This document shows positions 1 through 64,000 of a DNA stretch of 64,000 nt, in pieces. How positions within the stretch are numbered: position 1 is the first letter of the stretch; every line of letters starts with the position of its first letter. A program made the position numbers and the translations under genes. Origin of the DNA: Streptomyces sp. NRRL F-2664 (GTDB taxonomy: Bacteria; Actinomycetota; Actinomycetes; Streptomycetales; Streptomycetaceae); the NCBI RefSeq assembly GCF_000719345.1, contig NZ_JOFX01000008.1, positions 1 through 64,000 on the forward strand, in the 5' to 3' direction. The notes below the pieces were generated by a model. That model worked only from the letters and a program-made list of their open reading frames with translations. It made no database searches and was not told where the DNA came from.

Positions 1-1
1 A

Positions 2-76
2 CGCCGCATCGACGTCCTCTTCGCCATGCTCCGAGACGGCACCTTCTACCAACCACCCACACCGACTACGGCTTGA
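2..76 (+). pseudogene. IS110-type transposase, C-terminal tail only
   Basis: The window opens inside a plus-strand frame that reads RRIDVLFAMLRDGTFY and stops at 74-76. This resembles the extreme C-terminus of IS110/IS116/IS902-family transposases (the stretch after the Transposase_20 domain). Only 24 codons are in view, so whether the upstream part is intact cannot be judged. The stop is immediately followed by an oppositely oriented IS5-type fragment, which suggests nested or abutting insertion sequences. Confidence 0.45.
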
Positions 77-440
77 CGAAAACCATAGAGGCACCTTTTA
101 ACGCCCTGACATGGCTGGAGTCGACAACCGCCCTTGACCAGTCGAGCCGGGCCGCCGCGTTCAGCTCGGCCAGTAGCACCTCGTGCAGCTGCTGCCAGAC
201 CCCGGCCTCGTTCCAGTCCCGCAGTCGACGCCAGCACGTCATGCCGGACCCGAAGCCGAGCTCCTGGGGCAGGTGTTCCCACTGGATGCCGGTGTGCAGC
301 ACGAACAGGATCCCGCACAGCACCTGCCGATCCGGAACCGGCTTGCGACCCGGGTACCTGAACCGTCGCTCCCGCTTCGGCAAGAGCGGCTCGATCCGCT
401 CCCACAGGTCATCCGACACGATCCACGGTGAAGCCCCCAT
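66..440 (-). pseudogene. IS5-family transposase, N-terminal fragment
   Basis: The protein starts MGASPWIVSDDLWERIEPLL and continues through PGRKPVPDRQVLCGILFVL and the WRRLRDWNEAGVW stretch, which are typical of the N-terminal half of IS5-family (DDE, DUF4096-type) transposases. It breaks off after VVDSSHVRALKG with a non-homologous SMVFVKP tail and a stop. That is close to the first catalytic Asp (VVDSS), so the rest of the catalytic DDE core is missing. The loss lies at the junction with the IS110-type tail at 66-110. The element is dead on its own. An earlier ATG at 479 is possible but adds an Arg-rich extension not usual in the family. Confidence 0.75.
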
Positions 441-502
441 GGCCGGACAACGCCGAACCCGACGACCGGACACGGCCACGAGGAGCGATCCACCTCATTG
501 TG

Positions 503-655
503 TTAGGCGTTCTTAGCCGGAAGCTCGGACTCTTCGAAGATGGCGGAAACTGGGCACTCGGGTACGCAGGCGCCGCAGTCGATGCACACGTACGAGTGGA
601 TAACGGGCATGTTCTCGCCTGCATGGAGCAGTCGACGGGGCATAAATGGGTGTAG
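503..655 (-). pseudogene. Frameshifted ferredoxin remnant
   Basis: One frame gives CPVDCSMQA and the next frame gives MPVIHSYVCIDCGACVPECP followed by VSAIFEESELPAKNA and a stop at 503-505. Together they match the two cluster regions of a bacterial 7Fe/8Fe ferredoxin; CxxCxxCxxxCP is complete in the second. The frame changes between them at about 610-635, and the N-terminal part of the ferredoxin is absent, replaced by unrelated sequence. It is most likely a non-functional remnant. A 35-residue product from the ATG at 608-610 could in principle be made but would hold only one cluster motif. Confidence 0.6.
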
Positions 656-999
656 GTCTCCGTGAAGAACGCGGCCGGTTGGTCGCAGCGTACCATTCGG
701 TTCGGACGGTAATCAGTGGTGTCACCCACAACAGGGAACGGAATTCCCACATTCGACGAATTTCCACCGTTTCCGCGAGCGGCGACGTCGCACTTGCCGT
801 AGGGGTTACCCTTGCCGCTGTTCACTCCGGGAATATTGGAGAAGTTTACCCAGCTGCCCGCTTGAACACGCGAGCTGGACGGACGCCCGAGGTTGTCAGT
901 CATCTTGCCATCGACGTAGACGTACAGGTCCGGCATGTAGCTCTGGTACACGATTCCGTTCGGCGGGTTCGCCTCACCGTTGCCGCCACCCAAGTGCAT
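656..999 (-). pseudogene. Unknown open remnant joined to the ferredoxin fragment
   Basis: An open frame begins at the ATG at 997-999, just behind an in-frame TAG, and runs into the ferredoxin remnant. It is rich in Gly, Asn and Ser, with segments such as YMPDLYVYVDGKMTDNLGRP and GIPFPVVGDTTDYRPNRM. The GC content is visibly lower than in neighbours. No signal peptide or ribosome binding site is seen, and I do not recognise the family. The composition would suit the middle or end of a secreted protein cut off from its start. It may be foreign debris left by the adjacent insertion sequences. Confidence 0.3.
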
Positions 1000-1073
1000 G
1001 GGCTACACGCTGCCGTCGGTGCAGAAAGCCTGAACCCGACGGAGGCGGCCCGGCGTCGGTCAACATCCTCGCC

Positions 1074-1699
1074 TCACAGCCCCCGGCACAGGGCTCCCCC
1101 ACCGTGCCGATCGACTCCAGCAGTCGGCACCGCCGCCGTCACTGCCACAAGCGCGAGGGTCCTCTCGCCCAGGTCATCCGCCCCCACGCAGCGCAAAGGC
1201 TTCCCGCCTCTCCGCCGACTCGCCAACCAGGTCGGGATGAGCACCGCGTCCGGCAGCACGGCTCGGAGGGAGCGGACGAACCGCGGGCCTCCCACGTGGG
1301 CGGGGAAGATCTTGGCCGCTCCGGCGGACCGGACGGCGGAGGCGATCTCGGCCGGGGTGTAACCGCCCTCGATGAAGACGGCCCCGCGCCGCCGGGCGAC
1401 TGCGCGCACCTCGGGCGCCGGGTAGGGGGAGACGAGGAACGCGGCGCCCGCGTCCAGGGCGGTCTCGGCCTGCGCGGTGGTACTCACGGTGCCCGCGCCG
1501 ATCAGCGGGGACGCCCGTGTCCGTCCGCGAGCGGGACCGTCCGGGCGACCGCGGCGGGCCGGCCGGGGGTGGAGGTGGCCAGCTCCACGGCGCGGCAGCC
1601 GGCGGCGAGCAGGACGGTGGCGGCACGGACGGCCGCGTCGGCGCCGGCGTTGCGGAGCACCGGCAGGAGTCGCTGGGCGGCCAGGACCGCGTACGGGTG
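1074..1699 (-). pseudogene. KDPG/KHG aldolase (Eda-type), frameshifted
   Basis: Two overlapping frames together make one aldolase of about 200 residues. The N-terminal part (about 1699-1505) reads LLPVLRNAGADAAVRAATVL and CRAVELATSTPG, the usual first strands of a 2-keto-3-deoxy-6-phosphogluconate / 4-hydroxy-2-oxoglutarate aldolase. The C-terminal part, in another frame (about 1505-1074), reads LIGAGTVSTTAQAETALDAG, FLVSPYPAPEV and GAAKIFPAHVGGP, the last carrying the Schiff-base lysine in its KIFPA context. The frame changes near 1500-1520. The extreme C-terminus is rich in stray residues. If this is not a sequencing error the gene is dead; in life it would cleave KDPG to pyruvate and glyceraldehyde-3-phosphate. 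Confidence 0.65.
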
Positions 1700-2036
1700 G
1701 CTGGACAGGGGATCCTCCGATCCTCCCCGTCGTCCCACGGGTGGCCCTGCGTAGCGCCCGGTGGATGACGATGTGGTCCAGACCATACGCACAGCGGGAG
1801 TTGGCGCGCCGTCGAATGCCGCGAATGCCGGGAACCCCCGGGTGGCCGACGGGGCGGCGAACGAGCCGACCGCCCGCCGTACCCGGAACAGCCTTCCTCG
1901 GCCCGCCGGATCGCCCGTTCGGCGCAGTGGTGGGCCGGCGTGGTCGGCGGCGTCGTTCCACGGCCGCCGCGCGCGCCGCGGCGCAGGGGCCGGCGCCTGC
2001 GCCGTGACCCCGGTGGGTGCCTGGGAATGGCCTCCG

Positions 2037-2064
2037 GGAAAATTCTTCCGATTAACTGTTATCG
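2037..2064 (+). promoter_or_regulatory. Possible ECF-type promoter of the sigma-CAP gene
   Basis: The 432 bases between the aldolase remnant and the sigma gene hold no recognisable gene. Within them GGAAAA at 2037-2042 is followed after about 15 bases by GTTATCG (2058-2064), in an AT-rich island. This is loosely like the GGAAC / CGTT pair used by ECF sigma factors, which often autoregulate. It lies about 68 bases before the start codon. The match is imperfect and the call is an inference. Confidence 0.22.
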
Positions 2065-2131
2065 AGGCCCGCCTCCGCGGTCTCCCATGTATCGGGCATC
2101 ATCGACCGCCGGTACGGACAGGGACATTCAC

Positions 2132-3865
2132 ATGACTACTCAGCACACCGCAGCGCTCGTGGCAGCGGCTCGCGCGGGCGATCCCCGCGCCCAGGACGAG
2201 CTCGTCGGCGCCCACCTCCCGCTCGTCTACAACATCGTCGGGCGGGCCCTGGGCGGCTCCTGCGACGTGGACGACGTGGTGCAGGACACGATGCTGCGGG
2301 CCCTGGACGGGCTGGGCGGTCTGCGTGCCGAGGAGTCCTTCCGGTCCTGGCTGGTGGCCATCGCGATGAACCGGGTGCGGGCGCACTGGCAGGCCCGGCA
2401 GAGCGGTTTCGGCGAGAGCACCCTGGAGTCGGCGTGGGACGTGGCCGACCCGGGGGCGGACTTCGTCGACCTGACCGTCGTACGCCTGAACCTGGCGGGC
2501 CAGCGGCGCGAGACGGCCCGGGCGACGCGCTGGCTGGAGCCCGAGGACCGCGCCCTGCTGTCGCTGTGGTGGCTGGAGTGCGCCGGGGAGCTGACCCGGG
2601 CGGAGGTCGCCTCGGCACTCGAGCTGTCCCCGCAGCACACGGCGGTCCGCGTGCAGCGCATGAAGGCACAGCTGGAGGCGGCGCGGGTGGTGGAGCGCGC
2701 CCTGGACACGCAGCCGGCGTGCGAGGAGCTGCGGGCCGTGCTCGGCGGCTGGGACGGGCAGCCGTCGGCGCTGTGGCGCAAGCGAATAGCCCGTCACGCG
2801 CGGGAATGCGTACGGTGCTCCGGCCTGTGGAGCGGACTGGTCCCGGCGGAGGGGCTGCTGGCCGGTCTGGCCCTCGTCCCCGTCTCGGCGGCCCTGCTGG
2901 CAGGGATGCGTACGGCCGGGACGGCCGGCTTCGACCCCGCGACCGTGGCCTACGCCCACGGGACGGACGGTACGGGCGGCGCCGGCGGCCTGGGCAGCGG
3001 GGACGGGGCCGGCGGGGAGGCCGCCCACGGCGGATTCCCCGACGCGGCGACCCAGCTGACTCCGGTGGCGCACGCGAGCACGGGGACGGATACGGGCAGG
3101 GGCGCGGGCCGGGGTGGCGCCGGCGGCCGGGGCGCGCTGCGCAAGCGCCGGCAGAGCCGCCGCCGGGTGGTCGGCGGCGCTGTGGTCGCCGCCTGCGTCG
3201 CGGGCGGCGGCCTGGCCTACCTGGGCGGGCTGCCCGGTTCCGGCAGCCCCGAGGACGAGGGCGGCACGTCCGCCGCGCCGCTGGCGGCCCTGTCGGCCAC
3301 GGAGTCGCCCGGGGGCGCCTCGCCGTCGGCCTCCCCGTCACCGTCCGCGTCGGCCTCGCCGTCCCCGTCCGCCTCCGCTTCCGCCTCGGCCCCGTCGAGC
3401 CCGACCGCGAGTGCGAGCCCCGTGCAGAGCCGCAGCAGCTCGCCGAGCCCGCGTCCCGCGACGCCCAAGCCGGCGCCGGCCCCGCCGGGCATCGCGGGCC
3501 AGGTGGTGGCCCTGGTCAACGCCGAGCGCACGGCGGCCGGCTGCGGCCCCTTGCGGGAGGACCCGCAGCTGCGGGCGGCCGCGCAGGGGCACTCCGACGA
3601 CATGGCCGCACGGAACTTCTTCGACCACACCAACCCGGACGGCAAGGACCCCGGTGAGCGCACGACGGCGGCCGGCTACCGCTGGTCGACGTACGGCGAG
3701 AACATAGCGAAGGGCCAGCAGACGGCGCAGTCGGTGATGGACTCCTGGATGAAGAGCCCGGGCCACCGCGCGAACATCCTCAACTGCTCCTTCAAGGACA
3801 TCGGCGTAGGCGTACACCAGGGCGCAGGCGGCCCCTGGTGGACGCAGAAGTTCGGGGCCAGATAG
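2132..3865 (+). CDS. Sigma-70-family (ECF-like) factor fused to membrane anchor and CAP domain
   Basis: A 577-residue fusion. Residues about 5-90 are sigma region 2 (DDVVQDTMLRAL, FRSWLVAIAMNRVRAHW) and 135-190 region 4 (LSPQHTAVRVQRMKAQLEAA). Residues 215-232 hold HARECVRC, an H-x3-C-x2-C motif like zinc-binding anti-sigma domains. Then come a Gly-rich linker, basic residues before a single membrane helix at about 345-366, a Ser/Pro linker (390-450), and a C-terminal CAP (SCP/PR1, YkwD-like) domain at 455-577 with GHSDDMAARNFFDHTNPDG, YGENIA and SWMKSPGHRANIL. The positive-inside rule puts the sigma part in the cytoplasm and CAP outside. I chose the ATG at 2132 because region 2 starts right after it; an upstream extension from 1940 is Arg-rich and looks non-coding. 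It probably senses something at the envelope. Confidence 0.85.
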   Translation: MTTQHTAALVAAARAGDPRAQDELVGAHLPLVYNIVGRALGGSCDVDDVVQDTMLRALDGLGGLRAEESFRSWLVAIAMNRVRAHWQARQSGFGESTLESAWDVADPGADFVDLTVVRLNLAGQRRETARATRWLEPEDRALLSLWWLECAGELTRAEVASALELSPQHTAVRVQRMKAQLEAARVVERALDTQPACEELRAVLGGWDGQPSALWRKRIARHARECVRCSGLWSGLVPAEGLLAGLALVPVSAALLAGMRTAGTAGFDPATVAYAHGTDGTGGAGGLGSGDGAGGEAAHGGFPDAATQLTPVAHASTGTDTGRGAGRGGAGGRGALRKRRQSRRRVVGGAVVAACVAGGGLAYLGGLPGSGSPEDEGGTSAAPLAALSATESPGGASPSASPSPSASASPSPSASASASAPSSPTASASPVQSRSSSPSPRPATPKPAPAPPGIAGQVVALVNAERTAAGCGPLREDPQLRAAAQGHSDDMAARNFFDHTNPDGKDPGERTTAAGYRWSTYGENIAKGQQTAQSVMDSWMKSPGHRANILNCSFKDIGVGVHQGAGGPWWTQKFGAR

Positions 3866-3950
3866 CCCGGAACCCACCAGGCCCGGCCCGACCCGAGCCG
3901 ACCGACGCCGCACGGCCGGCCCTGGCCCGCCCACGACCGCTGAACGCCCC

Positions 3951-5342
3951 TCAGTGGTGGAAGCCCGACTGGGGTGGTGCGGCCGGTACGGGCGGCGGTG
4001 TCGCCGTCAGGTGCTCGACGGCTCGCCGCATGTCCTCCACGAGCAGGGCGATCTGGTCGCGGGTCACTCCGTGGCGGACCAGGACGCGCTGGATGACGGT
4101 GTCGTCGCGGTCGGCCGGCAGCGGGTACGAGGGCACCTGCCAGCCGCGCATGCGCAGCCGGTCGGAGAGGTCGTAGAGGGTGAAGGGGGAGGCAGCCGGG
4201 TCGGTGAGGGTGTAGGAGACGGCCGGGAGGGCCCCCTGGCCGTCGTAGAGGAGGGTGAAGGGGCCCATTTCGGCGATCCGTCCCGCCAAGTACTGGGCGG
4301 TGTCGGCGCAGGCCTGCTGGACCCGGCGGTAACCGCCCCGGCCCAGCCGCAGGAAGAGGTAGTACTGGGCGATGATCTCGCCGCCGGGGCGGGAGAAGTT
4401 GAGGGCGAAGGTCGGCATGTCGCCGCCGAGGTAGTCCACCTTGAAGACCAGGTCCGCGGGGAGCAGCTCGGCGGAGCGCCAGATGATCCAGCCGACGCCG
4501 AGGGGCGCGAGCCCGTACTTGTGGCCGGAGGTGTTGATGGAGGCGACGCGCGGCAGCCGGAAGTCCCACACGACGTCGGGGTGGAGGAAGGGCGCGACGA
4601 AGCCGCCGCTCGCGGCGTCGACGTGAAGGGGGATGTCCCAGCCGTGCTCGGCCTGGATCCGGTCCAGCTCGGCGGCGAGTTCGGCGACGGGCTCGTAGTC
4701 GCAGGTGTAGGTGACACCGAGGATGGCGACGACGCCGATGGTGTTCTCGTCGACGTGCTCGGCGAGCTGGTGGGGCTGCAGGCCGGTGGCGCCGGGCTCC
4801 AGCGGGACCTGGCGCAGTTCGACGTCGAAGTAGCGGGCGAACTTGTCCCAGCAGATCTGGACCGGGCCGCAGACGAGGTTGGGGCGGTCGACGGGGAGCC
4901 CTTCGGCGCGGCGGCGTTCGCGCCAGCGCCACTTGAGCGCGAGCCCGCCGAGCATGGCGGCTTCGCTGGAGCCCGTGGTGGAACATCCGGTGGCGGTGGT
5001 ACCGGCGGGTGCGTTCCACAGGTCGGCCAGGATGTTGACGCACCGGGACTCGATCTCGGCGGTCTGCGGGTACTCGTCCTTGTCGATCATGTTCTTGTCG
5101 AGGCAGACGTTCATCAGGCGGTGCACGCCCTCGTCCGACCAGGTGGTGCAGAAGGTCGCGAGGTTCTGGGCGGCGTTGCCGTCGAGGAGGAGCTCGTTGC
5201 GGAGCAGTTCGTAGACGACCTCCGTGGGCGAGTGCTCCTCCGGAATCCGGTACTTGGGGAGGATCTGGCCGCTCAGCGTGGACGCGAAAACGTCCGTGTC
5301 GGCGTCCTGGCGGTGTGCGTCCTTCGTCTCATGGAGAGCCAT
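3951..5342 (-). CDS. gadB: Glutamate decarboxylase, PLP-dependent
   Basis: 463 residues, almost exactly the length of E. coli GadA/GadB (466). The PLP Schiff-base lysine is K275 in NTSGHKYG; D242 in HVDAASGG is the pyridine-nitrogen aspartate; GCSTTGSSEAAMLGG is the group II decarboxylase N-terminal motif. It converts glutamate to GABA and CO2 in the cytoplasm, consuming a proton, so it serves acid tolerance or GABA metabolism. The start at 5342 removes a 16-residue upstream extension with no family counterpart, and it sits right behind a -10-like TATAGT, hinting at a leaderless message. The gene lies 47 bases behind the MFS gene on the same strand and may also be reached by read-through. The C-terminal Pro/Ala tail ends QSGFHH. 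Confidence 0.95.
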   Translation of the reverse strand: MALHETKDAHRQDADTDVFASTLSGQILPKYRIPEEHSPTEVVYELLRNELLLDGNAAQNLATFCTTWSDEGVHRLMNVCLDKNMIDKDEYPQTAEIESRCVNILADLWNAPAGTTATGCSTTGSSEAAMLGGLALKWRWRERRRAEGLPVDRPNLVCGPVQICWDKFARYFDVELRQVPLEPGATGLQPHQLAEHVDENTIGVVAILGVTYTCDYEPVAELAAELDRIQAEHGWDIPLHVDAASGGFVAPFLHPDVVWDFRLPRVASINTSGHKYGLAPLGVGWIIWRSAELLPADLVFKVDYLGGDMPTFALNFSRPGGEIIAQYYLFLRLGRGGYRRVQQACADTAQYLAGRIAEMGPFTLLYDGQGALPAVSYTLTDPAASPFTLYDLSDRLRMRGWQVPSYPLPADRDDTVIQRVLVRHGVTRDQIALLVEDMRRAVEHLTATPPPVPAAPPQSGFHH

Positions 5343-5348
5343 GCCTGG

Positions 5349-5354
5349 ACTATA
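5349..5354 (-). promoter_or_regulatory. -10-like TATAGT directly before gadB start
   Basis: On the minus strand CACCTATAGTCCAGGC ends just before the gadB ATG at 5342. TATAGT fits a vegetative -10 hexamer, and its distance to the ATG (6 bases) would put the transcript start at or next to the start codon. Leaderless messages of this kind are common in Streptomyces. No clear -35 is seen. Confidence 0.35.
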
Positions 5355-5389
5355 GGTGACGAATAACCGCATCCCAGGCACCCCGGACA

Positions 5390-6697
5390 TCAGGCGTCAC
5401 GCAGGCCCGGCACGGGACAGAGGCGCCGGTCGTGGGCGGTCCACAGCAGGGCGGCGGCCAGCATGCAGGTGGCGCCCAGCAGCCAGGGCAGGGGGCCCGG
5501 CGGCAGGAAGCCCGCGGCGGCGCCGGTGAGGGCCGCGGTCAGCTGGAGGGAGAGGGACTGCGCGGACAGGGCCGTGGCCCGGCCCGACCCGTCCACGCGC
5601 CGGTGCAGGAGCTCGTTCTCGTTCGGGCCCGCCGCGCCGCGGCCGAGGTAGACCAGCCCGAAGCCGGTTGCGCCGAGGGCCGCCGAGGCCGCCCCGGACG
5701 ACGCCGCCGAGGTGGCGAGCAGGAGCAGGCCGCCCGCGCAGACCGCAAGACCCGTCAGGACGGCCCGCCGCCCCTCGCCCGTGAGCCGGGCGGTCAGCGG
5801 CGCGAGGTGGGCGCCGAGGGCGGAGCAGGCGAATCCGGCGCAGGCGAGCCCGGCGTAGAGCACCGCGCCCGATTCCGGAGTACCCGTCAGAACGGCGGTG
5901 CGGCCCGGGGTGAGCAGTTCCACCACCGCCAGCGCACTGCCGGCGCCCGCCGCGCTCAGGAGGACCCGGCGCACCACCGCGTCCCGTGCGGCCAGGCGCA
6001 GCCCGCCCGCCACCGTGGCCGGGACGCCCCGCAGTACGCGGACCGGCGTGGTTGCCGGCCGGGGAGGCTCGTGGAGGGAGGTCAGGACGTACAGGACGAA
6101 GACGACCTCGACCGCCGCGCCGAGCAGCAGCGGCCAGGACAGGGGCAGGACCAGTCCGGACGTCGCCGCACTCAGCCGGGCCCCGGGGTCGGGGCCGAGC
6201 CCGAGGAGCCAGGGCAGCGCGCCGCCGAGCAGGGTGCCGCACGCGAGCGCGACGGAGGTGGCGGAGGCCCCGCGGGCCAGCCCGGTGCGCAGTTCGGCGC
6301 CGGGACCGGAGCGGGCGTGGACGGTGTCGACGTACCAGGCTTCGGCCGGACCGCTGGACAGGGCGCGGCCGGCGCCGACGAGGGCCATGCCGAGGGCGAG
6401 CTGCCAGGTGGCCGTGCCCAGGGCCACGAGGATCAGCGCGGCCAGGTTGGACATGCCGGCGGCTGCCAGGACGACGCGGCGCCCGAGGACGTCGGACAGC
6501 CCGCCGGTGGGCAGCTCCAGCGCTGCGGCGGTGAGGGAGTGCGCGGCGAGGCAGCCGGCGACGGCCGCAAGGGTCAGGCCGCGCTCGCTGAGCAGCAGGA
6601 TCAGGGGGGCGATGGTCAGCCCCAGCGGCAGCCAGTACAGGACGCACACCGTGACGTAGCGTCGGCGTGCGGCGTGCGGGTCCGGCGCCCGGTTCAC
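5390..6697 (-). CDS. MFS transporter (drug/metabolite efflux type)
   Basis: 435 residues with about twelve hydrophobic segments. The first is VCVLYWLPLGLTIAPLILLL; LSDVLGRRVVLAAAGMSN is the cytoplasmic loop 2-3 motif (D-x-x-G-R-R) that marks the major facilitator superfamily. It is expected to exchange a small molecule against protons in the cell membrane; the substrate cannot be told from sequence. The start is GTG, overlapping the stop of the ArsR-type gene by four bases (GTGA at 6694-6697), so the two are translationally coupled and the regulator very likely controls this transporter. gadB follows 47 bases downstream, which raises the possibility of a GABA- or glutamate-related substrate, but that is a guess. 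Confidence 0.88.
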   Translation of the reverse strand: MNRAPDPHAARRRYVTVCVLYWLPLGLTIAPLILLLSERGLTLAAVAGCLAAHSLTAAALELPTGGLSDVLGRRVVLAAAGMSNLAALILVALGTATWQLALGMALVGAGRALSSGPAEAWYVDTVHARSGPGAELRTGLARGASATSVALACGTLLGGALPWLLGLGPDPGARLSAATSGLVLPLSWPLLLGAAVEVVFVLYVLTSLHEPPRPATTPVRVLRGVPATVAGGLRLAARDAVVRRVLLSAAGAGSALAVVELLTPGRTAVLTGTPESGAVLYAGLACAGFACSALGAHLAPLTARLTGEGRRAVLTGLAVCAGGLLLLATSAASSGAASAALGATGFGLVYLGRGAAGPNENELLHRRVDGSGRATALSAQSLSLQLTAALTGAAAGFLPPGPLPWLLGATCMLAAALLWTAHDRRLCPVPGLRDA

Positions 6698-7401
6698 GCG
6701 CCGCCCCCATCGTTCGCGCGGTCCGTAGCGGCGTCGACACCCCCGGCACCGGCAGCCCCGGCATCAGCATCACTGGCACCGGTACCCCCGCCGACGGCGT
6801 CCGCCTCGGACGCGGGGTCGCGCCGGGCCAGTGGCAGGCCGGCGGTGAGCAGGACGACTCGGAGCGCGCGCGGGTCGCCCGCGTCGCGTGCGGTGAGTTC
6901 CTCCAGCTTCCGGTCGAAGGCCGCGCGGAGTTCGGTGAGGGACTCGGGGGTCAGCCGGGGTATCCGGTCGCTGATCCCGGCGGGCTCCACCCACTCGCGG
7001 CCCAGCAGCCCGTCGGCCATGTCGGCCTCGTGGCGGGCGAGGGAGGTCGCGAGGTGCTCGATCTGCGCCTTGCGGGCGAGGTTGACGTAGGCGCGGCTGC
7101 CCGCCGTGGCTCCCATGGCCTCGTTGCTCCAGGAGGTCAGGGCGTGCACGGCCCGCCAGCGGCGCTCCCGGCCGTCGCGGTGCTCGGCCTCGGCCACGAA
7201 CGCGTACTTCGCCAGCACCCGCAGGTGGTAGCTGGTGGATGCGGACGACTCCCCCGTCCTCACGGCGAGTTCGCTGGCCGTGGCGGGCCCGTCCTGCCGG
7301 AGCATCCCCAGCAGCCGGATGCGCAGGGGGTGGGTGAGCGCCTTGAGTGCGGCCGCGTCCCGTTCGGGATCGAGAACGCGTTTTTGATCTTCGCTGGCCA
7401 T
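6694..7401 (-). CDS. ArsR/HTH_20-type transcriptional regulator
   Basis: 235 residues. Residues about 10-95 form a winged helix: AALKALTHPLRIRLLGMLRQ, then GPATASELAVRTGESSASTS followed by YHLRVL, the recognition helix of helix_turn_helix domain 20 / ArsR-like regulators. The C-terminal half is helical and ends in a low-complexity Gly/Ala/Asp tail rich in repeats, unlikely to be structured. The ATG at 7401 starts right at the conserved region. It is coupled to the MFS gene through a GTGA overlap, so it is the probable local repressor of transporter expression. Direct repeats lie 38-63 bases upstream of its start. Confidence 0.88.
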   Translation of the reverse strand: MASEDQKRVLDPERDAAALKALTHPLRIRLLGMLRQDGPATASELAVRTGESSASTSYHLRVLAKYAFVAEAEHRDGRERRWRAVHALTSWSNEAMGATAGSRAYVNLARKAQIEHLATSLARHEADMADGLLGREWVEPAGISDRIPRLTPESLTELRAAFDRKLEELTARDAGDPRALRVVLLTAGLPLARRDPASEADAVGGGTGASDADAGAAGAGGVDAATDRANDGGGA

Positions 7402-7438
7402 GAGGGGGAGGGTAGGGCGGCCCGCGCCGTTTCCAGAA

Positions 7439-7464
7439 GTACTTTTGCAGAACTTCTTTTGCAA
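7439..7464. promoter_or_regulatory. Direct-repeat operator candidate before the ArsR-type gene
   Basis: Two tandem copies of a T-rich unit, GTACTTTTGCAG (7439-7450) and AACTTCTTTTGCAA (7451-7464), share the core ACTT--TTTTGCA with about 13 bases between equivalent positions. They stand out from the very GC-rich surroundings and lie 38-63 bases upstream of the regulator's ATG. Direct repeats at the promoter of an ArsR-type gene are the usual autoregulatory operator arrangement. Confidence 0.5.
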
Positions 7465-7501
7465 AGCCCGCCCCCGGCCCCCGTCGGGGCGCGGCGGGTC
7501 G

Positions 7502-8236
7502 TCATCCGCGGGTGCGGGCCTGGAGGTACGCGTCCAGCTCCGCGGCGCCGGACAGCAGAGCGCGGCCGCGTGCGGACAGGCGCTCGCGCCATGTGAGCAG
7601 CGCCGCTTCCAGGGGCTCCGGGCCGCCGGCGGCGCGCACCTGTGCGAGCAGCGGGGCGATCTGCTCCAGCGGGTAGCCGCCACGGCGGAGTTGGCGGGTC
7701 AGGCGGGCGTCCCGTACGGCGGCCCCGTCGTAGACGCGGTAGCCGGTCAGCGGGTCGCGGCGGGGGCGGACGAGGCCGGCCTTCTCCCAGGCGCGCAGCG
7801 TCGCGGGTCTGATGCCCAGCTGGTCCGCGAGCGGCCCGATGAAGGACTCGGCCGTGGCGGTCGGCGTGGCGGGCGCCGCGGCGGTCGGCTCCAGGTCGCG
7901 AAGGGCATTCTCCACGGCCCGCAGGGTGCGCCGGTCGTCGAGCAGTTGGGCGTGGCTCTCGTCGATGAGCCGGAACGCCTCGTCGGCCGCGCCCTCGTTC
8001 ACGGCGCGCATGATCGCGCTCGCCGTCCGGTGGCCGTGGCCGGGGACGAGGGCGAGGAAGGCGTCCAGGGCGCGGGCGTGCAGTGGTGTGTAGGTGCGGT
8101 AGCCGTGGGGCGTGCGCTCGGCGGCGGGGAGGACGCCGGCCTCCTCGTAGTTCCGGACAGCCTGGGTGGACAGGCCGTGCCCGCGCGCCAGGTCCACCGG
8201 CCGGAGCCGTATCACCGTTTGAAGCTTTGAGGCCAT
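7502..8236 (-). CDS. MerR-family regulator (TioE-like, two HTH segments)
   Basis: 244 residues. Residues 10-50 are a MerR winged helix (RPVDLARGHGLSTQAVRNYE then YRTYT). A second MerR-like segment lies at about residues 140-175 (LGIRPATLRAWEKAGLV, GYRVYD), the layout described for TioE-type regulators. No cysteine pattern for metal sensing is visible. The gene is divergent from the erythromycin-esterase-like gene. The chosen ATG at 8234-8236 overlaps an ATG on the opposite strand at 8235, leaving only about 58 bases of shared control region. It most likely regulates the esterase gene and itself. Confidence 0.88.
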   Translation of the reverse strand: MASKLQTVIRLRPVDLARGHGLSTQAVRNYEEAGVLPAAERTPHGYRTYTPLHARALDAFLALVPGHGHRTASAIMRAVNEGAADEAFRLIDESHAQLLDDRRTLRAVENALRDLEPTAAAPATPTATAESFIGPLADQLGIRPATLRAWEKAGLVRPRRDPLTGYRVYDGAAVRDARLTRQLRRGGYPLEQIAPLLAQVRAAGGPEPLEAALLTWRERLSARGRALLSGAAELDAYLQARTRG

Positions 8237-8273
8237 GGACCGCACGATAGCGCGGCAAAGTTTCAACCGGAGC

Positions 8274-8291
8274 TTCAACGATACCGTTGAA
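8274..8291. promoter_or_regulatory. Perfect inverted repeat, probable MerR operator
   Basis: TTCAACG-ATAC-CGTTGAA is a perfect 7-base inverted repeat with a 4-base centre, three bases before the esterase-like gene's ATG (8295). A further half-site, TTTCAACC, lies at 8261-8268. MerR-family proteins bind such dyads between promoter elements. Its place so near the start codon suggests a short or leaderless transcript on the plus strand, or repression by blocking the start. Confidence 0.55.
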
Positions 8292-8294
8292 GGC

Positions 8295-9512
8295 ATGGCT
8301 TCTGACATCAAGGACACCGTCCACGCCGTCGAGGCAGCCGCCGTCATGGGGCTCCTCCCGACCCGGCCGCGGGTGCTCGCCCTGGGCGAGCCCACCCACG
8401 GCGAGGACGCGCTGCTCGACGTGCGCAACGAGCTGTTCCGGCAGCTCGTCGAGGAGGAGGGCTACCGGACGATCGCCGTCGAGAGCGACTGCCTGGCGGG
8501 GCAGGCCGTCGACGCCTACGTCACCTCCGGCGCGGGCAGCCTCGACGCGGTCATGGAGCGCGGGTTCAGCCACGGCTTCGGCGCGTCCGCGGCCAACCGC
8601 GAACTCGTGCGGTGGATGCGGGCGTACAACGACGGGCGGCCCGCGGCCGAACGGCTCCGGTTCGCCGGCTTCGACGGCCCGCTGGAGATCACCGGTGCCG
8701 CCGCCCCGCGGGAGGCCCTCACGGCGCTGCACGACTACCTCTCCCTCCACCTGGACGCGGGCCTGCTCCCCTGCACCGCCGCAACGCTCGACGGCCTGCT
8801 CGGCCCCGACGGCCTGTGGACGGAGCCGGCCGCGATGACGGACCCGGCCCGCTCGACGGGTCGGTCCGCCGAGGCCGCCGAGCTGCGGCTGCTCGCCGAC
8901 GACCTCGTGGCGCTGCTCGACGCCCGGGCACCGCAGCTGATCGGCGCGACCTCGCGGGAGGCGTGGGAGCGGGCCCGGCTGCACGGGCGGACGGCCACCG
9001 GCCTGCTGCGCTACCACTTCTGGATGGCCGACACCTCGCCCGGCCGCATGCCGCGCCTGCTGGGCCAGCGGGGCCTGATGATGGCGGAGAACCTGCTGGC
9101 GCTCGCCGAGCGCGGCCCCACCCTGGTCCACGCCCACAACAGCCACCTCCAACGGGACATCAGCTCCATGCGGATGGGCGGTGTGCCGCTGGAGTGGTGG
9201 AGCGCCGGGTCGATCGTGAGCGCCCGGCTGGGCGGGCAGTACGCCTTCATCGCGACGGCGTTGGGGACGATCCGGCACCGGGGTGTGGACGCTCCGCAGG
9301 CCGGGACCCTGGAGGGGCTGCTGTACGCCCTGCCGGAGGAGGTCTGCGTGGTCGACGCCCGCGGCCTGGGAGCGGCGCTCGCCGACTCGCTCGCCGCACC
9401 CCGCGCGTCCGCCTGGTTCGGCTACTTCCCCTTCGACCCGGCCCACTTGGCGGCGACCGACGGGCTCGTCTTCCTCAGGGACGTCCCCGAGGGCCGGTCC
9501 GGGTCCGCCTGA
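8295..9512 (+). CDS. Erythromycin esterase-family hydrolase
   Basis: 405 residues across the erythromycin_esterase (EreA/B-like) fold. Landmarks are LALGEPTHGEDALLDVRNEL near residues 28-47 (the GE-TH-E motif with the catalytic-site Glu/His), TIAVESD, VERGFSHG-like MERGFSHGF, RLRFAGFDGP, LVHAHNSHLQRD (His pair), and the FGYFPFDP region near the end. Relatives hydrolyse the lactone of 14-membered macrolides; others have unrelated or unknown substrates, and the succinoglycan-type branch is close, so resistance is only a possibility. The ATG at 8295 is preferred over 8235 because the family homology begins there and the operator lies between. It is divergent from a MerR regulator. Confidence 0.88.
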   Translation: MASDIKDTVHAVEAAAVMGLLPTRPRVLALGEPTHGEDALLDVRNELFRQLVEEEGYRTIAVESDCLAGQAVDAYVTSGAGSLDAVMERGFSHGFGASAANRELVRWMRAYNDGRPAAERLRFAGFDGPLEITGAAAPREALTALHDYLSLHLDAGLLPCTAATLDGLLGPDGLWTEPAAMTDPARSTGRSAEAAELRLLADDLVALLDARAPQLIGATSREAWERARLHGRTATGLLRYHFWMADTSPGRMPRLLGQRGLMMAENLLALAERGPTLVHAHNSHLQRDISSMRMGGVPLEWWSAGSIVSARLGGQYAFIATALGTIRHRGVDAPQAGTLEGLLYALPEEVCVVDARGLGAALADSLAAPRASAWFGYFPFDPAHLAATDGLVFLRDVPEGRSGSA

Positions 9513-9616
9513 ACGGCCGGTTGACGCTCTGCTTCCGGCCGACTCTGCAGTGTGACACCGTTCATAGACCCCGGGCCGCCCAGAAGAAATTACCGTTCAG
9601 CAGGCTCACGCCCGCA

Positions 9617-9661
9617 GATCTTCCCGTCCCGGCCTCGGGAGCCGACCCGGACGGGAAGATC
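9617..9661. terminator. 13-bp perfect inverted repeat behind the esterase gene
   Basis: GATCTTCCCGTCC (9617-9629) pairs with GGACGGGAAGATC (9649-9661) around a 19-base spacer. It lies 105 bases behind the esterase stop and 84 bases before melC1. It could end the esterase message or act as a control element of the melC promoter; there is no T-run right after it. Confidence 0.5.
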
Positions 9662-9664
9662 ATC

Positions 9665-9688
9665 CAACTTGTTCTACCGGCAACTTGT
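9665..9688 (+). promoter_or_regulatory. Direct repeat in the melC upstream region
   Basis: CAACTTGT occurs at 9665-9672 and again at 9681-9688, 16 bases apart, in the only AT-richer patch before melC1. Spacing of about one and a half helix turns and position 57-80 bases before the melC1 ATG suggest an activator or promoter site. The rest of the 232-base gap holds no gene. Confidence 0.3.
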
Positions 9689-9744
9689 CCGCCGATGTCC
9701 TGATACCGGCGGAGCGCGTCCCGGGCGCTGATACCTCTTCGGGC

Positions 9745-10155
9745 ATGAACAAGATCACCCGCCGTCAGGCCCTGGGGACAACTGCCGGTGCACTCACCGT
9801 CCTCGGCCTGACAGCCGCCGTCACCAGCGCCGCCACCAGCGCCGCCGCGACCCCCGCCGCGACCCCTGCCCCGCCCACACCCCCGGGCACGGTCGACGAG
9901 GTCTACCAGGGCCGCCGCATCCGGATCACCACCGGCGGCGCAGGCCACCACGGGGGGCACGGAGGCCATCACTCGCCCGACCGGCCCACCGTCCTCATAG
10001 ACGGCAGGGAACTCCACATCATGCGCAACGCCGACGGCAGTTGGATCAGCGTGATCAACCACTACGAGACGTTCACCGACCCCCGGCTGCTCGCCCGTGC
10101 CGCCGTCCGCGACCTCCAGGGCGCACCCCTCGTCCCCTTCGGAGGTACGGCATGA
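9745..10155 (+). CDS. melC1: Tyrosinase copper chaperone MelC1
   Basis: 136 residues. The start MNKITRRQALGTTAGAL is a Tat signal (twin Arg before a hydrophobic stretch), followed by an Ala/Pro-rich segment. A His-rich loop, GHHGGHGGHH near residues 70-80, is expected to bind copper. The C-terminal part (GRELHIMRNADGSWISVINH, then FTDPRLLARAAV) is the conserved MelC1 core. It escorts and loads copper into apotyrosinase and carries it through the Tat pathway, since MelC2 has no signal of its own. The ATG at 9745 is right at the signal. The stop overlaps the melC2 start (ATGA at 10152-10155), so the pair is made in step. Confidence 0.96.
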   Translation: MNKITRRQALGTTAGALTVLGLTAAVTSAATSAAATPAATPAPPTPPGTVDEVYQGRRIRITTGGAGHHGGHGGHHSPDRPTVLIDGRELHIMRNADGSWISVINHYETFTDPRLLARAAVRDLQGAPLVPFGGTA

Positions 10156-10997
10156 CCGTCCGCAAGAACCAGGCCTCGCTGACCCCGGACGAGAAGCGCG
10201 CCTTCACCTCCGCCCTGCTGGAGCTCAAGCGCAACGGCAGCTACGACCGCTTCGTCACCACCCACAACGGCTTCATCATGAGCGACACCGACTCGGGCGA
10301 CCGTGTCGGCCACCGCTCCCCCTCCTTCCTGCCGTGGCACCGCCGCTTCCTGCTGGAGTTCGAGGAGGCGCTGCAGAAAGTGGACGCGAGCGTCGCGCTC
10401 CCGTACTGGGACTGGACCGTCGACCGCACCACCCGTTCCTCCCTCTGGGCCCCCGACTTCCTCGGCGGCACCGGCCGGGCCCGGGACGGCCAGGTCGTCG
10501 ACGGCCCCTTCGCCTACGCGACGGGCCGCTGGAACGTGGAGGTGCGCGTGGACGGCCGGCCGTACCTGCGGCGCGCGCTCGGCGCGGGCGTGGCCCAGCT
10601 GCCGACCCGGGCCGAGGTGGACTCCGTCCTGGCCATGCCGGTCTACGACATGGCCCCCTGGAACAGCTCCTCCAACGGTTTCCGCAACCACTTGGAGGGC
10701 TGGCGCGGCGCGAACCTGCACAACCGGGTGCACGTGTGGGTCGGCGGGCAGATGTCCACCGGGGTCTCCCCCAACGACCCGGTGTTCTGGATGCACCACG
10801 CCTTCATCGACAAGCTGTGGGCCGACTGGCAGGCCAAGCACCCGCAGTCCACGTACCTGCCGGCCGCGGGCACGGCGAACGTGGTGGACCTCAACGACAC
10901 CATGCGGCCGTGGAACGACGTGACCCCGGCGGACATGCTGGACCACCGCAGGTTCTACACGTTCGACACCGAACCGGCCGCCGCCAGCCAGCGGTAG
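10152..10997 (+). CDS. melC2: Tyrosinase MelC2
   Basis: 281 residues, the normal length of Streptomyces tyrosinases. All six copper histidines are visible at the usual places: H38, H54 and H63 for CuA (TTHNGFIMS, VGHRSPSFLPWHRRF) and H190, H194 and H216 for CuB (NLHNRVHVWVGGQ, FWMHHAFID). It oxidises tyrosine and DOPA to quinones that polymerise to melanin, outside the cell after export with MelC1. It lacks a signal peptide, as expected. Its last 43 bases overlap the 3' end of a response-regulator gene on the other strand, so no terminator fits between the two convergent genes. Confidence 0.97.
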   Translation: MTVRKNQASLTPDEKRAFTSALLELKRNGSYDRFVTTHNGFIMSDTDSGDRVGHRSPSFLPWHRRFLLEFEEALQKVDASVALPYWDWTVDRTTRSSLWAPDFLGGTGRARDGQVVDGPFAYATGRWNVEVRVDGRPYLRRALGAGVAQLPTRAEVDSVLAMPVYDMAPWNSSSNGFRNHLEGWRGANLHNRVHVWVGGQMSTGVSPNDPVFWMHHAFIDKLWADWQAKHPQSTYLPAAGTANVVDLNDTMRPWNDVTPADMLDHRRFYTFDTEPAAASQR

Positions 10998-11656
10998 TGC
11001 AGTTCGGGGCGGCCGACCTGGCCGTACCGGGGCGTCCGGTCCGCGCGGCCGGTGTCCACCAGGTGTTCCAGGTAGCGGCGGGCGGTGATCCGGGAGATTC
11101 CGGCCGCCTCGGCCGCACCGGCCGCGGTCAGCCCCTCGGGCGCGGCCCGCAACAGGGCGGCGACCCGGTCCAGGGTCGGGGCGCTCAGCCCCTTGGGCAG
11201 TTCGGCCGGGCGGGGGGCGCGCAGCGCGGCCATCGCCCGGTCGACGTCGTCCTGGCCGGCCGCCTCGCCGGCCGCAGCCCGGAACTCGGCGTAGCGCAGG
11301 AGGCGTTCCCGCAGTGTCGGGAAGGCGAACGGCTTCAGGACGTACTGGACCACGCCGAGCGAGACGCTCTCGCGGACCACGGCGAGGTCCCGGGCCGAGG
11401 TCACCACGATCACGTCGACGGGATGGCCGGCGGCCCGCAGTCCGCGGGCGAAGCGCAGGCCGTGCCCGTCGGGCAGGCCGAGGTCCAGCAGCAGCAGGTC
11501 GACCCGGGTGCGCTCCAGTACCCGGGTGGCCTCGGCGAGCGAGTGGACGGCGCCGACGGCGGTGAATCCCGGCACCCGGTCGACGTAGAGCGCGTGCGCG
11601 TCGGCGGCGACCTGGTCGTCCTCGACCACCAGCACGCGCACCTCGGCCCCGCTCAC
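10955..11656 (-). CDS. CitB/DcuR-type response regulator
   Basis: 233 residues. Receiver domain at about 5-125: VRVLVVEDDQVAADAH (acidic pocket), LLLLDLGLPDGHG (phospho-acceptor Asp), VVTSARD and QYVLKPF (conserved Lys). The C-terminal domain has an HTH (LTAAGAAEAAGISRITARRY) of the kind in CitB/DpiA/DcuR regulators. Start is GTG at 11656, overlapping the kinase stop by four bases (GTGA), so the pair is coupled. It should act on the divergent dicarboxylate symporter gene. Its 3' end overlaps melC2 by 43 bases. Confidence 0.92.
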   Translation of the reverse strand: MSGAEVRVLVVEDDQVAADAHALYVDRVPGFTAVGAVHSLAEATRVLERTRVDLLLLDLGLPDGHGLRFARGLRAAGHPVDVIVVTSARDLAVVRESVSLGVVQYVLKPFAFPTLRERLLRYAEFRAAAGEAAGQDDVDRAMAALRAPRPAELPKGLSAPTLDRVAALLRAAPEGLTAAGAAEAAGISRITARRYLEHLVDTGRADRTPRYGQVGRPELHYRWLAAAGSVSNV

Positions 11657-13299
11657 CGCCGGCCGCCCGCAGCCGCGTCCCGGCCGGCCGCCGCGTCCCG
11701 GTCGGGCGTACGCGCGGGTGCCGTGGGCAGGCGTACGGTGAACTCCGCGCCGCCGCCCGGCCCCTGGGCGGCGACCACCGCTCCGCCGTAGCGCTGGGCG
11801 ACCTGCTGGACGAGCGCGAGGCCGAGGCCGCGCCCCTCCCCCTTGCCGGACCAGCCCCGGCGGAACACGTCGACTCCTTCGGGGAGACCCGGCCCGTTGT
11901 CCGCGACCCGCAGCAGCAGCTCGTCGCGCTCGGGCCGCAGGGTCACCGCGATCCTCGCTCCCGGCACGGCCGTCACCGCGTCGGCGGCGTTGTCGATGAG
12001 GTTGCCCAGCACCGTCACGAGGTCCCGGGCCGGCGGCAGCCCGCCGAGGTCGGCGAGGCTGCGGCTGTCGGCGGTGACGACGAGTTCGACGCCCCGCTCG
12101 TGCGCCTGGGCCGCCTTGCCCAGCAGCAGGGCGACCAGCACCGGCTCCCCGACGGCGGTGACCACCTCGTCGGTGAGCGCCTGGGCGAGCTCCAGCTCGG
12201 CGGTGGCGAACTCCACCGCCTCCCGCGAGCGGCCGAGTTCGATGAGCGAGACCACGGTGTGCAGGCGGTTGGCCGCCTCGTGGGCCTGGGAGCGCAGGGC
12301 CTGCGTGAAGCCTCGCTCGTGGTCCAGTTCCCCGGTCAGCGCCTGCAGTTCCGTGTGGTCGCGCAGGGTGACCACGGTCCCGCGGCGGCCGCCGCCGGCG
12401 ACCGGCGCGCTGTTGACCACCAGCACCCGGTCCGCGGTGAGGTGCACCTCGTCCACCCGCGGCCGGTCGGCGAGCAGCACGCCCGTCAGCGGGGCCGGCA
12501 GGCCGAGATCGGCCGCCCCGGTGCCGGTGACGTCCGCCGGCAGCCCCAGCAGCTCCCGGCCCGCGTCGTTGATCAGGGTGATCCGGCGCTGCCCGTCGAG
12601 CATGAGCAGGCCCTCGCGCACGCCGTGCAGGGCCGCCTGATGGTAGTCGTACATCGCGCTGAGCTCGGCCGCGTTCATGCCGTGAGTGTGGCGGCGCAGC
12701 CGTGCGTTGACGACGTACGTGCCCGCACCGCCGAGGGCGAGCGCGCCTCCCGCCACCCAGAGCAGGGCCGAGAGCTGCGCGCCGAGCCGGTCGCTGATGG
12801 CGCGGACGGTGATGCCGGAGCTGACCAGGCCGACGATCCGGCCCTCGTCCTCCAGCGGGGTGACCACGCGGATGGAGGGGCCGAGGGTGCCCGTGTAGGT
12901 CTCGCTGAAGGTCTCGCCGCGCAGCGCCCGGGCGGTGTTGCCGAGGAAGGGCTCGCCGATGCGGCGCGGGTCGGGGTGGGTCCAGCGCCTGCCGTCCGGA
13001 GCCATGATCGTCACGAAGTCGACCCCGGAGTCCACGCGGACCTTCTGCGCGTAGGGCTGCAACTCGACGGAGGGGTCCTGGCCGCGGGCCGCTCCCCGTA
13101 CGGCCTCCCGCACGGAGGGCGAGTCCGCCACCGCCCGGGCCACGGCGCCGGCCTGGCGCCGCGCGGCGTCCTCGGCCTGCCCCCGGGCGGTGGCGTAGGC
13201 GAAGACGGCGCAGCCCGCGACGACGACGGCGACCAGCAGGACCTGCATGGCGAAGAGCTGGCCGGCGAGGCTGCGCGGCGGACGAGGGAAGCGGAACAT
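11653..13299 (-). CDS. CitA/DcuS-type sensor histidine kinase
   Basis: 548 residues. A membrane helix at about 15-37 (LFAMQVLLVAVVVAGCAVFA), an extracytoplasmic PAS-like (Cache) sensor to about 170 with YAQKVRVDSGVDFVTIMAPD, a second helix at about 175-195, a cytoplasmic PAS (EGLLMLDGQRRITLINDAGR), then the kinase core. The H-box-like SQAHEAANRLHTVVSLIELG is of the DcuS/CitA class; NLIDNAADAV (N), VADNGPGLP (G1) and GEGRGLGLALV (G2) form the ATPase. It should sense a C4-dicarboxylate or citrate outside the cell. I chose the ATG at 13299; an upstream ATG at 13356 adds 19 residues into the control region. Confidence 0.92.
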   Translation of the reverse strand: MFRFPRPPRSLAGQLFAMQVLLVAVVVAGCAVFAYATARGQAEDAARRQAGAVARAVADSPSVREAVRGAARGQDPSVELQPYAQKVRVDSGVDFVTIMAPDGRRWTHPDPRRIGEPFLGNTARALRGETFSETYTGTLGPSIRVVTPLEDEGRIVGLVSSGITVRAISDRLGAQLSALLWVAGGALALGGAGTYVVNARLRRHTHGMNAAELSAMYDYHQAALHGVREGLLMLDGQRRITLINDAGRELLGLPADVTGTGAADLGLPAPLTGVLLADRPRVDEVHLTADRVLVVNSAPVAGGGRRGTVVTLRDHTELQALTGELDHERGFTQALRSQAHEAANRLHTVVSLIELGRSREAVEFATAELELAQALTDEVVTAVGEPVLVALLLGKAAQAHERGVELVVTADSRSLADLGGLPPARDLVTVLGNLIDNAADAVTAVPGARIAVTLRPERDELLLRVADNGPGLPEGVDVFRRGWSGKGEGRGLGLALVQQVAQRYGGAVVAAQGPGGGAEFTVRLPTAPARTPDRDAAAGRDAAAGGRR

Positions 13300-13342
13300 G
13301 GCGCTCAGTGTGCACCGGGTCGTGAACTCAATGAACGCAAGG

Positions 13343-13356
13343 GTGACCGGGGTCAC
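13343..13356. promoter_or_regulatory. Inverted repeat in the kinase/dctA divergent region
   Basis: GTGACC-GG-GGTCAC lies midway between the divergent kinase and symporter genes, 44 bases from the kinase start and 48 from the symporter start. Just beside it TGAACTCAATGAAC (13323-13336) gives a short direct repeat. Either may be the binding site of the adjacent response regulator. The 105-base gap holds no gene. Confidence 0.4.
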
Positions 13357-13404
13357 AGCCCTGGGCGATGGTCTCCCCGGACGACTTCACCACCAGGAGG
13401 CATC

Positions 13405-14829
13405 GTGGCCGCCCAGCGCGACAGAACGCACTATCTCTACATCGCGGTGATCGCCGCGGTGCTGCTCGGCATCGCGGTCGGGTTCGCCGCGCCCGGCGTG
13501 GCCGTCGAGCTCAAACCCCTCGGCACGGGCTTCGTGAACCTCATCAAGATGATGATCTCCCCGGTGATCTTCTGCACGATCGTGCTGGGCATCGGCTCCG
13601 TCCGCAAGGCCGCCAAGGTGGGCGCGGTGGGCGGCCTGGCCCTCGGCTACTTCATGATCATGTCGACGGTGGCGCTGGCGATCGGCCTGGTGGTCGGCAA
13701 CCTCCTGGAGCCGGGCAGCGGGCTGCAGCTGACCGAGGCGGCGCGCAGCGCGGGCGAGGCGCAGGCCAAGGCGGGCGGGGCCGAGAGCACGCCCGAGTTC
13801 CTGCTGGGGATCATCCCGACCACGCTGGTCTCCGCCTTCACCGGCGGCGAGGTGCTCCAGACGCTGCTGGTGGCCCTGCTGTGCGGGTTTGCGCTGCAGG
13901 CCATGGGTGCGGCGGGCGAGCCGGTGCTGCGCGGCATCGGGCACGTGCAGAAGCTGGTGTTCCGGGTCCTCGCGATGATCATGTGGGCGGCTCCCGTGGG
14001 CGCTTTCGGCGCGATCGCGGCGGTGGTCGGGGCGACCGGCATCGACGCACTGAAGTCCTTGGCGGTCATCATGATCGGCTTCTACACGACCTGCCTGCTG
14101 TTCGTCTTCGTCGTGCTGGGCACCCTGCTGCGCGTGTGCACCGGGGTCAGCGTCTTCGCGCTGCTGCGCTACCTGGGCCGGGAATTCCTGCTGATCCTGT
14201 CGACCTCCTCGTCGGAGTCGGCGCTGCCGCGGCTGATCGCGAAGATGGAGCACTTGGGGGTCTCGCGGCCGGTCACCGGCATCACGGTGCCGACCGGCTA
14301 CTCCTTCAACCTGGACGGAACCGCGATCTACCTGACGATGGCCTCGCTGTTCGTCGCCGAGGCCATGGGCACGCCCCTGACGCTGGGCGAGCAGGTCTCC
14401 CTGCTGCTGTTCATGATCATCGCCTCGAAGGGCGCGGCCGGGGTGACCGGTGCCGGCCTGGCCACGCTCGCCGGCGGACTGCAGTCGCACCGGCCGGAAC
14501 TGGTCGACGGCGTGGGCCTGATCGTCGGGATCGACCGGTTCATGAGCGAGGCCCGGGCCCTGACGAACTTCGCGGGCAATGCGGTGGCCACGGTGCTGAT
14601 CGGGACGTGGACGAAGGAGTTCGACCGGGACCGGGCCACCGAAGTCCTCGCCGGTCGGCTGCCGTTCGACGAGAAGACGCTGGTGGACGACGGACACGGG
14701 ACGGAGCCGGTGACAGCGGGCCCGACCGCGACTCAGGGTGCGCTTCCGGCATCGACCACGGCGGAGCCCTCCGACGCGACCGCCGCGCCGAGCGACACGC
14801 ACCACACCAAGGACGGCGTTCCGGTCTAG
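13405..14829 (+). CDS. dctA: C4-dicarboxylate:cation symporter, DctA-type
   Basis: 474 residues of the DAACS/SDF family. Hydrophobic helices run through the protein; the hallmark STSSSESALPRLI serine-rich loop, GYSFNLDGTAIYLTMASLF and SKGAAGVTGAGLATLAGG motifs form the substrate and cation sites. It brings succinate, fumarate or malate into the cell with protons or sodium. The GTG at 13405 follows AGGAGG (13395-13400) at four bases, which fixes the start. The C-terminal 50 residues are a Thr/Ala-rich tail not typical of the family core. It is divergent from its probable two-component regulators. A strong hairpin follows 12 bases after the stop. Confidence 0.93.
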   Translation: MAAQRDRTHYLYIAVIAAVLLGIAVGFAAPGVAVELKPLGTGFVNLIKMMISPVIFCTIVLGIGSVRKAAKVGAVGGLALGYFMIMSTVALAIGLVVGNLLEPGSGLQLTEAARSAGEAQAKAGGAESTPEFLLGIIPTTLVSAFTGGEVLQTLLVALLCGFALQAMGAAGEPVLRGIGHVQKLVFRVLAMIMWAAPVGAFGAIAAVVGATGIDALKSLAVIMIGFYTTCLLFVFVVLGTLLRVCTGVSVFALLRYLGREFLLILSTSSSESALPRLIAKMEHLGVSRPVTGITVPTGYSFNLDGTAIYLTMASLFVAEAMGTPLTLGEQVSLLLFMIIASKGAAGVTGAGLATLAGGLQSHRPELVDGVGLIVGIDRFMSEARALTNFAGNAVATVLIGTWTKEFDRDRATEVLAGRLPFDEKTLVDDGHGTEPVTAGPTATQGALPASTTAEPSDATAAPSDTHHTKDGVPV

Positions 14830-14840
14830 CACCCTCCTCA

Positions 14841-14866
14841 GCCGGCCCGCCCGCGGACGGGCCGGC
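14841..14866 (+). terminator. Terminator hairpin after dctA
   Basis: GCCGGCCCG and CGGGCCGGC form a perfect 9-bp stem around an 8-base loop, starting 12 bases after the dctA stop. There is no T-run, as is common in Streptomyces. Confidence 0.6.
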
Positions 14867-15034
14867 CGGGCAGGGCTCGCCCCCACGGTGCCCAGCCCGG
14901 CCGGCCCGCCGCATTCTCCCCACTTGCACCCATAGTCGGTATTCGGCCACCGATAAACGAACCCCCGTGCTGTAAAAGGTACTTCCGTAACTGGCCGCGT
15001 GCATGACATCTTGCGTCCACCACTTGTTTCGTAC

Positions 15035-15056
15035 GACCCGGCCTGACCACCGGGTC
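15035..15056 (+). promoter_or_regulatory. Leader hairpin before the subtilase ribosome binding site
   Basis: GACCCGG (15035-15041) pairs with CCGGGTC (15050-15056) around an 8-base loop, four bases before GGAGG (15060-15064). It sits in the 5' leader and could tune translation from the rare TTG start. The rest of the gap from 14867 includes an AT-richer patch near 14930-14990 that may hold the promoter, without a clear consensus. Confidence 0.35.
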
Positions 15057-15069
15057 TTCGGAGGACGCA

Positions 15070-16881
15070 TTGATACCCCACATATCCAGCCGACCTCGAC
15101 GTGCCCTCGTGCTGGCTGCCACGCTCGGCGCGGCGCTCGCCCTCGGGGCCCCCGCCGCGCTCGCCGGCACCGCCCCCGTCTCCCCCTCCGGCTCCACCGC
15201 CACCGCCCCCGCGGCGGCTCCCCGGGCCGCGGCCCCCGCTTCCCAGAGTGCGACCTGGGTGGCCGGTACCCGCGCCTACTTCGTGATCACCGCCCCCGGT
15301 GACACCACTGCGGTCCGCAACGCGATCACCGCCAACGGCGGAACGGTCTTCCACCACTACGACGCGATCGGTGTCATCACCGCCCACTCCGCGTCCGCCT
15401 CGTTCGCGACCGCCATGCGCGGGGTGAGCGGGGTCCAGCAGGTCGGCGCCACCCGCACCTCCGACGTGCCGGCGGACGCCTACAACCCGGCGCTGCCCGC
15501 CAACCCGGCGCAGGCCACGACGCCTTCGGGCGAGCCGGTCCGCGCCGACATGACCCAGATCAAGGCCGACCAGGCCTGGGCCGTCACCACGGGGTCCGCC
15601 TCCGTCAAGGTCGGCATCCTGGACACCGGCGTGGACGACCAGCACCAGGACCTGGCGCCGAACTTCAACGCCGCGGACTCCGCGTCCTGCGCGTACGGCA
15701 AGCCGGACACCCGCGCGGGCGCCTGGCGCGACGTCGGCACCCACGGCACGCACGTGGCCGGTACGGTCGCGGCCGCCAAGAACGGCAAGGGCGTCATCGG
15801 CGTGGCCCCGGGCGTGAAGATCTCCTCGGTGCGCATCGCCGAGCCCGGCAGCTCGCTCTTCTTCCCCGAGAACACCGTCTGCGGCTTCATGTGGGCCGGT
15901 GACCACGGCTTCAAGGTCACCAACAACAGCTACTACACCGACCCGTGGCAGTTCAACTGCCCGGACAACGCCGACCAGGCCGCGATCATCGAGGGCGTCA
16001 AGCGCGCCCAGGAGTACGCGGAGGGCAAGGGCTCGCTCCAGGTCGCGGCGGCCGGCAACTCCAACCTCGACCTGGCCAACAAGACGACCGACACCGAGAG
16101 CCCGAACGACTCCACGCCGGTCACCCGGACCATCACCAACGCCTGCCTGGACATCCCGACCGAGCTCCCGGGCGTCGTCACGGTCTCGGCGATGGGCACC
16201 ACCGCGAAGGCCTCGTACTCCAACTACGGTCTGAACGTCGTCGACGTCACGGCCCCGGGCGGAGACGCCACCGGCATCTACAGCACCCTGCCGGGCGGCA
16301 AGTACGGCTCCATGAGCGGCACCTCGATGGCCTCGCCGCACGTCGCGGGCGTCGCAGCGCTGCTGGTCAGCACCAACCCGGGCATCACCCCGGCGCAGCT
16401 GCGCGACAAGCTGGCCACCCAGGCCAACGACGTCGCCTGCCCGTCCGACAGCCGCTGCAAGGGCACCACGGCGAAGAACGGCTTCTTCGGCGAGGGCCAG
16501 GTCGACGCCTTCAAGGCGGTCGGCAGCACCCCGCCTCCGGGCAAGTACTTCGCGAACCCGACGGACGTCGCCATCGGTGACAACACCACCGTGGAGAGCC
16601 CGCTCGTCGTCAGCGGCGTGACCGGGAACGCCCCGGCCACCCTCAAGGTCGGTGTGAACATCGTCCACACCTACATCGGGGACCTGAAGGTCGACCTGAT
16701 CGCCCCGGACGGCACCGTCTACACCGTCCACAACCGCTCGGGCGGCAGCACCGACAACATCAACCAGGTCTACACCGTCAACGCCTCCGCGGAGGTCGCC
16801 AACGGCACCTGGAAGCTCCGGGTCAACGACAACGCCGGCGGCGACACCGGCAGGATCGACTCCTGGAACCTCACCTTCTGA
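15070..16881 (+). CDS. Secreted subtilisin-like serine protease with P domain
   Basis: 603 residues. Signal peptide (RPRRALVLAATLGAALALG, cleavage near ALA at 30-32), Ala/Pro linker, an I9-like propeptide at about 65-130, then the S8 catalytic domain. D185 (GILDTGVDD), H225 (GTHGTHVAGT) and S419 (SGTSMASPHVAG) form the triad; N330 in AAAGNSN is the oxyanion-region Asn. Residues about 510-603 are a P/Homo B domain (TVESPLVVSG, VDLIAPDGTVY, WKLRVNDNAGGDTG) that usually stabilises such proteases. The start is TTG at 15070 with GGAGG five bases upstream; no ATG or GTG fits the signal peptide. It is exported and self-processed, and its substrate is probably extracellular protein. Confidence 0.95.
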   Translation: MIPHISSRPRRALVLAATLGAALALGAPAALAGTAPVSPSGSTATAPAAAPRAAAPASQSATWVAGTRAYFVITAPGDTTAVRNAITANGGTVFHHYDAIGVITAHSASASFATAMRGVSGVQQVGATRTSDVPADAYNPALPANPAQATTPSGEPVRADMTQIKADQAWAVTTGSASVKVGILDTGVDDQHQDLAPNFNAADSASCAYGKPDTRAGAWRDVGTHGTHVAGTVAAAKNGKGVIGVAPGVKISSVRIAEPGSSLFFPENTVCGFMWAGDHGFKVTNNSYYTDPWQFNCPDNADQAAIIEGVKRAQEYAEGKGSLQVAAAGNSNLDLANKTTDTESPNDSTPVTRTITNACLDIPTELPGVVTVSAMGTTAKASYSNYGLNVVDVTAPGGDATGIYSTLPGGKYGSMSGTSMASPHVAGVAALLVSTNPGITPAQLRDKLATQANDVACPSDSRCKGTTAKNGFFGEGQVDAFKAVGSTPPPGKYFANPTDVAIGDNTTVESPLVVSGVTGNAPATLKVGVNIVHTYIGDLKVDLIAPDGTVYTVHNRSGGSTDNINQVYTVNASAEVANGTWKLRVNDNAGGDTGRIDSWNLTF

Positions 16882-16901
16882 GGGACGCACACCGCAGCGA
16901 C

Positions 16902-17636
16902 TCAGCGCCGGAGCACGTCGGCGAGCCAGTCGAAGACGACGTCGCAGTGCTGCTGCGGGGCCATCGGGGAGCAGTGCAACTGCGCCCCGGTGGCCTTCGT
17001 CAGTTTCACGTAGTCGCGCCGCGTGCGCAGCAGGTCGTACATCTGCCGCGGCTGGCCCGGGTAGAACTGCTCGAAGTCGTAGTCCAGGACGAGCGTGGGG
17101 GCCTTGATCCGGCCGACGACCCCGGTGATGTCGAGGCCCATGGCCACCTGCGCCGGGGTCCACAGGTCGGTGAGCACCCTCCCCTCGCGTGCCTGGCGCA
17201 GGGCCTGCCGGTCGAAGATCTCGAAGCGCTTCTTGACGGTGAAGGCCTCCTGCGGGGTGAGCCCGGGGACGACGTCCTCGTTCCAGACCCGGTTGGTCTC
17301 CTCCTTGTCGGGCGTGACGATGTCGCGCAGTTCCTCGTCGAAGCCGAGCCAGGGGCTGAGGCATCCGGGCATCGCCGCGCAGGCCGCGAGCCGGTGTTCG
17401 AAGGCGGCGGCGCGCGGGGCGAGGTTGCCGCCCATGCTCAGGCCGGTGAGGGCGATCCGCCGGCCGTCCACGTCGTCGCGCCGCAGCAGCCAGTCGACGA
17501 TCGGACGCACCACCGTCTCCCAGCGGGTGGTGAAGGGGATCTCCTCGACGAACAGCAACTGCCCCTGGCCGGGGCCGTCGTGGACGAGGGCGTTCCAGCC
17601 GCGGTCGAGGGCCGCGGACACGCCGTAGGTCCACAT
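16902..17636 (-). pseudogene. Alpha/beta hydrolase (acylaminoacyl-peptidase-like), 5'-truncated
   Basis: 244 residues beginning MWTYGVSAALDRGWNALVHD. GLSMGG carries the nucleophile serine, DGPGQG the oxyanion loop, LDYDFEQFYPGQ the region of the acid, and the end has an HCSPMAPQQH segment that may supply the His. Relatives that I know of this type are close to 400 residues and have about 150 residues before the MW-YG point. Here the frame stays open upstream for some codons but reads non-homologous Arg-rich sequence. The 5' part therefore seems lost exactly where the accessory element begins, as if the element had inserted within the gene. The remaining product might still fold but is probably inactive. 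Convergent with the subtilase gene. Confidence 0.7.
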
Positions 17637-17781
17637 GTCGACGGTGTGGATTGTTATTTCCTGCGACCTGCGGCGCTCGGAGCCCAGTGTCCGCCTGAGG
17701 CCCTGACCTGCATTCTCTTTAGTTCCGTTGTGTTCTCATCCGCGGTCGATGTTGAGGGGTCTGTGCCTCCCTAGAGGCTCC
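17637..17781. other. Candidate left boundary of the integrated element
   Basis: This gene-free stretch separates the truncated chromosomal hydrolase from element-type genes. Homology of the hydrolase to its family appears to end at about 17640-17650. No tRNA gene is visible here. A left attachment site may lie within it; its core can only be found by comparing with the right end, which is outside the window. Confidence 0.3.
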
Positions 17782-18066
17782 CTACTCCCCAGATTCTCCC
17801 CCGCGTGGGCCGCCCGGCGACGGCGATTCTCCCTGTTCACGCGCACCCAAGCGGCCGGGAACGTAGGGCAGGCCGCGGCGCTCCGCGTGCCGTTCCCGTT
17901 CATTCTCCAGCTCCATGACGCACTGTCGGCAGGCAGCAACCTGGTAGTCGCGGCCAGCGGGCGGCGAGATTACGGCGAGCGGCGTGACGTGGACCCCTGT
18001 TGCTGCGCACCGGAAGCAGTTCCCCGGCGTCCACATATACAGCTCCAGGATCGTGCGGCGATGCAT
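17782..18066 (-). CDS. Small Cys-rich protein of unknown function
   Basis: 94 residues. CFRCAATGVHVTPLAVI and VAACRQCVMELENERERHAE give two CxxC pairs that could hold zinc, followed by a charged helix and a disordered Pro/Gly tail. I chose the ATG at 18066, which has GGGGAG seven bases upstream; 18132 is possible and has AAGG. It is divergent from the GntR gene at 18238 and may share its operator. The family is not one I can name, but proteins like this are common beside GntR genes of Streptomyces integrative elements. Confidence 0.6.
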   Translation of the reverse strand: MHRRTILELYMWTPGNCFRCAATGVHVTPLAVISPPAGRDYQVAACRQCVMELENERERHAERRGLPYVPGRLGAREQGESPSPGGPRGGESGE

Positions 18067-18160
18067 GGCGAGGCTCCCCGACGTGGCGGCTCGAAGGGCG
18101 GCGCCGCGCATGGGTGCGCTAAGGGGCGTCATGGCTCAGCCTTCCCACGAGTAAGATCAT

Positions 18161-18176
18161 CTTGGATATATCTAGG
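18161..18176. promoter_or_regulatory. AT-rich imperfect palindrome between divergent genes
   Basis: CTTGGATATATCTAGG is a near-palindrome (6 of 8 paired positions) centred on GATATATC, in an otherwise GC-rich 171-base divergent region. It includes a TATATC -10-like stretch. It is the best candidate operator of the adjacent GntR protein. Confidence 0.4.
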
Positions 18177-18237
18177 CCTGCGGCCTGGCCCTAAGTTGCA
18201 GATCTCATACGTCTCAAGATCGACACGTGGGGTCTGG

Positions 18238-18852
18238 ATGGGTAGCGACGCGAGATACCGGCGCATCGCTTCCGACCTGCTGCGGCGCATCAAGGCTGGC
18301 GAGTGGGCGCCCGGCGAATCGCTACCGTCTCGCGTCGCCATGGCAACCCAGTACGGCGTGCACGAACAGACCATGCGCCTGGCTTACGTCGAGCTGCGGC
18401 GCACCGGGGTCCTGGAAGGCGAGCAGCGCCAGGCCGTCTTCGTGGCGCATCCTCCTGCCATGCGCACGCTTACCAACGCCGACGCACCGTGGCCCTGGGG
18501 ATCCGAGCTCCTCGATCGAAGCACCGGGCCGGCGTCTGACGAGATCGCCGACCGTCTCGCCGTCCCCGTGGGCGCCGTCGTGCAGCACAGGATGGTTGAG
18601 CGTCTCGAGCCCGGCGGAAGAACCGCCATGGTGGTGGAATCGTGGCGAGCCCACGGCGGGCCCCATGTGACCTTTGCGGCGGAGGTGGGCGTAGCGCCCC
18701 TGAGCGAGCAGGCGGCCCACGCGCTGGGGCTGCTGGTGGACACGCTGGCCTACCGCGTCACGCGGACGAGGCTGGGTGCGGACGGAAAGCCCGTGGAGAC
18801 CGCTGATCTGTATCTCCCCCTCGACCGGTGGACGATTCGCTTGCATGGCTAA
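18238..18852 (+). CDS. GntR-family regulator with UTRA domain
   Basis: 204 residues. Winged helix at about 5-70: YRRIASDLLRRIKAGEWAPG, LPSRVAMATQYGVHEQTMR, YVELRRTGVLE. Residues 80-200 fit a UTRA ligand-binding domain (VGAVVQHRMVERLEPGGR and the final TADLYLPLDRW). GntR/UTRA proteins of this size act as the main transcriptional switches of Streptomyces integrative elements and as local repressors. ATG at 18238 is the first codon of the fold. A 12-base perfect palindrome GGCGCATGCGCC (18871-18882) follows 19 bases after the stop and may end the message. Confidence 0.88.
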   Translation: MGSDARYRRIASDLLRRIKAGEWAPGESLPSRVAMATQYGVHEQTMRLAYVELRRTGVLEGEQRQAVFVAHPPAMRTLTNADAPWPWGSELLDRSTGPASDEIADRLAVPVGAVVQHRMVERLEPGGRTAMVVESWRAHGGPHVTFAAEVGVAPLSEQAAHALGLLVDTLAYRVTRTRLGADGKPVETADLYLPLDRWTIRLHG

Positions 18853-18976
18853 AATTGCCCGCCGGATTCAGGCGCATGCGCCGCCATCCTGCTTACATCC
18901 TGCCTGGCATATGCCACCCTCGGAAGAGCGCGCCCCGCATATATCTGCACACTGCGTTCACACCCCGTGCGAATGA

Positions 18977-18999
18977 GTCACATTCGTCACGTCCGTCAC
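18977..18999. repeat. Three GTCAC repeats at 9-base steps
   Basis: GTCAC occurs at 18977-18981, 18986-18990 and 18995-18999, exactly 9 bases apart, the last two inside CGTCACG. It lies in a 260-base stretch (18853-19112) without a gene. The core is the same GTCACG seen in the iteron-like array at 62.2-62.4 kb, but the spacing differs. Confidence 0.35.
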
Positions 19000-19030
19000 G
19001 CTGGTAGCGCCTGACGCGATGAAACTACGG

Positions 19031-19044
19031 CCGGTTAGAACCGG
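19031..19044. promoter_or_regulatory. CCGGTT-AG-AACCGG palindrome
   Basis: A perfect 6-base inverted repeat with a 2-base centre, and a further ACCGGCCGGT at 19061-19070. It lies 69 bases past the stop of the minus-strand gene at 19113, so it could be an operator or a short bidirectional terminator. Function unknown. Confidence 0.3.
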
Positions 19045-19112
19045 AGTCAACCATTCAATTACCGGCCGGTTCCCGCTCCCCCCAGCGCCGCCGCACCAGG
19101 AGGAGCGGGGGT

Positions 19113-19307
19113 CTAGGTGCCGGCATGCTCGGGGCAGGCCCGCGGGAACCAGCGGACCCGTCCTCCGGCACGGCCGGTGCGGCGCTCCCCGAGGTCGACC
19201 GCGGTCGCGTTGTCCAGCACGATCCCGCAGTGCACGCAGGCCGTGCCACGCACCTGCTGCTCGGACAGGTCGCCGACCGGCGGGAGAGGGGGGAGGGTGT
19301 CGCTCAT
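19113..19307 (-). CDS. Small hypothetical protein with Cys/His pairs
   Basis: 64 residues. ACVHCGIVLDNATAVDLGER followed later by CPEHAGT gives a CxxC and a CxxH pair, as in a small zinc ribbon. The ATG at 19307 begins MSDTLPPLPP; an upstream ATG at 19343 has no support. It is divergent from the HTH-PLD gene. I recognise the type as common in Streptomyces but know no function. Confidence 0.6.
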   Translation of the reverse strand: MSDTLPPLPPVGDLSEQQVRGTACVHCGIVLDNATAVDLGERRTGRAGGRVRWFPRACPEHAGT

Positions 19308-19417
19308 ACCCGTACTCTGCCCTGCCGTCGGGGACGCTTCCACCCGCCTTTCTGGGACGCCTGGGACGTTCCGCCGGTAGCGTCGCCGTACACCGTGCAG
19401 ACCGTCCTGGGGGATCC

Positions 19418-20173
19418 GTGAACGTCGCGCTGAGAGACGCCATGACCGGGGCCGGGATGACCCGCTCCAGCCTGGCCCGTAAGGTCGGCGTCGCGGGGAA
19501 GACGGTCGACAGATGGCTGGCTTCAGAGGCGCGCGTGCCGCGGGCTGAGGCGCGGGCCGCGGTCGCCGAGGTGTTGGGAGTGAGTGCGGAGATGCTCTGG
19601 CCGAAGGCCGTCAGGGATGCGATCAAGACCGGTACCGACCGGGAGGTCATCGCCACCTACGCCTACCGGAACACCTGTCCGCCCACCGTCTGGTCGTCGC
19701 TGATCGACGGGGCGAAGCGGCGCATCGTCTTCGCCGGCTACACGAACTACTTCATCTGGCAGGAGCAGCCGAAGGCCGCCGAGCGGCTGCGTGCCAAGGC
19801 CGAGGCCGGCGTGCAGGTGCGGTTCTTGGTAGGGGATCCGGAGTCGGAGGTCACCCGGCGGCGTGAGCAGGTCGAGGACAGCCCGCTTACGGTCGGCACC
19901 CGCATCCGGATGACGCTGGCCCAGCTGCAGCAGATGGGGCCGCTGCCGGGGCTGGAGGCCCGCTTCTCGGACGACCACATTGCCCTGTCGGCGTTCGTCT
20001 TCGACGACGAGATGCTGGTGACGCCGCACATCGCGAACCTCCTCGGGCATGAGTCGCCGATGCTGCACTTGCGCCGGCTGCAAGCGGACGGGCTATTCGA
20101 CCGGTTCGCGCAGCACGTCGATGCGCTGTGGGAGGGCGGCCGGCCGGTTCCGGGTGTCGGTGGCGGCTCGTAG
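19418..20173 (+). CDS. XRE-type HTH protein with C-terminal PLD-like domain
   Basis: 251 residues. Residues about 1-60 are an XRE-type HTH (LRDAMTGAGMTRSSLARKVG, KTVDRWLASEARVPR). Residues about 75-250 look like a phospholipase D-like helix-sheet unit (RRIVFAGYTNYFIW, AGVQVRFLVGDPESE, SDDHIALSAFVFDDEMLVTP), but no full HxKxxxxD is visible, so it is more likely a sensor domain than an enzyme. The GTG start at 19418 gives the HTH a natural N-terminus. Such proteins are widespread in Streptomyces; their role is not settled. It starts a plus-strand run of small genes. Confidence 0.78.
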   Translation: MNVALRDAMTGAGMTRSSLARKVGVAGKTVDRWLASEARVPRAEARAAVAEVLGVSAEMLWPKAVRDAIKTGTDREVIATYAYRNTCPPTVWSSLIDGAKRRIVFAGYTNYFIWQEQPKAAERLRAKAEAGVQVRFLVGDPESEVTRRREQVEDSPLTVGTRIRMTLAQLQQMGPLPGLEARFSDDHIALSAFVFDDEMLVTPHIANLLGHESPMLHLRRLQADGLFDRFAQHVDALWEGGRPVPGVGGGS

Positions 20174-20183
20174 GATCGGGTGC

Positions 20184-20333
20184 ATGATCCGGTCCGCGGA
20201 GGTCGTGAACGAGGAGATCCGGGCGCTGCTGCAGAACAACGGCAGGCCGCTCCCCGAGGACGTCGACCGCTACCACCGGCTCGTCGTCGAGTACGCCGAG
20301 GCGCTGCAGGCTGAGCGGGAGCAGGCCGCCTGA
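20184..20333 (+). CDS. Small acidic helical protein
   Basis: 49 residues, mostly one helix pair (VVNEEIRALLQNNGRPLPED, YHRLVVEYAEALQAER). It follows the HTH-PLD gene by 10 bases on the same strand, which suggests one transcript. A strong hairpin follows the stop. No family is recognised; it may be a partner of the upstream regulator. Confidence 0.6.
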   Translation: MIRSAEVVNEEIRALLQNNGRPLPEDVDRYHRLVVEYAEALQAEREQAA

Positions 20334-20341
20334 CACGCCTC

Positions 20342-20385
20342 CGCCCCACCGGGCGCTGTCCCCTGGGGCGGGGTCCGGTGGGGCG
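20342..20385 (+). terminator. Terminator hairpin after the small acidic gene
   Basis: CGCCCCACCGG (20342-20352) pairs perfectly with CCGGTGGGGCG (20375-20385) around a 22-base loop, 9 bases after the stop at 20333. This ends the transcript begun at 19418. Confidence 0.65.
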
Positions 20386-20494
20386 AAGATCGAAAGCACA
20401 TCACCGACCAGCAGAATCGGTGAGTGTGTGGTGTTCATGACTGTACCGACAGGCGCTGACAATGACCTGCCCCGATCGGCGTAGACTCGAACAT

Positions 20495-20827
20495 GTGTCC
20501 GATCTGCCGCCTGACCTCCCCCGCCTCCGCACCCTGGAGACGTGGCTCGTCCTCACCCTGGAGCGCGTCCGGCAGCAGATCACGGCCGCCGAACAGCAGG
20601 CCGCCGCAGCGGCTGCCCGCCGGGATCCCCCGCCGCCACCAGACTGGCTCATCGAGCACGGCATCGGCGTCGGCCGCACCCCAGTCCGCGTGCACGTCGG
20701 CGGCTGCTGGGACACCCGCTCACGCTGCGCACCGGCAGACCGGGACACCGCACGGCGGGCGCTGGCCGACAACGTGGAGGCTTGCACCCATTGCCGGCCC
20801 GACACCGCGCTCGGCGTGCTGGACTAG
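20495..20827 (+). CDS. DUF6233-type small protein
   Basis: 110 residues. It begins VSDLPPDLPRLRTLETWLVL, continues with a charged helix (ERVRQQITAAEQQAAAAA), then PDWLIEHGIGVGRTPVRVHV, a tryptophan-plus-basic stretch, and a CTHCRPDTALG end with a CxxC. This layout matches the small Streptomyces family annotated as DUF6233. GTG at 20495 is chosen because the family starts there. Function unknown. Confidence 0.65.
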   Translation: MSDLPPDLPRLRTLETWLVLTLERVRQQITAAEQQAAAAAARRDPPPPPDWLIEHGIGVGRTPVRVHVGGCWDTRSRCAPADRDTARRALADNVEACTHCRPDTALGVLD

Positions 20828-20874
20828 GCCGGCATCCAGATGCGCCAGGCTGCATCCGGACGGAGCCTGGAAAC

Positions 20875-21429
20875 ATGTGGAAGCAAGAACCGCCACCAGG
20901 GGGCTGGGGGCGGGGGCCGGGGCAGGGACCGCCATCGCCAGCGGGTCAGGGGTGGGGGACGCCGCCTCCGCCGCGAAGAGGCGCAGCTGGGAGGATCATT
21001 GGGTTCTCGTGTCTGGGGGCGCTCACTGTGGTGGCACTGCTACTGATCGGCGGGCTGCTGCTGGGCGGGGGTGGCAATCCGGACCGGCGGCCCGTAGCCC
21101 CGGAGTCCAGGCCTGCCGGCACGGAGGCGCCGACGGGGCGCGAAGCGACGGGGCCGAAGGGGGACGTGCAGATCACGGCATGCGGGGTGGATTCGTCAAC
21201 GGGCTGGCCGAGCGCAGATTTGTTGATCACTAATCGATCCAGCAAGCCGAGCACCTACTTGGTCCACGTCGAGTTCGTCGACGCTGCCGGCAGGAGACTG
21301 AGCGAGGCCTACGCCTCCTCAAGTGGCGTCGCACCGGGACAGCAGTCGGCGGTAGAGGCTCAGGGTCTCGACCAAGTCCCAGCCGGTACGGTCTGCCGGA
21401 TCACGGACGTTACCCGCTTTGCCTCTTGA
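20875..21429 (+). CDS. Membrane-anchored FxLYD-like protein
   Basis: 184 residues. A Pro/Gly-rich cytoplasmic start (GWGRGPGQGPPSPAGQGWG), one membrane helix at about 42-65 (IGFSCLGALTVVALLLIGGL), then an extracellular beta domain at 95-184: VQITACGVDSSTGWPSADLL, ITNRSSKPSTYLVHVEFVD and GLDQVPAGTVCRITDV. The beta domain resembles FxLYD/DUF4352-type modules often attached to the cell surface. The start follows the DUF6233 stop by 47 bases. Two cysteines may form a disulphide. It could alter the cell surface of a lysogen. Confidence 0.7.
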   Translation: MWKQEPPPGGWGRGPGQGPPSPAGQGWGTPPPPRRGAAGRIIGFSCLGALTVVALLLIGGLLLGGGGNPDRRPVAPESRPAGTEAPTGREATGPKGDVQITACGVDSSTGWPSADLLITNRSSKPSTYLVHVEFVDAAGRRLSEAYASSSGVAPGQQSAVEAQGLDQVPAGTVCRITDVTRFAS

Positions 21430-21619
21430 GCTTCGCCGGTCGTGCTGGCGGCTGCGATGGCGGCTTGGCATGCGACCGCCCGCCGAGTAAGCGCGCGACG
21501 ACCCTCCCGTGGGGAGCCGGGAGGGCGCCGGGCCCGGGATGGTCAGGACCGGTGGATGCACCGTAAACCCGCAGGCCCCGGCGCGGTAGGCATATGACAG
21601 ATCAAGATTCCAGAAAGCA

Positions 21620-21656
21620 GAACGCCCGCCCCGAGCGTCACCAGGGGCGGGCGTTC
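21620..21656. terminator. 13-bp perfect terminator hairpin
   Basis: GAACGCCCGCCCC (21620-21632) pairs with GGGGCGGGCGTTC (21644-21656) around 11 bases. It lies 27 bases behind the stop of the minus-strand gene at 21684 and is followed on that strand by CTGCTTTCTGG. It can also serve the plus strand. The remaining gap 21430-21619 shows no gene. Confidence 0.75.
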
Positions 21657-21683
21657 CGATGCGCACAGCGTGCCCGCGGGCAC

Positions 21684-21956
21684 TCACATGGCTTCGGGTT
21701 CCTCGCGGATGTCGCTGACGCTGGCGAGGAGGGTCCCCTCCGACTGCTCGTAATGGGACAGGGCCAGACCGAGCCCGAAGAAGGTGGGAGCCCATTCGCC
21801 AACGAAGATGCCCCACCGGTCAGCGCGATCAAGGCCGGCACCCGGCTCGGCGCTGAGGGACGTCGCCCATGCGGCGATGGAAAGACCGATCGAGGCGAAC
21901 GCTGCCATGTACGCGTGCTCGCTCCGCAAGCCCATCTCGTGAAGCTTCTTGATCAT
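21684..21956 (-). CDS. Small two-helix membrane protein
   Basis: 90 residues. MIKKLHEMGLRSEHAYMAAF leads into a membrane helix (about 17-40) and WGIFVGEWAPTFFGLGLALS forms a second near 55-75, with an acidic end. It is the leftmost gene of a minus-strand run and is followed by a strong terminator. The ATG at 21956 gives the helix a normal start. Function unknown; a phage-type membrane or holin-like role is possible. Confidence 0.6.
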   Translation of the reverse strand: MIKKLHEMGLRSEHAYMAAFASIGLSIAAWATSLSAEPGAGLDRADRWGIFVGEWAPTFFGLGLALSHYEQSEGTLLASVSDIREEPEAM

Positions 21957-22057
21957 GGCTATCCCTTGCGTGTGAGGGGTCAGGATCCCCTTCAGGTTCA
22001 CCCGGCCGGGGCGTGCGCGCATCCCGGCGGCGCTCGGCGGACGGCAAGTACGAGAAG

Positions 22058-22086
22058 GCCCGCCCCCGCCGGATGCGGGAGCGGGC
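22058..22086 (-). terminator. Hairpin behind the 121-residue gene
   Basis: GCCCGCCCCCGC pairs with GCGGGAGCGGGC with one central mismatch around a 5-base loop, 11 bases past the stop at 22097 on the minus strand. Confidence 0.55.
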
Positions 22087-22096
22087 GCTAAAGACG

Positions 22097-22462
22097 CTAC
22101 GGAGTCTCGTCGAAGTCGTAGGTGCCAGGCCTCGCGAACTGTCCCGCACCGTCCGAGCGAAGGCCGGCTGCGATGCTGCCGTTAACGCGGCCGCTTCGGG
22201 TCCGTGTGTCAACGCCGCAGGCTTCGGCGAACTCGTACACGTCGAAGTTAGGGTCCTGATAGGCGAGCACCTGCGCGGTCACCCACATGACGTTGGTTCG
22301 GACACGGCGCGTCTCGTCCTCGTCGAGAACACGCTCGGACATCTTGTGCTTGCTGTCCACGTCGTGATGGTGGCCGGCCCGGTCGGTGCGCCAGGGGGCG
22401 TCCGACCAGTCGTGGTTCTTGATCTCCGCGGCGTGCTCGCGGGCAATGCGGCTGAGAGCCAT
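22097..22462 (-). CDS. Hypothetical protein
   Basis: 121 residues, polar and charged. Notable segments are HAAEIKNHDWSDAPWRTDRA, DEDETRRVRTNVMWVTAQVL and FDVYEFAEACGVDTRTRSG. GGAGG lies four bases before the ATG at 22462, a convincing ribosome site. I recognise no domain. It stands alone between a terminator and a 3-gene run and is probably an accessory gene of the element. Confidence 0.6.
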   Translation of the reverse strand: MALSRIAREHAAEIKNHDWSDAPWRTDRAGHHHDVDSKHKMSERVLDEDETRRVRTNVMWVTAQVLAYQDPNFDVYEFAEACGVDTRTRSGRVNGSIAAGLRSDGAGQFARPGTYDFDETP

Positions 22463-22542
22463 AAGTCCTCCGATAGGACCAGGTGCTGCGCCACCCCCCG
22501 ACGGGGCGGCCGGTACATCTTGGCACGCGGCACCGACAGGCG

Positions 22543-22761
22543 TCAGGCCTCGCCGTAGAGACCGTCCAACCAGACTTCCAGCTCGGCCAAGTCCGGGTGC
22601 TCGCGGAGACCGGCAAGCTCGGCCTCTCGCATCATTCCGATGGCCTGCCAGCCCACCTCGGTCGCCTTGGCCAGCTGCACCCGCAACCGGTCCGACGCCT
22701 CCTTCATGCTGCGCAAGTTGGCTGTGACGCGATCCAGGGCTGAGCGTTCGCCGTCGGTCAA
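22543..22761 (-). CDS. Small helical protein, TTG start
   Basis: 72 residues: TDGERSALDRVTANLRSMKE, ASDRLRVQLAKATEVGWQAI, HPDLAELEVWLDGLYGEA. It is likely a coiled-coil. The TTG at 22759-22761 is preceded by GAAGGAG at five bases, a better start than any ATG or GTG in frame, the nearest of which would overlap the upstream gene widely. It follows the 76-residue gene by 44 bases. Function unknown. Confidence 0.55.
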   Translation of the reverse strand: MTDGERSALDRVTANLRSMKEASDRLRVQLAKATEVGWQAIGMMREAELAGLREHPDLAELEVWLDGLYGEA

Positions 22762-22805
22762 GGCGTCTCCTTCGGGTGGCTCCAGTGTGGCAGGGCGGAC
22801 GTTCG

Positions 22806-23036
22806 TTACGTGCAGGCTGGCGTGGCCGTGGCCGCCCAACGCTCGGCGGTGAGGGCGACGCGCTCGCCGGCGCAGGTCGTCAGGAACAGCCCGGCGCGGT
22901 TGTCGTCCACGATGCCGCAGCGGGACGCGCCGTCCGACGGCCGGTAGCAGAACACGTGCTCGCCAACCCGCGGCACGTACCCGCCGCACGTCGGGTCACC
23001 CGGCCAAGCCTGCGTGAACTGCCAGTCGAGATCCAT
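22806..23036 (-). CDS. Small hypothetical protein
   Basis: 76 residues, beginning MDLDWQFTQAWPGDPTCGGY. The remaining part (GEHVFCYRPSDGASRCGIVD, LTTCAGERVALTAERWAATA) suggests a small beta-barrel with four cysteines. The ATG at 23036 has GGAGG four bases upstream; a GTG one codon earlier is too close to it. It lies 27 bases behind the endonuclease gene. Unknown role. Confidence 0.55.
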   Translation of the reverse strand: MDLDWQFTQAWPGDPTCGGYVPRVGEHVFCYRPSDGASRCGIVDDNRAGLFLTTCAGERVALTAERWAATATPACT

Positions 23037-23063
23037 CACGCCTCCCAGCGCATAACGTCTGGG

Positions 23064-23504
23064 CTAGGTGTCGGTACGGCCGAAGCCATCCCATGGCGAG
23101 CCGTACTGCTCCTCGACCTGGAGCATGACGGCTGGCGATCGAGAGCGGTACGCGGCGAAGCTGGGCGCGGTCGAATGCGGCTCCGCCGAGTTGCAACTGC
23201 GGCATAGCAGGCCGCGGACGAACCCAGTTTCGTGGCAGTGGTCGACGACCAGGCTTCCCCGACGGGCGCTGCACATCGCGCACGCGCCGGCCTGCCACCG
23301 CCGCAAAGCATCCGTCGGCGAGAGGTGCGCCGGGATGGGCTCGTCAGGCACGGCCCAGGCGTGACAGGACAGGATGCCTTGGAGATCAAGGACCTCAGCC
23401 TCGCCGAAAGTCGGGCGGCCCTGCAGCGTGGACCCGAGCCACACTTCCTCGGCAGCATCCCGGCGGCGCATCTCCCCCATTGCCCACTCAAGGCTGGCGG
23501 TCAC
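23064..23504 (-). CDS. Endonuclease VII-like HNH nuclease
   Basis: 146 residues. CAMCSARRGSLVVDHCHETG followed by FVRGLLCRSCNSA is the recombination endonuclease VII signature: two CxxC zinc pairs framing D-H-C-H and the metal-binding Asn. It should cut branched or double-stranded DNA. The GTG start at 23504 overlaps the recombinase stop (GTGA at 23501-23504), so the two enzymes are made together. The N-terminal 60 residues are charged helices of no known type. A Holliday-junction-cutting partner for a site-specific recombinase is an attractive idea but is only inferred from the coupling. Confidence 0.82.
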   Translation of the reverse strand: MTASLEWAMGEMRRRDAAEEVWLGSTLQGRPTFGEAEVLDLQGILSCHAWAVPDEPIPAHLSPTDALRRWQAGACAMCSARRGSLVVDHCHETGFVRGLLCRSCNSAEPHSTAPSFAAYRSRSPAVMLQVEEQYGSPWDGFGRTDT

Positions 23505-24106
23505 TGCTGTACCGCCCCCGTGTCGTGGGCGCGCAACGCCTGGGAGATGGCACCGATGCTTGGGTTCTTGCCCTTGCTCTTGCCCTCGACGATGCGGAGG
23601 TGCGGCTGGATCTGCCGGATGGTGAAGCCCTTCGCTCGCAGGGCCGCGGCCTGGATCGTGAGCGCCTCCGTCATGACCGGCTTCCGGCCGCCGACCCGGC
23701 CGCGCTTTCGCGCCGACTCCAGGCCGTCCTTGGTCTTTCGCACGATGTCGCGGCGGCGGTCCTCGGCGAGCGCCAGTGCGAGGTCCAGGATCAGCGAGCG
23801 CTCCTTGTGTTCGCCGGCTGCGATGCCTTCGAGCACCTTGACTGCGATGCCGCGCTCGAAGAGGTCGTTCAGGACGATGAGGCCTTCGAGGAGGTTGCGG
23901 CCGAGGCGGTCGACTTCCTGGACGCAGAGCATGTCGCCTTCGCGGACGTACTCGATGGCGGCGAGAAGGCCGGGGCGCTCTTCGGTGAGGAGCTTGCCGC
24001 TCATCTTCTCTTCGAAGACCTTGAGGCAGATCGGATCGAGAGCGTCGTGCTGGCGTTGGGTGTTCTGCTTGTCGGTACTGACGCGGACGAGCCCGACGAG
24101 GGCCAT
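23501..24106 (-). CDS. Small serine recombinase (resolvase/invertase type)
   Basis: 201 residues. The catalytic domain begins VGLVRVSTDKQNTQRQHDAL with the nucleophile serine in RVST, followed by VQEVDRLGRNLLEGLIVLND (the D-R-L-x-R motif) and KERSLILDLALALAEDRRRD leading to helix E. The C-terminal 45 residues hold an HTH (LTIQAAALRAKGFTIRQIQP). Length is that of plasmid resolvases and DNA invertases, not of the large phage integrases (450 or more). It may resolve dimers of a circular plasmid form, invert a segment, or be the integrase of the element. The 203-base region upstream is the likely crossover site. Confidence 0.9.
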   Translation of the reverse strand: MALVGLVRVSTDKQNTQRQHDALDPICLKVFEEKMSGKLLTEERPGLLAAIEYVREGDMLCVQEVDRLGRNLLEGLIVLNDLFERGIAVKVLEGIAAGEHKERSLILDLALALAEDRRRDIVRKTKDGLESARKRGRVGGRKPVMTEALTIQAAALRAKGFTIRQIQPHLRIVEGKSKGKNPSIGAISQALRAHDTGAVQQ

Positions 24107-24309
24107 TCAACTCCCCTTCGTTCATCAAACGCTGCGTAACCTACCTGAACAGTAGCAGATAGATGAACGAGTTTCTGAACAACTGGGATGCTGGAGCGAC
24201 GAGTTCGGCCCGAGCCGGTGGCCGCGTTCACCTTCCGACCGATTGATGAACAGTCGACGGTCCCACTGCATCCCGTCGGCTGTCCGTGCCGCGACGTAAG
24301 GTCGCCTGC
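24107..24309. other. Gene-free region upstream of the recombinase, possible res site
   Basis: Relatively AT-rich 203 bases between the recombinase and a divergent small gene. It holds CTGCGTAACCTACC and, facing it, GAACAGTAGCAG (together 24130-24156), giving an imperfect dyad with outer CTGC/GCAG, and several scattered GAAC. Small serine recombinases usually act on sites just upstream of their own gene. No clear full res array could be made out. Confidence 0.3.
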
Positions 24310-24489
24310 ATGCAGAGCAGCGAAGCGACGAAACTTGAGCAGGCCTGGCGCGCGAAGGGGTCGCCGCCATGCGATCACCCAACGCTCGAGACCGAGTTCG
24401 ACCTCGGAGGCAGGACGGGCGACAAGGTGTGCACCACATGCGGCGAGGCCTTCAGCCGCGAGGAGCGACGGAAGCGAGGCTGGACATAG
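24310..24489 (+). CDS. Small Cys-pair protein
   Basis: 59 residues: SSEATKLEQAWRAKGSPPCD followed by HPTLETEFDLGGRTGDKVCT, then TCGEAFSREERRKRG. The C-x2-C plus CDH pattern suggests a zinc ribbon. It runs opposite to its neighbours, divergent from the recombinase, and ends at a strong terminator. No clear ribosome site is seen. It may be a small regulator; function unknown. Confidence 0.55.
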   Translation: MQSSEATKLEQAWRAKGSPPCDHPTLETEFDLGGRTGDKVCTTCGEAFSREERRKRGWT

Positions 24490-24494
24490 CAAAG

Positions 24495-24532
24495 CGCCCC
24501 CACCGCCCTGCGCTCGGCAGGGGGTGGGGGCG
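24495..24532. terminator. Long bidirectional terminator
   Basis: CGCCCCCACCGCCCTGC (24495-24511) pairs with GCAGGGGGTGGGGGCG (24517-24532) with one bulge and a 5-base loop. It separates the convergent plus-strand small gene and the minus-strand lysis genes and likely marks the end of the phage late operon. Confidence 0.75.
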
Positions 24533-24535
24533 GTG

Positions 24536-24631
24536 TCAGTCGGTGTCGGCCTCGTCGTCGGCCGGCGGCAGGTCCGGTTCGAGGAACGGCCGGATCGACG
24601 GTCTCGGCGGGCAGTCGCGCTCATCGCCCAT
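24536..24631 (-). CDS. 31-residue acidic open frame at the end of the lysis cluster
   Basis: MGDERDCPPRPSIRPFLEPD continues to a final ADDEADTD. The ATG lies three bases past the stop of the preceding gene, so it could be translated by coupling; there is no ribosome site of its own. It is the last frame before the terminator. It may be an unexpressed tail. Confidence 0.35.
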   Translation of the reverse strand: MGDERDCPPRPSIRPFLEPDLPPADDEADTD

Positions 24632-24634
24632 GGG

Positions 24635-24997
24635 TCACACTCCAGTTCGGTTGTACTCGGTGATGCGATCCGGCGGCACGGGAGGCTCGATACCGGCCTG
24701 CCGCATCTGCGCGGTGAGGTCGCCGACGTAGAAGACGAAGGCGCGCACCAGCGATCGTAGCGACCGGACTTCCTCGCGGGTCTCGGCAAGGTCCGCCCGG
24801 TCCTTCTCCCGGATCTCGCGGAAGGCCTGCAGGTCTGCCGCCCGCTGTGCCGGCTCGCTTTGCACGACGGCTGCTACCTCGGTCGCACGCGCGGTCGCCG
24901 CAGCGGCGGCCCGAGACGAGCGTGCCGTGTACACCGCCCCCACGAGTGTGAGCACGGCCGCGGCGACCGTGACTACTGCTGCCCAGACCCCTGTCAT
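24635..24997 (-). CDS. Membrane-anchored coiled-coil protein of the lysis region
   Basis: 120 residues. One membrane helix at about 4-25 (VWAAVVTVAAAVLTLVGAVY), then a long charged helix (ADLQAFREIREKDRADLAET, REEVRSLRSLVRAFVFYVGD). This N-in anchor plus coiled coil is seen in phage proteins near holins (Rz- or spanin-like layouts and minor holins). Its ATG overlaps the stop of the four-helix gene (ATGA at 24994-24997). Confidence 0.6.
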   Translation of the reverse strand: MTGVWAAVVTVAAAVLTLVGAVYTARSSRAAAAATARATEVAAVVQSEPAQRAADLQAFREIREKDRADLAETREEVRSLRSLVRAFVFYVGDLTAQMRQAGIEPPVPPDRITEYNRTGV

Positions 24998-25434
24998 CCG
25001 CCCTCAGCTCTCCGGGTCCGCGGAGGCTTGGGCACGGAGTGCTCGGGCACCGTCGCGGCCCACATGATCACCCCCACGTGGGAGGTCAGGTACCAGACGG
25101 CGACCCATGCGCCGCGGGAGTAGTCGCCGCTGATGACAGCGGCGAGGTAAGCGATCGCCCACACGGCCGGCGGAACCAGTGCAGCGACGAACCCCCATCG
25201 ATCACGGCCGACGCGCAGGAACGCGGAGATCGTGGTGATGAGTCCTGCGACGATCCACAGCCAAGCCCAGTGACGCAGTGAGCACACCTGCGTGAGGAGC
25301 CGCAGCCCCTCCGCGTTGGGTGGATCGACAAGGAAGCTGACGCCCCAGCATGTCTTGCCGATGCCGAGGATGAGGAGGAAATGGCCGCGGCGGCCCAGCT
25401 GCTGTCGGAGCCGCCGGACCGCACGGCACCTCAT
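24994..25434 (-). CDS. Four-helix membrane protein
   Basis: 146 residues with four hydrophobic segments: GHFLLILGIGKTCWGVSFLV, HWAWLWIVAGLITTISAFL, GFVAALVPPAVWAIAYLAAV and WVAVWYLTSHVGVIMWAATV. Its ATG follows the TAG of the holin-like gene with no gap (TAG-ATG), so it is tightly coupled to it. Such proteins recur beside the holin in Streptomyces prophages and may help in lysis, but no activity is known to me. Confidence 0.65.
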   Translation of the reverse strand: MRCRAVRRLRQQLGRRGHFLLILGIGKTCWGVSFLVDPPNAEGLRLLTQVCSLRHWAWLWIVAGLITTISAFLRVGRDRWGFVAALVPPAVWAIAYLAAVISGDYSRGAWVAVWYLTSHVGVIMWAATVPEHSVPKPPRTRRAEGG

Positions 25435-25791
25435 CTACACGCCCGAGAGCGGGCGCCGTACCGCGGCAGACGGGGCCGGCGCGGCGATCTGCGTCCGATC
25501 CCACATCGCGACTACCGCGGCCGCGGCGGCGAGGGCGACGGCCTGCTGCTCCGCAGACCAGTCGAGGCCGAAGCCGACGGCGAGCGCCAGGACGGCCTGC
25601 GCGAAACCGAGGACGGCGGCGCCGATCGCGTCTCCGGCGACTACGGCGAGGATCAGGCCGACGAGGGCCGCGGCGACCGCGTTGATGACGGCCTGCTGCT
25701 CGGCAGACACGTCCATGCCGAACGCGGCCAGCAGCTTGACGACGATGGCGGCCAGGCCGAGCCAGAGCGCCGGCTCTCTCTTGAAGATCAT
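25435..25791 (-). CDS. Holin-like protein
   Basis: 118 residues. Hydrophobic helices at about 9-25 (ALWLGLAAIVVKLLAAFG), 35-58 (AVINAVAAALVGLILAVV) and 60-80 (IGAAVLGFAQAVLALAVGFG), with a repeated short motif GMDVSAEQQAV / GLDWSAEQQAV, showing an internal duplication. Position right behind the endolysin and small size fit a phage holin that permeabilises the membrane. The ATG at 25791 begins MIFKREPALW. Confidence 0.75.
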   Translation of the reverse strand: MIFKREPALWLGLAAIVVKLLAAFGMDVSAEQQAVINAVAAALVGLILAVVAGDAIGAAVLGFAQAVLALAVGFGLDWSAEQQAVALAAAAAVVAMWDRTQIAAPAPSAAVRRPLSGV

Positions 25792-25805
25792 GATGGGTGG
25801 TCCTC

Positions 25806-26066
25806 TCAGCCCCGGAGGGCCTTGTCGTAGGCGAAGAGCTGGTTGAACTGGGCGTCGCCGTCTGCGGTGCCGGGGATCCAGTGGTCGATCGGCGGGTTGC
25901 CCCACAGCGTGTACTCGGCGGCGGTGATCTGCCGGACGTAGCCGCTGGGCCAGATGCCGAATACGGCCTTGCCGTCGCCCTGCTGAGGCTGGCCCTTGAC
26001 GAGGATGAGGCCTTCGGGCTTGGGGACCTTGGGTGCGGGCGGCGGGGTGGTGGGAGGTGTGGTCAT
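25806..26066 (-). CDS. Small phage protein between endolysin and holin
   Basis: 86 residues. A Pro-rich start (MTTPPTTPPPAPKVPKPEGL) is followed by KAVFGIWPSGYVRQITAAEY and GNPPIDHWIPGTADGDAQFN. The WPSGYVRQIT element recurs in actinophage proteins near lysins. Starts one base after the endolysin stop. Function unknown; possibly a lysis accessory. Confidence 0.6.
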   Translation of the reverse strand: MTTPPTTPPPAPKVPKPEGLILVKGQPQQGDGKAVFGIWPSGYVRQITAAEYTLWGNPPIDHWIPGTADGDAQFNQLFAYDKALRG

Positions 26067-26067
26067 C

Positions 26068-26802
26068 TCAGAGTCCGATCGCTCGGTAGGCGCGCGGCCG
26101 GCGGTACCGGGGCGCGGGGACAGAGGGGACGGTCGGCGGCTGCCCGGGGTCGGGCTTGTCGCCGCTCACGATGGTCTTGGCGTAGCCGAGGACGAGGTCC
26201 ATACGGGTGTTGCCGGGGTCGCCGTGGTCGTTGCCGTCGGGGACGTGCATGTGCCCGCAGTGGCCCTTGAAGTTGTGCCACTCGTCGAGCGTCATGCGGG
26301 CCTTGCTGTTGCCGTAGCTCGTCGGGTACGGCAACCACGGCCGCGGGGTAGAGGCGAGCGGGACGCCGTGTTCGGTGTGCAGCCACGCCACGTACTTGGC
26401 GTACTCGCGGAGCAGCCAGTCCGGGGCGTCGGGCCAGTAGATGTAGTCGACGCCGGCCCGGCGGGTGCCCCAGCTCGTGCGGCGTGCGGGGTCGCAGCTG
26501 CCGACGAGTTCGACCTGATGGCAGTTGTTGCGGTTGGTGCGGACCTCGGTGTTCGGGTTGTCGACGAGCGCGCGGGCGGACATGTCTGCGGGGAAGTGCG
26601 CGTACACCCTGATCCGCTTGTTCGGGATGTCCGGCAGGATCGTGACGTTGGGTGCGCTCACCCCGCCTCCGTAGTCGGGGAGCGACGTGCCCTCGGTGGT
26701 GTGGGTGACGCAGCAGTTGATCTCCTGCATCAGCCCCGGGTAGCGGCCGTCGTATCGGTACGCCGTCGAGGCGCCGGGGTAGAACTGGGCGCCGGTGGAC
26801 AT
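26068..26802 (-). CDS. Endolysin, N-acetylmuramoyl-L-alanine amidase type
   Basis: 244 residues, an amidase_2/PGRP fold: CCVTHTTEGTSLPDYGGGVS supplies the first zinc His, NRNNCHQVELVGSCD the core strand, and WHNFKGHCGHMHVPDGNDHG the C-terminal metal-site and catalytic region. It should cleave the amide bond between muramic acid and the stem peptide at the end of the lytic cycle. There is no signal peptide, so it depends on the holin. The C-terminal 40 residues are Pro/Arg-rich with no clear wall-binding repeat. CTGGAGG lies five bases before the ATG at 26802. Confidence 0.85.
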   Translation of the reverse strand: MSTGAQFYPGASTAYRYDGRYPGLMQEINCCVTHTTEGTSLPDYGGGVSAPNVTILPDIPNKRIRVYAHFPADMSARALVDNPNTEVRTNRNNCHQVELVGSCDPARRTSWGTRRAGVDYIYWPDAPDWLLREYAKYVAWLHTEHGVPLASTPRPWLPYPTSYGNSKARMTLDEWHNFKGHCGHMHVPDGNDHGDPGNTRMDLVLGYAKTIVSGDKPDPGQPPTVPSVPAPRYRRPRAYRAIGL

Positions 26803-26823
26803 GCGGGCCTCCAGGGCATGAGG

Positions 26824-26850
26824 GCAGCCCCGGCCAACGGGCGGGGCTGC
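26824..26850 (-). terminator. Hairpin between tail and lysis genes
   Basis: GCAGCCCCG and CGGGGCTGC form a perfect 9-bp stem around 9 bases, in the 61-base gap between the last tail gene and the endolysin. It may attenuate late transcription into the lysis genes. Confidence 0.55.
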
Positions 26851-26863
26851 GGGGTGGGGCGGG

Positions 26864-27412
26864 TCAGGTGACGCGGCGGAGGCGGATCCAGGACTTCGCG
26901 TAGACCGTGGTCGCGGTGGCGTTGGAGGCGTTCTGCGCCCAGCGCATCGTCATGGTTCCGGCCGTGCCAGCGGTGGTGAGGTGGCCGGACAGCCGGGCGT
27001 GGGTGTGGGTGCCGCCCGTGCCGTAGGTACCAACGGTCAGGCTGCCGGTCTGGTCGGTTGTGTTCGTCGCCGCCTTCTGGGTGGTGTCGGCGACGACGTT
27101 GCCGAGCAGGCCCCAGCGCATGGTCGCACCCGCCGGCAGGGTCCAGTCGACCTTGAGGCCGCCGGCGCCGAATACGCCGTCGTAGTCGATGAACCCTTCG
27201 ACCATGTAGGTGGCGCTGGCCGCGACGGCAAGCGCGAGGTGGGGGTCCGCGGCCAGAGTCGTTGTCGATGGCCGCGGGGTGTCCCCGGACTTGACGATCT
27301 CAGGGTTGGAGTTGATGAGCGCGTTGAACTGGTCGCGGATCTCCGCGTTGAGCTGCGCGGCGGTGACGACCTCGCCGACCACCCAGGTTCGCGGCGTGGC
27401 CAGCATCATCAT
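26864..27412 (-). CDS. Phage minor tail / tail-tip protein
   Basis: 182 residues. The N-terminus (LATPRTWVVGEVVTAAQLNA, EIRDQFNALIN) is a recurrent starting motif of actinophage minor tail proteins; the rest is a beta-rich Gly/Thr domain (VEGFIDYDGVFGAGGLKVDW, GGTHTHARLSGHLTTAG). It probably sits at the tail tip or baseplate and may contact the host. The ATG run at 27412 overlaps the previous stop. Confidence 0.7.
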   Translation of the reverse strand: MMMLATPRTWVVGEVVTAAQLNAEIRDQFNALINSNPEIVKSGDTPRPSTTTLAADPHLALAVAASATYMVEGFIDYDGVFGAGGLKVDWTLPAGATMRWGLLGNVVADTTQKAATNTTDQTGSLTVGTYGTGGTHTHARLSGHLTTAGTAGTMTMRWAQNASNATATTVYAKSWIRLRRVT

Positions 27413-27930
27413 CGGCCCGGCCCTCCCTTCGCATCGAGCAGCGGGTCCTTCGGGTCAGGCTCGACCGGCGCGGGCTCCTCAGGTACCGGGTCCTGTCGGC
27501 CCGCGCCCTTGTCCGGCACCGGCGGCCGGCGCCGGTCCCACGCCGTCTCGTCATCGGCATGCCACCAGTTCCGCTCGTGCGGCGGCCGGGCCGACACCTC
27601 CTCCTCGGCGGCCGCGGGCTGCGCGGGGAAGATGAGCCGCGCCCAGCCGTAGCCGCACTCGGGGCAGGCGAACCGCGGGTCGTCCGGGGTGACGACCTGG
27701 GCGCTGCCGCACGGGCAGTCGGCCACCCAGCGGCCGTGGTTGATCCGGGCGTAGATGCCGGCGCCGAGGAGCATCCCGGCGGGCGGGGTGACGCGGCGCT
27801 GCACCTGCTGCTCGTACCAGCGCCATGCCCGCTCGGCCGGGGGGACCAGGTCCCAGGCGTCGGGCCGCTGGTCGGGTGACGGCGTGTAGAAGTGCTGGGC
27901 CCGCCGCACGGGGGTGTCCTTGATGCGCAC
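27409..27930 (-). CDS. Zinc-ribbon phage protein of the tail region
   Basis: 173 residues. WVADCPCGSAQVVTPDDPRF and ACPECGYGWARLIFP give a CxC/CxxC zinc ribbon in the middle; the N-terminus has a helix (AWRWYEQQVQRRV), the C-terminus is Pro/Asp-rich and disordered. The GTG at 27930 has AGGAGG four bases upstream. It lies between two tail genes in the same operon, so it may be a minor tail or assembly factor; no function is known to me. Confidence 0.6.
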   Translation of the reverse strand: MRIKDTPVRRAQHFYTPSPDQRPDAWDLVPPAERAWRWYEQQVQRRVTPPAGMLLGAGIYARINHGRWVADCPCGSAQVVTPDDPRFACPECGYGWARLIFPAQPAAAEEEVSARPPHERNWWHADDETAWDRRRPPVPDKGAGRQDPVPEEPAPVEPDPKDPLLDAKGGPGR

Positions 27931-27938
27931 GGGGCCTC

Positions 27939-30248
27939 CTAGTAGCCGAGCCGGGTGGTGGAACCGAGGACGCTGTACGTGCTGCTGTCGAGCGTCCATG
28001 CCGCGTCGGTCTGGCCGCGCGAGGTGTGGAACTGGATCAGGTGGGACTCCAGGCCGATGGTCTCGACGTAGCCCTCGACTCTCGCTGTCACCGTGCTGGC
28101 GGGCGCCTGCGCGGGCAGCCCGGTCACCGCGAACAGGGTGGAGATGTCCGCGTCGAGGAGCGTCCGGTAGGTGGCGACCGACTGCGCATACGCTCGGATC
28201 GGCAGCTCCCGCAGTTCCGGCTCCACGGTCGCGTACCGCGAGACCCTCCAGTTCGCCGCGTCCAGTGCCTCGGCGTCGGTCACCGTCAGGATCGTGTCCT
28301 CCTTCGGTGCCGGCCCGAACGCGGTGACCGACGAGGCGGCGACCACGCGCTGTGTCGCGCCACCCGGGCGGGTCACCTTGTACTGGTTGACGAGCTTCTG
28401 GTCATCGGCCGCGTACTGGACGCCGTCGGTTTCCAGGTCGCCGAAGTCCAGGGTGAGCGCGATGGGTGTGCTGTAGCGGACGGTCCTGCTCTGGAAGAGG
28501 AGCGCATGGCCGTCGCGGTGGCTGGCCAGCCGGCCGCCCTCGGTGGCCTCGACGGCGCGCATCAGTTCCAGGGCGCTGCTCCCGCCGCGGCCCTGGGAAG
28601 CGACGGGGGAGAAGTCGCCGACCGCGTCGACGGCGACAACGCCCGCGTACCCGGCGAGGCGCAGGATCCGCTCGTCGGAGTCCTCACCGGCGTAGCCGGT
28701 CATCCCGGCGTCGTAATGGGCGGCGATCAGCGCAGGGGTCTGGTTGCCGGTGTAGATCGCCGCATGGGCGACGGCCCCGGCCCACAGCTGGTCGGGGTAG
28801 CCGCCGATCGACAGGTAGCGCAGCGCGAGCATGGGCACGATCGACACGGTGATCGGGGCACCGCCGTCGATGTAGACGTCCTGGTCGAACTCGTCGTAGA
28901 CGACGTGGTGCCAGGCCCCGTCAGCGAGGTTGGTCGCGTTGACGACGGACACGGTCCGGGCGCCACCCGCCCCGGTGTGCTCGATGATCAGATAGCCGCT
29001 GCCGTTCAACCCGAACACGATCTCGTGCTGGAAGGAGTCGGAGCGGGCGGCCATGAAGTAGCGGCCCACCGTCGACGTCTGGAACCAGCACTCGAAGGTG
29101 ACGTTCGTCAGGGTGGTCTGCTCCTCGGCGTAGGCACCCATGTAGGCGTCCAGCCGGATCCCATTGGACGCGCCGGCGGGCGCCATCTGGAGGACGTTCA
29201 CCTCGGTGGCCGCCGGGCCGGGCACCTCGGCGAACGTGACGGACCCACCGGTGCCGACCTGCGCCTGGACGAGGCTGCCCGCGCCGGTGCCGCCCAGGTC
29301 ACCGGCGGACACGGAGGTCGACGGCTCGGTCAGGGGGTAGTACAGGACGGGGTTGAGCTGCTTGATTTCCTCGCTGAGGAGCGCATCCAACTGCGGCTGC
29401 CGCGACAGGTTCTTGAAAAAGTCGGTCGCGGTCAGGAGCACCTTGCTCTGCCGGGTGATCCACTCGGTGTCCCACTGATTCACCAGCCCGTAGAACCGCC
29501 AGTGCAGGTCCGCGCCCGCACTGTCGAAGCTGGCCGCGGACGCCCCGACCTCCAGCTGGACATCGTCCAGCCACACCGTGTCCAGGGCGAGCGGCGAGGT
29601 CACGTTCGTGGTGAGCTGCACCGTGTGACTGGTGCTCGTCGCCACGAAGGTCTTGGTGATCTGCGTCCAGGCGTTGGTCACGGCGGAGGCCGTGCCGGGG
29701 CTGCCGCCGTCGATGAGCCAGCGCACGGCCGGGTCCCCGGTCGGCACCCACACCCAGCCCGACAGGGTGTAGGTGACGCCCACGTCCAGGCCGTACACCG
29801 TCTGCTCGACGACCCCACCCGTCCCCGTGTTCTGCCAAGCCACGTTCAGGGAGTAGGTACCGGAGTGGGCGCGGGTGGTGCTGGGGACGACCGCGAACGC
29901 GGGGCTGGTCGCGCTGTTGCTCCAGCCGTCCATGCTGCCGCCCTCGAACCCCGGGGTGCGGATGTGGTTCTTCCCGGCGAGGGTGACGATGCCGAGCTGG
30001 ATCGGGCAGCCGGGGCGGACGTAGGGGTAGTAGGGGGAGGTGGCCAGGCCGGCGGAGAACCGGCCGTCGGTGTTGTCCAGGGTCAGGCTCATGGTGCTGG
30101 GCTGGGTCTGGGTCAGCTCGTCGGCGGCGCCGCGGGTGCAGCGGATCCCGGACGCGAGGTCGACCCACTGGCTGATGTCGGTCCAGTTGACCGAGGTGGC
30201 CATCGGCGCGAAACCGAAGGCCACCCGCAACACGGGCTTGATCGTCAC
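27939..30248 (-). CDS. Large minor tail protein with lectin/CBM-like domains
   Basis: 769 residues. The N-terminus (WTDISQWVDLASGIRCTRGA, LDNTDGRFS) is the distal-tail / baseplate-hub type start common in actinophage. A carbohydrate-binding-like jelly roll follows (TPGFEGGSMDGWSNSATSPA to WLDDVQLEVG, about 95-235). A concanavalin/laminin-G-like fold lies at about 340-500 (GIRLDAYMGAYAEEQTTLTN, ADGAWHHVVYDEFDQDVYID). The C-terminal part resembles hub domains. It most likely forms the tail tip and binds surface sugars. The GTG at 30248 overlaps the tape-measure stop (GTGA). Confidence 0.82.
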   Translation of the reverse strand: MTIKPVLRVAFGFAPMATSVNWTDISQWVDLASGIRCTRGAADELTQTQPSTMSLTLDNTDGRFSAGLATSPYYPYVRPGCPIQLGIVTLAGKNHIRTPGFEGGSMDGWSNSATSPAFAVVPSTTRAHSGTYSLNVAWQNTGTGGVVEQTVYGLDVGVTYTLSGWVWVPTGDPAVRWLIDGGSPGTASAVTNAWTQITKTFVATSTSHTVQLTTNVTSPLALDTVWLDDVQLEVGASAASFDSAGADLHWRFYGLVNQWDTEWITRQSKVLLTATDFFKNLSRQPQLDALLSEEIKQLNPVLYYPLTEPSTSVSAGDLGGTGAGSLVQAQVGTGGSVTFAEVPGPAATEVNVLQMAPAGASNGIRLDAYMGAYAEEQTTLTNVTFECWFQTSTVGRYFMAARSDSFQHEIVFGLNGSGYLIIEHTGAGGARTVSVVNATNLADGAWHHVVYDEFDQDVYIDGGAPITVSIVPMLALRYLSIGGYPDQLWAGAVAHAAIYTGNQTPALIAAHYDAGMTGYAGEDSDERILRLAGYAGVVAVDAVGDFSPVASQGRGGSSALELMRAVEATEGGRLASHRDGHALLFQSRTVRYSTPIALTLDFGDLETDGVQYAADDQKLVNQYKVTRPGGATQRVVAASSVTAFGPAPKEDTILTVTDAEALDAANWRVSRYATVEPELRELPIRAYAQSVATYRTLLDADISTLFAVTGLPAQAPASTVTARVEGYVETIGLESHLIQFHTSRGQTDAAWTLDSSTYSVLGSTTRLGY

Positions 30249-32602
30249 CGCGACAGCACCCCCGTCGGCAGGCCGTAGCTGCGCTGCAGCTTGAGCAGGA
30301 CCCGTTCCAGCTGCTGGGCGACGGCGACCGGGTCCATGGCGCCCTCGATGGTGATGTAGTTCTGCACCACGGTGGAGCCCTGCGCCTGCACCGCAGGCCG
30401 CGCAACCGGCCCGGCCGCCGCGGGGACTGCGGCCAGGGAGCGGCCGCGGTTGAGCGCGTCGAGGTTGCTCACCCCGATCTGCTGCACCGCGGCGGCGCTG
30501 ACGACGTACTCGCCGTCGGACAGCCAGGCGGGGATGCTGTCCGAGGTGCTGGTTCCGGGCCCGCGGACGATGCCGCCACGTGCACGGGTGAGCCGGCCGT
30601 CGACGATGCGGCTGCGGTTGAGTGAGGAGTCGGTCAGGTTCCGTGAGATGACGGTCAGGTAGACCGTCTCGTCCGGGATCGATCGCAACTCGCGCTTGGC
30701 CTCGGCGACCTTGGCCTCAAGCTGCCCGATGTGTGCCTGCAGCGCGGCCCGCTTCTCCGGCGGGACAGACGCCAGCTGGCCCTTGGCGACTTTGATCTGG
30801 CTTTCCCAGGACGAGATGTTCATCTGCAGCCGGTTCTGGCTGAGGCGCGGCGCCACCGATGCGGAGAACGCTGCGGTCTTCTGTTCGGCGGTGTGCAGCC
30901 CGCTGATGAAAGAGTTCTTGAAGGAGTCAAAGGTGCGGTTGGCCTCGACGAACTCGTCACCGATGCCGGGAATCTTCCCGATGGTCATGGCCAGGCCGGA
31001 GATGATCGCGTCGAGTGCGGTCAGCGCTCCGGTCGCCAGCAGCCGGAACCCCTGCAGGGCGATCGGCAGGGACTTGAGCACGCCCTCGGCGAGGGTGAGC
31101 ATCATGTTCCCGCCGATGCGGGCGAACTCCATCAGGCCCAGCTTGTTCTCCTGGACCGTGGCGTGCAGTCGCTGCAACGGTCCCCGGAAATTGTTGACCG
31201 CATCCGTGCCGGGAGTGAAGGCGCCGAGAATTGCGGCGCCCGCATCCTTGAAAGCAGACGCGAAAGGCTGCGCGAGCAGCCAGGCTGCTTTCAGTCCGAA
31301 CGTCAAATCCTTGAACACCGGGGACAGGGTGCGGATCGCTACGCCGAAGAGATCCAGGCTGCGCGACAGGACATTGCCCAGGAGCGACATCTGTTCGCCG
31401 AGGAACGGGCCGAAGATCCGAGCGACCTCGCCGCTGAACCGGCCGATGGACGGCAGCAGTTTGTTGATCATCCCGAAGAGGCCGTCGAGGAACTTCGACG
31501 AACCCTCGGTCCCGCGCTGCAGCCCCTGGAACATCCCGGGCAGGCCCTTGGCCAGCAGATCGGAGAGGCCACCCGACAGAGAGCGCAGCGTGTGCTCGCT
31601 GGTCGCGCCGAACTGCAAGAAGCCTCGACCCAGGCCGCCCAATCCTCGGGTCAGGTCGTCGACGAAGATCTTGCCGAGCTTCAAGTTCGCGGTGAGTTCC
31701 CGCTGGAACTCGCCGTCCTTCATCAGGCGCCCGGCGCCGGCCGCCGCCTTTCCGAACCCGGCGCCCAACTCGGTCATGGCCGAGCCGAGAATCTTGATGA
31801 CGGGACTGGAATCTTTCAGAGCCTGCGTGAATCCAGGCAGCATCGCTTTCTGAATCTCGCCACTCAGTCCAGAGAATTCCTTCTTCGTGGCCACAAGCTG
31901 CTTAGTGAATTCCCGGGCCGGAGGCGGGAGAGCCTTGAGGGCCTTCTCGTACTCCTTCTTCCCCTTGGTCGCCGCCTGCATCGCGTCGGAAATCCCAGAG
32001 AAACCCAACTTCATGGTGATGGCTGCGGTGCCGGCGCCGAGCAGCATCGGGACCAGGGCGCCGAGCGCGGGCAGCAGCGAGAGGCCGGCGACGGCCGCTA
32101 CGCCGCCCATGACGCCGCCCATGCCCCCGCCGCCCTTGCCGCCGAGGGCGCCGAGCGCTGTGGTCGCATCGCCCGCGGCGCCGCTCACCCGGTTCAGGCT
32201 GGGCACCACGGTGTTGATGTCGACCCCGAACCGCTCGGCTGCCTCCGCCGCGGTGACGAACCGGCCGCGCAGGTCCCGCAGGCGGCCGCGGGAGTCGCGG
32301 GTCAGCTGCGCCACCTGCTGGTTGGCATCGGCCGCGGCCTCGCCAAGGTTCCGTACCTCGACCGCTGCGTCCGCGCTGCCGTCGCCGAGACTGTCGGCGG
32401 CCCGGCCCGCGCCGTCCATGGTCCGGGCGAGTTCCTGCAGCCCACCGCCGGCACCGCGGGTGAACGCCCGCAGTTCGCCCCCGGACTCGTCGACCGCTTC
32501 GTTGATCCGGTGGTGGAACCGCTCGGCGGACTCCCCGATACGCCGGAACACGGGAGACAAGTTGTCGTCGCCGTCGAGGATGAAAGCCATGCGCTCAGCC
32601 AC
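30245..32602 (-). CDS. Tail tape measure protein
   Basis: 785 residues, the longest gene of the late operon, right behind the tail chaperones. Rich in Ala, Gly, Leu and helical repeats, with a hydrophobic patch near 175-215 (AVAGLSLLPALGALVPMLLG). The C-terminal region includes SWESQIKVAKGQLASVPPEK, a coiled coil and GGIVRGPGTSTSDSIPAWLS, a motif typical of tape-measure C-termini. It sets tail length and is ejected on infection; about 785 residues suggests a tail of roughly 115-120 nm at 0.15 nm per residue, an estimate only. The GTG at 32602 overlaps the frameshifted chaperone end by eight bases. Confidence 0.88.
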   Translation of the reverse strand: MAERMAFILDGDDNLSPVFRRIGESAERFHHRINEAVDESGGELRAFTRGAGGGLQELARTMDGAGRAADSLGDGSADAAVEVRNLGEAAADANQQVAQLTRDSRGRLRDLRGRFVTAAEAAERFGVDINTVVPSLNRVSGAAGDATTALGALGGKGGGGMGGVMGGVAAVAGLSLLPALGALVPMLLGAGTAAITMKLGFSGISDAMQAATKGKKEYEKALKALPPPAREFTKQLVATKKEFSGLSGEIQKAMLPGFTQALKDSSPVIKILGSAMTELGAGFGKAAAGAGRLMKDGEFQRELTANLKLGKIFVDDLTRGLGGLGRGFLQFGATSEHTLRSLSGGLSDLLAKGLPGMFQGLQRGTEGSSKFLDGLFGMINKLLPSIGRFSGEVARIFGPFLGEQMSLLGNVLSRSLDLFGVAIRTLSPVFKDLTFGLKAAWLLAQPFASAFKDAGAAILGAFTPGTDAVNNFRGPLQRLHATVQENKLGLMEFARIGGNMMLTLAEGVLKSLPIALQGFRLLATGALTALDAIISGLAMTIGKIPGIGDEFVEANRTFDSFKNSFISGLHTAEQKTAAFSASVAPRLSQNRLQMNISSWESQIKVAKGQLASVPPEKRAALQAHIGQLEAKVAEAKRELRSIPDETVYLTVISRNLTDSSLNRSRIVDGRLTRARGGIVRGPGTSTSDSIPAWLSDGEYVVSAAAVQQIGVSNLDALNRGRSLAAVPAAAGPVARPAVQAQGSTVVQNYITIEGAMDPVAVAQQLERVLLKLQRSYGLPTGVLSR

Positions 32603-33169
32603 TGGAGTCCCCCTTCGCCGCTGCGGCTTGGTGTCGGTCGATCCAGGCGCAGAGCTCGTCGAACTCCTCGACAGTCCAGTTGTCGACGTCCCTCGGGCCC
32701 TGGTGCAGGAGGTGAGCGAACAGGCCCAGGTAGGTCAGTCGTCGGCCTTCGATGTCTCCATCGTCGTTGCCTCTTTTGGGGGTGCCGCCGCCTCGGCCAG
32801 CGCGGCATCTACGTCGGCCGGGTTGAGGGCCCAGGCCTTCAGCTCGTCGGCGGCGCTGGCCCGCTTCTCCTCGGGCAGGGACAGGATTTCGGCCACGTAG
32901 AGGGCGACCTCACGGGTGTCGAACCGCGAGGTGAGCTCGTCGTTCTCCGGGTCGAAGTCGCTCCATCGCAGGTTCGGCTGTTCCCGCTTCTTCAAAATCC
33001 AGACGATCCCCCGCAGGGAGGTGGGGTCGTCCTCGCGGACGCCGACCTTGATCTCTCCCCACTTCATGTCGGTGGCCTTCTGGACGACCGCTGCCTCGGA
33101 GGTGCGGACCCGCCGCATGTCGAAGTGCTGTTCCTCGCCGCCGTCTGCGGGCCGGTACAGGATGATCAT
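32595..33169 (-). CDS. Tail assembly chaperone, -1 frameshift (G-T) product
   Basis: Frameshifting at 32774-32780 joins the first 132 residues of the upstream chaperone to 59 residues in the -1 frame (RGNDDGDIEGRRLTYLGLFA, NWTVEEFDELCAWIDRH), ending at 32595. The extension has the Trp/acidic look of actinophage T domains and overlaps the tape-measure start, as in lambda gpGT. The longer form is expected to be the minor product and to bridge tape measure and tail tube. Confidence 0.8.
32735..33169 (-). CDS. Tail assembly chaperone (G-like)
   Basis: 144 residues if read without frameshift. MIILYRPADGGEEQHFDMRR starts it; SLPEEKRASAADELKAWALN and NPADVDAALAEAAAPPKEAT are near the end. It lies directly before the tape measure, the fixed place of lambda G-like chaperones, and contains the slippery site 12 codons before its stop. 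It should coat the tape-measure protein during tail assembly. Confidence 0.85.
   Translation of the reverse strand: MIILYRPADGGEEQHFDMRRVRTSEAAVVQKATDMKWGEIKVGVREDDPTSLRGIVWILKKREQPNLRWSDFDPENDELTSRFDTREVALYVAEILSLPEEKRASAADELKAWALNPADVDAALAEAAAPPKEATTMETSKADD
32774..32780 (-). other. -1 programmed frameshift site CCCAAAA
   Basis: The heptamer reads C-CCA-AAA in the zero frame, a perfect X-XXY-YYZ slippery site in which both tRNAs can re-pair after a one-base backward slip. It is the last part of the chaperone gene and the -1 frame after it stays open for 59 codons with a recognisable T-domain. Confidence 0.82.
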
Positions 33170-33181
33170 GCGCTGCTCCGT

Positions 33182-33685
33182 TCAGCCGAGGCGTCGGCGT
33201 ATGTCGTCGAGGACCCGCTCGACCTCGCGCTCCATGCGGGGCCGGTGGCGGCGGATGGTGGTTTCCCACCACAGGGGCGTGGTGGTCTGCGTCGTCCAGC
33301 GGCGGCGGTTGCCATACACCGGGTGCCGGATCCGGCCGGAGTTCATGACGGTGGGCATGTTGCGCAGGTCAGGGGGGAGAGCGGCGCGGTCGATCCAGAC
33401 CCGGGCCCCGGGGTTGCCGGTGGTCCGGACCGACAGGCGGATGGCTGCGGCGATGGTGGCGCGCAGCGGCCGCGTTGTCGGGGACGGTCCGCCGCGGCCG
33501 CGCGCGCCCTGGCTCTGGATCGGCAGGTTCCGGACGGTGCGCTGCAGGTCGGCGCGCAGCGGCTCGGCCGCGCGCCGGATCCTGCGGTGCATCGAGGACC
33601 TGACCGTCTCCTCGTTCACTGACCGCAGTCGGCGGGAGAGTTCCAGCAGGGCGCCCGTGTTGAGGATGCGGATGTCCCGAGTCAC
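33182..33685 (-). CDS. Phage gp10-like head-tail/tail completion protein
   Basis: 167 residues, very basic. LNTGALLELSRRLRSVNEET and RRIRRAAEPLRADLQRTVRN followed by TTPLWWETTIRRHRPRMERE resemble HK97 gp10-family tail completion proteins. The GTG at 33685 has no strong ribosome site but lies two bases behind the tail-tube stop. Its place after rather than before the tail tube is unusual for the family. Confidence 0.65.
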   Translation of the reverse strand: MTRDIRILNTGALLELSRRLRSVNEETVRSSMHRRIRRAAEPLRADLQRTVRNLPIQSQGARGRGGPSPTTRPLRATIAAAIRLSVRTTGNPGARVWIDRAALPPDLRNMPTVMNSGRIRHPVYGNRRRWTTQTTTPLWWETTIRRHRPRMEREVERVLDDIRRRLG

Positions 33686-33687
33686 GG

Positions 33688-34674
33688 CTACACCGCGGTG
33701 TCGACGGAGATGTAGTGGATCACCGGCTGGTTGGTGCCGTCGTACAGCGCCGTGAACTGGTAGCTGGGCTTGACGACCTCGAACCCGTCGATCTGCGGCG
33801 GCGCCTCGTCGATCTTGATGGCGGGCAGGGTGATCCGGAACGTTTCGTAGTACGTCGACGCGATCAGCGGGCCGACCCATTCCAGGACCAGCGACGTCGC
33901 CGCGTCGGAGGTGTGCAGGTCGTCCAGCGTCGTCGAGACGTAGTCCATCTCGATCGTGCCGGTGATCTTCACCAGGTCGTTGGAGATGGGCTCCTTCTTC
34001 AGTCCCAGCTGGCCGGCGTAGTACCGGTCGGTCGCCATGGGCCGCTCGATCTTCACGGACACCTTGCGGACCCCGTCGTGCGCGGTCTCCGAGGCGAACG
34101 TCCCGGTCTTGACGGTCAGCTGGGCGAAGTGGAACGGCTTCCGGTTCGGGTAGGTGGCCGCAGCCAGGGTCTGGCCCTCGTCGCAGGTCCGGCCGTTGAT
34201 CTCCCAGGACGAGGTCAGCATGCCGCCGGACTCGCACGAGAACTCCGCGCTGGTGATCTTGCAGCCCAGGAAGGTCTTGTCCGTGACCGTGCCGGTGGTG
34301 AGCGGCACGCCCTTTTGGATCGTGAGGTTCTTGCCGAAGTTGTCGGCCAGGGGGTGGGTCTGCAGGTAGGCGGCCGTGGCGCCCTGCTGAACCGGGGTGA
34401 CGGTGGTCCCCATGAGGGACTGCAGGAACAGGCCCATGCCGGTGTTGGTGACCTCGCAGTCGACGCTGCCCGTGACCTCTTGCTGCGTCAGGACACGCCG
34501 GTCGGACAGCGCCAGCAAGCGGCCTCCGGCGACGCCGGCCGACTGCTCCGTGGTCTTCTTCAGGACCAGCGATTCCTTGGTGAACTCCAGGAAACGGGTG
34601 GGTGCCACGAAGGTGCCGTAGGTGACTTCGGCGGCGATGCCGAGCTGGCCACCGAGGCCGGATCCGATCGCCAT
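33688..34674 (-). CDS. Major tail (tube) protein
   Basis: 328 residues. The start AIGSGLGGQLGIAAEVTYGT, then FLEFTKESLVLKKTTEQSAG, is the usual opening of actinophage tail-tube subunits; the rest is a beta-rich fold with KFFHFAQ-like PFHFAQLTVKTGTFA and ERPMATDRYYAGQLGLKK. Two domains of nearly equal size may be present. It polymerises around the tape measure. Its ATG overlaps the previous stop by one base (TGATG). Confidence 0.8.
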   Translation of the reverse strand: MAIGSGLGGQLGIAAEVTYGTFVAPTRFLEFTKESLVLKKTTEQSAGVAGGRLLALSDRRVLTQQEVTGSVDCEVTNTGMGLFLQSLMGTTVTPVQQGATAAYLQTHPLADNFGKNLTIQKGVPLTTGTVTDKTFLGCKITSAEFSCESGGMLTSSWEINGRTCDEGQTLAAATYPNRKPFHFAQLTVKTGTFASETAHDGVRKVSVKIERPMATDRYYAGQLGLKKEPISNDLVKITGTIEMDYVSTTLDDLHTSDAATSLVLEWVGPLIASTYYETFRITLPAIKIDEAPPQIDGFEVVKPSYQFTALYDGTNQPVIHYISVDTAV

Positions 34675-34883
34675 CAGTCGTCACTCCTTTGGGGCTTGGC
34701 CGCGGCCTTCCTCGGCGCGGCGGGTTCCTTGGGCTCCTCGACGGGCTCCCAGTTCACGGTCTGGCAGACGTAGGCGTCGTATCGGGCATCCGGCACCTCG
34801 ACGACCTCGTCGGGCTGCACGACGCGGCCTGCGAGCTCGGGCACCTCAACCGGCACGGGGCCGAGCCATCGGACCTTCGCCAT
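34674..34883 (-). CDS. Small head-tail region protein
   Basis: 69 residues. A beta-strand-like core (KVRWLGPVPVEVPELAGRVV, QPDEVVEVPDARYDAYVCQT) followed by a disordered basic/acidic tail. Its core is like the small protein at 36250, which also has a V-x-D-x-G/D-E pattern, so the two may be related accessory capsid or tail proteins. Function unknown. Confidence 0.6.
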   Translation of the reverse strand: MAKVRWLGPVPVEVPELAGRVVQPDEVVEVPDARYDAYVCQTVNWEPVEEPKEPAAPRKAAAKPQRSDD

Positions 34884-34945
34884 GGGCGTGTCTCCTTCGG
34901 GGCATGGCGGCGGGCCCGCGGGCGCGGGCTCCTTACAGGGGTGGG

Positions 34946-35407
34946 TCAGATGCGGGCGCGGCAGCCGACCGTGAAGTCGAGACCGGCCAGGGAGCCCTCG
35001 GCCTGGACCTGCACGAGGTCGCCGGTAGTGAGGTGTGCCCAGAGCACGGCGCCGTTCAGGGTCGGTGCCTCGGGCCGGTCGTTGCTGGCCCGCAGGATTG
35101 TTTCGACCTCGCCGACAATCTCGAAGACGCGGCGGCGGCGGCCGGCCATGTCGGTGCCGCCAGCGCGGGACTCGGCGTAGCAGTGGATGCTGAATTCCTC
35201 GTCACGCTGGCGGGCGCCCGCCCCGGCAAAGTCCTGGCGCAAGCTGACCGCGTTGTCGCCATCCGGCTGCCAGCCGACGGACAGCCAGTCATTGGCGAGG
35301 TTGGTTGTTGGAGGCCCGTCCAGCACGCGGACACCGGTCAGGCCGTTGGCCATCTGCAAGAGCTCAAGCAGAGCGTCGACTGCGGCGGGGACGCGGGAGG
35401 TGAGCAT
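34946..35407 (-). CDS. Tail terminator-like protein
   Basis: 153 residues. VPAAVDALLELLQMANGLTG, VRVLDGPPTTNLANDWLSVG and REEFSIHCYAES-like RDEEFSIHCYAES, then a helix (RRVFEIVGEVETILRAS) and a final VQVQAEGSLAGLDFTVGCRA. This order of helices and strands, and its place between connector and tail tube, match siphophage tail terminators (gpU-like). ATG directly follows the TAG of the connector gene. Confidence 0.65.
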   Translation of the reverse strand: MLTSRVPAAVDALLELLQMANGLTGVRVLDGPPTTNLANDWLSVGWQPDGDNAVSLRQDFAGAGARQRDEEFSIHCYAESRAGGTDMAGRRRRVFEIVGEVETILRASNDRPEAPTLNGAVLWAHLTTGDLVQVQAEGSLAGLDFTVGCRARI

Positions 35408-36253
35408 CTAGGCCACCCCCGGCGGCAGGCGGTCCGGCTCCAAGAGCTGCATGGCCCTGTTGGGGATCGCGTACCCGAAGCCGGGCATCGGCTCGGTGAC
35501 CGAGTAGTCATCTCCGCCGCCGATACTCGACAGGCCACGGGACGCCCCGTACTGGGTGCGCCACAGGTGCTGCAGGATGATGCGAGCCGCGGACGACAGG
35601 TTGGCAGGTATCACCGCGCGGCCCGCGACGTAGGTCACCCGAAGTGGACCGTACAGCCTTGCCCCGTCCAGTCGGCTGATGATGCCGGTCGGACCGTCGA
35701 CGTCGAGGTCTGCCGGCAGGTAGGACTGGCCGCCGGTGAGCACGGCCGAGATGGAGGTCACTGACAGGACGGGGGTCCGGCGGAGCGCCAGCGTTGCCGA
35801 CCCGACGCTAGGGATGACGTGCTGCTCGGTGACCACTCGCCGGCAGCAAACACCCGCGAAGTGCTCGACGCCGATGGTAATGGTCTCAAGCCACTCCCGA
35901 ATCTGGTCGTCATCAGAGGTGTCGTCAGGGGCATAGCGCAGGTGCCGCTTCGCGTCGGCAAGGCTGAGGATCAGGGATGGTGCGGCCTCGCGAACGTCGA
36001 AGACGTCGGTGTACGCGGAGGCTGGACTTGTGAAAGTCCAGCGCACGGCGTGGCGGCCGGCCTGGGTCGTGACGTAGTCGACGCGGTACTCGCCGGCCGA
36101 GGCCGGTGCACCGACCGCTGGGGTGGCGGTAGTGCCGTCGGGGAGAGTGAGGGTCAGGACTGCGGAGGACGCGGTGGTGAGGGTGCCGGCCGCATCGCGG
36201 CATGTGGCTTCCAGACGGACGGTGTCACCGAGATCGAACGGCACCCTGCTCAC
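35408..36253 (-). CDS. Head-tail connector (gp6-like) with N-terminal beta domain
   Basis: 281 residues. The N-terminal 95 residues are an immunoglobulin-like beta domain (VLTLTLPDGTTATPAVGAPA, YRVDYVTTQAGRHAVRWTFT). The remainder is the helical connector: LSLADAKRHLRYAPDDTSDD, REWLETITIGVEHFAG, then AARIILQHLWRTQYG. The helical part is the HK97 gp6/phage_connect family that stacks on the portal. A fusion of an Ig-like domain to the connector is somewhat unusual. The start overlaps the next gene by four bases. Confidence 0.75.
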   Translation of the reverse strand: MSRVPFDLGDTVRLEATCRDAAGTLTTASSAVLTLTLPDGTTATPAVGAPASAGEYRVDYVTTQAGRHAVRWTFTSPASAYTDVFDVREAAPSLILSLADAKRHLRYAPDDTSDDDQIREWLETITIGVEHFAGVCCRRVVTEQHVIPSVGSATLALRRTPVLSVTSISAVLTGGQSYLPADLDVDGPTGIISRLDGARLYGPLRVTYVAGRAVIPANLSSAARIILQHLWRTQYGASRGLSSIGGGDDYSVTEPMPGFGYAIPNRAMQLLEPDRLPPGVA

Positions 36254-36468
36254 CCCTTGCTGCGATTGGTGGTGCGTGGCCGTCGAGCCGTCCGCTCGGG
36301 GCGTGCGGTCGTAGCCTCGGGAGTCTCGATAGGGGTGTCACGGACCAGCTCGGCGCGTACCCCGTCGGCCCAGACCGCGGCCTCGGCGCCGGGCAGGTCG
36401 ATCTCCTGCCCGGCATCCCAGACGAACCCGCGGCCGCTGACGCTGGTCAGCATGCGGATCCGTGCCAT
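36250..36468 (-). CDS. Small capsid-region protein
   Basis: 72 residues. RIRMLTSVSGRGFVWDAGQE and IDLPGAEAAVWADGVRAELV form a compact beta unit seen in small phage structural proteins downstream of the capsid; the C-terminus is Thr/Arg-rich and disordered. Start overlaps the preceding stop by one base. Function unknown. Confidence 0.6.
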   Translation of the reverse strand: MARIRMLTSVSGRGFVWDAGQEIDLPGAEAAVWADGVRAELVRDTPIETPEATTARPERTARRPRTTNRSKG

Positions 36469-36869
36469 CAGCGGTCTCCCGCTCCCTTGTGGAGCTGGTT
36501 GACCTCGCGCTCGGCCTTGGCTTCGGCGGCCTTCACCGCTTCGTCCTGGGCGTCCTTGAGGGACTGCACGTCAGGGTCCGGTGTGGAGGAACCGGCTTCG
36601 CCGGCGTCCGGGGTGTGCACTGCGCCGCGCGCCGCGGTGTCGACGGCCGAGGCGGCCTGCTGCGCGAGCTGCTCCTTGGCCGCGGCGAGCGCGACATCCT
36701 TGTCGCCGATGAACTCCGGGTCGGTCTGGTCCATCGAGCCGTCGGCCTTGCGGGACGCCATGACGATGCGGTCGTGGTCGCCCGTCTCGGCGGCCTTCGC
36801 GGTCGGCTTTTCCTGCAGCACCCCGGTCGCGGACTCAGGGATGCTGTCCTTCCTCTGGCTGGTCGCCAT
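36468..36869 (-). CDS. Acidic helical protein next to the capsid
   Basis: 133 residues, rich in Ala, Glu, Asp and Lys with no aromatic core; the C-terminal half is a predicted long helix (DEAVKAAEAKAEREVNQLHK). Located just behind the major capsid gene. It could be a head decoration or assembly factor; scaffolding normally lies before the capsid, so that role is less likely. No family recognised. Confidence 0.55.
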   Translation of the reverse strand: MATSQRKDSIPESATGVLQEKPTAKAAETGDHDRIVMASRKADGSMDQTDPEFIGDKDVALAAAKEQLAQQAASAVDTAARGAVHTPDAGEAGSSTPDPDVQSLKDAQDEAVKAAEAKAEREVNQLHKGAGDR

Positions 36870-36898
36870 GAGTGATCTCCTGTTCTGGGGGTGGCGGA

Positions 36899-38164
36899 TC
36901 AGCTGGCGGCGTTGCGGTAGGCGCGGACGGCGGCCGTGTCCTGCGGGGTGCCGTCCGCGCGAGAGAACGCCAGGAACCCGACCTGCAGGTAGTCGGCGTA
37001 CCGCTCCGCCAGACGCAGGGTCTGGATGCTGCTGACGTCGCGGATGAGGTAGCCGGCGAAGAAGTCACCGAAGAGGATGGACTTGGCGCTGGCCGCCATG
37101 GCCGGCATGTCCTGGTTGACGGTGTAGCTGTAGCCCAGGATCCGGTCGGGTGCGCCGGCCTGGATGGACGGCTCCCACAGCGGACGGTTCTGGGAGTCCT
37201 TCAGCTTGCGGACCGCGCCCAGGGTGGAGTCGGCGAGCATGAACTGCACGCGGCCCGAGTTGCGGTAGGCCGGGTCCACGGAGTGGATCAGGTCGACCAG
37301 GTCGTCGTAGGTGACCGACGTGGTCTGGCCCGAGGCGCCCGTCTTGCCGATCGTGGCGTTGGTCTGCACGCCTTCCGGCTGGGCGGTGCCCGTGCCGGTG
37401 GTGAAATGCGTGTTCTGGATGCGGCCGATGCGCTCCCCCAGCTTGCGGGCCAGCCACGTCTCGAAGTCCAGCACGGAGTCCTGCAGGAGTTGCAGGGACA
37501 CGCGCACGAGCTTCGACGTGTACATGTATGCGCCGATGTCCTGCTGGCCGAGAGTGACGTCCTGCTCGGTGACCTGGGTATTCTCCGACAGGATGGCACC
37601 CACGTTGCCGGTGTCGTCGTTCGTCGGCCACGGCAGGGTGACGCCGGACTCGGTGGTGATGACCTCAGAGACCTGGCGCATCGCGCCGTAGAACTTCATC
37701 GTCTCGATCATCTTGTTGCGGAAGTCGGCCGGGACGACGTAACCACCCGCCGCGCCCGTGGCCACGCCCTGCGCGCGGAGCTCCTTGCCGTCGACCCAGC
37801 CGGTGCGCAGTACACCGCGTTCCGCCGAGGTCAGATCCTGGGATCCGTCGCGCAGCCAGCTACGCCAGGCGTTGGCGTAGGCGGCCACGCCCTCCTCCCC
37901 GCCGTGACGGGCACGGTCCTCCTCGGCCGCCTCGGTGTCGGCGCCCTCGGTGACGATCTGCGAATAGTCGACGGCCGACAGGCGGGCGTGCCGCTCCTCG
38001 GTCTCGATCTCCTGGCCGAGGCGCTCGACCTCGGCGAGGGCCGCGTCCCAGGCGCTCCGGTCCTCGGCGGACAGCGGCGCGTCATCGCCGCGGGCCTGGA
38101 ATTCCTGAGCGGCGCTCCAGGCGGTGGCCCGCTTGTCGAGCAGGGCCTGCAGTCGGTTGGGCAT
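36899..38164 (-). CDS. Major capsid protein, HK97 fold
   Basis: 421 residues. The first 110 or so form a charged helical delta domain (LQALLDKRATAWSAAQEFQA, LAEVERLGQEIETEERHARL) used as internal scaffold. The shell domain follows: GGYVVPADFRNKMIETMKFY, TLPWPTNDDTGNVGAILSEN, LVRVSLQLLQDSVLDFETWL, GRIQNTHFTTGTGTAQPEGV and KSILFGDFFAGYLIRDVSSI. These are standard HK97-type capsid landmarks. The protease upstream should remove the delta domain. GGAGG lies five bases before the ATG. Confidence 0.93.
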   Translation of the reverse strand: MPNRLQALLDKRATAWSAAQEFQARGDDAPLSAEDRSAWDAALAEVERLGQEIETEERHARLSAVDYSQIVTEGADTEAAEEDRARHGGEEGVAAYANAWRSWLRDGSQDLTSAERGVLRTGWVDGKELRAQGVATGAAGGYVVPADFRNKMIETMKFYGAMRQVSEVITTESGVTLPWPTNDDTGNVGAILSENTQVTEQDVTLGQQDIGAYMYTSKLVRVSLQLLQDSVLDFETWLARKLGERIGRIQNTHFTTGTGTAQPEGVQTNATIGKTGASGQTTSVTYDDLVDLIHSVDPAYRNSGRVQFMLADSTLGAVRKLKDSQNRPLWEPSIQAGAPDRILGYSYTVNQDMPAMAASAKSILFGDFFAGYLIRDVSSIQTLRLAERYADYLQVGFLAFSRADGTPQDTAAVRAYRNAAS

Positions 38165-38229
38165 TGTGCCTCCAGCACTGAGAGCCCCGGGCCGGGATGG
38201 CCAAGGGCTGGGGGTGAGGGTGGTTGCGG

Positions 38230-38976
38230 CTACCGCGCCAAGCGGTAGCGGGCGGCGAGCGCCTCCATGCGCAGCGCCTGACGTACCCCAGTGGTCTCTC
38301 CCGGCTGGGTCTCGTCACTGTCGCGAGTGGTCTCTGCCGGCTCGCGACGGAAGCTCAGAAGCTCGGGCCTGTAGGCGGCCCGGCGGTCGAAGGCCGCGGC
38401 GTCACCGCGCGCGGCGAGGGCGACACCGACGGAGCGCAGCCCGGCGTCGGTGTCCTCATAGGCAGGGAACGTCACCGCGGAGACCTCGTACAGCTGCACC
38501 TCGCGGATGATCCGCAGCTCGGCCTCGGCCTTGGCCCCGTCGACGGTCTCGATCTCGACGGGCTCCCAGTCGTCCTTGACGACCCGGAAGCCGAAGCTCA
38601 TCCCGGTGATGTTGCGATTCCTGAGGTTCACGACCAGGTCGCGGACGTAGGACAGGTCGCTGTCGAGGTCTGCTTCCACTGCTAGGCCGATCGCATCCTG
38701 TGCCAGGCGCAGCGAGCCGGCCGAAACGCGGGAGACGACCATGCGGGTGTCGTGGTCGACCAGCATCCGCGCGTCGCCCTCGCTGATCGTTTTGGTGAAC
38801 GCGCCGGGCGCGATCTCCTCGTAAAACCCCCAGGTCAGCGGGTTGCCGATCGCAGTACGCGAGCTGAACACCGCCGCGTGACCGACAAAGCCGGTAGCGG
38901 CCCCGCTCTCCTCGTCGGCCCGTACCTGCAGCCCGGCCGTGGCCAGGGTGAGGTCTCGTCGCTCCTCAGTCCTCAT
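38230..38976 (-). CDS. Prohead protease (HK97 family U35-like)
   Basis: 248 residues. GHAAVFSSRTAIGNPLTWGF, APGAFTKTISEGDARMLVDH-D and NITGMSFGFRV followed by REVQLYEVSAVTFPAYEDTD are the motifs of HK97-type prohead proteases; the His of LVDHD and the Ser of GMSFGF are the expected catalytic pair. It cleaves the capsid delta domain during maturation. The ATG at 38976 overlaps the portal end by 11 bases. A disordered C-terminal tail may be self-cleaved. Confidence 0.9.
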   Translation of the reverse strand: MRTEERRDLTLATAGLQVRADEESGAATGFVGHAAVFSSRTAIGNPLTWGFYEEIAPGAFTKTISEGDARMLVDHDTRMVVSRVSAGSLRLAQDAIGLAVEADLDSDLSYVRDLVVNLRNRNITGMSFGFRVVKDDWEPVEIETVDGAKAEAELRIIREVQLYEVSAVTFPAYEDTDAGLRSVGVALAARGDAAAFDRRAAYRPELLSFRREPAETTRDSDETQPGETTGVRQALRMEALAARYRLAR

Positions 38977-40210
38977 CGTCCTCGCCCTCCGTAGTGGTCG
39001 TGCCGTCGGTATCAAGCGGATCGGAGCCAAGCGGCGCCATGTACGTGGGCTGCAGGTAGGTGTCGCCCTCATCGCCCTCGATGGGAGGCAGGTCTTCCAG
39101 GGCGCGGATGTCGTTGGCGGAGAATGCGCCGACATCGCGCATCGCCCGGTAGAACGTCGCCCGAGACTGGGTGTCACCACGGAGCAGCCCCTGAAGCGCG
39201 TACCTGGCGTACTGGCTGGCGGGGAGCAGCTCCTTGGTGATGCGCTGCTCAGTCGGCGTCAGCCACGTGGGGCCGAGGTCCCAAGTCACAAAGCCTTGCG
39301 CTTGCTGCTCCAGCCCAGTGCCCCAACTGGTCGACTTTTCCGTCGACATCAGCAGGAAGGGCGGGACGCCCATCATGCGGGCGACCTCCGTCACCTGGAA
39401 CTGCCGTGACTCCAGGAACTGCGAGTCTCGGTACGGCATCGTCACCGGGTGGAAGGACGCGCCGGAGTCGAGGACCGCGATGTCGTGAGCCGCCTGGTGC
39501 CCGGACAGCTTCGCTTTCCAGTTCGCCTTGAGCGCCGCGGCCTGATCGCTGTTGAGCCGCTGCTCGGTTTGCAGCACGCCGCTGATCATGTTGCCCGAGC
39601 CGTACAGCTTGGCTGCCGACTTCTCCGCGGCCAGCCCCAGTCCGATGCCCTGGGCTGCGGCACGGATGGGGGACACCCCAGTCAAGCCGTCGTAGCCCAG
39701 GCCCGGGAGGTGCAGGATGTCCCGCGTGGTCCGTGGCACTCGCTGCCCGTTGTCGTCCTCGACCCAGAAAATCTTGCCACTGGGGTTGTCAGCCGAGGGT
39801 CGCTCTCGGGCAACCTTGACGCGGTCCGGACGGATCGGCCACAACTGCACGACCACTCCAGCTCCGTTGCGGATCTTCTGCAAGTAGGCGTTCCCCCACA
39901 GCACGCGGTGCACGTAGGCCAGGCGCCACAGCTCGAACCGCGTGAGCTCAGGGTGCGGGTCGTCCAGCAGGTCGACGGTCGCCCTGTCCTTCGTGCCCAC
40001 CGTGTAGCAGTGCAGAGGCAGCGCTGCGGAGACGTTGGCGATGACCGCCACAGCCCGCCACACGGCAGGCATGTGCAGTGCACTGGTCTCCGACACCGAC
40101 ACACCGGCCTCGACCGGCTCCCCACCCACCAGGTTCAGCAGAGACGTGGACGTGAGCGGCACCGCCGGGTTCTCCACCGACCGCCGCTCGAAGAGACCGA
40201 ACAGGCTCAT
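38966..40210 (-). CDS. Portal protein (HK97 type)
   Basis: 414 residues. Typical segments: MPAVWRAVAVIANVSAALPL, FELWRLAYVHRVLWGNAYLQ, LWPIRPDRVKV, DILHLPGLGYDGLTGVSPI and QVTEVARMMGVPPFLLMSTE. It forms the dodecameric ring for DNA entry and exit. The C-terminal 30 residues are acidic and Thr-rich. It follows the small membrane gene directly (one-base overlap) in the order terminase, portal, protease, capsid. Confidence 0.93.
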   Translation of the reverse strand: MSLFGLFERRSVENPAVPLTSTSLLNLVGGEPVEAGVSVSETSALHMPAVWRAVAVIANVSAALPLHCYTVGTKDRATVDLLDDPHPELTRFELWRLAYVHRVLWGNAYLQKIRNGAGVVVQLWPIRPDRVKVARERPSADNPSGKIFWVEDDNGQRVPRTTRDILHLPGLGYDGLTGVSPIRAAAQGIGLGLAAEKSAAKLYGSGNMISGVLQTEQRLNSDQAAALKANWKAKLSGHQAAHDIAVLDSGASFHPVTMPYRDSQFLESRQFQVTEVARMMGVPPFLLMSTEKSTSWGTGLEQQAQGFVTWDLGPTWLTPTEQRITKELLPASQYARYALQGLLRGDTQSRATFYRAMRDVGAFSANDIRALEDLPPIEGDEGDTYLQPTYMAPLGSDPLDTDGTTTTEGEDDED

Positions 40211-40380
40211 CAGCCAGCCCCCCTCTTCGTCGGCCTACGGCGGGATGAGGCGTGCTCAGCGCCCGCCGCCCCGATCAAGCCGCCCACGATGAACGAGGCC
40301 GGCGGATAGATGAGCCACACCCCGAACAGCGCACACAGCAGGCACAGGCTCTCGAAGGCCAGCAGGGCCACGGTCTTCAC
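40210..40380 (-). CDS. Small single-helix membrane protein between terminase and portal
   Basis: 56 residues. One hydrophobic helix (LLAFESLCLLCALFGVWLIY) and a second weaker one (FIVGGLIGAAG), then a basic tail. The GTG at 40380 overlaps the terminase stop (GTGA at 40377-40380). Its position inside the packaging genes is odd for a membrane protein; function unknown. Confidence 0.6.
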   Translation of the reverse strand: MKTVALLAFESLCLLCALFGVWLIYPPASFIVGGLIGAAGAEHASSRRRPTKRGAG

Positions 40381-41909
40381 CACAGGTTCGGCGCCCCCTC
40401 CGGCTCGACGTGCGCCCGCTCGGCATGCCCCCACGCCGCCAGCGTGACGCCCACCAACGGGCTGATGTCGACACTCACGCCGCGGCGAGCCCACCCCCAG
40501 CCGTCACCGATGGGTCGCTTGTCGGCACCGGCAAGCGCGGTCGCCAAAGGTGCCTGATCCAGGTGCACGATCTTCTGCTCGGCGACGCCGTCATAGAACT
40601 GGCCCGCAGCAGCAGCGACCTGGCGGGTCTTCGGGATCACCAGCAGATCGTCGATCTCCTGGTCGGCCAGCCCCGCGTCCTTCAAAGCCTTCTTCACCGC
40701 GGGAACGAGGGAGCCGGCCGGGCCGCCCTCGTCAATTACGACCGCGCACGGCTTCCACTTCGCCACGAGCTCGGCCAGCCGCTCGGGCGCCCACCCTGTG
40801 CCGGGCCGGTGGTCGATGACCTCCACATGTATGGCGTCACCGTTCGCCCCGGCCGCACAGATAGCCGAATGCGTCCGCTCAGGGGTCGTATCCAGGGAGA
40901 ACGCCACCGGGTCCGCCATCCTGGATGTACCGTCACCCAGCGCCCGCCAGGCATCTTCCCCGATGACTGACCAGGTATCTGCCATGTCAGACGGGTAGTC
41001 GCCCACACCCAGCCTCTCTCGGGCGAAGACAGCCTCACCCATCGACAACCGCTCGCGCTCCGTGTGCTCCAGTGTGAGCCGGTGCCCAAGAGCCGGATTG
41101 GCTTTGGCGGCAGACAAGGCAGCCAGCGGGTCGTCATGGTCCGCACAGTCCGGCCTGCACTCCTTGACGTGCGGGTTGATGGACCACTCCAGGTACGCCA
41201 GCGACGGGTCCGGCACGCCCGCTTCCATCGCCTGCAGGGCCCGCCTGCGCAGCCGGGCCAGATGCACCGAGGGAGATCCGATGCCCGCCGACCCGAAGTA
41301 CCAGATCTGCGGATTCTGCACCGCCGCCATGGTGGGCATCAGTGCGCCCATGGCGTCATCGCCCAGGATCATCGCCTCGTCGAGGATGTTGCAGTTGCCG
41401 GTGAACCCGCGGCCGGAGCCGCCGCTGCGAGCCAGGAACCGCAGGCGCTGCCCGGTGGTCAGCTCGATCGCTTCCTCGCCCGTCGTCCGCCGCACCCTCG
41501 AGACGCGCTTGCGCAGCTGGTCGCAGTTCATGATGAGGGACTCGATGCGACGGAAGGCCTCGATGGAGGTCTTGAACTCGTGTGCCGAATGCAGGATCAG
41601 CCGCTCGCCCAACAGGAAGAGCCCGGCGAGCTGACGCGCTTCGATGATCGCGCCCTTGCCGTTCTGGCGCGGCACGTTCACGCAGGTCTCGAAGGCGGAC
41701 CAGCTGCCGTCGGCAGTCTCGCCCAGACCGACATGCAGCACGTGCTGCTGCCAGGGGTCGAGCTGGAGGCCGGCGACCGCTGCCAGCTCGACGGCTTCCT
41801 GTCCCGAGGTGGAGACGTAGGGAGGAGCGGTGACGACCCGGGGGGTCTGGACACCGAGAGTCACGTGGCTAGGCGCCACGGCGAGCGGCGCGTCGAGCAG
41901 CGAGGTCAT
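40377..41909 (-). CDS. Terminase large subunit
   Basis: 510 residues. ATPase half: VNVPRQNGKGAIIEARQLAG (Walker A-like R-Q-N-G-K-G at 81-86), NCNILDEAMILGDDAMGALM (Walker B and catalytic acid region). Nuclease half: DPVAFSLDTTPERTHSAICA, VVIDEGGPAGSLVPAVKKAL and the DKRPIGDGWGWARRGVSVDI end carry the acidic RNase H-like residues. It pumps and cuts phage DNA at the portal. The ATG at 41909 is chosen over 42044, because the upstream stretch is Arg/Ser-rich and runs through the preceding gene in another frame. Confidence 0.93.
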   Translation of the reverse strand: MTSLLDAPLAVAPSHVTLGVQTPRVVTAPPYVSTSGQEAVELAAVAGLQLDPWQQHVLHVGLGETADGSWSAFETCVNVPRQNGKGAIIEARQLAGLFLLGERLILHSAHEFKTSIEAFRRIESLIMNCDQLRKRVSRVRRTTGEEAIELTTGQRLRFLARSGGSGRGFTGNCNILDEAMILGDDAMGALMPTMAAVQNPQIWYFGSAGIGSPSVHLARLRRRALQAMEAGVPDPSLAYLEWSINPHVKECRPDCADHDDPLAALSAAKANPALGHRLTLEHTERERLSMGEAVFARERLGVGDYPSDMADTWSVIGEDAWRALGDGTSRMADPVAFSLDTTPERTHSAICAAGANGDAIHVEVIDHRPGTGWAPERLAELVAKWKPCAVVIDEGGPAGSLVPAVKKALKDAGLADQEIDDLLVIPKTRQVAAAAGQFYDGVAEQKIVHLDQAPLATALAGADKRPIGDGWGWARRGVSVDISPLVGVTLAAWGHAERAHVEPEGAPNLW

Positions 41910-42123
41910 CGAGCGCGTCCCCTTCCGTCGCGACCGGCGCGACCTTCCGGAGCTCGAGGAGGGTGGCGCGCAGCTCGCGGGCAACGACTGCGGCCGAGGT
42001 GGGAGCGTCGGTTGCATCGAGAGCCGCCGCCAGCGACAGGGCAATTGCCGTCATGCCCGGAGCGACTTGCTCGACTCCGAGGTCATCGATCTCCAGGCGG
42101 GTCGCGTCCTCGGCACCAGCCAC
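41869..42123 (-). CDS. Small protein upstream of terminase (small terminase candidate)
   Basis: 84 residues, helical: IALSLAAALDATDAPTSAAV, VARELRATLLELRKVAP and a basic end DDLAARRAARRGA. It overlaps the large terminase start by 41 bases. Its place and helical, basic nature fit a small terminase subunit, which recognises the packaging site, but I see no clear HTH. It could also be an unrelated packaging accessory. Confidence 0.6.
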   Translation of the reverse strand: MAGAEDATRLEIDDLGVEQVAPGMTAIALSLAAALDATDAPTSAAVVARELRATLLELRKVAPVATEGDALDDLAARRAARRGA

Positions 42124-42133
42124 GACTACCCCC

Positions 42134-42730
42134 TCAACCTGCGGGAACTATGCGGTCGATCTCGCGAGCACCCTTGACGCTGTTGCAGCGGAAGTGGGCG
42201 AGCTGCACGTTCGTCCGCGTATCCCCACCGCCTCGCGAGATCGGGATGACGTGGTCGATCGTCGGGGCCAGCGGGTTAGGCACGCGAACGTCCATCGGCA
42301 CCGCCGACCCGCACAGGCCGCAGCGCTCGCTGTCACGCTCGGCTATCTCCGCCAACGTGTACGGCTCCGACGTGCTACCCCGTTTGACCGCCCGTCGGCG
42401 GCGGCCCTTCTCCTGCCAGTAGAGGCGCCTCCGCTCCTGCGCCTCAGGGGAGAGCCGGGCAGCTCCCCCAGACCTGGTGACGCGACTGCCGTCCTTGCAG
42501 CGCGGCGAACACCAGCGCTGCCCCCTGCGGCACGGCGAGTAGACGCCACTGCACCGTTCACACATCCGTGGGGGGAGGCTGAGGCGCCGCGGTGCGCGCG
42601 GCTTGGGAACAGCGGGTTCCTCGCGCCTGCACCGAAGGCACTTACGCCGGTCAGCTGGCAGGGACAGGCGGCTGGTGAAGAGCAGCGTGCCGCAACGGCT
42701 GCATGGGGTATCGGGCTTGCTCTGACTCAT
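42134..42730 (-). CDS. HNH endonuclease with Cys-rich N-terminus
   Basis: 198 residues. The N-terminal 85 hold three CxxC pairs (PCSRCGTLL, KCLRCRREE, MCERCSGVY) and a C-S-P-R-C, a chain of zinc ribbons. The C-terminal HNH reads CGLCGSAVPMDVRVPNPLAP, TIDHVIPISRGGGDTRTNVQ and LAHFRCNSVKG, with the catalytic His in DH. HNH enzymes encoded beside terminase genes are known to help cut cos ends in long-tailed phages, so this may take part in packaging. Confidence 0.87.
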   Translation of the reverse strand: MSQSKPDTPCSRCGTLLFTSRLSLPADRRKCLRCRREEPAVPKPRAPRRLSLPPRMCERCSGVYSPCRRGQRWCSPRCKDGSRVTRSGGAARLSPEAQERRRLYWQEKGRRRRAVKRGSTSEPYTLAEIAERDSERCGLCGSAVPMDVRVPNPLAPTIDHVIPISRGGGDTRTNVQLAHFRCNSVKGAREIDRIVPAG

Positions 42731-42749
42731 TGCGATCTCCCGGAAACGC

Positions 42750-42781
42750 GGAAGGCCCGAGCCGGGAGACTCGGGCCTTCC
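42750..42781. terminator. 12-bp perfect terminator hairpin
   Basis: GGAAGGCCCGAG (42750-42761) pairs with CTCGGGCCTTCC (42770-42781) around 8 bases, 20 bases upstream of the HNH start. It separates the late packaging operon from the genes to its right and would stop minus-strand transcription from there. Confidence 0.75.
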
Positions 42782-43032
42782 TTCCCACCGCGATCAACGG
42801 CGGGCGCCTGCGTGTGACTCAGCGTCACGGTTACTTAGAGTCGCTATTTACCGAGTTGAGGATTGCCGGTGAATAGCGGCGTCTTTAAAATCGTCCACGC
42901 GCAAAACAGAGCGACAAGGGCGTTTGGGTCGCCCGAGGGTCCGCTGAAGTTCTGACCCAATCTCCCCCCTGGGCATGGGGAGTCGTCACTCCGTGAAGCC
43001 ACGTTCGCTTGATCAGCGTTCGCTTCGTTCGT
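42782..43032. other. 251-base gene-free region, candidate cos and late promoter region
   Basis: AT-richer than its surroundings and without a gene. It contains GTTCGCTT at 43003-43010 and 43018-43025, a TTCGTTCG run, the dyad TGACTCAGCGTCAC (42818-42831; TGAC/GTCA) and a TTTAAAA stretch near 42892. It lies between an HNH gene that heads the terminase operon and the preceding unit, exactly where cos sites and late promoters lie in many siphophages. No cohesive-end sequence can be defined by eye. Confidence 0.4.
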
Positions 43033-43473
43033 TCACCAAGATCGTGACGCTTGCGGTGTGACGGAGTGTGGGGTGGCCCGCCTACGCCCTCGGTACCAGG
43101 CAGTGACCACCGCCTCCATCTCCGTCTGCCTCATGTCCCTGACCCGGCGCCGGACGATGTCCTCGCCTGGGTCGACGGTGATGATGCGTGCGCCGAGCCG
43201 CTTGTATCGGGCGAGCGCTTTGGGTTGGGGCATGGTGTGGATCAAGTAGACGTCGGTGTTGGCGAGGTGCCGCTCTGCCTCGTGGATGGCTGCTTGCCGG
43301 GCGCGGTGCACGATGCGCAGGAGGGTGGGGTCGTGCTTGTGGTGGTCGGCGCCGGGGCCGGCCATGGCGAGCGCCATGAGGTCGAGGTCGATGACGACGT
43401 CGCGGGCTTTGGCGTGGGCCCGGATCCAGCTGCTCTTGCCTGCAGCTGGGGGGCCGGTGACTACGTAGAGCAC
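43033..43473 (-). CDS. P-loop kinase-like protein
   Basis: 146 residues. LYVVTGPPAAGKSSWIRAHA holds a Walker A (GPPAAGKS), VVIDLDLMALAM a DxD after the second strand, VYLIHTMPQPKALARYKRLG and IITVDPGEDIVRRRVRDMRQ give the lid region with Arg. This is the layout of polynucleotide-kinase or zeta-toxin-like small kinases. The GTG at 43473 overlaps the end of the Cys-rich gene by 13 bases. Substrate unknown; nucleic-acid end repair is one option. Confidence 0.75.
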   Translation of the reverse strand: MLYVVTGPPAAGKSSWIRAHAKARDVVIDLDLMALAMAGPGADHHKHDPTLLRIVHRARQAAIHEAERHLANTDVYLIHTMPQPKALARYKRLGARIITVDPGEDIVRRRVRDMRQTEMEAVVTAWYRGRRRATPHSVTPQASRSW

Positions 43474-43613
43474 GGGGCCTCGCCGTGAATGCAGCAGTGA
43501 GTACCGATGCAGCCGCAGCAGCGGTCGGGCAGAGGCAGCAAGGGCTGGCCAAGGCGGGCAACGTGGCTCTGGGTGAGGACGTACTCGCCGTCTTGGAGTT
43601 TTATGTCGGGCAT
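43461..43613 (-). CDS. Small Cys-rich protein
   Basis: 50 residues. MPDIKLQDGEYVLTQSHVAR is followed by a cluster CCGCIGTHCCIHGEAPCST with six Cys and two His in 19 residues, probably a metal site. The ATG is four bases past the stop of the preceding gene and its own stop lies inside the kinase gene, so it is translationally linked on both sides. Function unknown. Confidence 0.55.
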   Translation of the reverse strand: MPDIKLQDGEYVLTQSHVARLGQPLLPLPDRCCGCIGTHCCIHGEAPCST

Positions 43614-43617
43614 CCCG

Positions 43618-43860
43618 TCAGCTCCTGTCGCACGGTGACCGGTCGACTTGCAGGTACCAGCGCCCTGCTGGGCTGAGCCAGGGGCGCTGCAGGCTGACGC
43701 CGCACTCTAGGAGGCCCTTGCGCCCGTCGCGGTCGAAGGCGGCCTGCACAACCTTCGGCGGGTACTGCGAGGCCAGGCGCTCGAAGGCGTAGGTGGCATG
43801 GTCGCGTACAGCGGCGAGGACTGTGGCGGTGGTGAGGTCGGAGCGCTTCACGGTCACCAC
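43618..43860 (-). CDS. Small hypothetical protein
   Basis: 80 residues: SDLTTATVLAAVRDHATYAF, RLASQYPPKVVQAAFDRDG and RPWLSPAGRWYLQVDRSPCD. The layout suggests a small winged-helix-like fold with a C-terminal beta hairpin, although no family is known to me. It overlaps the HNH gene by seven bases and is part of the same operon. Confidence 0.55.
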   Translation of the reverse strand: MVTVKRSDLTTATVLAAVRDHATYAFERLASQYPPKVVQAAFDRDGRKGLLECGVSLQRPWLSPAGRWYLQVDRSPCDRS

Positions 43861-44147
43861 CTCCGGGATGCGCCCTGGACGCGGACGCTGGTCCGGTTAC
43901 CGCGTGCGCTGTTGCACCGCCGGTGCGCGCTGCGGGCGTTGGCCGGGTCGAGGAGGTCTCCGCCGCGGCTGAGGGGCAGCAGGTGGTCCAGTGTGAACGC
44001 ATCGGGGTGCCTGCCTGCCTCGGGCCCGGTGATGTCGTACCGGATGTCGTGACCGCACAGCCAGCACGGAAGGTGAAGGCGCCGCTGCTGGTCACACAGC
44101 GTGCGGTAGGGGCGCCCGTTGCGGGGGTTGCCGGCCACGGGCGCCAC
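43854..44147 (-). CDS. HNH endonuclease
   Basis: 97 residues, nearly all the HNH unit: CWLCGHDIRYD, FTLDHLLPLSRGGDLLDPAN and RSAHRRCNSARGNR, with two CxxC-type zinc pairs and the catalytic DH. It is a second free-standing HNH within 2 kb of the terminase. Could be a cos-associated nuclease or a homing-type invader; the operon overlap argues for a phage function. Confidence 0.85.
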   Translation of the reverse strand: MAPVAGNPRNGRPYRTLCDQQRRLHLPCWLCGHDIRYDITGPEAGRHPDAFTLDHLLPLSRGGDLLDPANARSAHRRCNSARGNRTSVRVQGASRRW

Positions 44148-44151
44148 CTCC

Positions 44152-44640
44152 TCAGCTGACGATCTCCCACATCTCGCAGCCGCTGGTCTCGAAGACCTCG
44201 CCCTTCTTGACCGTGATGCGGCTCTGACCTTGGGGGGTGCCGTTCGAAATGATCGATCCGAACTCGCCGGAGTCGTCCTTGTTCCGGGCCCAGTAGCAGT
44301 TGGGAATCGAGGAGCTGGAGGGTCCAGCCGTCTTGTACGTGCCCGGCTTCATGTCCTCCCCGACGAGGTAGGTACCGGGACCTACGACCGTCTTGGGGCC
44401 GGGAACGGCGGGGAGCGTCACGCTGGGCTCTACGCCCTTCGAGACGTCGGCGCCGACGGACGCCAGCACCTTCTCGGCCGCGTCCAGAATCTGCTGGTCG
44501 CTCATGGTGGCTGTAGCGGTAACGGTCACGGTGACCGTGGGACCGGGCTTCGCCGAGTCGCTGCCTGCGGAACTGCACCCTGCCAGCAGGGTGATGGCGG
44601 AGCCGAGTATGGCCATCCGCGCGAGCGGAGCTCTGTTCAT
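44152..44640 (-). CDS. Lipoprotein, candidate lysogenic surface protein
   Basis: 162 residues. Signal and lipobox: MAILGSAITLLAGCSSAGSD, with C22 the lipid site, followed by a Thr/Val linker, a helix (QQILDAAEKVLASVGADVSK) and a beta domain with GTYLVGEDMKPGTYKTAGPS and SRITVKKGEVFETSGCEMWE. The GTYLVG-D-KPGTYKT element is common in Streptomyces surface lipoproteins. Prophage lipoproteins often block superinfection at the envelope. It is flanked by short gaps, consistent with its own promoter (a moron). Confidence 0.75.
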   Translation of the reverse strand: MNRAPLARMAILGSAITLLAGCSSAGSDSAKPGPTVTVTVTATATMSDQQILDAAEKVLASVGADVSKGVEPSVTLPAVPGPKTVVGPGTYLVGEDMKPGTYKTAGPSSSSIPNCYWARNKDDSGEFGSIISNGTPQGQSRITVKKGEVFETSGCEMWEIVS

Positions 44641-44722
44641 CTGTCCCCCCGGGACGTTACGTGCGGAGGGGCATCATCCGCTGCAGCGGCCGGGTGACTG
44701 GCTGGTATGGCCTATTCGTGAC

Positions 44723-45022
44723 CTAGGTGACGGTGAGGGTTCCGGCCCGGCGGACGACGTGCTCGTCGTTGGGCGGGTCGATGCGGACCCAGACGTGCCA
44801 GGCGCCACGGGTGAGGGGCGCGTCCGTGGTGGGTCCGATGAGGATGCGGGCGGTGTCCGCGCCGTCCCATTCGCCGTCGAGCCAGTCGGCGAGCGCGGGG
44901 TTCGACCGGTTGGTGTCCGGGAGGAACTGGAACTGGGGCGGCGTGCCAGTGAGGTCGACGTCGGCCGGGGCGGTCTCGACGGTCACGTTGAGGTATTCGA
45001 TGCTGGTCGCGGGGATCACCAC
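44723..45022 (-). CDS. Phage structural-type protein, Ig-like
   Basis: 99 residues, beta-rich: SIEYLNVTVETAPADVDLTG, ARILIGPTTDAPLTRGAWHV and WVRIDPPNDEHVVRRAGTLT. It looks like an immunoglobulin-like or neck-appendage domain. The GTG at 45022 overlaps the stop of the repeat protein by seven bases, so it works with it. Confidence 0.6.
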   Translation of the reverse strand: MVIPATSIEYLNVTVETAPADVDLTGTPPQFQFLPDTNRSNPALADWLDGEWDGADTARILIGPTTDAPLTRGAWHVWVRIDPPNDEHVVRRAGTLTVT

Positions 45023-46041
45023 GGTGGACCGACCTCCCAGCGGCTGGCCGGCGCTGCGACCGCCCACGCGGAGGACGGGGCGCCGAGGGTGAGCGTGACG
45101 TCCGGATCGAAGCCGCCGACGTCGGGCGCGTAGAGGACGGCCGTGGACGCGATCGAGCCCAGGGCGACCGTCACCGTTCCAGGGGCGAGCGCTGGCACGT
45201 ACAGGGCCGTGGCGGGGTCGAGGCGGCCGGGATCGATCGTGACCGAACCGGGGGCGAGTGCGGGCCCGTACAGCGCGGACGTCGACTCGACGCGGGCCGG
45301 TGCCAGCGTGACGGCCCCCGGGGCCAGCGCGGGCGCGTACTGGGCCGCGGTGGACTCGATGCGGGCCGGGGCGAGGGGCTGCTCGCCGGCGGCGATGGCC
45401 AGGGTCCAGGCGGAGCCGAGGGCGGACTGGTCGGCCGTCCAGACGCGGGAGCCGATCGTCCCGGACACCGTGGCGTCCGAGTCGCCCCAGGCGCCCGAGC
45501 TGGCGCCGCTGCCCGAGGTGGTGAAGGCCTGCCCGCGCCTCGTGTGGCCCGCGGGCGCGGTCCAGGCCGCGGTCTGCGGTGTGGCAGCGCCCCGGGAGTC
45601 CCAGACGACGCCGATCTCCCGGCTCGCTGCGCCAACCGAGCCCAGGGACGGTGTGGTCTTCGTGAGGGCCGCGGCCGACGTGTTGGTGGCCGAGGTGATC
45701 GGGCTCGCGGCCAGGGCGCCGCGTACCCGGCCGAGGAGGAGCACCTGGCGGATGCTGCCAGTGCTCGGGGTGACGGTGATGACCGCGCCGAGGTCGCCGG
45801 CCTCGGCGATGCGCCACCACAGCTGGGACATGTGCCCGGACTGCATCGCGGTGCCCAGGCTCGTCCAGGCACCGGCGCCACCCGAGATGGCGAAGGTGCG
45901 GGACCCGCTGGGCATTACGCATGCGGCGAGGAGCAGGTCGCCGACGACGACTGAGCCGTCGTTGGGGATGGTGGCGGCCGCAGAGGAGCCGGTGGAGAGG
46001 GTGACGGTGTCGGCGAGGTGGGTGAGCTGCCCTACGGCCAT
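45016..46041 (-). CDS. Phage tail-fibre/adhesin-like protein with repeats
   Basis: 341 residues. The first 215 form a beta domain (TLSTGSSAAATIPNDGSVVV, WWRIAEAGDLGAVITVTPST) of the type seen in tail-associated proteins. Residues about 220-310 hold 22-23-residue repeats with ALAPG-x-VT--P-R--S-xALY-P (PALAPGAVTLAPARVESTSA, PALAPGSVTIDPGRLDPATA, PALAPGTVTVALGSIASTAV). These suggest a fibrous or stalk region. Upstream of the terminase, away from the main tail genes, it could be an extra receptor-binding or head fibre. Confidence 0.65.
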   Translation of the reverse strand: MAVGQLTHLADTVTLSTGSSAAATIPNDGSVVVGDLLLAACVMPSGSRTFAISGGAGAWTSLGTAMQSGHMSQLWWRIAEAGDLGAVITVTPSTGSIRQVLLLGRVRGALAASPITSATNTSAAALTKTTPSLGSVGAASREIGVVWDSRGAATPQTAAWTAPAGHTRRGQAFTTSGSGASSGAWGDSDATVSGTIGSRVWTADQSALGSAWTLAIAAGEQPLAPARIESTAAQYAPALAPGAVTLAPARVESTSALYGPALAPGSVTIDPGRLDPATALYVPALAPGTVTVALGSIASTAVLYAPDVGGFDPDVTLTLGAPSSAWAVAAPASRWEVGPPW

Positions 46042-46050
46042 GGCGCTACC

Positions 46051-46440
46051 TCACAGAGCGAAGATGCCGGAGGCGTTCCAGGAGGCCACGATGTTGCCGC
46101 CGTTGGGGGTGACGCCCACGCCGTCTATGTAAGCGATCAGGCTGCTCGTCGCGTCCACGCCGGTGTGCTTGTAGAGCACGACGGCCTCGACGCTGTCCCC
46201 GGTGACGGCAGTGAAGGTGACGTCTGCGGCGTCGAACACGCCGCTTGTGATCGTCTTGGAGCCGAGGGCGGAGGAGACGGCGACGCGGGCGCCGGCCGGA
46301 ACGTCGTCGAGGAAGTCGTGGCCACTGCTGTACGTGTAGTCGGCGGTGTCCACGATGATCGCGCGGATGTCGTCGGCGGCAAGGTCGATGTCGCCGCCGA
46401 GGAGTAGCTGCTTGAAGGACGGATAGAGGGCGCTGGCCAT
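46051..46440 (-). CDS. Phage structural-type protein
   Basis: 129 residues. ASALYPSFKQLLLGGDIDLA, DDIRAIIVDTADYTYSSGHD, FLDDVP and then strands through EAVVLYKHTGVDATSSLIAY to a final VGVTPNGGNIVASWNASGIF. This pattern is recurrent in actinophage virion proteins encoded with tail fibres. It is nine bases before the repeat protein and probably assembles with it. Confidence 0.65.
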   Translation of the reverse strand: MASALYPSFKQLLLGGDIDLAADDIRAIIVDTADYTYSSGHDFLDDVPAGARVAVSSALGSKTITSGVFDAADVTFTAVTGDSVEAVVLYKHTGVDATSSLIAYIDGVGVTPNGGNIVASWNASGIFAL

Positions 46441-46449
46441 GGCACTCCT

Positions 46450-46695
46450 TCAGGCGGCTTTGGGGTTGCGCTGGGGCATTGGCCGGTAGGTAGCTGCATG
46501 TGCCGCGACTTCAGGCAGCGCGTACATGGTCTTGAACTCGCGTCCATTGCCCGCGTACTCGCTGGGCCGTCCCTTGAACCGCCGAATCTTCCCGCGTCGC
46601 GCCCACTGGCGGATGACGGTTCCGGGGACCCCGGTTGCCTCGGTGGCTTCGTTCTCGAAGACGAGGTCGTTGGGGTACAGCTGATGCAGTTCCAT
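46450..46695 (-). CDS. Small MerR-like HTH DNA-binding protein
   Basis: 81 residues. FENEATEATGVPGTVIRQWA and RRGKIRRFKGRPSEYAG form a MerR/excisionase-like HTH, followed by a helix and a basic end. It heads the small structural operon to its left and may regulate it. The ATG at 46695 follows a weak GGGGGTGG. An upstream ATG at 46827 is unlikely. Confidence 0.65.
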   Translation of the reverse strand: MELHQLYPNDLVFENEATEATGVPGTVIRQWARRGKIRRFKGRPSEYAGNGREFKTMYALPEVAAHAATYRPMPQRNPKAA

Positions 46696-46876
46696 GCCAC
46701 CCCCGGGAATACGAAAAGCCCCCGGCGAGGCCTGGGGCTGAAGCGGCGGCGGGCATAGGTGTTCCGCCTCAGCGCACTGTGACATACGCGAGATCAAGAC
46801 GTCAAGGAAGGCCGGTTCGAGCCACAATCACGGGCGTCCGCCCCTGCGGGACCTGGCTGCCCGGCATGATGCCGTT

Positions 46877-47065
46877 ATGGGCGTCTCCTACATGGTCCGC
46901 GGGTCGACTGAGGCCGAATGCCGGCATGCGTTGGACCGGCTGTGTGCGGCGTTGGGTGCAACGCCGACGACGGCCCCGATCCGGGCTGCGGGTCCGGGGT
47001 GGCTGGCGCGGGCGGTGCCTACGCCGAAGGCCCCCGCGGACAGCGAGGGCCTGGTCGAGCGGTAG
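46877..47065 (+). CDS. Small plus-strand protein
   Basis: 62 residues: MGVSYMVRGSTEAECRHALD, RLCAALGATPTTAP, then a basic end. It is one of the few plus-strand frames inside the phage region with a protein-like start, and it converges with the minus-strand gene at 47067 with one base between. No ribosome site is clear; expression is uncertain. Confidence 0.45.
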   Translation: MGVSYMVRGSTEAECRHALDRLCAALGATPTTAPIRAAGPGWLARAVPTPKAPADSEGLVER

Positions 47066-47066
47066 G

Positions 47067-47342
47067 TCAGGCTGACGCGTTGGCGGGGTGTTCGCGCCTG
47101 TAGGTGGCGATGCACTCGCCGCAGAGGTCGCCGACGTACTCGTCGCCGCTCATGTAGTGGTGGGCGCCGCAGAAGTAGCCGCCGCATCCGTGGTCGTCGC
47201 CGCCGGGCGTCTGGCCGCACAGGTAGGCGAGGCCGCGGTCGATCTTCTCGTCGCAGCCGTCCTGCTCGCAGACGGCGTCGACGGCGTATCCGGCTTCGAT
47301 CTTCTGCCCGTTGCGGTTGATCGTGTAGTGGGCGTATCCCAT
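47067..47342 (-). CDS. Cys/His-rich zinc-binding phage protein
   Basis: 91 residues. MGYAHYTINRNGQKIEAGYA opens it, followed by CEQDGCDEKIDRGLAYLCG, CGGYFCGAHHY and GDLCGECIATYRREH, giving eight Cys and several His in a treble-ribbon pattern. It is a type seen often in Streptomyces phages and integrative elements, without known function; a host-takeover or transfer-linked role is possible. Confidence 0.7.
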   Translation of the reverse strand: MGYAHYTINRNGQKIEAGYAVDAVCEQDGCDEKIDRGLAYLCGQTPGGDDHGCGGYFCGAHHYMSGDEYVGDLCGECIATYRREHPANASA

Positions 47343-47384
47343 GGCTTCCTCCTTGGGTTGGGGTGAGTGTGGCAGTGGGGTCTG

Positions 47385-47843
47385 TCAGTTGCCGTTGTTG
47401 GTGGTCCTGGCCCAGATGCCGCGGGTCTGCGTGGTGACGTTCCGGTGTTCCTGACTGACAGGCCCGTTGTAGTTGTGGGTGTGGGAGTCGGGCACGAGCG
47501 TCTTGGCGCCGCGGAGCATCCGTGCGATGGCGAGGATCGGCACGGCCACGGCCGCGGGGGCAGCGCAGATCATGGCGATGACGGCCGGGTCGGCGTAGTC
47601 GGAGGCGATGAGGACGAGCGAGGTGGCGCCGCCGACGGACATGGTGACGACGCTGCCGGCGAGCATGAGGGCGCTGGTGTCGGTCGCCTTCTGGCTCATC
47701 GGGGGCCTACCGGGCTGGGGTACGGGCGGGGTGGGGCCGACGGCGGGCAGGAGGCTGGTGTCCCGGTAGGAAGTGGGGGTGTTGAAGGCGTCGGCGATGA
47801 GTCGTTCAGCCTCGGCGCGTTCGGCCTGGGTGTAGTCGGGCAT
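47385..47843 (-). CDS. Membrane protein next to the transfer module
   Basis: 152 residues. A helical start (YTQAERAEAERLIADAFNTP), Pro-rich linker, then two membrane helices (ALMLAGSVVTMSVGGATSLV and VIAMICAAPAAVAVPILAIA) and a polar tail with SHTHNYNGPVSQEHRNVTTQ. Small two-helix membrane proteins are found with tra genes of Streptomyces plasmids (Spd-like). It lies after the repeat-rich gap behind the FtsK/TraB-like gene. Confidence 0.6.
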   Translation of the reverse strand: MPDYTQAERAEAERLIADAFNTPTSYRDTSLLPAVGPTPPVPQPGRPPMSQKATDTSALMLAGSVVTMSVGGATSLVLIASDYADPAVIAMICAAPAAVAVPILAIARMLRGAKTLVPDSHTHNYNGPVSQEHRNVTTQTRGIWARTTNNGN

Positions 47844-47883
47844 GGCGGTTCTCCTGAGAGACGTTTGGGGTGGTTTGTGAGGG

Positions 47884-48066
47884 GGTGTGCGGGCCGCTGT
47901 GCGGACGCTGGCCGAACCGGCCTTCCGTGGCCGCTATCTCCATATATGTGCGGTTTGTGCACAGGCCGCACACCCGCACACCTCACGCGCCCGCACAGCG
48001 CGTCTGCCCAGGTAGACGGGGGTGTGAGTAGATCGGCACACCTTCGGCACACCCCCGCCGCACACC
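47884..48066. repeat. GCACACC repeat cluster, candidate clt transfer site
   Basis: The 244-base gap behind the FtsK/TraB-like gene holds five direct copies of GCACACC (47968-47974, 47976-47982, 48036-48042, 48047-48053, 48060-48066) and one inverted copy GGTGTGC (47884-47890), with partial copies between. TraB-type pumps of Streptomyces plasmids bind short direct repeats at the clt locus through a C-terminal winged helix, and clt often lies next to tra. The resemblance in place and form is direct; the function is inferred. Confidence 0.55.
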
Positions 48067-48087
48067 TGGCCTCGAAGCTCGTCCGGA

Positions 48088-50076
48088 TCAGACTCCGGCC
48101 AGGACCGGCAGGACCCGGTAGACGCCGGTCTCTCCGGTCGGGGCAAGCCGCTCCCCCTTCTCGCCGATCTTCTTCAGCTCCTTCGACACCCACGAGCGGT
48201 CGCGCCGCAGCTGCTCGAAGTACGGGGCGAAGTCCCTGACGGCGACGGTGCCGGGGCCGACGGAGGCCAGGGTGTCGATCAGTTCGTCGAGGAGCTCGCG
48301 GGCCGCCTCCGCGCTCGGCTTGTCCTTCGGAAGATCCACGACAGCCTCGACCGGCGGCAGTTCCTGCTGCAGATCGGCCAGCTCCTGCTCGGCGGCGTCG
48401 GTCATGTCGTCCTCGATTTCGATGGGTTCGGCCGGGGCGCGGCCCGGGTCCAAGGCGCGGGCCTTGCGGTTGGCGTACAGCTGACCGGCCACCTTTTCCG
48501 CGGCGGTGGCGGTGACGGTGTCGATGGCGGCTCGGATCCCCGCGAACTCGTTGACCAGCCAAGCGGCGGCCTTCTCGTACTCGCCGGACGGGCCGGTCCA
48601 GAAGGTGCGGGCCGGATTGGCGTACATGTCCTCGTCGATACCGGCGCTGACGAGGTACACGTACCCCTTGCGCTTGTTGCCCCAGGCTGCCGGGTTGGCC
48701 CCAGCGTCGAGGACTTCTTCGGGGAGAGCGAAGGAGGCGTCGTCACCGCGGACACCGAAGCAGGCTGCGGCAGGAAGGGATGCCCGGGTATCGGTGGAGA
48801 GCTGGTAGCCGGAGGCGCGCTGCATGGAGACGACGAGGGAGACGCCGGCGGAGCGGGCTTCCTGGGCAATGCCGGTGAAGGTGTCGTCGCCGAGTTCGCG
48901 GAGAAGCTTTGCTGCCTCTTCGAACCACGCGACGAGGTACTGGATCCCGGGGCAGCCGCATGTGCGGCCCTTCTGGCAGGAGTGCGCCTTGCTGGTCTGG
49001 GGCTCGGCTGCGGCCGGCTCCCAGGCCCGGTAGCCGTGGTCGCGGAGCCATGCGGTGCGGGCGGGGATGACGGCCTGGACGGCGGCGACCATCGCGCCGG
49101 CAGACGGGGTGTCGAGCGCCGCCCAGTCCATCGCGGGGACCAGCGGGAGGAAGTCCTGCCCGGCCTTGGCGGCGTCGGCGAGCCAGACGGCTACGTCCTT
49201 GCGGGTCAGGAGCTCGAACATGACGTCGAGGGCGCCTTCGGTTTTGCCGGAGCCGGTCATCCCCATGATCAGGATGTGGATTGCTTCGAGGAGCGGCAGG
49301 AGGAGTGCGCTGCCGTCGTCGTACACTCCGATCCGCAGGGGGACGGCTACGGACTGGGCGGCAGCGTAGGGGCCGGGCCAGCGGGTCGGGGTCTTCAGCA
49401 TGTCCTCAGGAACGATGACGATCTGGCCCTTGCGTGCGCTGTCGGGGTCGTGCTGGATACGGATCGCGGTGGTGGGAACGTCGAGGGCGGAGGCGATGCG
49501 AGGGATGGAGCGGGCGACGTCCTCATTGGTGAGTTCACCGGCGGGCAGCTCGTAGGGAACGGTGACCCGGTTGGGTTCGACCCTGACATCGCGAAGCTTG
49601 GTGCGGGCCAGACCGACCTTCTCCAGCAGGCCCTTGTCGGCGTCCGAGCCGGTGTCGTCTCCACCGCGCATCATCTGCCGCAGGTTCCAGGACAGGGCAA
49701 GGCCGGCGCCGCCCATCACGTACATGTCGTTCAGCGGCCCGGCAAGAGGGCCGGCGAGCGCTGCCGCGGTCGTCCAGGACGTGCCGGCTGCGACGGTGAT
49801 GGCGGTGTGGAGGCGGCGCTGCGGCCCGGCGGACTTGCCTGCCCACCAGGCGGCGGCGGTCAGGCCGACGGAGACCAGGGTGAGGCCGACGCCGGCGGGG
49901 GCGGAGTCCGCCCACATCAGGTTCCCGCCTGCCCCGGCGGCTCCGACGCAGCCGGTGATGATCCATGGCGGGCTGTACGGCTTGGCCCGGTGCCACAGCC
50001 AGCCCTTCAGGCCGGCCGCGGAGGAGCCTCCGTTCAGTCGGTCGTCGTGCCGCTGGGCCAGTTCGCTGCTCGCCAT
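48088..50076 (-). CDS. FtsK/SpoIIIE-type DNA translocase, TraB-like
   Basis: 662 residues. N-terminal membrane helices at about 35-55, 62-80, 90-112 and 116-130; a linker; then the motor at about 230-520 with Walker A GMTGSGKT (272-279), Walker B-region IQYLVAWFEEAAKL (378-391) and STDTRASLPAAACFGVRGDD. An insert CQKGRTCGCPG resembles a zinc loop. The last 60 residues (VRDFAPYFEQLRRDRSWVSK, ELKKIGEKGERL) form a winged helix like the gamma domain that reads repeats. Overall layout equals TraB of Streptomyces conjugative plasmids, which moves double-stranded DNA between hyphae as a hexamer. It is far larger than any phage protein with a known similar role. ATG at 50076 gives the first helix a normal start. 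Confidence 0.87.
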   Translation of the reverse strand: MASSELAQRHDDRLNGGSSAAGLKGWLWHRAKPYSPPWIITGCVGAAGAGGNLMWADSAPAGVGLTLVSVGLTAAAWWAGKSAGPQRRLHTAITVAAGTSWTTAAALAGPLAGPLNDMYVMGGAGLALSWNLRQMMRGGDDTGSDADKGLLEKVGLARTKLRDVRVEPNRVTVPYELPAGELTNEDVARSIPRIASALDVPTTAIRIQHDPDSARKGQIVIVPEDMLKTPTRWPGPYAAAQSVAVPLRIGVYDDGSALLLPLLEAIHILIMGMTGSGKTEGALDVMFELLTRKDVAVWLADAAKAGQDFLPLVPAMDWAALDTPSAGAMVAAVQAVIPARTAWLRDHGYRAWEPAAAEPQTSKAHSCQKGRTCGCPGIQYLVAWFEEAAKLLRELGDDTFTGIAQEARSAGVSLVVSMQRASGYQLSTDTRASLPAAACFGVRGDDASFALPEEVLDAGANPAAWGNKRKGYVYLVSAGIDEDMYANPARTFWTGPSGEYEKAAAWLVNEFAGIRAAIDTVTATAAEKVAGQLYANRKARALDPGRAPAEPIEIEDDMTDAAEQELADLQQELPPVEAVVDLPKDKPSAEAARELLDELIDTLASVGPGTVAVRDFAPYFEQLRRDRSWVSKELKKIGEKGERLAPTGETGVYRVLPVLAGV

Positions 50077-50090
50077 GGCGGTGTCTCCTC

Positions 50091-50618
50091 TCAGAACGTG
50101 AACGGGTTGGTGGTGGCTGCCCGCTGGGGTCGCGGCCGCATGAGGTCGGAGTACTCGCGGGTGAAGGCGGCGTAGGCGGCGACCGCGGCCTTGGCGGCGG
50201 AGGTCGCTCCGTCTCCGGCCTTCTTCAGCTGCCGGCCGACCTTGCGGGCCCGGAGCCGTCCCTGGATGGGGTTGTCGCCGGGCAGGGTCTGTGCCTGGGC
50301 CAGCCGGGCTTCGAGGATCTTGGAGGCCATCGCGAGTTCGATCGCGGCGTGGACCATGACGGCGCGGACGTGGTTGCAGTAGGCGCGGACCTCGTCGGTG
50401 TTGTTGAAGGACGGCTCGCCGAGCATGAAGTGGGAGGGCTGGTTCGCTCCGGCCATCTGCCCGCCGGCCGGGGCGGGTGCCTGCCGGTTGCCGTTGTTGA
50501 CATTGAAGTTGACGCCGAAACTGGGGGCGAAGCCGGTGAAGTTGTTGGTGGAGTTCTTGCCGGACTGCTTCTTGGTGTGCGCGCCGTTCGCGCCCTGCGG
50601 CGGGACGGTGGTGGTCAT
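50091..50618 (-). CDS. TraA-like plasmid transfer protein
   Basis: 175 residues. A disordered Asn/Pro-rich start (NNFTGFAPSFGVNFNVNNGN) is followed by a helical core (FNNTDEVRAYCNHVRAVMVH, AAIELAMASKILEARLAQAQ) and a basic Ala-rich helix (RKVGRQLKKAGDGATSAAKA) ending REYSDLMRPRP. The disordered-then-helical form, and its place right before the TraB-like gene, match the TraA-type accessory transfer proteins of Streptomyces integrative plasmids. Fifteen bases lie between its stop and the TraB-like start. Confidence 0.65.
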   Translation of the reverse strand: MTTTVPPQGANGAHTKKQSGKNSTNNFTGFAPSFGVNFNVNNGNRQAPAPAGGQMAGANQPSHFMLGEPSFNNTDEVRAYCNHVRAVMVHAAIELAMASKILEARLAQAQTLPGDNPIQGRLRARKVGRQLKKAGDGATSAAKAAVAAYAAFTREYSDLMRPRPQRAATTNPFTF

Positions 50619-51892
50619 CGGATGGTCCTCTCATCGGAGGTCTGGGTGGTGGCCTTGTGGGCTGCGATGGAGGCCTGCCTGCGGGCGGCGTCCACGAACT
50701 TGGGGGCATCGTTCGGGCGGCGGATTCCGCGCACCTTCGGGCCGGTCTTGGAGCCGCGCCCGGTTCCGGTGGGGAGATGTGGAACATGCTGGGCTTTTGT
50801 GACCTTGACGGGGGTCTCTCCGGGGGCGGTGGAGCGGGCGTGAAGGACGCGTCGTGTGGCGTTGTTCCGGCCGTTGATGATCTCGACGCTTTCGCCGGGT
50901 TCGGTGCCCTCGATGTCGAGATGCGCTTGCCGCCAGATGTCCTCGGTGACGGTCGTTTCCCCGAGCGCCGCGGCAAGCTTCTTGGCGTGCTTCCACACCT
51001 CGGGGAAGTCCGCCTCCCGGTCGGCGGCCAGCTGGGCCGCCTTCTCCGCGGCAGCGGCATCGGCTGCCTCCTGCTCGGCGCGCCGCTGCTTCTCCGCCTT
51101 GGCCTGCGCGACCGCCTCCGCGCGCTTGTTCCTCCGGGCGGTCCAGCGCTGGCGCCAGGTGGGCTTGCCGTCTCGGGATCGGATGCGTCCGTGCTCGTGC
51201 AGGTCCCAGATGCCGGGGCCGGCAAGTGAGGCGATGGCCGTACCGGCGGCGGTCGCGGTGTCGAAGGCGGTCAGCCCGTGCCACAGGTTCACGCCGGCGG
51301 CGACGAACGCGAGGGCCCAGGCGATGAGTCGGTAGTGCCAATGCGGCCGCCGGTCGTCGACTGCCGCTGCGGCGCCGCGGAGGACGACCCAGGCTGCTCC
51401 TTCGAGAACGAGGGGGGCGGCCAGCAGGTAGCGGGCGTCCTCGCGGTAGAAGGCGTTCATCTGGACCGGGAGCGCCACGATGCCGCAGACGATCGCGAAG
51501 CCGATCGCCGCGTGCCGCCAGGATGTGGCGGACTTCTCCCTCTGCTCGTCGGCCTCAGCCTCGGCGAGGTCGGCCGCTTCGGCTGCGAGCCGTTCCTTCT
51601 CGGCTTCGCGGGCTTCGGCGGCCGCCTTGCGCTCAGCTTCGGCGATCTTCGCGTTCTGCTCGGCCTCGAACCGCTGGAGCTGGAGCGCGGCCCGCTTGTT
51701 GGCCAGGGTCTGCTTCTCGGCCTCGGCGGCGGCCTTGGCACGGACCGCTTCGGCTTCGGCTTCGGCGGCGATCCGGCGGGCTTCGGCGTCGGTGGCCGCC
51801 TTGGTGCGGATGGCTTCCGCCTCGGCGAGGGCCACCGGGTCGAACCGCGGCGCGACGGCAGCGCCGTTGATGTGGTCCAGCTGGGCGGTCAT
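50615..51892 (-). CDS. Spd-like membrane protein with coiled coil (DUF2637 type)
   Basis: 425 residues. A long Ala/Glu-rich coiled coil at about 20-130 (EAEAIRTKAATDAEARRIAA and similar heptads), then four hydrophobic helices at about 135-230 (HAAIGFAIVCGIVALPVQMN, YLLAAPLVLEGAAWVVLRGA, LIAWALAFVAAGVNLWHGLT), a second coiled coil at 245-300 and a basic tail. The DUF2637-like membrane unit is typical of SpdB-type intramycelial spread proteins. GAGGAGG precedes the ATG at 51892. The stop overlaps the TraA-like start (ATGA). It probably links the pump to the septal wall. Confidence 0.78.
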   Translation of the reverse strand: MTAQLDHINGAAVAPRFDPVALAEAEAIRTKAATDAEARRIAAEAEAEAVRAKAAAEAEKQTLANKRAALQLQRFEAEQNAKIAEAERKAAAEAREAEKERLAAEAADLAEAEADEQREKSATSWRHAAIGFAIVCGIVALPVQMNAFYREDARYLLAAPLVLEGAAWVVLRGAAAAVDDRRPHWHYRLIAWALAFVAAGVNLWHGLTAFDTATAAGTAIASLAGPGIWDLHEHGRIRSRDGKPTWRQRWTARRNKRAEAVAQAKAEKQRRAEQEAADAAAAEKAAQLAADREADFPEVWKHAKKLAAALGETTVTEDIWRQAHLDIEGTEPGESVEIINGRNNATRRVLHARSTAPGETPVKVTKAQHVPHLPTGTGRGSKTGPKVRGIRRPNDAPKFVDAARRQASIAAHKATTQTSDERTIR

Positions 51893-51918
51893 AGCGATGT
51901 CCTCCTCGGTGTGACCGG

Positions 51919-52137
51919 TTAGGCGGCGGCCAGGGTGCGGAAGCCGTCGAACTCGGGGGTGACGGGCGCTTCGGGGTACAGCAGGTCGAAGTCGGCGGCG
52001 AGAGCTTCGTAGCGGCGCATGCCGAGTTCGTCGCCGCGTCGGCGGGCGTCGAGGTAGCGGTCGATGAGGGTGGTGGCGGTCCGGTCGGCGTCGTCGAGCC
52101 GGTTCAGTTCCAGCTCGGTGATCAGGTGGAGCGGCAT
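51919..52137 (-). CDS. Small protein of the transfer operon
   Basis: 72 residues: MPLHLITELELNRLDDADRT, ATTLIDRYLDARRRGDELGM, RRYEALAADFDLLYP. Helical and acidic, with a short C-terminal extension. In the same direction and close to the Spd-like gene (26 bases). Similar small proteins are common in AICE tra operons; no function known. Confidence 0.6.
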   Translation of the reverse strand: MPLHLITELELNRLDDADRTATTLIDRYLDARRRGDELGMRRYEALAADFDLLYPEAPVTPEFDGFRTLAAA

Positions 52138-52178
52138 GGCGGTGGTCCTTCCGGTGGTCAGGCGGGGTGGGATGGGGT

Positions 52179-52433
52179 TCAGGCGGTGGGGCGGGGCATG
52201 GCCCGGCAGGTCTCGGCATGGGCCTGGGCCTGCTCGTGGATCGTGGCGGCGGAGAACGGGTCACCAAACGGGCCCGTGTACTTGCCCTTGCTCGTCCCGG
52301 GGCAGGCACGGCAGGCCCAGTGCGACGGGTGGCCACCCAGGACATCCACGGTGGAGCCACCGACGGTCAGGTACCGGTGGGTCACACCTTCGGGCCAGGC
52401 GGGGGCGAACGCGGTCAGGTGGGTTTCGGGCAT
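52179..52433 (-). CDS. Mobile-element transfer-type small protein
   Basis: 84 residues. EGVTHRYLTVGGSTVDVLGG, HPSHWACRACPGTSKGKYTG and TIHEQAQAHAETCRAMP hold a CxxC plus a late C/H pair, like a small zinc-binding protein. Such proteins accompany tra/spd operons in Streptomyces integrative elements. Starts on ATG at 52433. Confidence 0.6.
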   Translation of the reverse strand: MPETHLTAFAPAWPEGVTHRYLTVGGSTVDVLGGHPSHWACRACPGTSKGKYTGPFGDPFSAATIHEQAQAHAETCRAMPRPTA

Positions 52434-52470
52434 GGCTGTCCTCCGGTTGGTCGTGCCGGGGTGGGGTGGT

Positions 52471-52638
52471 CTAGCTGCGGTGGGTGTGCTGCTGGCCGGC
52501 GCCGAGCTGCGCGGTGGCGTTGCGGGCGTCCGCGGCGGCCTGCGCGGCCTGAGCAGGCGGCCTGTAGTCGGACTGGCAGTCCGCGACCGTGGTCGGCTTG
52601 CTGGCGAAGCTGTGCTCGCGCGGGGCGGAGGCGGCCAT
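52471..52638 (-). CDS. Small hypothetical protein coupled to the HTH gene
   Basis: 55 residues: MAASAPREHSFASKPTTVAD followed by an Ala/Gln-rich helix and a His-containing end. The ATG overlaps the stop of the HTH gene (ATGA-like at 52635-52640). Composition is low in structure. It is probably translated, given the tight overlap and operon, but its function is unknown. Confidence 0.5.
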   Translation of the reverse strand: MAASAPREHSFASKPTTVADCQSDYRPPAQAAQAAADARNATAQLGAGQQHTHRS

Positions 52639-52850
52639 CAGGCGGCGCTCGGGGCGAGGCGCAAGTCAACCTCGGACCTCGGAACGCGGATGGCGCCGCC
52701 TCGGCGGGTGTCACCCTCGGGCCGCTCCTTGCCATAGCGGATGGCGCGCATCTCGTCATTGGCGATCCACCGGTAGACGGTGGGCTTAGAGACTCGGAGG
52801 GCTGCCGCGACTTCTTGCACGGTCAGCAGTCCTGAGTTGTCGGGCAGCAT
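52638..52850 (-). CDS. Excisionase-like HTH protein
   Basis: 70 residues. LLTVQEVAAALRVSKPTVYR, WIANDEMRAIRYGK and GGAIRVPRSEVDL form the classic MerR-like winged HTH of excisionases and RDFs. As the first gene of the transfer operon, next to the GntR-controlled promoter, it may direct excision or act as a regulator. Small HTH proteins of this kind lie at the same place in pSAM2-type elements. No integrase is next to it. Confidence 0.8.
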   Translation of the reverse strand: MLPDNSGLLTVQEVAAALRVSKPTVYRWIANDEMRAIRYGKERPEGDTRRGGAIRVPRSEVDLRLAPSAA

Positions 52851-52885
52851 CTGGCAATCACTCCAATCCGTTGCTCTGGGCTGAT

Positions 52886-53007
52886 GTTCTCAACTGTAGG
52901 TGGAGTCTTGAGAAGTGACAACCGTATCGAGCTCATCGGCATGTCTTGTCAGCCCTCACCCCCGACCTGAGCTGCCCGTATGGTTGGAAATTCGCTACGT
53001 TCTCAAC
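52886..53007. promoter_or_regulatory. Divergent operator region with GTTCTCAA half-sites
   Basis: GTTCTCAAC occurs at 52886-52894 and 52999-53007, and CTTGAGAAG at 52907-52915 faces the first. TTCTCAA and TTGAGAA thus make an inverted pair over the transfer-operon promoter, and a further half-site lies just before the UTRA gene. The 184-base gap is AT-richer than its flanks and has no gene. These are good candidates for the binding site of the GntR protein encoded at 53567. Confidence 0.5.
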
Positions 53008-53034
53008 AGGGCTAGGCAATGAGAGGAGTGACGG

Positions 53035-53565
53035 ATGGTGGAAGGCAGGTGGGTGGGAAACTCATCGCCCTACCTGGCCGCAGGCGGGGATACCTGGGCA
53101 GAAGAGGCTGCCGCTGCTGGAGCTGTAGGCAGCCAGCGCATCGTCTACGCAGGAGGAACGGTTCCTCCGGAGGGCGTGAGGGCCGCACTGCGCCTCGCCC
53201 CCAACGAGCCGGCCGTCCTGCGTCGGCGGCTCATCCTGCTGAACGGCCGACCCGTAGAGATCGCGGACTCCTATTGGCCGGCGGACGTGGCTGTCGACAC
53301 GCCCCTCGAAAACCCCGGCCGCATCCGCGGCGGCGCAGTCGCGGCGCTGGCGGAACGCGGCTGGACCCCCTCCGACGTGCGAGAAGCCGTGACCGCCCGG
53401 CCCCCCACGGCTGAAGAGTGCCGTCTCCTAGAGTCGCCACCCGAAGAGTGGGTCCTGGTACTCACGCGCCTGATCGTCAACAGCTCAGGCAGGCCCTATG
53501 AGGTCGCGGTCATGACCTCCCCCGCAACCACCCGCCAGCTGAACTACTCGATGAAGGTCGACTGA
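53035..53565 (+). CDS. UTRA-domain protein lacking the GntR DNA-binding domain
   Basis: 176 residues. The whole body aligns with the UTRA half of the next gene: VPPEGVRAALRLAPNEPAVL, RRRLILLNGRPVEIADSYWP and RIRGGAVAALAERGWTPSDV match VPPAAIRAALGL, LRRQVLFLDDEPCEL and KIRGGVGRVLAEAGFAPI. The N-terminal 35 residues hold no winged helix. GAGGAG at six bases fixes the ATG at 53035. Being a duplicate without a DNA-binding part, it may pair with the full GntR protein and change its activity, or sense the same ligand as an antagonist. It is coupled to the GntR gene (TGA-t-ATG). Confidence 0.8.
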   Translation: MVEGRWVGNSSPYLAAGGDTWAEEAAAAGAVGSQRIVYAGGTVPPEGVRAALRLAPNEPAVLRRRLILLNGRPVEIADSYWPADVAVDTPLENPGRIRGGAVAALAERGWTPSDVREAVTARPPTAEECRLLESPPEEWVLVLTRLIVNSSGRPYEVAVMTSPATTRQLNYSMKVD

Positions 53566-53566
53566 T

Positions 53567-54331
53567 ATGGCCAATGCACCCAAGGAAGACCCCAGCGTCT
53601 GGTCGACCCAGGATCAGATCGCTGCCTATCTGCGTGACGGAATCCTCTCTGGCGACTTCCTGCCTGGGGAGAAGCTACCGTCGAGCCGAGCGCTCACCGA
53701 CAAGTTCGGCGCCGCCGCCCAGACGATTCGCAACGCAGTCATCACGCTGGAGAAGGAAGGCCTGGCCTACTCCAAGCAGGGCTTGGGAGTGATCGTTCGA
53801 GAGCATCCGCAGCGAACGATGGAGCCAGCCAAGTACAAGACCCCACCCACGGGCGACGGCAAGTATCAGTGGATCGCTGAAGCGGAGAAGCGCGGTTCGG
53901 CGGGCAAGAGCGAGCTACGCGAGGTCGAGGAGGTTGTCCCGCCCGCGGCCATCCGCGCCGCCTTGGGGCTGGACGAGGGGGAACGTGCCCTGCTGCGGCG
54001 GCAGGTGCTGTTCCTGGATGACGAGCCGTGCGAGCTGGTCGAGTTGTACGTGCCGCTGGACCTCGCCGCTGGAACGCCAATCGCGGAGCACCGCAAGATC
54101 CGAGGTGGCGTCGGGCGTGTCCTCGCGGAAGCCGGCTTCGCGCCGATCCGCTGCGTCGACAAGGTCGCTGCGCGGTGGCCGACGCCGGAACAGGCGCAGG
54201 CTCTTCGCATGCCCACCAAGCTTCCGGTCCTGAGGACGTTCCGAGTCACGTACAGCACCAACGACCGCCCAATCCAAGCCGAGATCATGGCCAAGGCGGG
54301 CCACCTGTACGAGCTGCAGTACGAGTTCTGA
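53567..54331 (+). CDS. GntR/UTRA regulator, KorSA-like position
   Basis: 254 residues. Winged helix at about 15-80: DQIAAYLRDGILSGDFLPGE, LPSSRALTDKFGAAAQTIRN, TLEKEGLAYSKQG. UTRA domain at about 110-254 (REVEEVVPPAAIRAALGLDE to MAKAGHLYELQYEF). GntR-type repressors such as KorSA of pSAM2 keep the transfer and replication genes of actinomycete elements silent; this one is divergent from an Xis-Spd-TraA-TraB-like operon, the expected place. It ends at a hairpin 37 bases later. Confidence 0.88.
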   Translation: MANAPKEDPSVWSTQDQIAAYLRDGILSGDFLPGEKLPSSRALTDKFGAAAQTIRNAVITLEKEGLAYSKQGLGVIVREHPQRTMEPAKYKTPPTGDGKYQWIAEAEKRGSAGKSELREVEEVVPPAAIRAALGLDEGERALLRRQVLFLDDEPCELVELYVPLDLAAGTPIAEHRKIRGGVGRVLAEAGFAPIRCVDKVAARWPTPEQAQALRMPTKLPVLRTFRVTYSTNDRPIQAEIMAKAGHLYELQYEF

Positions 54332-54368
54332 GCGGCCAATGCCCTCCTGACCCTGAACGCACGAATGC

Positions 54369-54392
54369 CCCGCTGCCCATCCGGGCAGCGGG
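54369..54392. terminator. 10-bp perfect bidirectional terminator
   Basis: CCCGCTGCCC pairs with GGGCAGCGGG around 4 bases, followed by CCTTCTTC. It lies between the convergent GntR gene and the minus-strand early operon and can serve both. Confidence 0.8.
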
Positions 54393-54398
54393 CCTTCT

Positions 54399-55013
54399 TC
54401 ATGCCGCGGCCCTTCCCGCCATGGGCAGCTGCAGTACCTCGCTGTGCCCGTACTGGGTGTCGCAGCCGGGGCAGCGGGCGCCGGGGGTGTCGATGGTGAC
54501 GCGGAGGACGGTGCCGCACGGGCATTGGACGGGGATACGGCGGGGCGGCTTCTCTCCGGTCAGCTGTCCTTCGGCCTGCCGGCGTATCTGGCTGATCTCG
54601 CGGGCGAACTCGGCGAAGGCGGGGTGGGAGGCGGCGGCCCACGCGAGGTTGATGCGGAGGGCGTGGACGGCCTGGTCGAGCTGGCCTTGGAGGTCGCCGG
54701 CCCAGCGCGGGTAGCGCCAGCCGAGGGTGTCGTGCCAGTCGACGAGCCAGGTCTGCAGGATCGTGACGATGCCCCCGCGGGAGGTCAAACTCAGCGGCTC
54801 CAGCCGGACGGGGATGGGGGCGCCGCGGGTGCCGGAGACGACGGGACCGCCGCTGCTGCTGCCGGGGGTGAGGCTGACGGCGAGCTGGGCGTACAGGCCG
54901 TCGGGGCCGGCGAGGGTCCGGAGGTGTTGGTCGACGCGGGCGGTGCAGGGGCGGCAGGCCTGGTAGTCGAGCTCGTCGGCGTAGAGGGCGCTCGTGCAGA
55001 CGGTGCAGTGCAT
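54399..55013 (-). CDS. Phage early protein with zinc ribbons at both ends
   Basis: 204 residues. The N-terminus MHCTVCTSALYADELDYQAC gives two CxxC pairs with CRPC; the middle is helical (IVTILQTWLVDWHDTLGWRY, ALRINLAWAAASHPAFAEFA); the end PVQCPCGTVLRVTIDTPGAR and CPGCDTQYGH forms a second ribbon. It is the last gene of the early operon and recurs in Streptomyces phages. A nucleic-acid-binding role is likely; nothing more can be said. Confidence 0.68.
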   Translation of the reverse strand: MHCTVCTSALYADELDYQACRPCTARVDQHLRTLAGPDGLYAQLAVSLTPGSSSGGPVVSGTRGAPIPVRLEPLSLTSRGGIVTILQTWLVDWHDTLGWRYPRWAGDLQGQLDQAVHALRINLAWAAASHPAFAEFAREISQIRRQAEGQLTGEKPPRRIPVQCPCGTVLRVTIDTPGARCPGCDTQYGHSEVLQLPMAGRAAA

Positions 55014-55040
55014 TGGTGCTCCTTGCGGCGGCGCGGGTGG

Positions 55041-55298
55041 TCAGGCGTCGAGGTGTCGGAGTGCGATGCGGAGTCCGGCGGCGATGCTGCTGTGGCTGAT
55101 CGCGCCGGCTTCGGTCTGGCTGAGCGGGACGCATTCCTCGTGGTGGTCGGCGTCGGCGCGTATCCGGTCGGTGCGCTCCTGGATGACGGCGAGGATGGCG
55201 TCGACGAGCTCCGCCTGGCCGGCGGGTGGGAGCCACCATTGGCCGTCGCGGATGGCGTGCCGGGCGGCGGTCAGGGCCTGGTCGCGGAGGGCGGTCAC
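55041..55298 (-). CDS. Small early protein
   Basis: 85 residues: LRDQALTAARHAIRDGQWWL, ELVDAILAVIQERTDRIRAD, then a His/Glu-rich centre and IAAGLRIALRHLDA. Mostly helical. It overlaps the Cys-rich gene by four bases (ATGA), showing it is part of the coupled early operon. Function unknown. Confidence 0.6.
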   Translation of the reverse strand: MTALRDQALTAARHAIRDGQWWLPPAGQAELVDAILAVIQERTDRIRADADHHEECVPLSQTEAGAISHSSIAAGLRIALRHLDA

Positions 55299-55999
55299 AG
55301 GACGGCCTTCCTGACGGCGTTGACGTGGTCATCGAGGCGAGCGACGAGGTCGGCTGCGGCGCGGCCCAGCTGCACGAGGGTGCCGGTCACGAGGGGCCCG
55401 GTGGGGGCGTGCAGGAGCTCGTCGGCGGCGCACGGGTTGGGGCAGTCGATGCGGCTACAGGTGACGTGGCCGCCGTCGCCGAGGAAGAGCGATGCGCCTC
55501 GGCAGGCGGGGCAGCGGCCAGCCACGTCGGGGAGGGCGGGCTGCTTGAGCGAATGCCGGTGGAAGCCGTGCTCAAAGCAGAAGCCCTCCTCGCCGGAGCA
55601 CTTTGTCGAGTCCGGCGGCTCGGAGACTTCCGCGCTGACGGCTGGGTCGTTGACGCCGGTCCGGATGCAGGGGTTGTCGGTGCACTGGCAGTCGGCGCAG
55701 TGCACGCAGAACGGCAGCTCGCGGTAGTTGCGGTAGACGACCGGGCCGCCGCCGCACACGCAGCAGGCGGGCTCCTCCGTGGCAGTCACCTCCAGCCGGA
55801 GGCCCTTCGCGCGGGCGGCCTGCATGAGGGCGGTCAGGGTGGGGTCGTCGTCGGTGACGGGTAGGTGCTGCTCGGGGTGGCTGCAGCACTGGTCGAAGCC
55901 GCCGTGGCAGTCGGACTCGACCTCGCCTGCGGTGGGGCAGAAGTAGGTGCTGGCGCCGGGCTTGCAGACGTGCGGGTCAGTGGAGTTGGTCTCGGTCAC
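55295..55999 (-). CDS. Large Cys-rich early protein
   Basis: 234 residues with about 22 cysteines. ACCVCGGGPVVYRN, CVHCADCQCTDNPC, CPACRGASLFL and CSRIDCPNPC are four zinc-binding groups; the C-terminal 40 residues are a helix (LVQLGRAAADLVARLDDHVN). The first 45 residues also hold C-H pairs. It resembles multi-ribbon proteins of actinophage early operons. Probably a DNA, RNA or protein hub; not recognised further. Confidence 0.65.
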   Translation of the reverse strand: MTETNSTDPHVCKPGASTYFCPTAGEVESDCHGGFDQCCSHPEQHLPVTDDDPTLTALMQAARAKGLRLEVTATEEPACCVCGGGPVVYRNYRELPFCVHCADCQCTDNPCIRTGVNDPAVSAEVSEPPDSTKCSGEEGFCFEHGFHRHSLKQPALPDVAGRCPACRGASLFLGDGGHVTCSRIDCPNPCAADELLHAPTGPLVTGTLVQLGRAAADLVARLDDHVNAVRKAVL

Positions 56000-56135
56000 A
56001 GCAGATTCCCGGGGTGTGGAGGGTGGTGGTCGGGCGGGGGATCTCGAAGCCGTGCATGTCGAGGAACGCGGCTTCGTCGGGGTCGATGCGGGAGACGTGG
56101 GTCCAGTGGCCGGTCGGCGGCTGCTCGGCGGTCAC
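55977..56135 (-). CDS. Small early protein
   Basis: 52 residues, VTAEQPPTGHWTHVSRIDPD followed by EAAFLDMHGFEIPRPTTTLH and a CCDRDQLH end. Starts on GTG, overlapping the preceding stop by four bases (GTGA at 56132-56135), and its own end overlaps the next gene by 23. Function unknown. Confidence 0.55.
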   Translation of the reverse strand: MTAEQPPTGHWTHVSRIDPDEAAFLDMHGFEIPRPTTTLHTPGICCDRDQLH

Positions 56136-56317
56136 GGCGCGGCCTCGGCGGCGAGGCGGTCGCGGTGGGGTGTGGCGCCGGGCGCGCCGTCTTTCCACCG
56201 GAGCGTCGTCTCGTCGGCCTCGGGCCCGCGGTGCCAGTCGTCGTCGTGTCGGGCGGGGAGGGTGCAGTGGTGGAGGCGGGCCGTCACCGAGTCGTCGATA
56301 CGAGCCGTACACGTCAT
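56132..56317 (-). CDS. Small early protein
   Basis: 61 residues. MTCTARIDDSVTARLHHCTL, ARHDDDWHRGPEADETTLRW. Short beta-like unit with C/H residues and a disordered tail; the pattern C-x(16)-C-x(5)-H-x(4)-H may bind zinc. Overlaps on both sides (four bases each). Function unknown. Confidence 0.55.
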   Translation of the reverse strand: MTCTARIDDSVTARLHHCTLPARHDDDWHRGPEADETTLRWKDGAPGATPHRDRLAAEAAP

Positions 56318-56640
56318 CGCGGGCTCCCGTTCGGGTTGGTGGGCTCGCTGGCGTCGAGGAGGGCGAGGGCGTGCTGGAGCAGGGCCCGGCAGATGGCGCG
56401 CTCGCGGGGGTCGGCGGGCGCCTGCTCGTCGACCTTGGTGATGGCCGTGCCGTAGGTGGAGAGGTAGACCAGGGTGGGCCCGGCGGCGGCGCTGATGGTC
56501 CATGCGGGCTCGTCTGTGGGCATTCCGGCGATGGTGTCGGGGTCGACGTCGGGGCCGCCGGGGTTGTGGGCGGGGCATCCCTCGGGGCAGCCGTGGGCTT
56601 CGCCGATGGCGTGGGGGTCGCTGATCTCGATGTCGGTCAT
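56314..56640 (-). CDS. Early protein, HHH-type Cys pair start
   Basis: 108 residues. HAIGEAHGCPEGCPAHNPGG gives C-x3-C-x-H; the middle (EPAWTISAAAGPTLVYLSTY) and the helix (RERAICRALLQHALALLDAS) look like a small alpha/beta unit. In the coupled early operon with four-base overlaps on both sides. Function unknown. Confidence 0.55.
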   Translation of the reverse strand: MTDIEISDPHAIGEAHGCPEGCPAHNPGGPDVDPDTIAGMPTDEPAWTISAAAGPTLVYLSTYGTAITKVDEQAPADPRERAICRALLQHALALLDASEPTNPNGSPR

Positions 56641-56855
56641 GAGGGCCTCCGGTGTCGTGGCCGTGTGCGGCCGTTCGCGGGCCGTTCGGGCGCGGGCGGG
56701 CCGCCGGGGTCCGGGCGGCCCCAGTTCGTGGCGTGGGGGTCGGTGTGGCGGGTCTGCCGGTCCTGCTCCTCGCCGTGGCGGAGGGCGTAGCTGAAGGCGA
56801 CCGCGGCGAGGGCTATGACGGTGAGGCCGCCGGCGACGAGGGGCAGGGTCAACAC
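56637..56855 (-). CDS. Small single-pass membrane protein
   Basis: 72 residues. VLTLPLVAGGLTVIALAAVA forms one membrane helix right at the start; the rest is a polar, Arg/Pro-rich cytoplasmic tail. The GTG at 56855 is four bases past the stop of the SLOG gene. It might anchor an early phage protein to the membrane. Function unknown. Confidence 0.55.
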   Translation of the reverse strand: MLTLPLVAGGLTVIALAAVAFSYALRHGEEQDRQTRHTDPHATNWGRPDPGGPPAPERPANGRTRPRHRRPS

Positions 56856-56859
56856 GGGG

Positions 56860-57312
56860 CTACGCCTCCCAGCGGCGGACCGGGATGCCCGCCCGCTCGG
56901 CCGCATTCGCGCATCCGGTGGCGCCGTGGCTGCCGTGCGGGCCGGGCTTACGGCAGCGGGGCGAGGTGCACGGTCCGATGAAGGCGAGGCACTCCTCCGC
57001 GCCACGGCTGACCATGTGGGCGTTGCGGCGAGGGCCGCACGCGGGCCACGGGCCGTGCTCCTCGGCCGGGTGCGGCTCGATGTCGACGGGGTAGCCGCTG
57101 CGTTGTGCGCGACGGGCCCATGCGTCGGCGTGGCCGTCGGTGCCACGCAGGCGGCCATAGCGGTCCTGGCAGGCTCCGTGCACGAGTACGAGACGTTGGC
57201 CGGGCTGGAGGCCTTGAAGTCGCTGGTCCAACGCTGCGTTGACGGGCTGGGGGTCTTGGGCGTCGCGGCTTCCGGTGACGAGGATGCGGTAGGGCGCGGG
57301 CTGCTGGCTCAT
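56860..57312 (-). CDS. SLOG-domain protein (DUF2493/YspA-like)
   Basis: 150 residues. YRILVTGSRDAQDPQPVNAA has the first strand and G-S-R-D motif of the DUF2493 branch of the SLOG superfamily; RLVLVHGACQDRYGRLRGTD and GHADAWARRAQRSGYPVDIE carry the G-A and the DxxA signature; a Cys-rich insert CTSPRCRKPGPHGSHGATGC follows near the end. SLOG proteins bind nucleotides or their derivatives and often serve as sensors in phage-host conflict. This is one of two SLOG-type genes within 2 kb. Overlaps the next gene by four bases. Confidence 0.8.
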   Translation of the reverse strand: MSQQPAPYRILVTGSRDAQDPQPVNAALDQRLQGLQPGQRLVLVHGACQDRYGRLRGTDGHADAWARRAQRSGYPVDIEPHPAEEHGPWPACGPRRNAHMVSRGAEECLAFIGPCTSPRCRKPGPHGSHGATGCANAAERAGIPVRRWEA

Positions 57313-57782
57313 GCTCCGGCCCCCTCGGCGGCGCGGCTGACCGGGTCGTAGCCGGTGCAGGTCGGCGCTGTGGTGTCGTCGGGGTCGCAGGAGTCGCAGA
57401 GCAGGCGACCGGACACGGTGACGTGCTCAGCCTTCGCGTGGCTGCACATGCAGGCACCCCTGGCTTGGCGCAGCGCTTCGGCGGTGGCGTCGGCCCCCTC
57501 GGCGGTGGCACGGGTGGGCAGCTGCCTCGCGAGGACTTCGCGGGCCACGGCTTCGGCCGCGTTCCACATGTGGTAGCCGGGCTCGTTGTCCCGGTAGGGG
57601 GCGAGCCAGGCCAGGGCATCGGCCGTGGCGTTCATCCACTTGGCGATCTCGGCGACGGCCTCGGCGGGGATCTGCGGGTCGTATCCCTCGTCGAGGCCGC
57701 GCGCCGCCTGATCGGCAAGGTGGCGGGCGGCGGCTTGCATCTCGGCAGCCTGGGGCCAGATGGTGGGCTTGCGGTCCGTCAT
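57309..57782 (-). CDS. Early protein with zinc ribbon at the end
   Basis: 157 residues. Helical first half (WPQAAEMQAAARHLADQAAR, AEIAKWMNATADALAWLAPY, AAEAVAREVLARQL) and a C-terminal ribbon (CMCSHAKAEHVTVSGRLLCD, SCDPD). The C-terminal unit resembles that of proteins recurring in Streptomyces phage early regions. It is coupled to the SLOG gene by an ATGA overlap. Function unknown. Confidence 0.6.
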   Translation of the reverse strand: MTDRKPTIWPQAAEMQAAARHLADQAARGLDEGYDPQIPAEAVAEIAKWMNATADALAWLAPYRDNEPGYHMWNAAEAVAREVLARQLPTRATAEGADATAEALRQARGACMCSHAKAEHVTVSGRLLCDSCDPDDTTAPTCTGYDPVSRAAEGAGA

Positions 57783-57861
57783 GAGGGCGGGTCCTTCCGG
57801 TGGTGTGGGTGGTGTCCGGGCCGGCCGCCCCAGGACGGGGGCGACCGGCAGCGGGGCGGGG

Positions 57862-58251
57862 TCAGGCGGCGGGATCCACCTCGGGGTGGGTGAACCGGAC
57901 GGGCTTGCCGAGGCTTCGGGCGTAGGCGATCTCGGCGCGGGTGCTGTCGCCGATGTAGTCGCCGACTACGAGCACCTCGTCGGCGAGCCGGATCTTGGCT
58001 CGGTGCAGGCCGTCGAGCCGGACCTTGAGCTCCTCGGCCTCGACCGGGTCGGCCCAGCGGGGGTGCGGGCTCTTCATGTCGCAGCCGGGCATCACGACGA
58101 TGTGGCCGTCCGCGGTGAGCTGCAGGTCGGCCTCACCCATCTCGGTCATGAAGCGGGTGCTGCCACAGATGCAGACGATCTTCGGGATGTTGAGTCGCTC
58201 CTTGGCACTGGCGAGCTTCTCTTCCGGGGTGAGCAGTTCGGGGTAGGACAT
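57862..58251 (-). CDS. Nucleoside 2-deoxyribosyltransferase-like / SLOG-type protein
   Basis: 129 residues. PKIVCICGSTRFMTEMGEAD holds the I-C-G-S-T-R-F motif, and VLVVGDYIGDSTRAEIAYAR the G-x-S--E-I-x-Y-A signature with the conserved Glu and Ser; these are seen in nucleoside 2-deoxyribosyltransferases and related SLOG members. It may process or sense a nucleotide. The ATG at 58251 is followed by a charged helix before the domain. It stands apart from its neighbours by 74-80 bases on each side. Confidence 0.78.
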   Translation of the reverse strand: MSYPELLTPEEKLASAKERLNIPKIVCICGSTRFMTEMGEADLQLTADGHIVVMPGCDMKSPHPRWADPVEAEELKVRLDGLHRAKIRLADEVLVVGDYIGDSTRAEIAYARSLGKPVRFTHPEVDPAA

Positions 58252-58325
58252 GTGGGTTTCTCCTTGTGCGCGGGTCGGGTCAGGCGAGTTGGGGCGGCGG
58301 ACTGGGCGTGGCCTCTGAGGGCCTC

Positions 58326-58664
58326 TCAGGCGCTCTGGGCTACCCGACGACCTTCACGGGCTCCCGTCGCGCCAGACGGGCGTACAGCGGCCCCGATGGC
58401 CGTCTCTAGGTCCCGGACGGGAATGCTGCGGACGCCTCGCCGCTTGGCTGTCTGAATCAGCCGCCGGACGGGGGCCAGTTGGTGCAGGTATCGGATGCGG
58501 GACTCGTTAGCCCGGAAGCCCGCGGCGCTGCGGCTGTACGCGGCGGCGATGCCAGCCCGGAGTCGGGCCGCCTCGGCCGCGGTGAGCGGTCCGCGTTCGG
58601 CACGGTCGGCGAGAACGAGGAGCTGCTCGCGGGTGGGAGGTCGGTCGGTGCGGAGGCCGCGCAT
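58326..58664 (-). CDS. Basic early protein
   Basis: 112 residues. PPTREQLLVLADRAERGPLT, AAEAARLRAGIAAAYSRSAA, RIRYLHQLAPVRRLIQTAKR. Basic and helical, possibly nucleic-acid binding. The first half is similar to short proteins in other Streptomyces phage early operons. Not recognised. Confidence 0.55.
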   Translation of the reverse strand: MRGLRTDRPPTREQLLVLADRAERGPLTAAEAARLRAGIAAAYSRSAAGFRANESRIRYLHQLAPVRRLIQTAKRRGVRSIPVRDLETAIGAAVRPSGATGAREGRRVAQSA

Positions 58665-58695
58665 CGGGGTGTCCTTCCGTGAGAGGCTGGTCGGG

Positions 58696-58724
58696 CGCCC
58701 GCCGGACTTCGACTCCGGCGGGCG
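58696..58724 (-). terminator. 11-bp perfect hairpin after the methyltransferase gene
   Basis: CGCCCGCCGGA pairs with TCCGGCGGGCG around CTTCGAC, 10 bases past the stop at 58734. It ends the methyltransferase message on the minus strand. Confidence 0.75.
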
Positions 58725-58733
58725 TCCTGCTGT

Positions 58734-59798
58734 TCAGGCGGCCATTGCGTCGAGGTCGGCGCACAGGAGGCGGCGGTAGCCCTCGACGGCCTGGCGGGTG
58801 ACGACCCCGTTGCCGAGGATCTTGAGCTGTTGGTTGCGGGGCAGGTCGAGGTCGGTGACCCAGCCGTCGGCGCAGCCCATGAGCCACTCGACGAATCGCG
58901 GGGTGAGGCGGCGGTTGCCGCGCGCGCCCGGTTCGCTTGGTGCCGGGGCGGGTCGGCCGGTGATGACGGTCCACCGGTGGATGGCAGGCCCGTAGTCGGC
59001 GCCCTCGCTGGTGATCCAGCGGCCCCGTTCGAAGTCCGCGGGGAGCAGCCAGGCGATATCGGTGAGTGTCTTGCCTGCGTTGAACGGCTTTCCGGGTGTG
59101 CGCCGGGCGATGAAATTCCGGGTTCCGCGGGCGTCGGCGACGGTCGGCGTCGACATGAGGACTACGCCGTCTTCTCCCGCGGCGCCGGCAGCAGGAACAC
59201 CACTTCGTCCTCCAGCGTCGGCCCGTGTCCGCCCGCCTTCCGCTTGTCCGGGTGCTGCGGCCCACCGTTCACGCCAAGCTGCGCTGTCGGGGTCTTGAGC
59301 AGTGGGATAGGCGATGAGGAACCAGCGGTCCCGCGGGTGCGGGGCGCCGACGGCAGGGTCGCCAGCTCGTACACATGTCCATCGCGCGTCATACCCGATC
59401 GCGGCCAGCTCGGCGAGGACTTCGCCGAGGCCCCGCGACCGGATCGCCGCCACGTTTTCCAGGAAGACGAGCCGGGGTCGAATGACGCGAACAGCTTGAG
59501 CAACGTTCGTCCAGAGCGCGGAGCGGGCATCGAGGAGTCCTTTCCGGAGGCCGGCGTTGGAGAGGCCCTGACAGGGGAAACCGGCTGACAGGGTGACGAT
59601 CTGGTGCTGGGCGGCGAGGGCAGCCCAGTCGATCTTGGTGATGTCGCCGAGGTTGACGGCCCGCGGGAAGCGGGCGGCCATGACCTGGGCGGCGTAGGGG
59701 TCGTTCTCCGCGTAGACGGTGGTCTTGTTGCCCGTGATCTGCTCGACCGCAAGATCGAGGCCGCCATAGCCGGAGCAGAGGCTGAGATTGATGCTCAC
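58734..59798 (-). CDS. C5-cytosine DNA methyltransferase
   Basis: 354 residues. Motif I LSLCSGYGGLDLAVE; motif IV SAGFPCQGLSNAG with the catalytic Cys; motif VI FLENV; motif VIII HPRDRWFLIAYP; target-recognition region at about 200-290; motif X LKILGNGVV. All core motifs are in order, so it should be active. It methylates cytosine at an unknown sequence, probably to protect the element's DNA from host restriction; no cognate nuclease is seen. The GTG at 59798 overlaps the stop of the preceding small gene (GTGA), which supports it over the ATG at 59840. Confidence 0.92.
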   Translation of the reverse strand: MSINLSLCSGYGGLDLAVEQITGNKTTVYAENDPYAAQVMAARFPRAVNLGDITKIDWAALAAQHQIVTLSAGFPCQGLSNAGLRKGLLDARSALWTNVAQAVRVIRPRLVFLENVAAIRSRGLGEVLAELAAIGYDARWTCVRAGDPAVGAPHPRDRWFLIAYPTAQDPDSAAWRERWAAAPGQAEGGRTRADAGGRSGVPAAGAAGEDGVVLMSTPTVADARGTRNFIARRTPGKPFNAGKTLTDIAWLLPADFERGRWITSEGADYGPAIHRWTVITGRPAPAPSEPGARGNRRLTPRFVEWLMGCADGWVTDLDLPRNQQLKILGNGVVTRQAVEGYRRLLCADLDAMAA

Positions 59799-59974
59799 CG
59801 GGTTACCTTTCGGGGGCGCGGCGGGATGGGCTGATGCCATTCAGTGCCGTCGAGGGCGGCGAGGAGCTGCTGCTGGTGGCGGGTCTTTTCGACGGTGGTC
59901 CAGCGGGGCCGGCGGGGGTTGTTGAGGGCGGCGCGGATGCGGGCCTGCTGCTGCTCGGCCGTGGAGGCGGTCAC
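59795..59974 (-). CDS. Small basic early protein
   Basis: 59 residues. VTASTAEQQQARIRAALNNP, RRPRWTTVEKTRHQQQLLAA, then a Pro/Arg end PRPRKVTR. It joins its neighbours by GTGA overlaps at both ends (59971-59974 and 59795-59798). Probably nucleic-acid binding, judged by charge; function unknown. Confidence 0.6.
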   Translation of the reverse strand: MTASTAEQQQARIRAALNNPRRPRWTTVEKTRHQQQLLAALDGTEWHQPIPPRPRKVTR

Positions 59975-60285
59975 CGGTCGGCCTCATCGGAGGGCAGCGC
60001 GTACCCGGCGCGCTCCAGGTCGGTGACGAGGTCGCTCGCGTCCATGCCCTGTCCGTCGTTCACGTCCTCGTACCAGTCGGCGACGATGCGGAGGATCGCG
60101 GTGGCCTCAGGGTTCTGCTTCGGGATGGGGATGAGGACGCTGGGGTCGAGGGCGTTCAGCGTGGCGGCCAGGCAGTAGCGGGCGCCGAAGGCCTCGCTTC
60201 CGGGGTCCTCGCTCCAGAACATCAGGTCATCGAGGACGGCGAGGGCTCGGCGGGCGTCTGAGATCAGGCGGTCGGTGTCGGTCAT
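59971..60285 (-). CDS. Early helical protein
   Basis: 104 residues. MTDTDRLISDARRALAVLDD, GSEAFGARYCLAATLNALDP, ATAILRIVADWYEDVNDGQG. Acidic, helical, like a small adaptor. Coupled on both sides by overlaps. Unknown function. Confidence 0.6.
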   Translation of the reverse strand: MTDTDRLISDARRALAVLDDLMFWSEDPGSEAFGARYCLAATLNALDPSVLIPIPKQNPEATAILRIVADWYEDVNDGQGMDASDLVTDLERAGYALPSDEADR

Positions 60286-60602
60286 GCTGCGGGCCTTCCT
60301 GCTTCGGTGTAGCGGGCGGGGTGGACGGGGTTGCTGTCGGGGCATTGGATGCCGTTGTCGTGGCAGGGGGTGCCGGGTGCGGTTTGGCAGGTGGGGCAGA
60401 CGGCGGTGGCGATGGCGTGGGCGGCCAACCGGGCGGGGCAGGGGTCGAGGCGGACGGTTCGGGTGCGGCCTGCCTTGGTGGTGCAGCGGGCGTTCTCGGC
60501 GGCGGCGCAGTGGGGGCAGCGGATGGTGAGCGCGGGGTGCCGGGGCGGGCGGCCGGCACGGAGGGCGGCGGGCATCGGCGCGGAACGCGGGCGGTCGGTC
60601 AT
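60282..60602 (-). CDS. Double zinc-finger early protein
   Basis: 106 residues. IRCPHCAAAENARCTTKAGR and VCPTCQTAPGTPCHDNGIQC each hold the C-P-x-C-x(6-7)-C unit with R/H nearby that repeats in Streptomyces phage and AICE proteins. The His/Arg after each is typical. May bind DNA. Overlaps both neighbours by four bases. Confidence 0.68.
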   Translation of the reverse strand: MTDRPRSAPMPAALRAGRPPRHPALTIRCPHCAAAENARCTTKAGRTRTVRLDPCPARLAAHAIATAVCPTCQTAPGTPCHDNGIQCPDSNPVHPARYTEAGRPAA

Positions 60603-61066
60603 CGGGGGCCGCCCTGTACGCGTCGCGGCCCGTAGCCGAGCCACGTCGCTTCGAAGGCCCTGGGCCTGGTGCCCATCTCGGTTGCGTACTCGGTGATCGC
60701 CTGGCTGAGTGCCGCGCGCCATTGGCGGGGGCCGCGTTCGCCCGCCTGGATGTCACCGAGGATGGGCCGCAGCGGATGGGCCTGGATCTTGATTGCGCCG
60801 CGGGTGCTGTGTACGGCGTGCCGGTCGGCGTAGTGGAGCCAGTCGGCTCCGTCGAGTCCGGAGCCGAGCGCCATCTGGTCCATCCGGTCGCCGAGCTGGG
60901 GGCCGCCTGAGGTCCAGGCGTACCAGATCCGCACCCCGCCGCCGGGTCGGTGAAACTCGATCCAGAGGAACGTCTCGGGGTCGAAGCCGTCGGTGATGCC
61001 GGAGACGGCGGCCTTCTCGACGGGGGTGGTGTCGGTGCTGGGTGTGAGCAGGGTCGCGGTGGTCAC
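60599..61066 (-). CDS. Early protein of unknown function
   Basis: 155 residues. DGFDPETFLWIEFHRPGGGV, RIWYAWTSGGPQLGDRMDQM and HAVHSTRGAIKIQAHPLRPI, then IQAGERGPRQWRAALSQAIT. A mixed alpha/beta domain, not recognised. Overlaps the zinc-finger gene and the next by four bases each. Starts on GTG. Confidence 0.6.
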   Translation of the reverse strand: MTTATLLTPSTDTTPVEKAAVSGITDGFDPETFLWIEFHRPGGGVRIWYAWTSGGPQLGDRMDQMALGSGLDGADWLHYADRHAVHSTRGAIKIQAHPLRPILGDIQAGERGPRQWRAALSQAITEYATEMGTRPRAFEATWLGYGPRRVQGGPR

Positions 61067-61827
61067 GCTGCGTCTCCTTCGGTGTCGACGATCTCGGCGT
61101 CGGGGATGTCCTCGTCGGCTTCCTGGCGGGCGAGGTGGCGGGCGGACATCTCCCGGATGCGCTGTTCCTCGGCGGCCCGCTGTTCGGGCGTCTGGTCGGC
61201 GCGTCCGCTGGCGGCCCTCAGGCGGGCTGTGTGCGGCTTGGCGCGGGGTTTTCCCAGCGGCTGCTTCTCGGACGTCCCTGGGGCCTTGCACGGCCTGCCT
61301 ATGGCCGCCTGGCAGGTCGGGCAGACGATGCCGAGCGGGCCGGACCGGCGGACGGTGTCGATGAGTTCGGCCTCGACGGGCCGCTCCTCGTCGTCGACGT
61401 ACCGGTTTCCTTGCCAGCCGCGGTCTTCGAGCTCGGCCATGAACTGGCGGCTGGGCCCCCCCTCGAGGGCGAGCCGGCCGGTGGGTACCGGAACACGGCC
61501 GGAGGCGATGGCCTGGACCTGGCCGCGGTAGCGGGCGAGGTACTCGGCGGTGGACTCGCCCTCGATCGGCTCGTACTGGAAGTTCTCGAGGCGCGTGCTG
61601 CGGATCTTGGAGCGGAGGGTCCGCACGTGATGCGGCATGATCCACAACTTCGCTTCGGGATCCTTCGGCGGAGTCTTGTAGTAGGCGTCGACCGCAGCCT
61701 TCGCGTCAGCGTCAAGGGGCACGTCGTCCAGGGCGGAGGACCAGGCGACGGCTGCGGCCTGACTGGGCTTGCGGTTGTCGAACGCCGAGCAGTAGCCCAG
61801 CAGCTTCGCGGCTTCGTTGGGGTTCAC
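61063..61827 (-). CDS. Replication-associated protein with zinc finger
   Basis: 254 residues. MNPNEAAKLLGYCSAFDNRK, PSQAAAVAWSSALDDVPLDA, DAKAAVDAYYKTPPKDPEAK and LWIMPHHVRTLRSKIRS form a helical N-terminal unit seen in actinophage proteins encoded just after the replication initiator. The middle has IVCPTCQAAIGRPCKAPGT, a zinc finger like that of the gene at 60282; the C-terminus is a charged coil. It may be a helicase loader or primase helper. Overlaps the initiator-like gene by four bases. Confidence 0.65.
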   Translation of the reverse strand: MNPNEAAKLLGYCSAFDNRKPSQAAAVAWSSALDDVPLDADAKAAVDAYYKTPPKDPEAKLWIMPHHVRTLRSKIRSTRLENFQYEPIEGESTAEYLARYRGQVQAIASGRVPVPTGRLALEGGPSRQFMAELEDRGWQGNRYVDDEERPVEAELIDTVRRSGPLGIVCPTCQAAIGRPCKAPGTSEKQPLGKPRAKPHTARLRAASGRADQTPEQRAAEEQRIREMSARHLARQEADEDIPDAEIVDTEGDAA

Positions 61828-62756
61828 GATGCGGGGTCCTCAGTGTTGAAGGAGTCTGCGATGGCGGCCCAGCCGGCGACGGTGGCGTCGGTGCCGGTGA
61901 GGGTCCGGCCGTTCGGGAGCTGGACGACGTTGCCGCGCAGTCGTTGCTCGGCCGCGTACTTGGCGCTGCGGCGGATCCACTTCTGCCACTCGGCATGCCA
62001 GTTCGCGCGGCGCTGTCCGTTGGCCCGGAAGTGGTCGACGAACTGTTCGGTCTCGTAGTCCACGTCGATGGAAGGGAAGGTGCCGGCGACCCAGCGGCGT
62101 CCGACGTCGCTGACCGCGAATCCGTCGTCGTCGATGGGGGCGTTCGGCGCGAGCCCCTGGGGACCGTAGGTAGAAGACCCCACCCCAGCCATCGCGGTTG
62201 TTGGTGGTTCTACTGGAGGTTGATTGGTGGTTACGGCGGCACTGGGTGCGTGACGTCCGGCTTTGAAATGCGTGACGTCACGTACTTCAAGTGCGTGACG
62301 GCCGGATTCTGAGTGCGTGACATCCGGTTCGGTCACGGCTTCTGCGTTCGTGACGGTCACGTCGTTCGAGTGCGTGACATGCTTGGCTCGAGAGCGTCGC
62401 TTCCGCTCCGCGGCAGCCTCCCGAGAGGCACCCTCCTCCCGCTCCAAGTCCTCCCAGTCGGACTCGGGGCGACGGAGATCCATGGCCAGCTTCCAGCGGA
62501 TCCGGTCCTGCACCATGCCGTCCTGCTCGATCAGCTTCTCGGCCTCGAGCCGGCGCCACGCTCGCTGAACGGTGCGCCGGTCGTAGCCGGTGCGGTACTG
62601 GACGCGGGTCACCGACGGGTGGCAGTTCCTGCCCTTGGAGTTCGCGTGTTCGGCCATGGCCTGCAGGACGTGCCGTGCCGTGGTGTCGGGCTTCCCGGCC
62701 GGCGTTCGGAGCATGGGCGCGTGGTCCATGGCCCAGTTCACGGCTTCGATGCTCAC
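61824..62756 (-). CDS. Replication initiator-like HTH protein
   Basis: 310 residues. N-terminal HTH at about 25-85: ARHVLQAMAEHANSKGRNCH, PSVTRVQYRTGYDRRTVQRA, WRRLEAEKLIEQDGMVQDRI, like the initiator winged helix of phage O-type and plasmid Rep proteins. Residues 120-170 are a low-complexity hinge whose DNA carries an iteron-like array. The C-terminal 90 residues (VGRRWVAGTFPSIDVDYETE, WHAEWQKWIRRSAKYAAEQR) would bind a helicase loader. The GTG at 62756 begins VSIEAVNWAMDHAPML; a longer GTG/ATG start adds unconserved residues. Overlaps the next gene by four bases. Confidence 0.75.
   Translation of the reverse strand: MSIEAVNWAMDHAPMLRTPAGKPDTTARHVLQAMAEHANSKGRNCHPSVTRVQYRTGYDRRTVQRAWRRLEAEKLIEQDGMVQDRIRWKLAMDLRRPESDWEDLEREEGASREAAAERKRRSRAKHVTHSNDVTVTNAEAVTEPDVTHSESGRHALEVRDVTHFKAGRHAPSAAVTTNQPPVEPPTTAMAGVGSSTYGPQGLAPNAPIDDDGFAVSDVGRRWVAGTFPSIDVDYETEQFVDHFRANGQRRANWHAEWQKWIRRSAKYAAEQRLRGNVVQLPNGRTLTGTDATVAGWAAIADSFNTEDPAS
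62246..62382. repeat. Iteron-like array inside the initiator gene, candidate origin
   Basis: GTGCGTGACRTCCGG-type units occur at 62246-62260, 62268-62282, 62291-62305, 62313-62327, about 62346-62361 and 62370-62382. The core CGTGAC starts at 62249, 62271, 62294, 62316, 62349 and 62373, so the steps are 22, 23, 22, 33 and 24 bases, near multiples of one helix turn. Because 22 is not a multiple of three, the copies fall in different reading frames (one gives DVTH, another GRHA), so the similarity is in DNA, not protein. Confidence 0.7.
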
Positions 62757-62776
62757 GACTTCTTCTCTCTGGCTGC

Positions 62777-62941
62777 TTACTCGGACGGGGTCTGGCTTGG
62801 CAGGTCCACTTGCTGGCCGTTGATGCAGTGCCTCCACCAGCCGGGCCGGCCGGGGATGGCGATGGGCGGCCAGCCGGGTGTGGCGGTGACCTCGTAGGGC
62901 GGGGGCGGCTCGGGCTCGGGGGCGATGCGGAGGTGGCTCAC
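62777..62941 (-). CDS. Small Pro-rich protein
   Basis: 54 residues. VSHLRIAPEPEPPPPYEVTA then TPGWPPIAIPGRPGWWRHCI and NGQQVDLPSQTPSE. Proline- and tryptophan-rich, with no known domain. The GTG at 62941 has only a weak ribosome site. It lies between the initiator and an HTH gene in the same direction. Could be a small adaptor; expression likely but unproven. Confidence 0.45.
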   Translation of the reverse strand: MSHLRIAPEPEPPPPYEVTATPGWPPIAIPGRPGWWRHCINGQQVDLPSQTPSE

Positions 62942-62978
62942 GGCAGGCTTCTCTCTGGCTGGCTGTGCGGGTGGTGGG

Positions 62979-63821
62979 CTAGGCGGCGGTGCCAAGGGCG
63001 CTCTGCGGCCCCCTGGGGCCGAGGACCCGGTCGACGTAGGTGCGGTCCTTGCCGAGGCGGATGGCGGCCTCGGTTCGAGTGAGGCCGGCGACGGTGACCA
63101 GGAAGGTGGCTTCCTCGGCGAGGAGGTCGGCCTTGCTCAGGCCGTACTCGGGGGTGAAGTGCGGGTCGTCGATGGCGTCGGGGAAGCGCGCCCAGTACTT
63201 GGGCGGGGCCCACCGGAGGCTGGCGGCTCGGCGCCTGGCCCGTTTGGCGCTGGCCTTGCTGACTCCGTGCCGCTCCGGGGAGCTGTTTCCCAGCCGCTCG
63301 AATGCCAGGCGAACCGAGTGGGCGGTCTGGCCGCTGGTGACTTCCTTCTTCAGGAGGTCGTCGACCCAGCCGGGGTGAATGCCGATGATCGGCCCAAGCC
63401 TGACGAGCGGCCATCCGATGGCGGCAAGGGCCTGGATGCGGCGTCGGGTGCCGGTGGCGTCGATGGTGCCGGGGATGATGTCGGCAGTGGTGACAGCCAA
63501 GATCCGGGCCGCGGTTTCCGGGTTGGTGCGGCGCTTGCGCGGGCGGCCGACACCGGGGGGCCGGACGAATGACGTGATGTTGGCGGGGTGGTAGCCGAGG
63601 TGCTTGGCGAGCTTGGTGGTGCTGATGCCGGCGGCCTGGAGTTGGAGGATGTGCTGCCGGACGGGCTCAGCGTCGACGAGCTTGTTGTAGGTGTTGCCGC
63701 GCTTGGCTGCGTGGTGCTGTCGCTGCCATTCGTTGTAGCCGTCGTAGCAGGTGCGGCATTTGCATCCGTGCCACTTGTGACGGGAGAGGCTGCCATGGGG
63801 CGGGAGCGGCTTGCTGGTCAC
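62979..63821 (-). CDS. Early HTH-rich protein with zinc start
   Basis: 280 residues. HKWHGCKCRTCYDGYNEWQR supplies a zinc-type Cys cluster. Three HTH-like segments follow: VRQHILQLQAAGISTTKLAK (55-80), RRIQALAAIGWPLVRLGPII (127-147) and FLVTVAGLTRTEAAIRLGKD (240-259). This multi-HTH architecture is seen in actinophage early proteins, and a DNA-binding regulator or sigma-like role is plausible. The GTG at 63821 overlaps the preceding stop (GTGA). Family name unknown to me. Confidence 0.65.
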   Translation of the reverse strand: MTSKPLPPHGSLSRHKWHGCKCRTCYDGYNEWQRQHHAAKRGNTYNKLVDAEPVRQHILQLQAAGISTTKLAKHLGYHPANITSFVRPPGVGRPRKRRTNPETAARILAVTTADIIPGTIDATGTRRRIQALAAIGWPLVRLGPIIGIHPGWVDDLLKKEVTSGQTAHSVRLAFERLGNSSPERHGVSKASAKRARRRAASLRWAPPKYWARFPDAIDDPHFTPEYGLSKADLLAEEATFLVTVAGLTRTEAAIRLGKDRTYVDRVLGPRGPQSALGTAA

Positions 63822-64000
63822 TGGGGGTCCTCCGTCCGGTGCTGGCGCTGGTTGGGGAGTTGGGTGGTGCCGCGGGGCGGGTCGGGCCAGATCTCGTACA
63901 GCTGGGCGATCTCGAGGGCTTTGCGGGCGGCGGCGAGGTCGCGGCGGACGTCGTCTTCGGTGCGGCGGGTGGTGGTGCTGGCCTGCCATGCGGCCCGGTC
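63818..64000 (-). CDS. Early protein, 3' end only (runs off the window)
   Basis: The last 60 codons of a minus-strand gene: DRAAWQASTTTRRTEDDVRR, DLAAARKALEIAQLYEIWPD, then a Gln/Arg end with TGA at 63818-63820. Helical, with heptads. The start lies past position 64000. It shows that the early operon continues beyond the window. Confidence 0.6.
   Translation of the reverse strand, partial: DRAAWQASTTTRRTEDDVRRDLAAARKALEIAQLYEIWPDPPRGTTQLPNQRQHRTEDPQ

Follow-up and report, generated by a model that had tools for sequence, protein, structure and literature searches.

A plasmid-type TraB pump with a candidate clt locus inside an apparently complete, chromosomally integrated Streptomyces siphophage

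Introduction

Plasmid-phages, as described in an excerpt of PMC4170104, combine conjugation as episomes with the formation of infective particles. In pZL12 (phage ZL12, NC_013420), pCQ3 (NC_013449) and pCQ4 (NC_019307), a tra module headed by a GntR gene adjoins virion genes. pZL12 has the order GntR, membrane gene, FtsK-like gene and Spd-like gene, followed by phage genes, and pCQ4 has the order GntR, small genes, TraA, TraB and a small gene, then terminase, portal and capsid. pCQ3 is laid out like pCQ4, with capsid and tail genes annotated and no terminase named; both are classed here as phage-plasmids from their annotated phage genes. By citation only, pFP4 is a further Streptomyces plasmid-phage.

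Two other groups of elements bear on the locus described here. On the one hand, rolling-circle plasmids of the pJV1/pSN22 type carry TraA, TraB, a divergent GntR gene, CCGCACA repeats behind traB and a rolling-circle Rep. On the other hand, actinomycete integrative and conjugative elements (AICEs) of the pSAM2 type are made of int, rep and tra functions, integrate by a tyrosine integrase, and have an FtsK-like transfer protein and a GntR regulator.

This report concerns a tra module lying between the virion genes and the early operon of a prophage in a 64,000-nt stretch of Streptomyces DNA (the window). With a probability of roughly two in three, we propose that a temperate siphophage acquired a plasmid conjugation cassette (TraA-TraB with a cis-acting clt) in its early/late slot, which would give it a second exit as double-stranded DNA by way of TraB and clt, besides virions.

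The Prophage and Its Limits

The whole element measures 54.5 kb, from window position 17631 to contig position 72149, with its right end and integrase outside the window. In the relative G038 the site is empty: the sequences that flank the prophage on the left (to 17642) and on the right (from 72137) meet there and share 12 bp. The features outside the tra module are as follows.

17631..17643, no strand: attL core CCACATGTCGACG, exact repeat
18238-18852, +: GntR/UTRA regulator (Pfam), immunity side by position
19418-20173, +: HTH regulator (Pfam, blastp; 79% identical in G257, 73% in G072), immunity side by position
23501..24106, -: small serine recombinase, resolvase domain (PF00239, E 3.1e-27)
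24635..27412, -: lysis region, with an endolysin-like gene at 26068-26802 (PHROGs)
27939-30248, -: tail (PHROGs)
30245-32590, -: tape measure (PHROGs)
33688-34674, -: minor tail (PHROGs)
35408-36244, -: connector (PHROGs)
36899-38164, -: major head (PHROGs)
38230-38976, -: protease (PHROGs)
38966-40210, -: portal (PHROGs)
40377-41909, -: TerL (PHROGs); the virion block overall is 27939..41909
45016..46041, -: minor-tail-like gene (phrog_8501, E 8.7e-9), with the tra module on one side and the terminase on the other
46450..46695, -: MerR-like HTH gene (phrog_2474), bounding the slot downstream in several relatives
54399..64000, on to about 69.4 kb of the contig, -: phage early operon (Pfam)
contig 65092-66177, beyond the window: RecT, early operon
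contig 70770-72044, beyond the window: tyrosine integrase, open gene (PF00589, E 9.9e-14)
contig 72137-72149 (L007:12137-12149), beyond the window: attR, second copy of the attL core

The set expected of an HK97-type temperate siphophage is present (terminase, portal, protease, capsid, tape measure, lysis, integrase and att sites), and by this gene content the element is an integrated temperate siphophage, apparently complete. PHROGs matches bear out the virion genes of the original prediction, identifying TerL, portal, protease, major head, connector, tape measure, minor tail and an endolysin-like protein. The early operon, which had been placed at 54.4-64 kb, is there but extends beyond the window, to about 69.4 kb of the contig. 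The open integrase gene past the window and the empty site rule out the small serine recombinase as the sole recombinase. The IMG/VR record of the prophage covers 18238-70804 and lacks the integrase gene.

Several genes link the prophage to other phages. The lysis-region gene 25435-25791 has counterparts in G257 (91% identity, blastp) and G072 (93%, blastp), the minor-tail-like gene has a 76% relative at the equivalent place in G427, and the MerR-like gene has 59-70% relatives in G002, G003, G022, G423, G429, G427, G126 and G045.

No plasmid or AICE Rep family was found in Pfam scans of the element's called non-virion proteins of at least 250 aa. Sequence comparison with the pSN22 Rep and two primases of the NBC_00104 plasmid gave no match in the element; nor did a PF09250 protein of an AICE-like element, or a second protein from there that is called "Rep" by position only. 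The prophage shares integration, tyrosine integrase, FtsK-like transfer protein and GntR regulator with AICEs, but it has int and tra, no recognised Rep or primase-polymerase, and virion genes in addition. Because no plasmid/AICE Rep was found, the prophage is, judged by its genes, not a pSAM2-type element, and the pSAM2-type arrangement read into this region beforehand is set aside; its TraB and clt are instead of the pJV1/pSN22 type. It also differs from pJV1/pSN22-type plasmids, with which it shares TraA, TraB, the divergent GntR gene and CCGCACA repeats, in that no rolling-circle Rep was found and its module sits within a phage.

The Tra Module

The module and its divergent regulators comprise the following features.

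47067..47342, -: small module gene, no assigned role (phrog_9476, E 9.3e-17)
47385..47843, -: Spd-like small membrane protein, two hydrophobic segments
47844..48087, no strand: clt-like locus, the 244-bp gap behind traB, with seven CCGCACA (four on +, three on -)
48088..50076, -: traB, FtsK/SpoIIIE-like DNA pump (NF041214; Walker A GMTGSGKT; C-terminal winged-helix-like region by alignment)
50091..50618, -: traA (NF041213 plasmid_TraA, 134.4 bits, above the cut-off of 80)
50615..51892, -: SpdB-like membrane protein, three hydrophobic segments
51919-52137, 52179-52433 and 52471-52638, -: three small module genes (gene call; relatives in G072 or G257)
52638..52850, -: excisionase-like HTH gene heading the tra operon (TIGR01764, 50.7 bits, cut-off 28.8; PF12728)
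53035..53565, +: UTRA-only gene, divergent from the tra operon (PF07702, E 4.7e-18), without the GntR DNA-binding domain
53567..54331, +: GntR-UTRA regulator (PF00392, PF07702), TraR/KorA-like by position

Most components that the original prediction had named here were recovered, namely the FtsK/TraB-like pump with a winged-helix end, the TraA-like protein, the excisionase-like HTH gene and the divergent GntR pair. Its Spd/DUF2637-like membrane protein fared less well: SpdB-like and Spd-like genes are present, but a DUF2637 identity is unconfirmed. The SpdB-like protein has no Pfam match and no BLAST similarity to the DUF2637 protein of the NBC_00104 plasmid, and a search with PF10935 gave zero matches in 30 records and zero in controls too, hence is uninformative. 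The GntR-UTRA protein is 28% identical to the pSN22 GntR. An HTH_17 gene stands in G257 at the position matching the excisionase-like gene, and the tra operon of G072 has no recognisable gene of this kind at its start.

The module is plasmid-like and its origin is unlike that of the virion genes, as would also hold if a separate conjugative element had inserted into an unrelated phage and split it. Such an insertion is extremely improbable. A single att pair serves the entire 54.5 kb and the corresponding site is empty in G038; repeats around the module (at least 11 bp sought) are 13 bp at most, and other stretches share repeats just as long; and the equivalent slot, with the same neighbours, is filled in G257, G072 and other phages. 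No separate element with its own att sites was found, and for these reasons the tra module is, as far as sequence can tell, inside one temperate siphophage, as had been supposed.

TraB and Its Candidate clt

The closest relatives of the pump are plasmid TraBs rather than chromosomal FtsK. Six plasmid TraBs are 68-76% identical to it at 97-100% coverage, among them an annotated plasmid TraB (75.7% over 662/662 residues) and that of pSN22 (70.5%, 99% coverage). The NCBIfam model NF041214 plasmid_TraB matches with E 1.3e-237 and 790.4 bits, just below its cut-off of 800, and PF01580 FtsK_SpoIIIE gives 17.6 bits, below its cut-off of 24. The putative link to FtsK comes from profile matches to solved FtsK chains (E 6e-5), and the probable winged helix at the C-terminus from sequence alignment alone. 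A simple hydropathy scan (over 1.5) gave no N-terminal membrane segment, the sole segment being at Walker A. Among 50,697 deposited phage records no relative of this TraB was detected, and a PF04860 portal adjoins only 3 of 53 TraB places in 295 genomes. The TraBs of pCQ3 and pCQ4 are only 35-36% identical to that of the prophage; the pZL12 motor, considered as a TraB relative, has no detectable similarity to it.

The seven CCGCACA copies in the 244-bp gap compare with 0.10 expected (0/5000 simulations). CCGCACA is the clt repeat published for pJV1 (excerpt of PMC3583192). It is also the commonest word behind all seven other pSN22-type TraBs compared (pSN22, the NBC_00104 plasmid and L123-L127); more distant TraBs (L129-L137, n=9) have repeat arrays behind them too, made of other words. 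L127 lies in an AICE-like element with primase-polymerase-like and Rep-like neighbours, and therefore the CCGCACA clt type is not confined to plasmids. According to the title of a 2003 study by Franco, clt repeats are reportedly needed. The locus 47844..48087 is thus a candidate clt for the prophage TraB, with presumably cognate repeats on phage DNA, and by sequence type both TraB and the adjoining locus belong with pJV1/pSN22.

An FtsK-like domain, a position few genes upstream of the terminase and the presence of a small serine recombinase would also suit a packaging or segregation helper that clears or resolves phage DNA. We consider this role very unlikely, since the nearest relatives of TraB are annotated transfer proteins with TraA adjoining, the clt-like repeat equals that of a transfer site, and 17 related virus records with a readable slot have no gene of at least 600 aa there, so that such phages manage without one. 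A transfer motor remains the preferred reading of TraB.

The Same Slot in Related Phages

Recurrence of the arrangement, which the original prediction had asked about, was found in two further integrated siphophages, G257 and G072, which hold a tra module in the equivalent slot with the same neighbours. Between the window and G257, TraB has a dN/dS of 0.087 over 662 codons, a value at which it is judged to be under purifying selection, and SpdB and Spd evolve fast (dN/dS about 0.8). The G257 gap has only four CCGCACA repeats, by count alone not exceptional within its genome (p 0.086). Between the window and G072, SpdB (76%; 37% in G257) and Spd (78%) are kept, whereas TraB is only 46% identical and the repeats are different: the 201-bp gap behind the G072 TraB holds CTGACAC five times and TGACACC four times, with repeat CTGACACC and zero CCGCACA. 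TGACACC is the clt word of pWTY27 (excerpt of PMC3583192). Because TraB and repeats both differ while the flanking SpdB and Spd are conserved, pump and address are, on this comparison, exchanged together between window-type and G072 phages.

Different motor-like genes sit in the slot of other phages, and for 13 of 17 of these the stretch behind contains a word repeated more often than background; a motor-like gene occupies the slot in 7/30 related virus records. The SpdB-like gene occurs at 33 places in 31/392 genomes, with a portal behind it at nine of the 33. Across 20 motor loci, motors that resemble each other tend to be followed by similar repeats (Mantel r 0.53, p 0.0002), although some similar motors carry unlike words. 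For the non-TraB motors (n=17) the values are r 0.44 and p 0.0004. A control stretch gave r 0.17 and p 0.02. PF01580 was scanned against 14 of these, G321, G200 and G148 lying outside the scan: four exceeded the cut-off (G003, G006, G030, G427), two fell below it (G014, G143) and eight had zero match. All 20 motors are linked in a single blastp chain at E 1e-5. A further locus, L098 (G106), looked phage-like from a 1084-aa gene; three of its proteins have no PHROG match and it was left uncounted.

TraA-TraB seems to have taken the place of another motor in the slot, which would also be seen if a plasmid or AICE fragment had recombined into the phage as a passenger, inert or serving only for killing or exclusion (tra genes are lethal when unregulated). 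Such a passenger is improbable given the low dN/dS of TraB, the clt repeats that are kept and exchanged along with the motor, and the frequency of motor-like genes in the slot and of portals behind SpdB reported above.

Proposed Transfer Route

Under the favored explanation, a phage with an acquired TraB-clt cassette, the prophage may travel as naked double-stranded DNA within hyphae and from one hypha to another, besides leaving in virus particles. The divergent GntR protein would hold the tra operon off; upon derepression, the excisionase-like protein and the integrase would free the circular prophage, TraB would assemble at clt in the hyphal membrane, and the double-stranded phage genome would be pumped to the next compartment or to touching mycelium. 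SpdB and Spd would aid the spread of the transferred DNA, the integrase would re-insert the prophage, and virion production would be the second, lytic route.

The pump could instead act within one mycelium only, moving phage DNA across the cross-walls of a hypha, in lysogeny or during lytic infection, and thereby raising the number of compartments that carry or produce phage, with transfer to other strains incidental. The spread protein SpdB2 of pSVH1 interacts with TraB (excerpt of PMC4170104), and in ten SpdB loci fetched the SpdB-like gene was kept and the motors varied, both of which suit such a role. In plasmids, however, the TraB-clt pair serves transfer between mycelia. The present data do not separate the two uses; we regard purely internal spread as unlikely.

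Extended to the relatives, the proposal of a second exit covers Streptomyces siphophages that are integrated in the chromosome and form a widespread clan. Their early/late slot would hold exchangeable cassettes of motor and address, either TraB with a clt of the pJV1 or pWTY27 type or another FtsK-like motor with repeats of its own. One virus could then move in particles or, with no lysis, travel along hyphae and from one to another as double-stranded DNA tagged by clt. This extension is put forward tentatively, at slightly below even odds, and is graded lower because of the mixed PF01580 results for the non-TraB motors.

That phage and plasmid functions can combine, as the original prediction had held, has layout precedents in pZL12, pCQ3 and pCQ4. 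A tra module with virion genes is thus already known in plasmid-phages; what is new is the variant integrated in the chromosome, whose pump-clt cassettes can be exchanged. The three precedents are extrachromosomal replicons of 85-90 kb (with ParA/ParB in pZL12), whereas the prophage is chromosomal, with integrase and att sites. If the proposal is true, FtsK-type transfer of double-stranded DNA is used by integrated phages as well as by extrachromosomal plasmid-phages, and a pump travels with its recognition repeats between plasmids and viruses as a single unit. The motor-repeat pairs offer a ready set for mapping which pump residues read which repeat, and also serve the question of how viruses handle multicellular hyphal hosts.

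At the ParA/ParB genes of pZL12, comparison with the prophage's called proteins gave no match. Elsewhere in pZL12, the prophage's lysis-region gene 24994-25434 has a 78% relative, and the Spd-like protein matches, at 46%, the gene that adjoins the FtsK-like gene there.

Organization and boundaries of the prophage

The window spans the initial 64 kb of contig C8 (173 kb), part of an 8-Mb draft genome. On the − strand, read from right to left, a phage early operon is followed by a tra module and then by the virion and lysis genes. The genes originally predicted for this module are all present, namely those for TraB, TraA, an excisionase-like HTH protein and SpdB-like and Spd-like membrane proteins, together with divergent GntR and UTRA genes.

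Main features of the prophage (window coordinates unless marked as contig)
contig, from ~69.4 kb, −: phage early operon
52.9–47.0 kb, −: tra module
48088–50076, −: traB
47844–48087: candidate clt, the cis-acting repeat locus recognised by TraB
46.4–24.6 kb, −: virion and lysis genes
17631 and contig 72137: 13-bp att repeat CCACATGTCGACG (attL and attR)
contig 70770–72044: tyrosine integrase, 424 aa (PF00589, E 9.9e-14), beside attR
23501–24106: small serine recombinase behind the lysis genes, besides the tyrosine integrase

In the related genome G038, both flanks of the element abut with a 12-bp overlap that corresponds to the att core, i.e., an empty site. An alpha/beta-hydrolase gene appears to be split by the 54.5-kb element, as positions 16902–17636 match the alpha/beta-hydrolase fold and the reading frame of the right flank extends into the att core. 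The IMG/VR provirus IMGVR_UViG_2767802045_000001 is the same DNA cut at 18238 and 70804, and thus lacks both att sites and nearly all of the integrase. The possibility had been raised that the module is a separate element, with its own att sites, splitting two unrelated phage remnants; the single att pair, the empty site in G038 and the absence of repeats longer than 13 bp flanking the module argue against it.

The serine recombinase has a counterpart in G072 (G072:C26:34689-35273, 34% identity), a genome in which a tyrosine integrase is weakly supported. The early operon encodes a C-5 cytosine DNA methylase (58734–59798). The tape measure protein (30245–32590) has 781 aa vs. 1122–1268 aa for its counterparts in G002, G003, G006, G022, and G004, a length that would mean a shorter tail than in those phages. 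A UTRA-only protein devoid of a DNA-binding domain adjoins the GntR-UTRA regulator (53035–54331); because a like pair (78% and 56%) recurs with an excisionase-like gene (61%) at a locus of G171 (L158), the UTRA-only protein may act as a co-regulator or as an anti-repressor.

A plasmid-type TraB in a phage context

The pump is indeed a plasmid-type TraB, with best plasmid matches of 75.7, 75.1, and 74.9% over its full length and 70.5% identity to TraB of pSN22. Matches were found in 51 plasmid records, 45 of them from Streptomyces. None of 50,697 deposited phage records matched TraB, and searches of IMG/VR, including one with an alignment query, returned only this prophage's own record, in a scan that needs short conserved peptides. 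In a tree of 22 TraB sequences, the window protein groups with that of G257 (100/100) inside the pSN22 group (100/100), while TraB of G072 lies on a long branch of unsure placement. A hydropathy scan revealed no N-terminal membrane segments. Simple Nei-Gojobori counts in these GC-rich genes gave window vs. G257 dN/dS ratios of 0.087 for TraB, 0.22 for TraA, and near 0.8 for SpdB and Spd.

This kind of phage-plasmid combination is already known. In pCQ4, GntR, small genes, TraA, TraB, and a small gene precede the terminase, portal and capsid genes; the order in pCQ3 is similar, with a capsid and no named terminase. In pZL12, GntR, membrane, FtsK-like and Spd-like genes (the last 46% identical to the window Spd-like protein) precede the phage genes, and a lysis-region gene is 78% identical to its prophage counterpart. 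According to PMC4170104, plasmid-phages are capable of propagation and conjugation as episomes and also make infective particles. The main text of a survey of actinobacterial prophages (PMC10023795) mentions neither FtsK, conjugat- nor TraB, and among the openly licensed papers listed by full-text searches, no title or abstract opening describes a siphophage that is integrated and carries both TraB and clt.

clt-like repeats and predicted transfer

The 244 bp behind traB contain CCGCACA seven times (4 on the + and 3 on the − strand) for an expectation of 0.10, a count reached in 0 of 5000 simulated first-order chains; elsewhere in a 100-kb stretch, the two bins of the cluster apart, no 250-bp bin holds more than one copy. 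By its sequence, this gap is a clt-like locus on phage DNA. According to passages of PMC3583192, the clt of pJV1 consists of nine repeats CCGCACA[C/G][C/G], and that of pWTY27 holds four TGACACC bound by the pWTY27 Tra protein. The seven other pSN22-type traB genes compared likewise have CCGCACA as the most frequent word behind them. Behind nine more distant traB genes (L129–L137), a group that we take to be AICE-type, the words are, e.g., CTGACAC, GACACCC, and ACGCGTC, and the C-terminal winged-helix-like segments are likewise unlike those of the pSN22 type. These words are candidate clt sites of other elements.

By analogy with plasmid systems, GntR would repress the tra operon, and derepression would switch on the genes for the pump TraB, for TraA and SpdB, and for the excisionase-like protein. 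TraB would then bind the excised circle at its clt and translocate it in double-stranded form, and the integrase would insert it again. Such a route may serve spread within a mycelium or between strains.

Exchange of the pump with its repeats

The module occupies the same slot, between early and late genes, in G257 and G072. In G257 its neighbours are early genes partly similar to those of the window phage and a head module that is unrelated (portal 24%). The G257 module is 92% (TraB), 77% (TraA), 37% (SpdB), and 52% (Spd) identical to that of the window, with four CCGCACA in a 233-bp gap. The G072 backbone is closer in part (early gene 54399, 93%; lysis gene 25435, 93%), and its SpdB (76%) and Spd (78%) are conserved, but TraB (46%) and TraA (50%) differ, and its 201-bp gap lacks CCGCACA and carries five copies of CTGACAC and four of TGACACC. 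Because G072 retains SpdB and Spd but differs in TraB, TraA, and repeats, pump and repeats have been swapped as one within a frame that is conserved.

An early protein encoded past the window (contig 64478–65095; L007:4478-5095) is 100% identical in G072 despite unrelated head modules, which suggests a recent exchange of this gene. Adjoining the G257 prophage (G257:C5:1895149-1899317) are genes of an AICE-like element, which encode an integrase, an excisionase-like protein, a protein of 491 aa, and a Prim-Pol (PF09250); a second integrase, 69% related to that of this element, lies at 1909515.

Distribution of the module and of slot motors

TraB was found at E 1e-60 or better in 46 of 295 genomes, at 53 places in all, with a PF04860 portal beside at least 3 of the 53, a lower bound as PF04860 misses some portals. 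Portal relatives of the window phage occur at the same threshold in 6 of 295 genomes. Among the five besides the window's own genome, the slot holds SpdB-like and motor-like genes in G321 and lacks them in G209, G100, and G286; the fifth, G052, was left out of this comparison since the stretch fetched was insufficient. Among 30 IMG/VR portal relatives, many of them fragments, the slot contains a motor-like gene in 7 (including the window prophage), five recognised by PF01580 and two (G002, G022) by position and similarity; of the remaining 23, 17 are readable over the slot and have no gene of ≥600 aa there, and 6 are unreadable.

A search with the SpdB-like protein gave 33 places in 31 of 392 genomes, and a same-strand portal follows 7.6–11.2 kb after SpdB in nine (the window, G072, G257, G423, G429, G143, G427, G126, and G392). 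All ten SpdB loci fetched (the six of these nine that were newly found, and four of the remaining places) have, directly after SpdB or one to two small genes later, a gene of 672–756 aa that matches the G022 or the G321 motor. Of 14 non-TraB motors compared with Pfam, 4 exceed the cut-off for the PF01580 FtsK domain and 2 match this domain with scores under the cut-off; the other 8, without a match, count as motors only through chained similarity.

Repeats behind other motor genes

The motor set comprised 20 loci (17 non-TraB and 3 TraB phages), with virion genes in view in 16. The gap after the motor gene measures 94–244 bp, whereas other same-strand gaps (n = 740) have a median length of 13 bp, and 10.5% of these are 150 bp or longer. 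The most frequent 7-mer in the gap was significant at the 5% level or better for 2 of the 3 TraB phages and for 13 of the 17 non-TraB motors, and failed for G427, G126, G148, G321, and G257; the reference consisted of other, overlapping 250-bp windows of the same sequence, so that p-values are rough. When 400-bp stretches were compared with simulated chains, 6 of 7 non-TraB motors had such repeats on the 3′ side, and none of 6 had them on the 5′ side. Motor similarity tracks repeat-word similarity (Mantel r 0.53, p 0.0002, 20 loci), also without the TraB phages (r 0.44, p 0.0004), vs. r 0.17 (p 0.02) for a control stretch. An exception is the pair G321/G427, whose motors are 87% alike and whose words are unlike; further exceptions, with less similar motors and unlike words, are G171/G148, G200/G126, and G014/G006.
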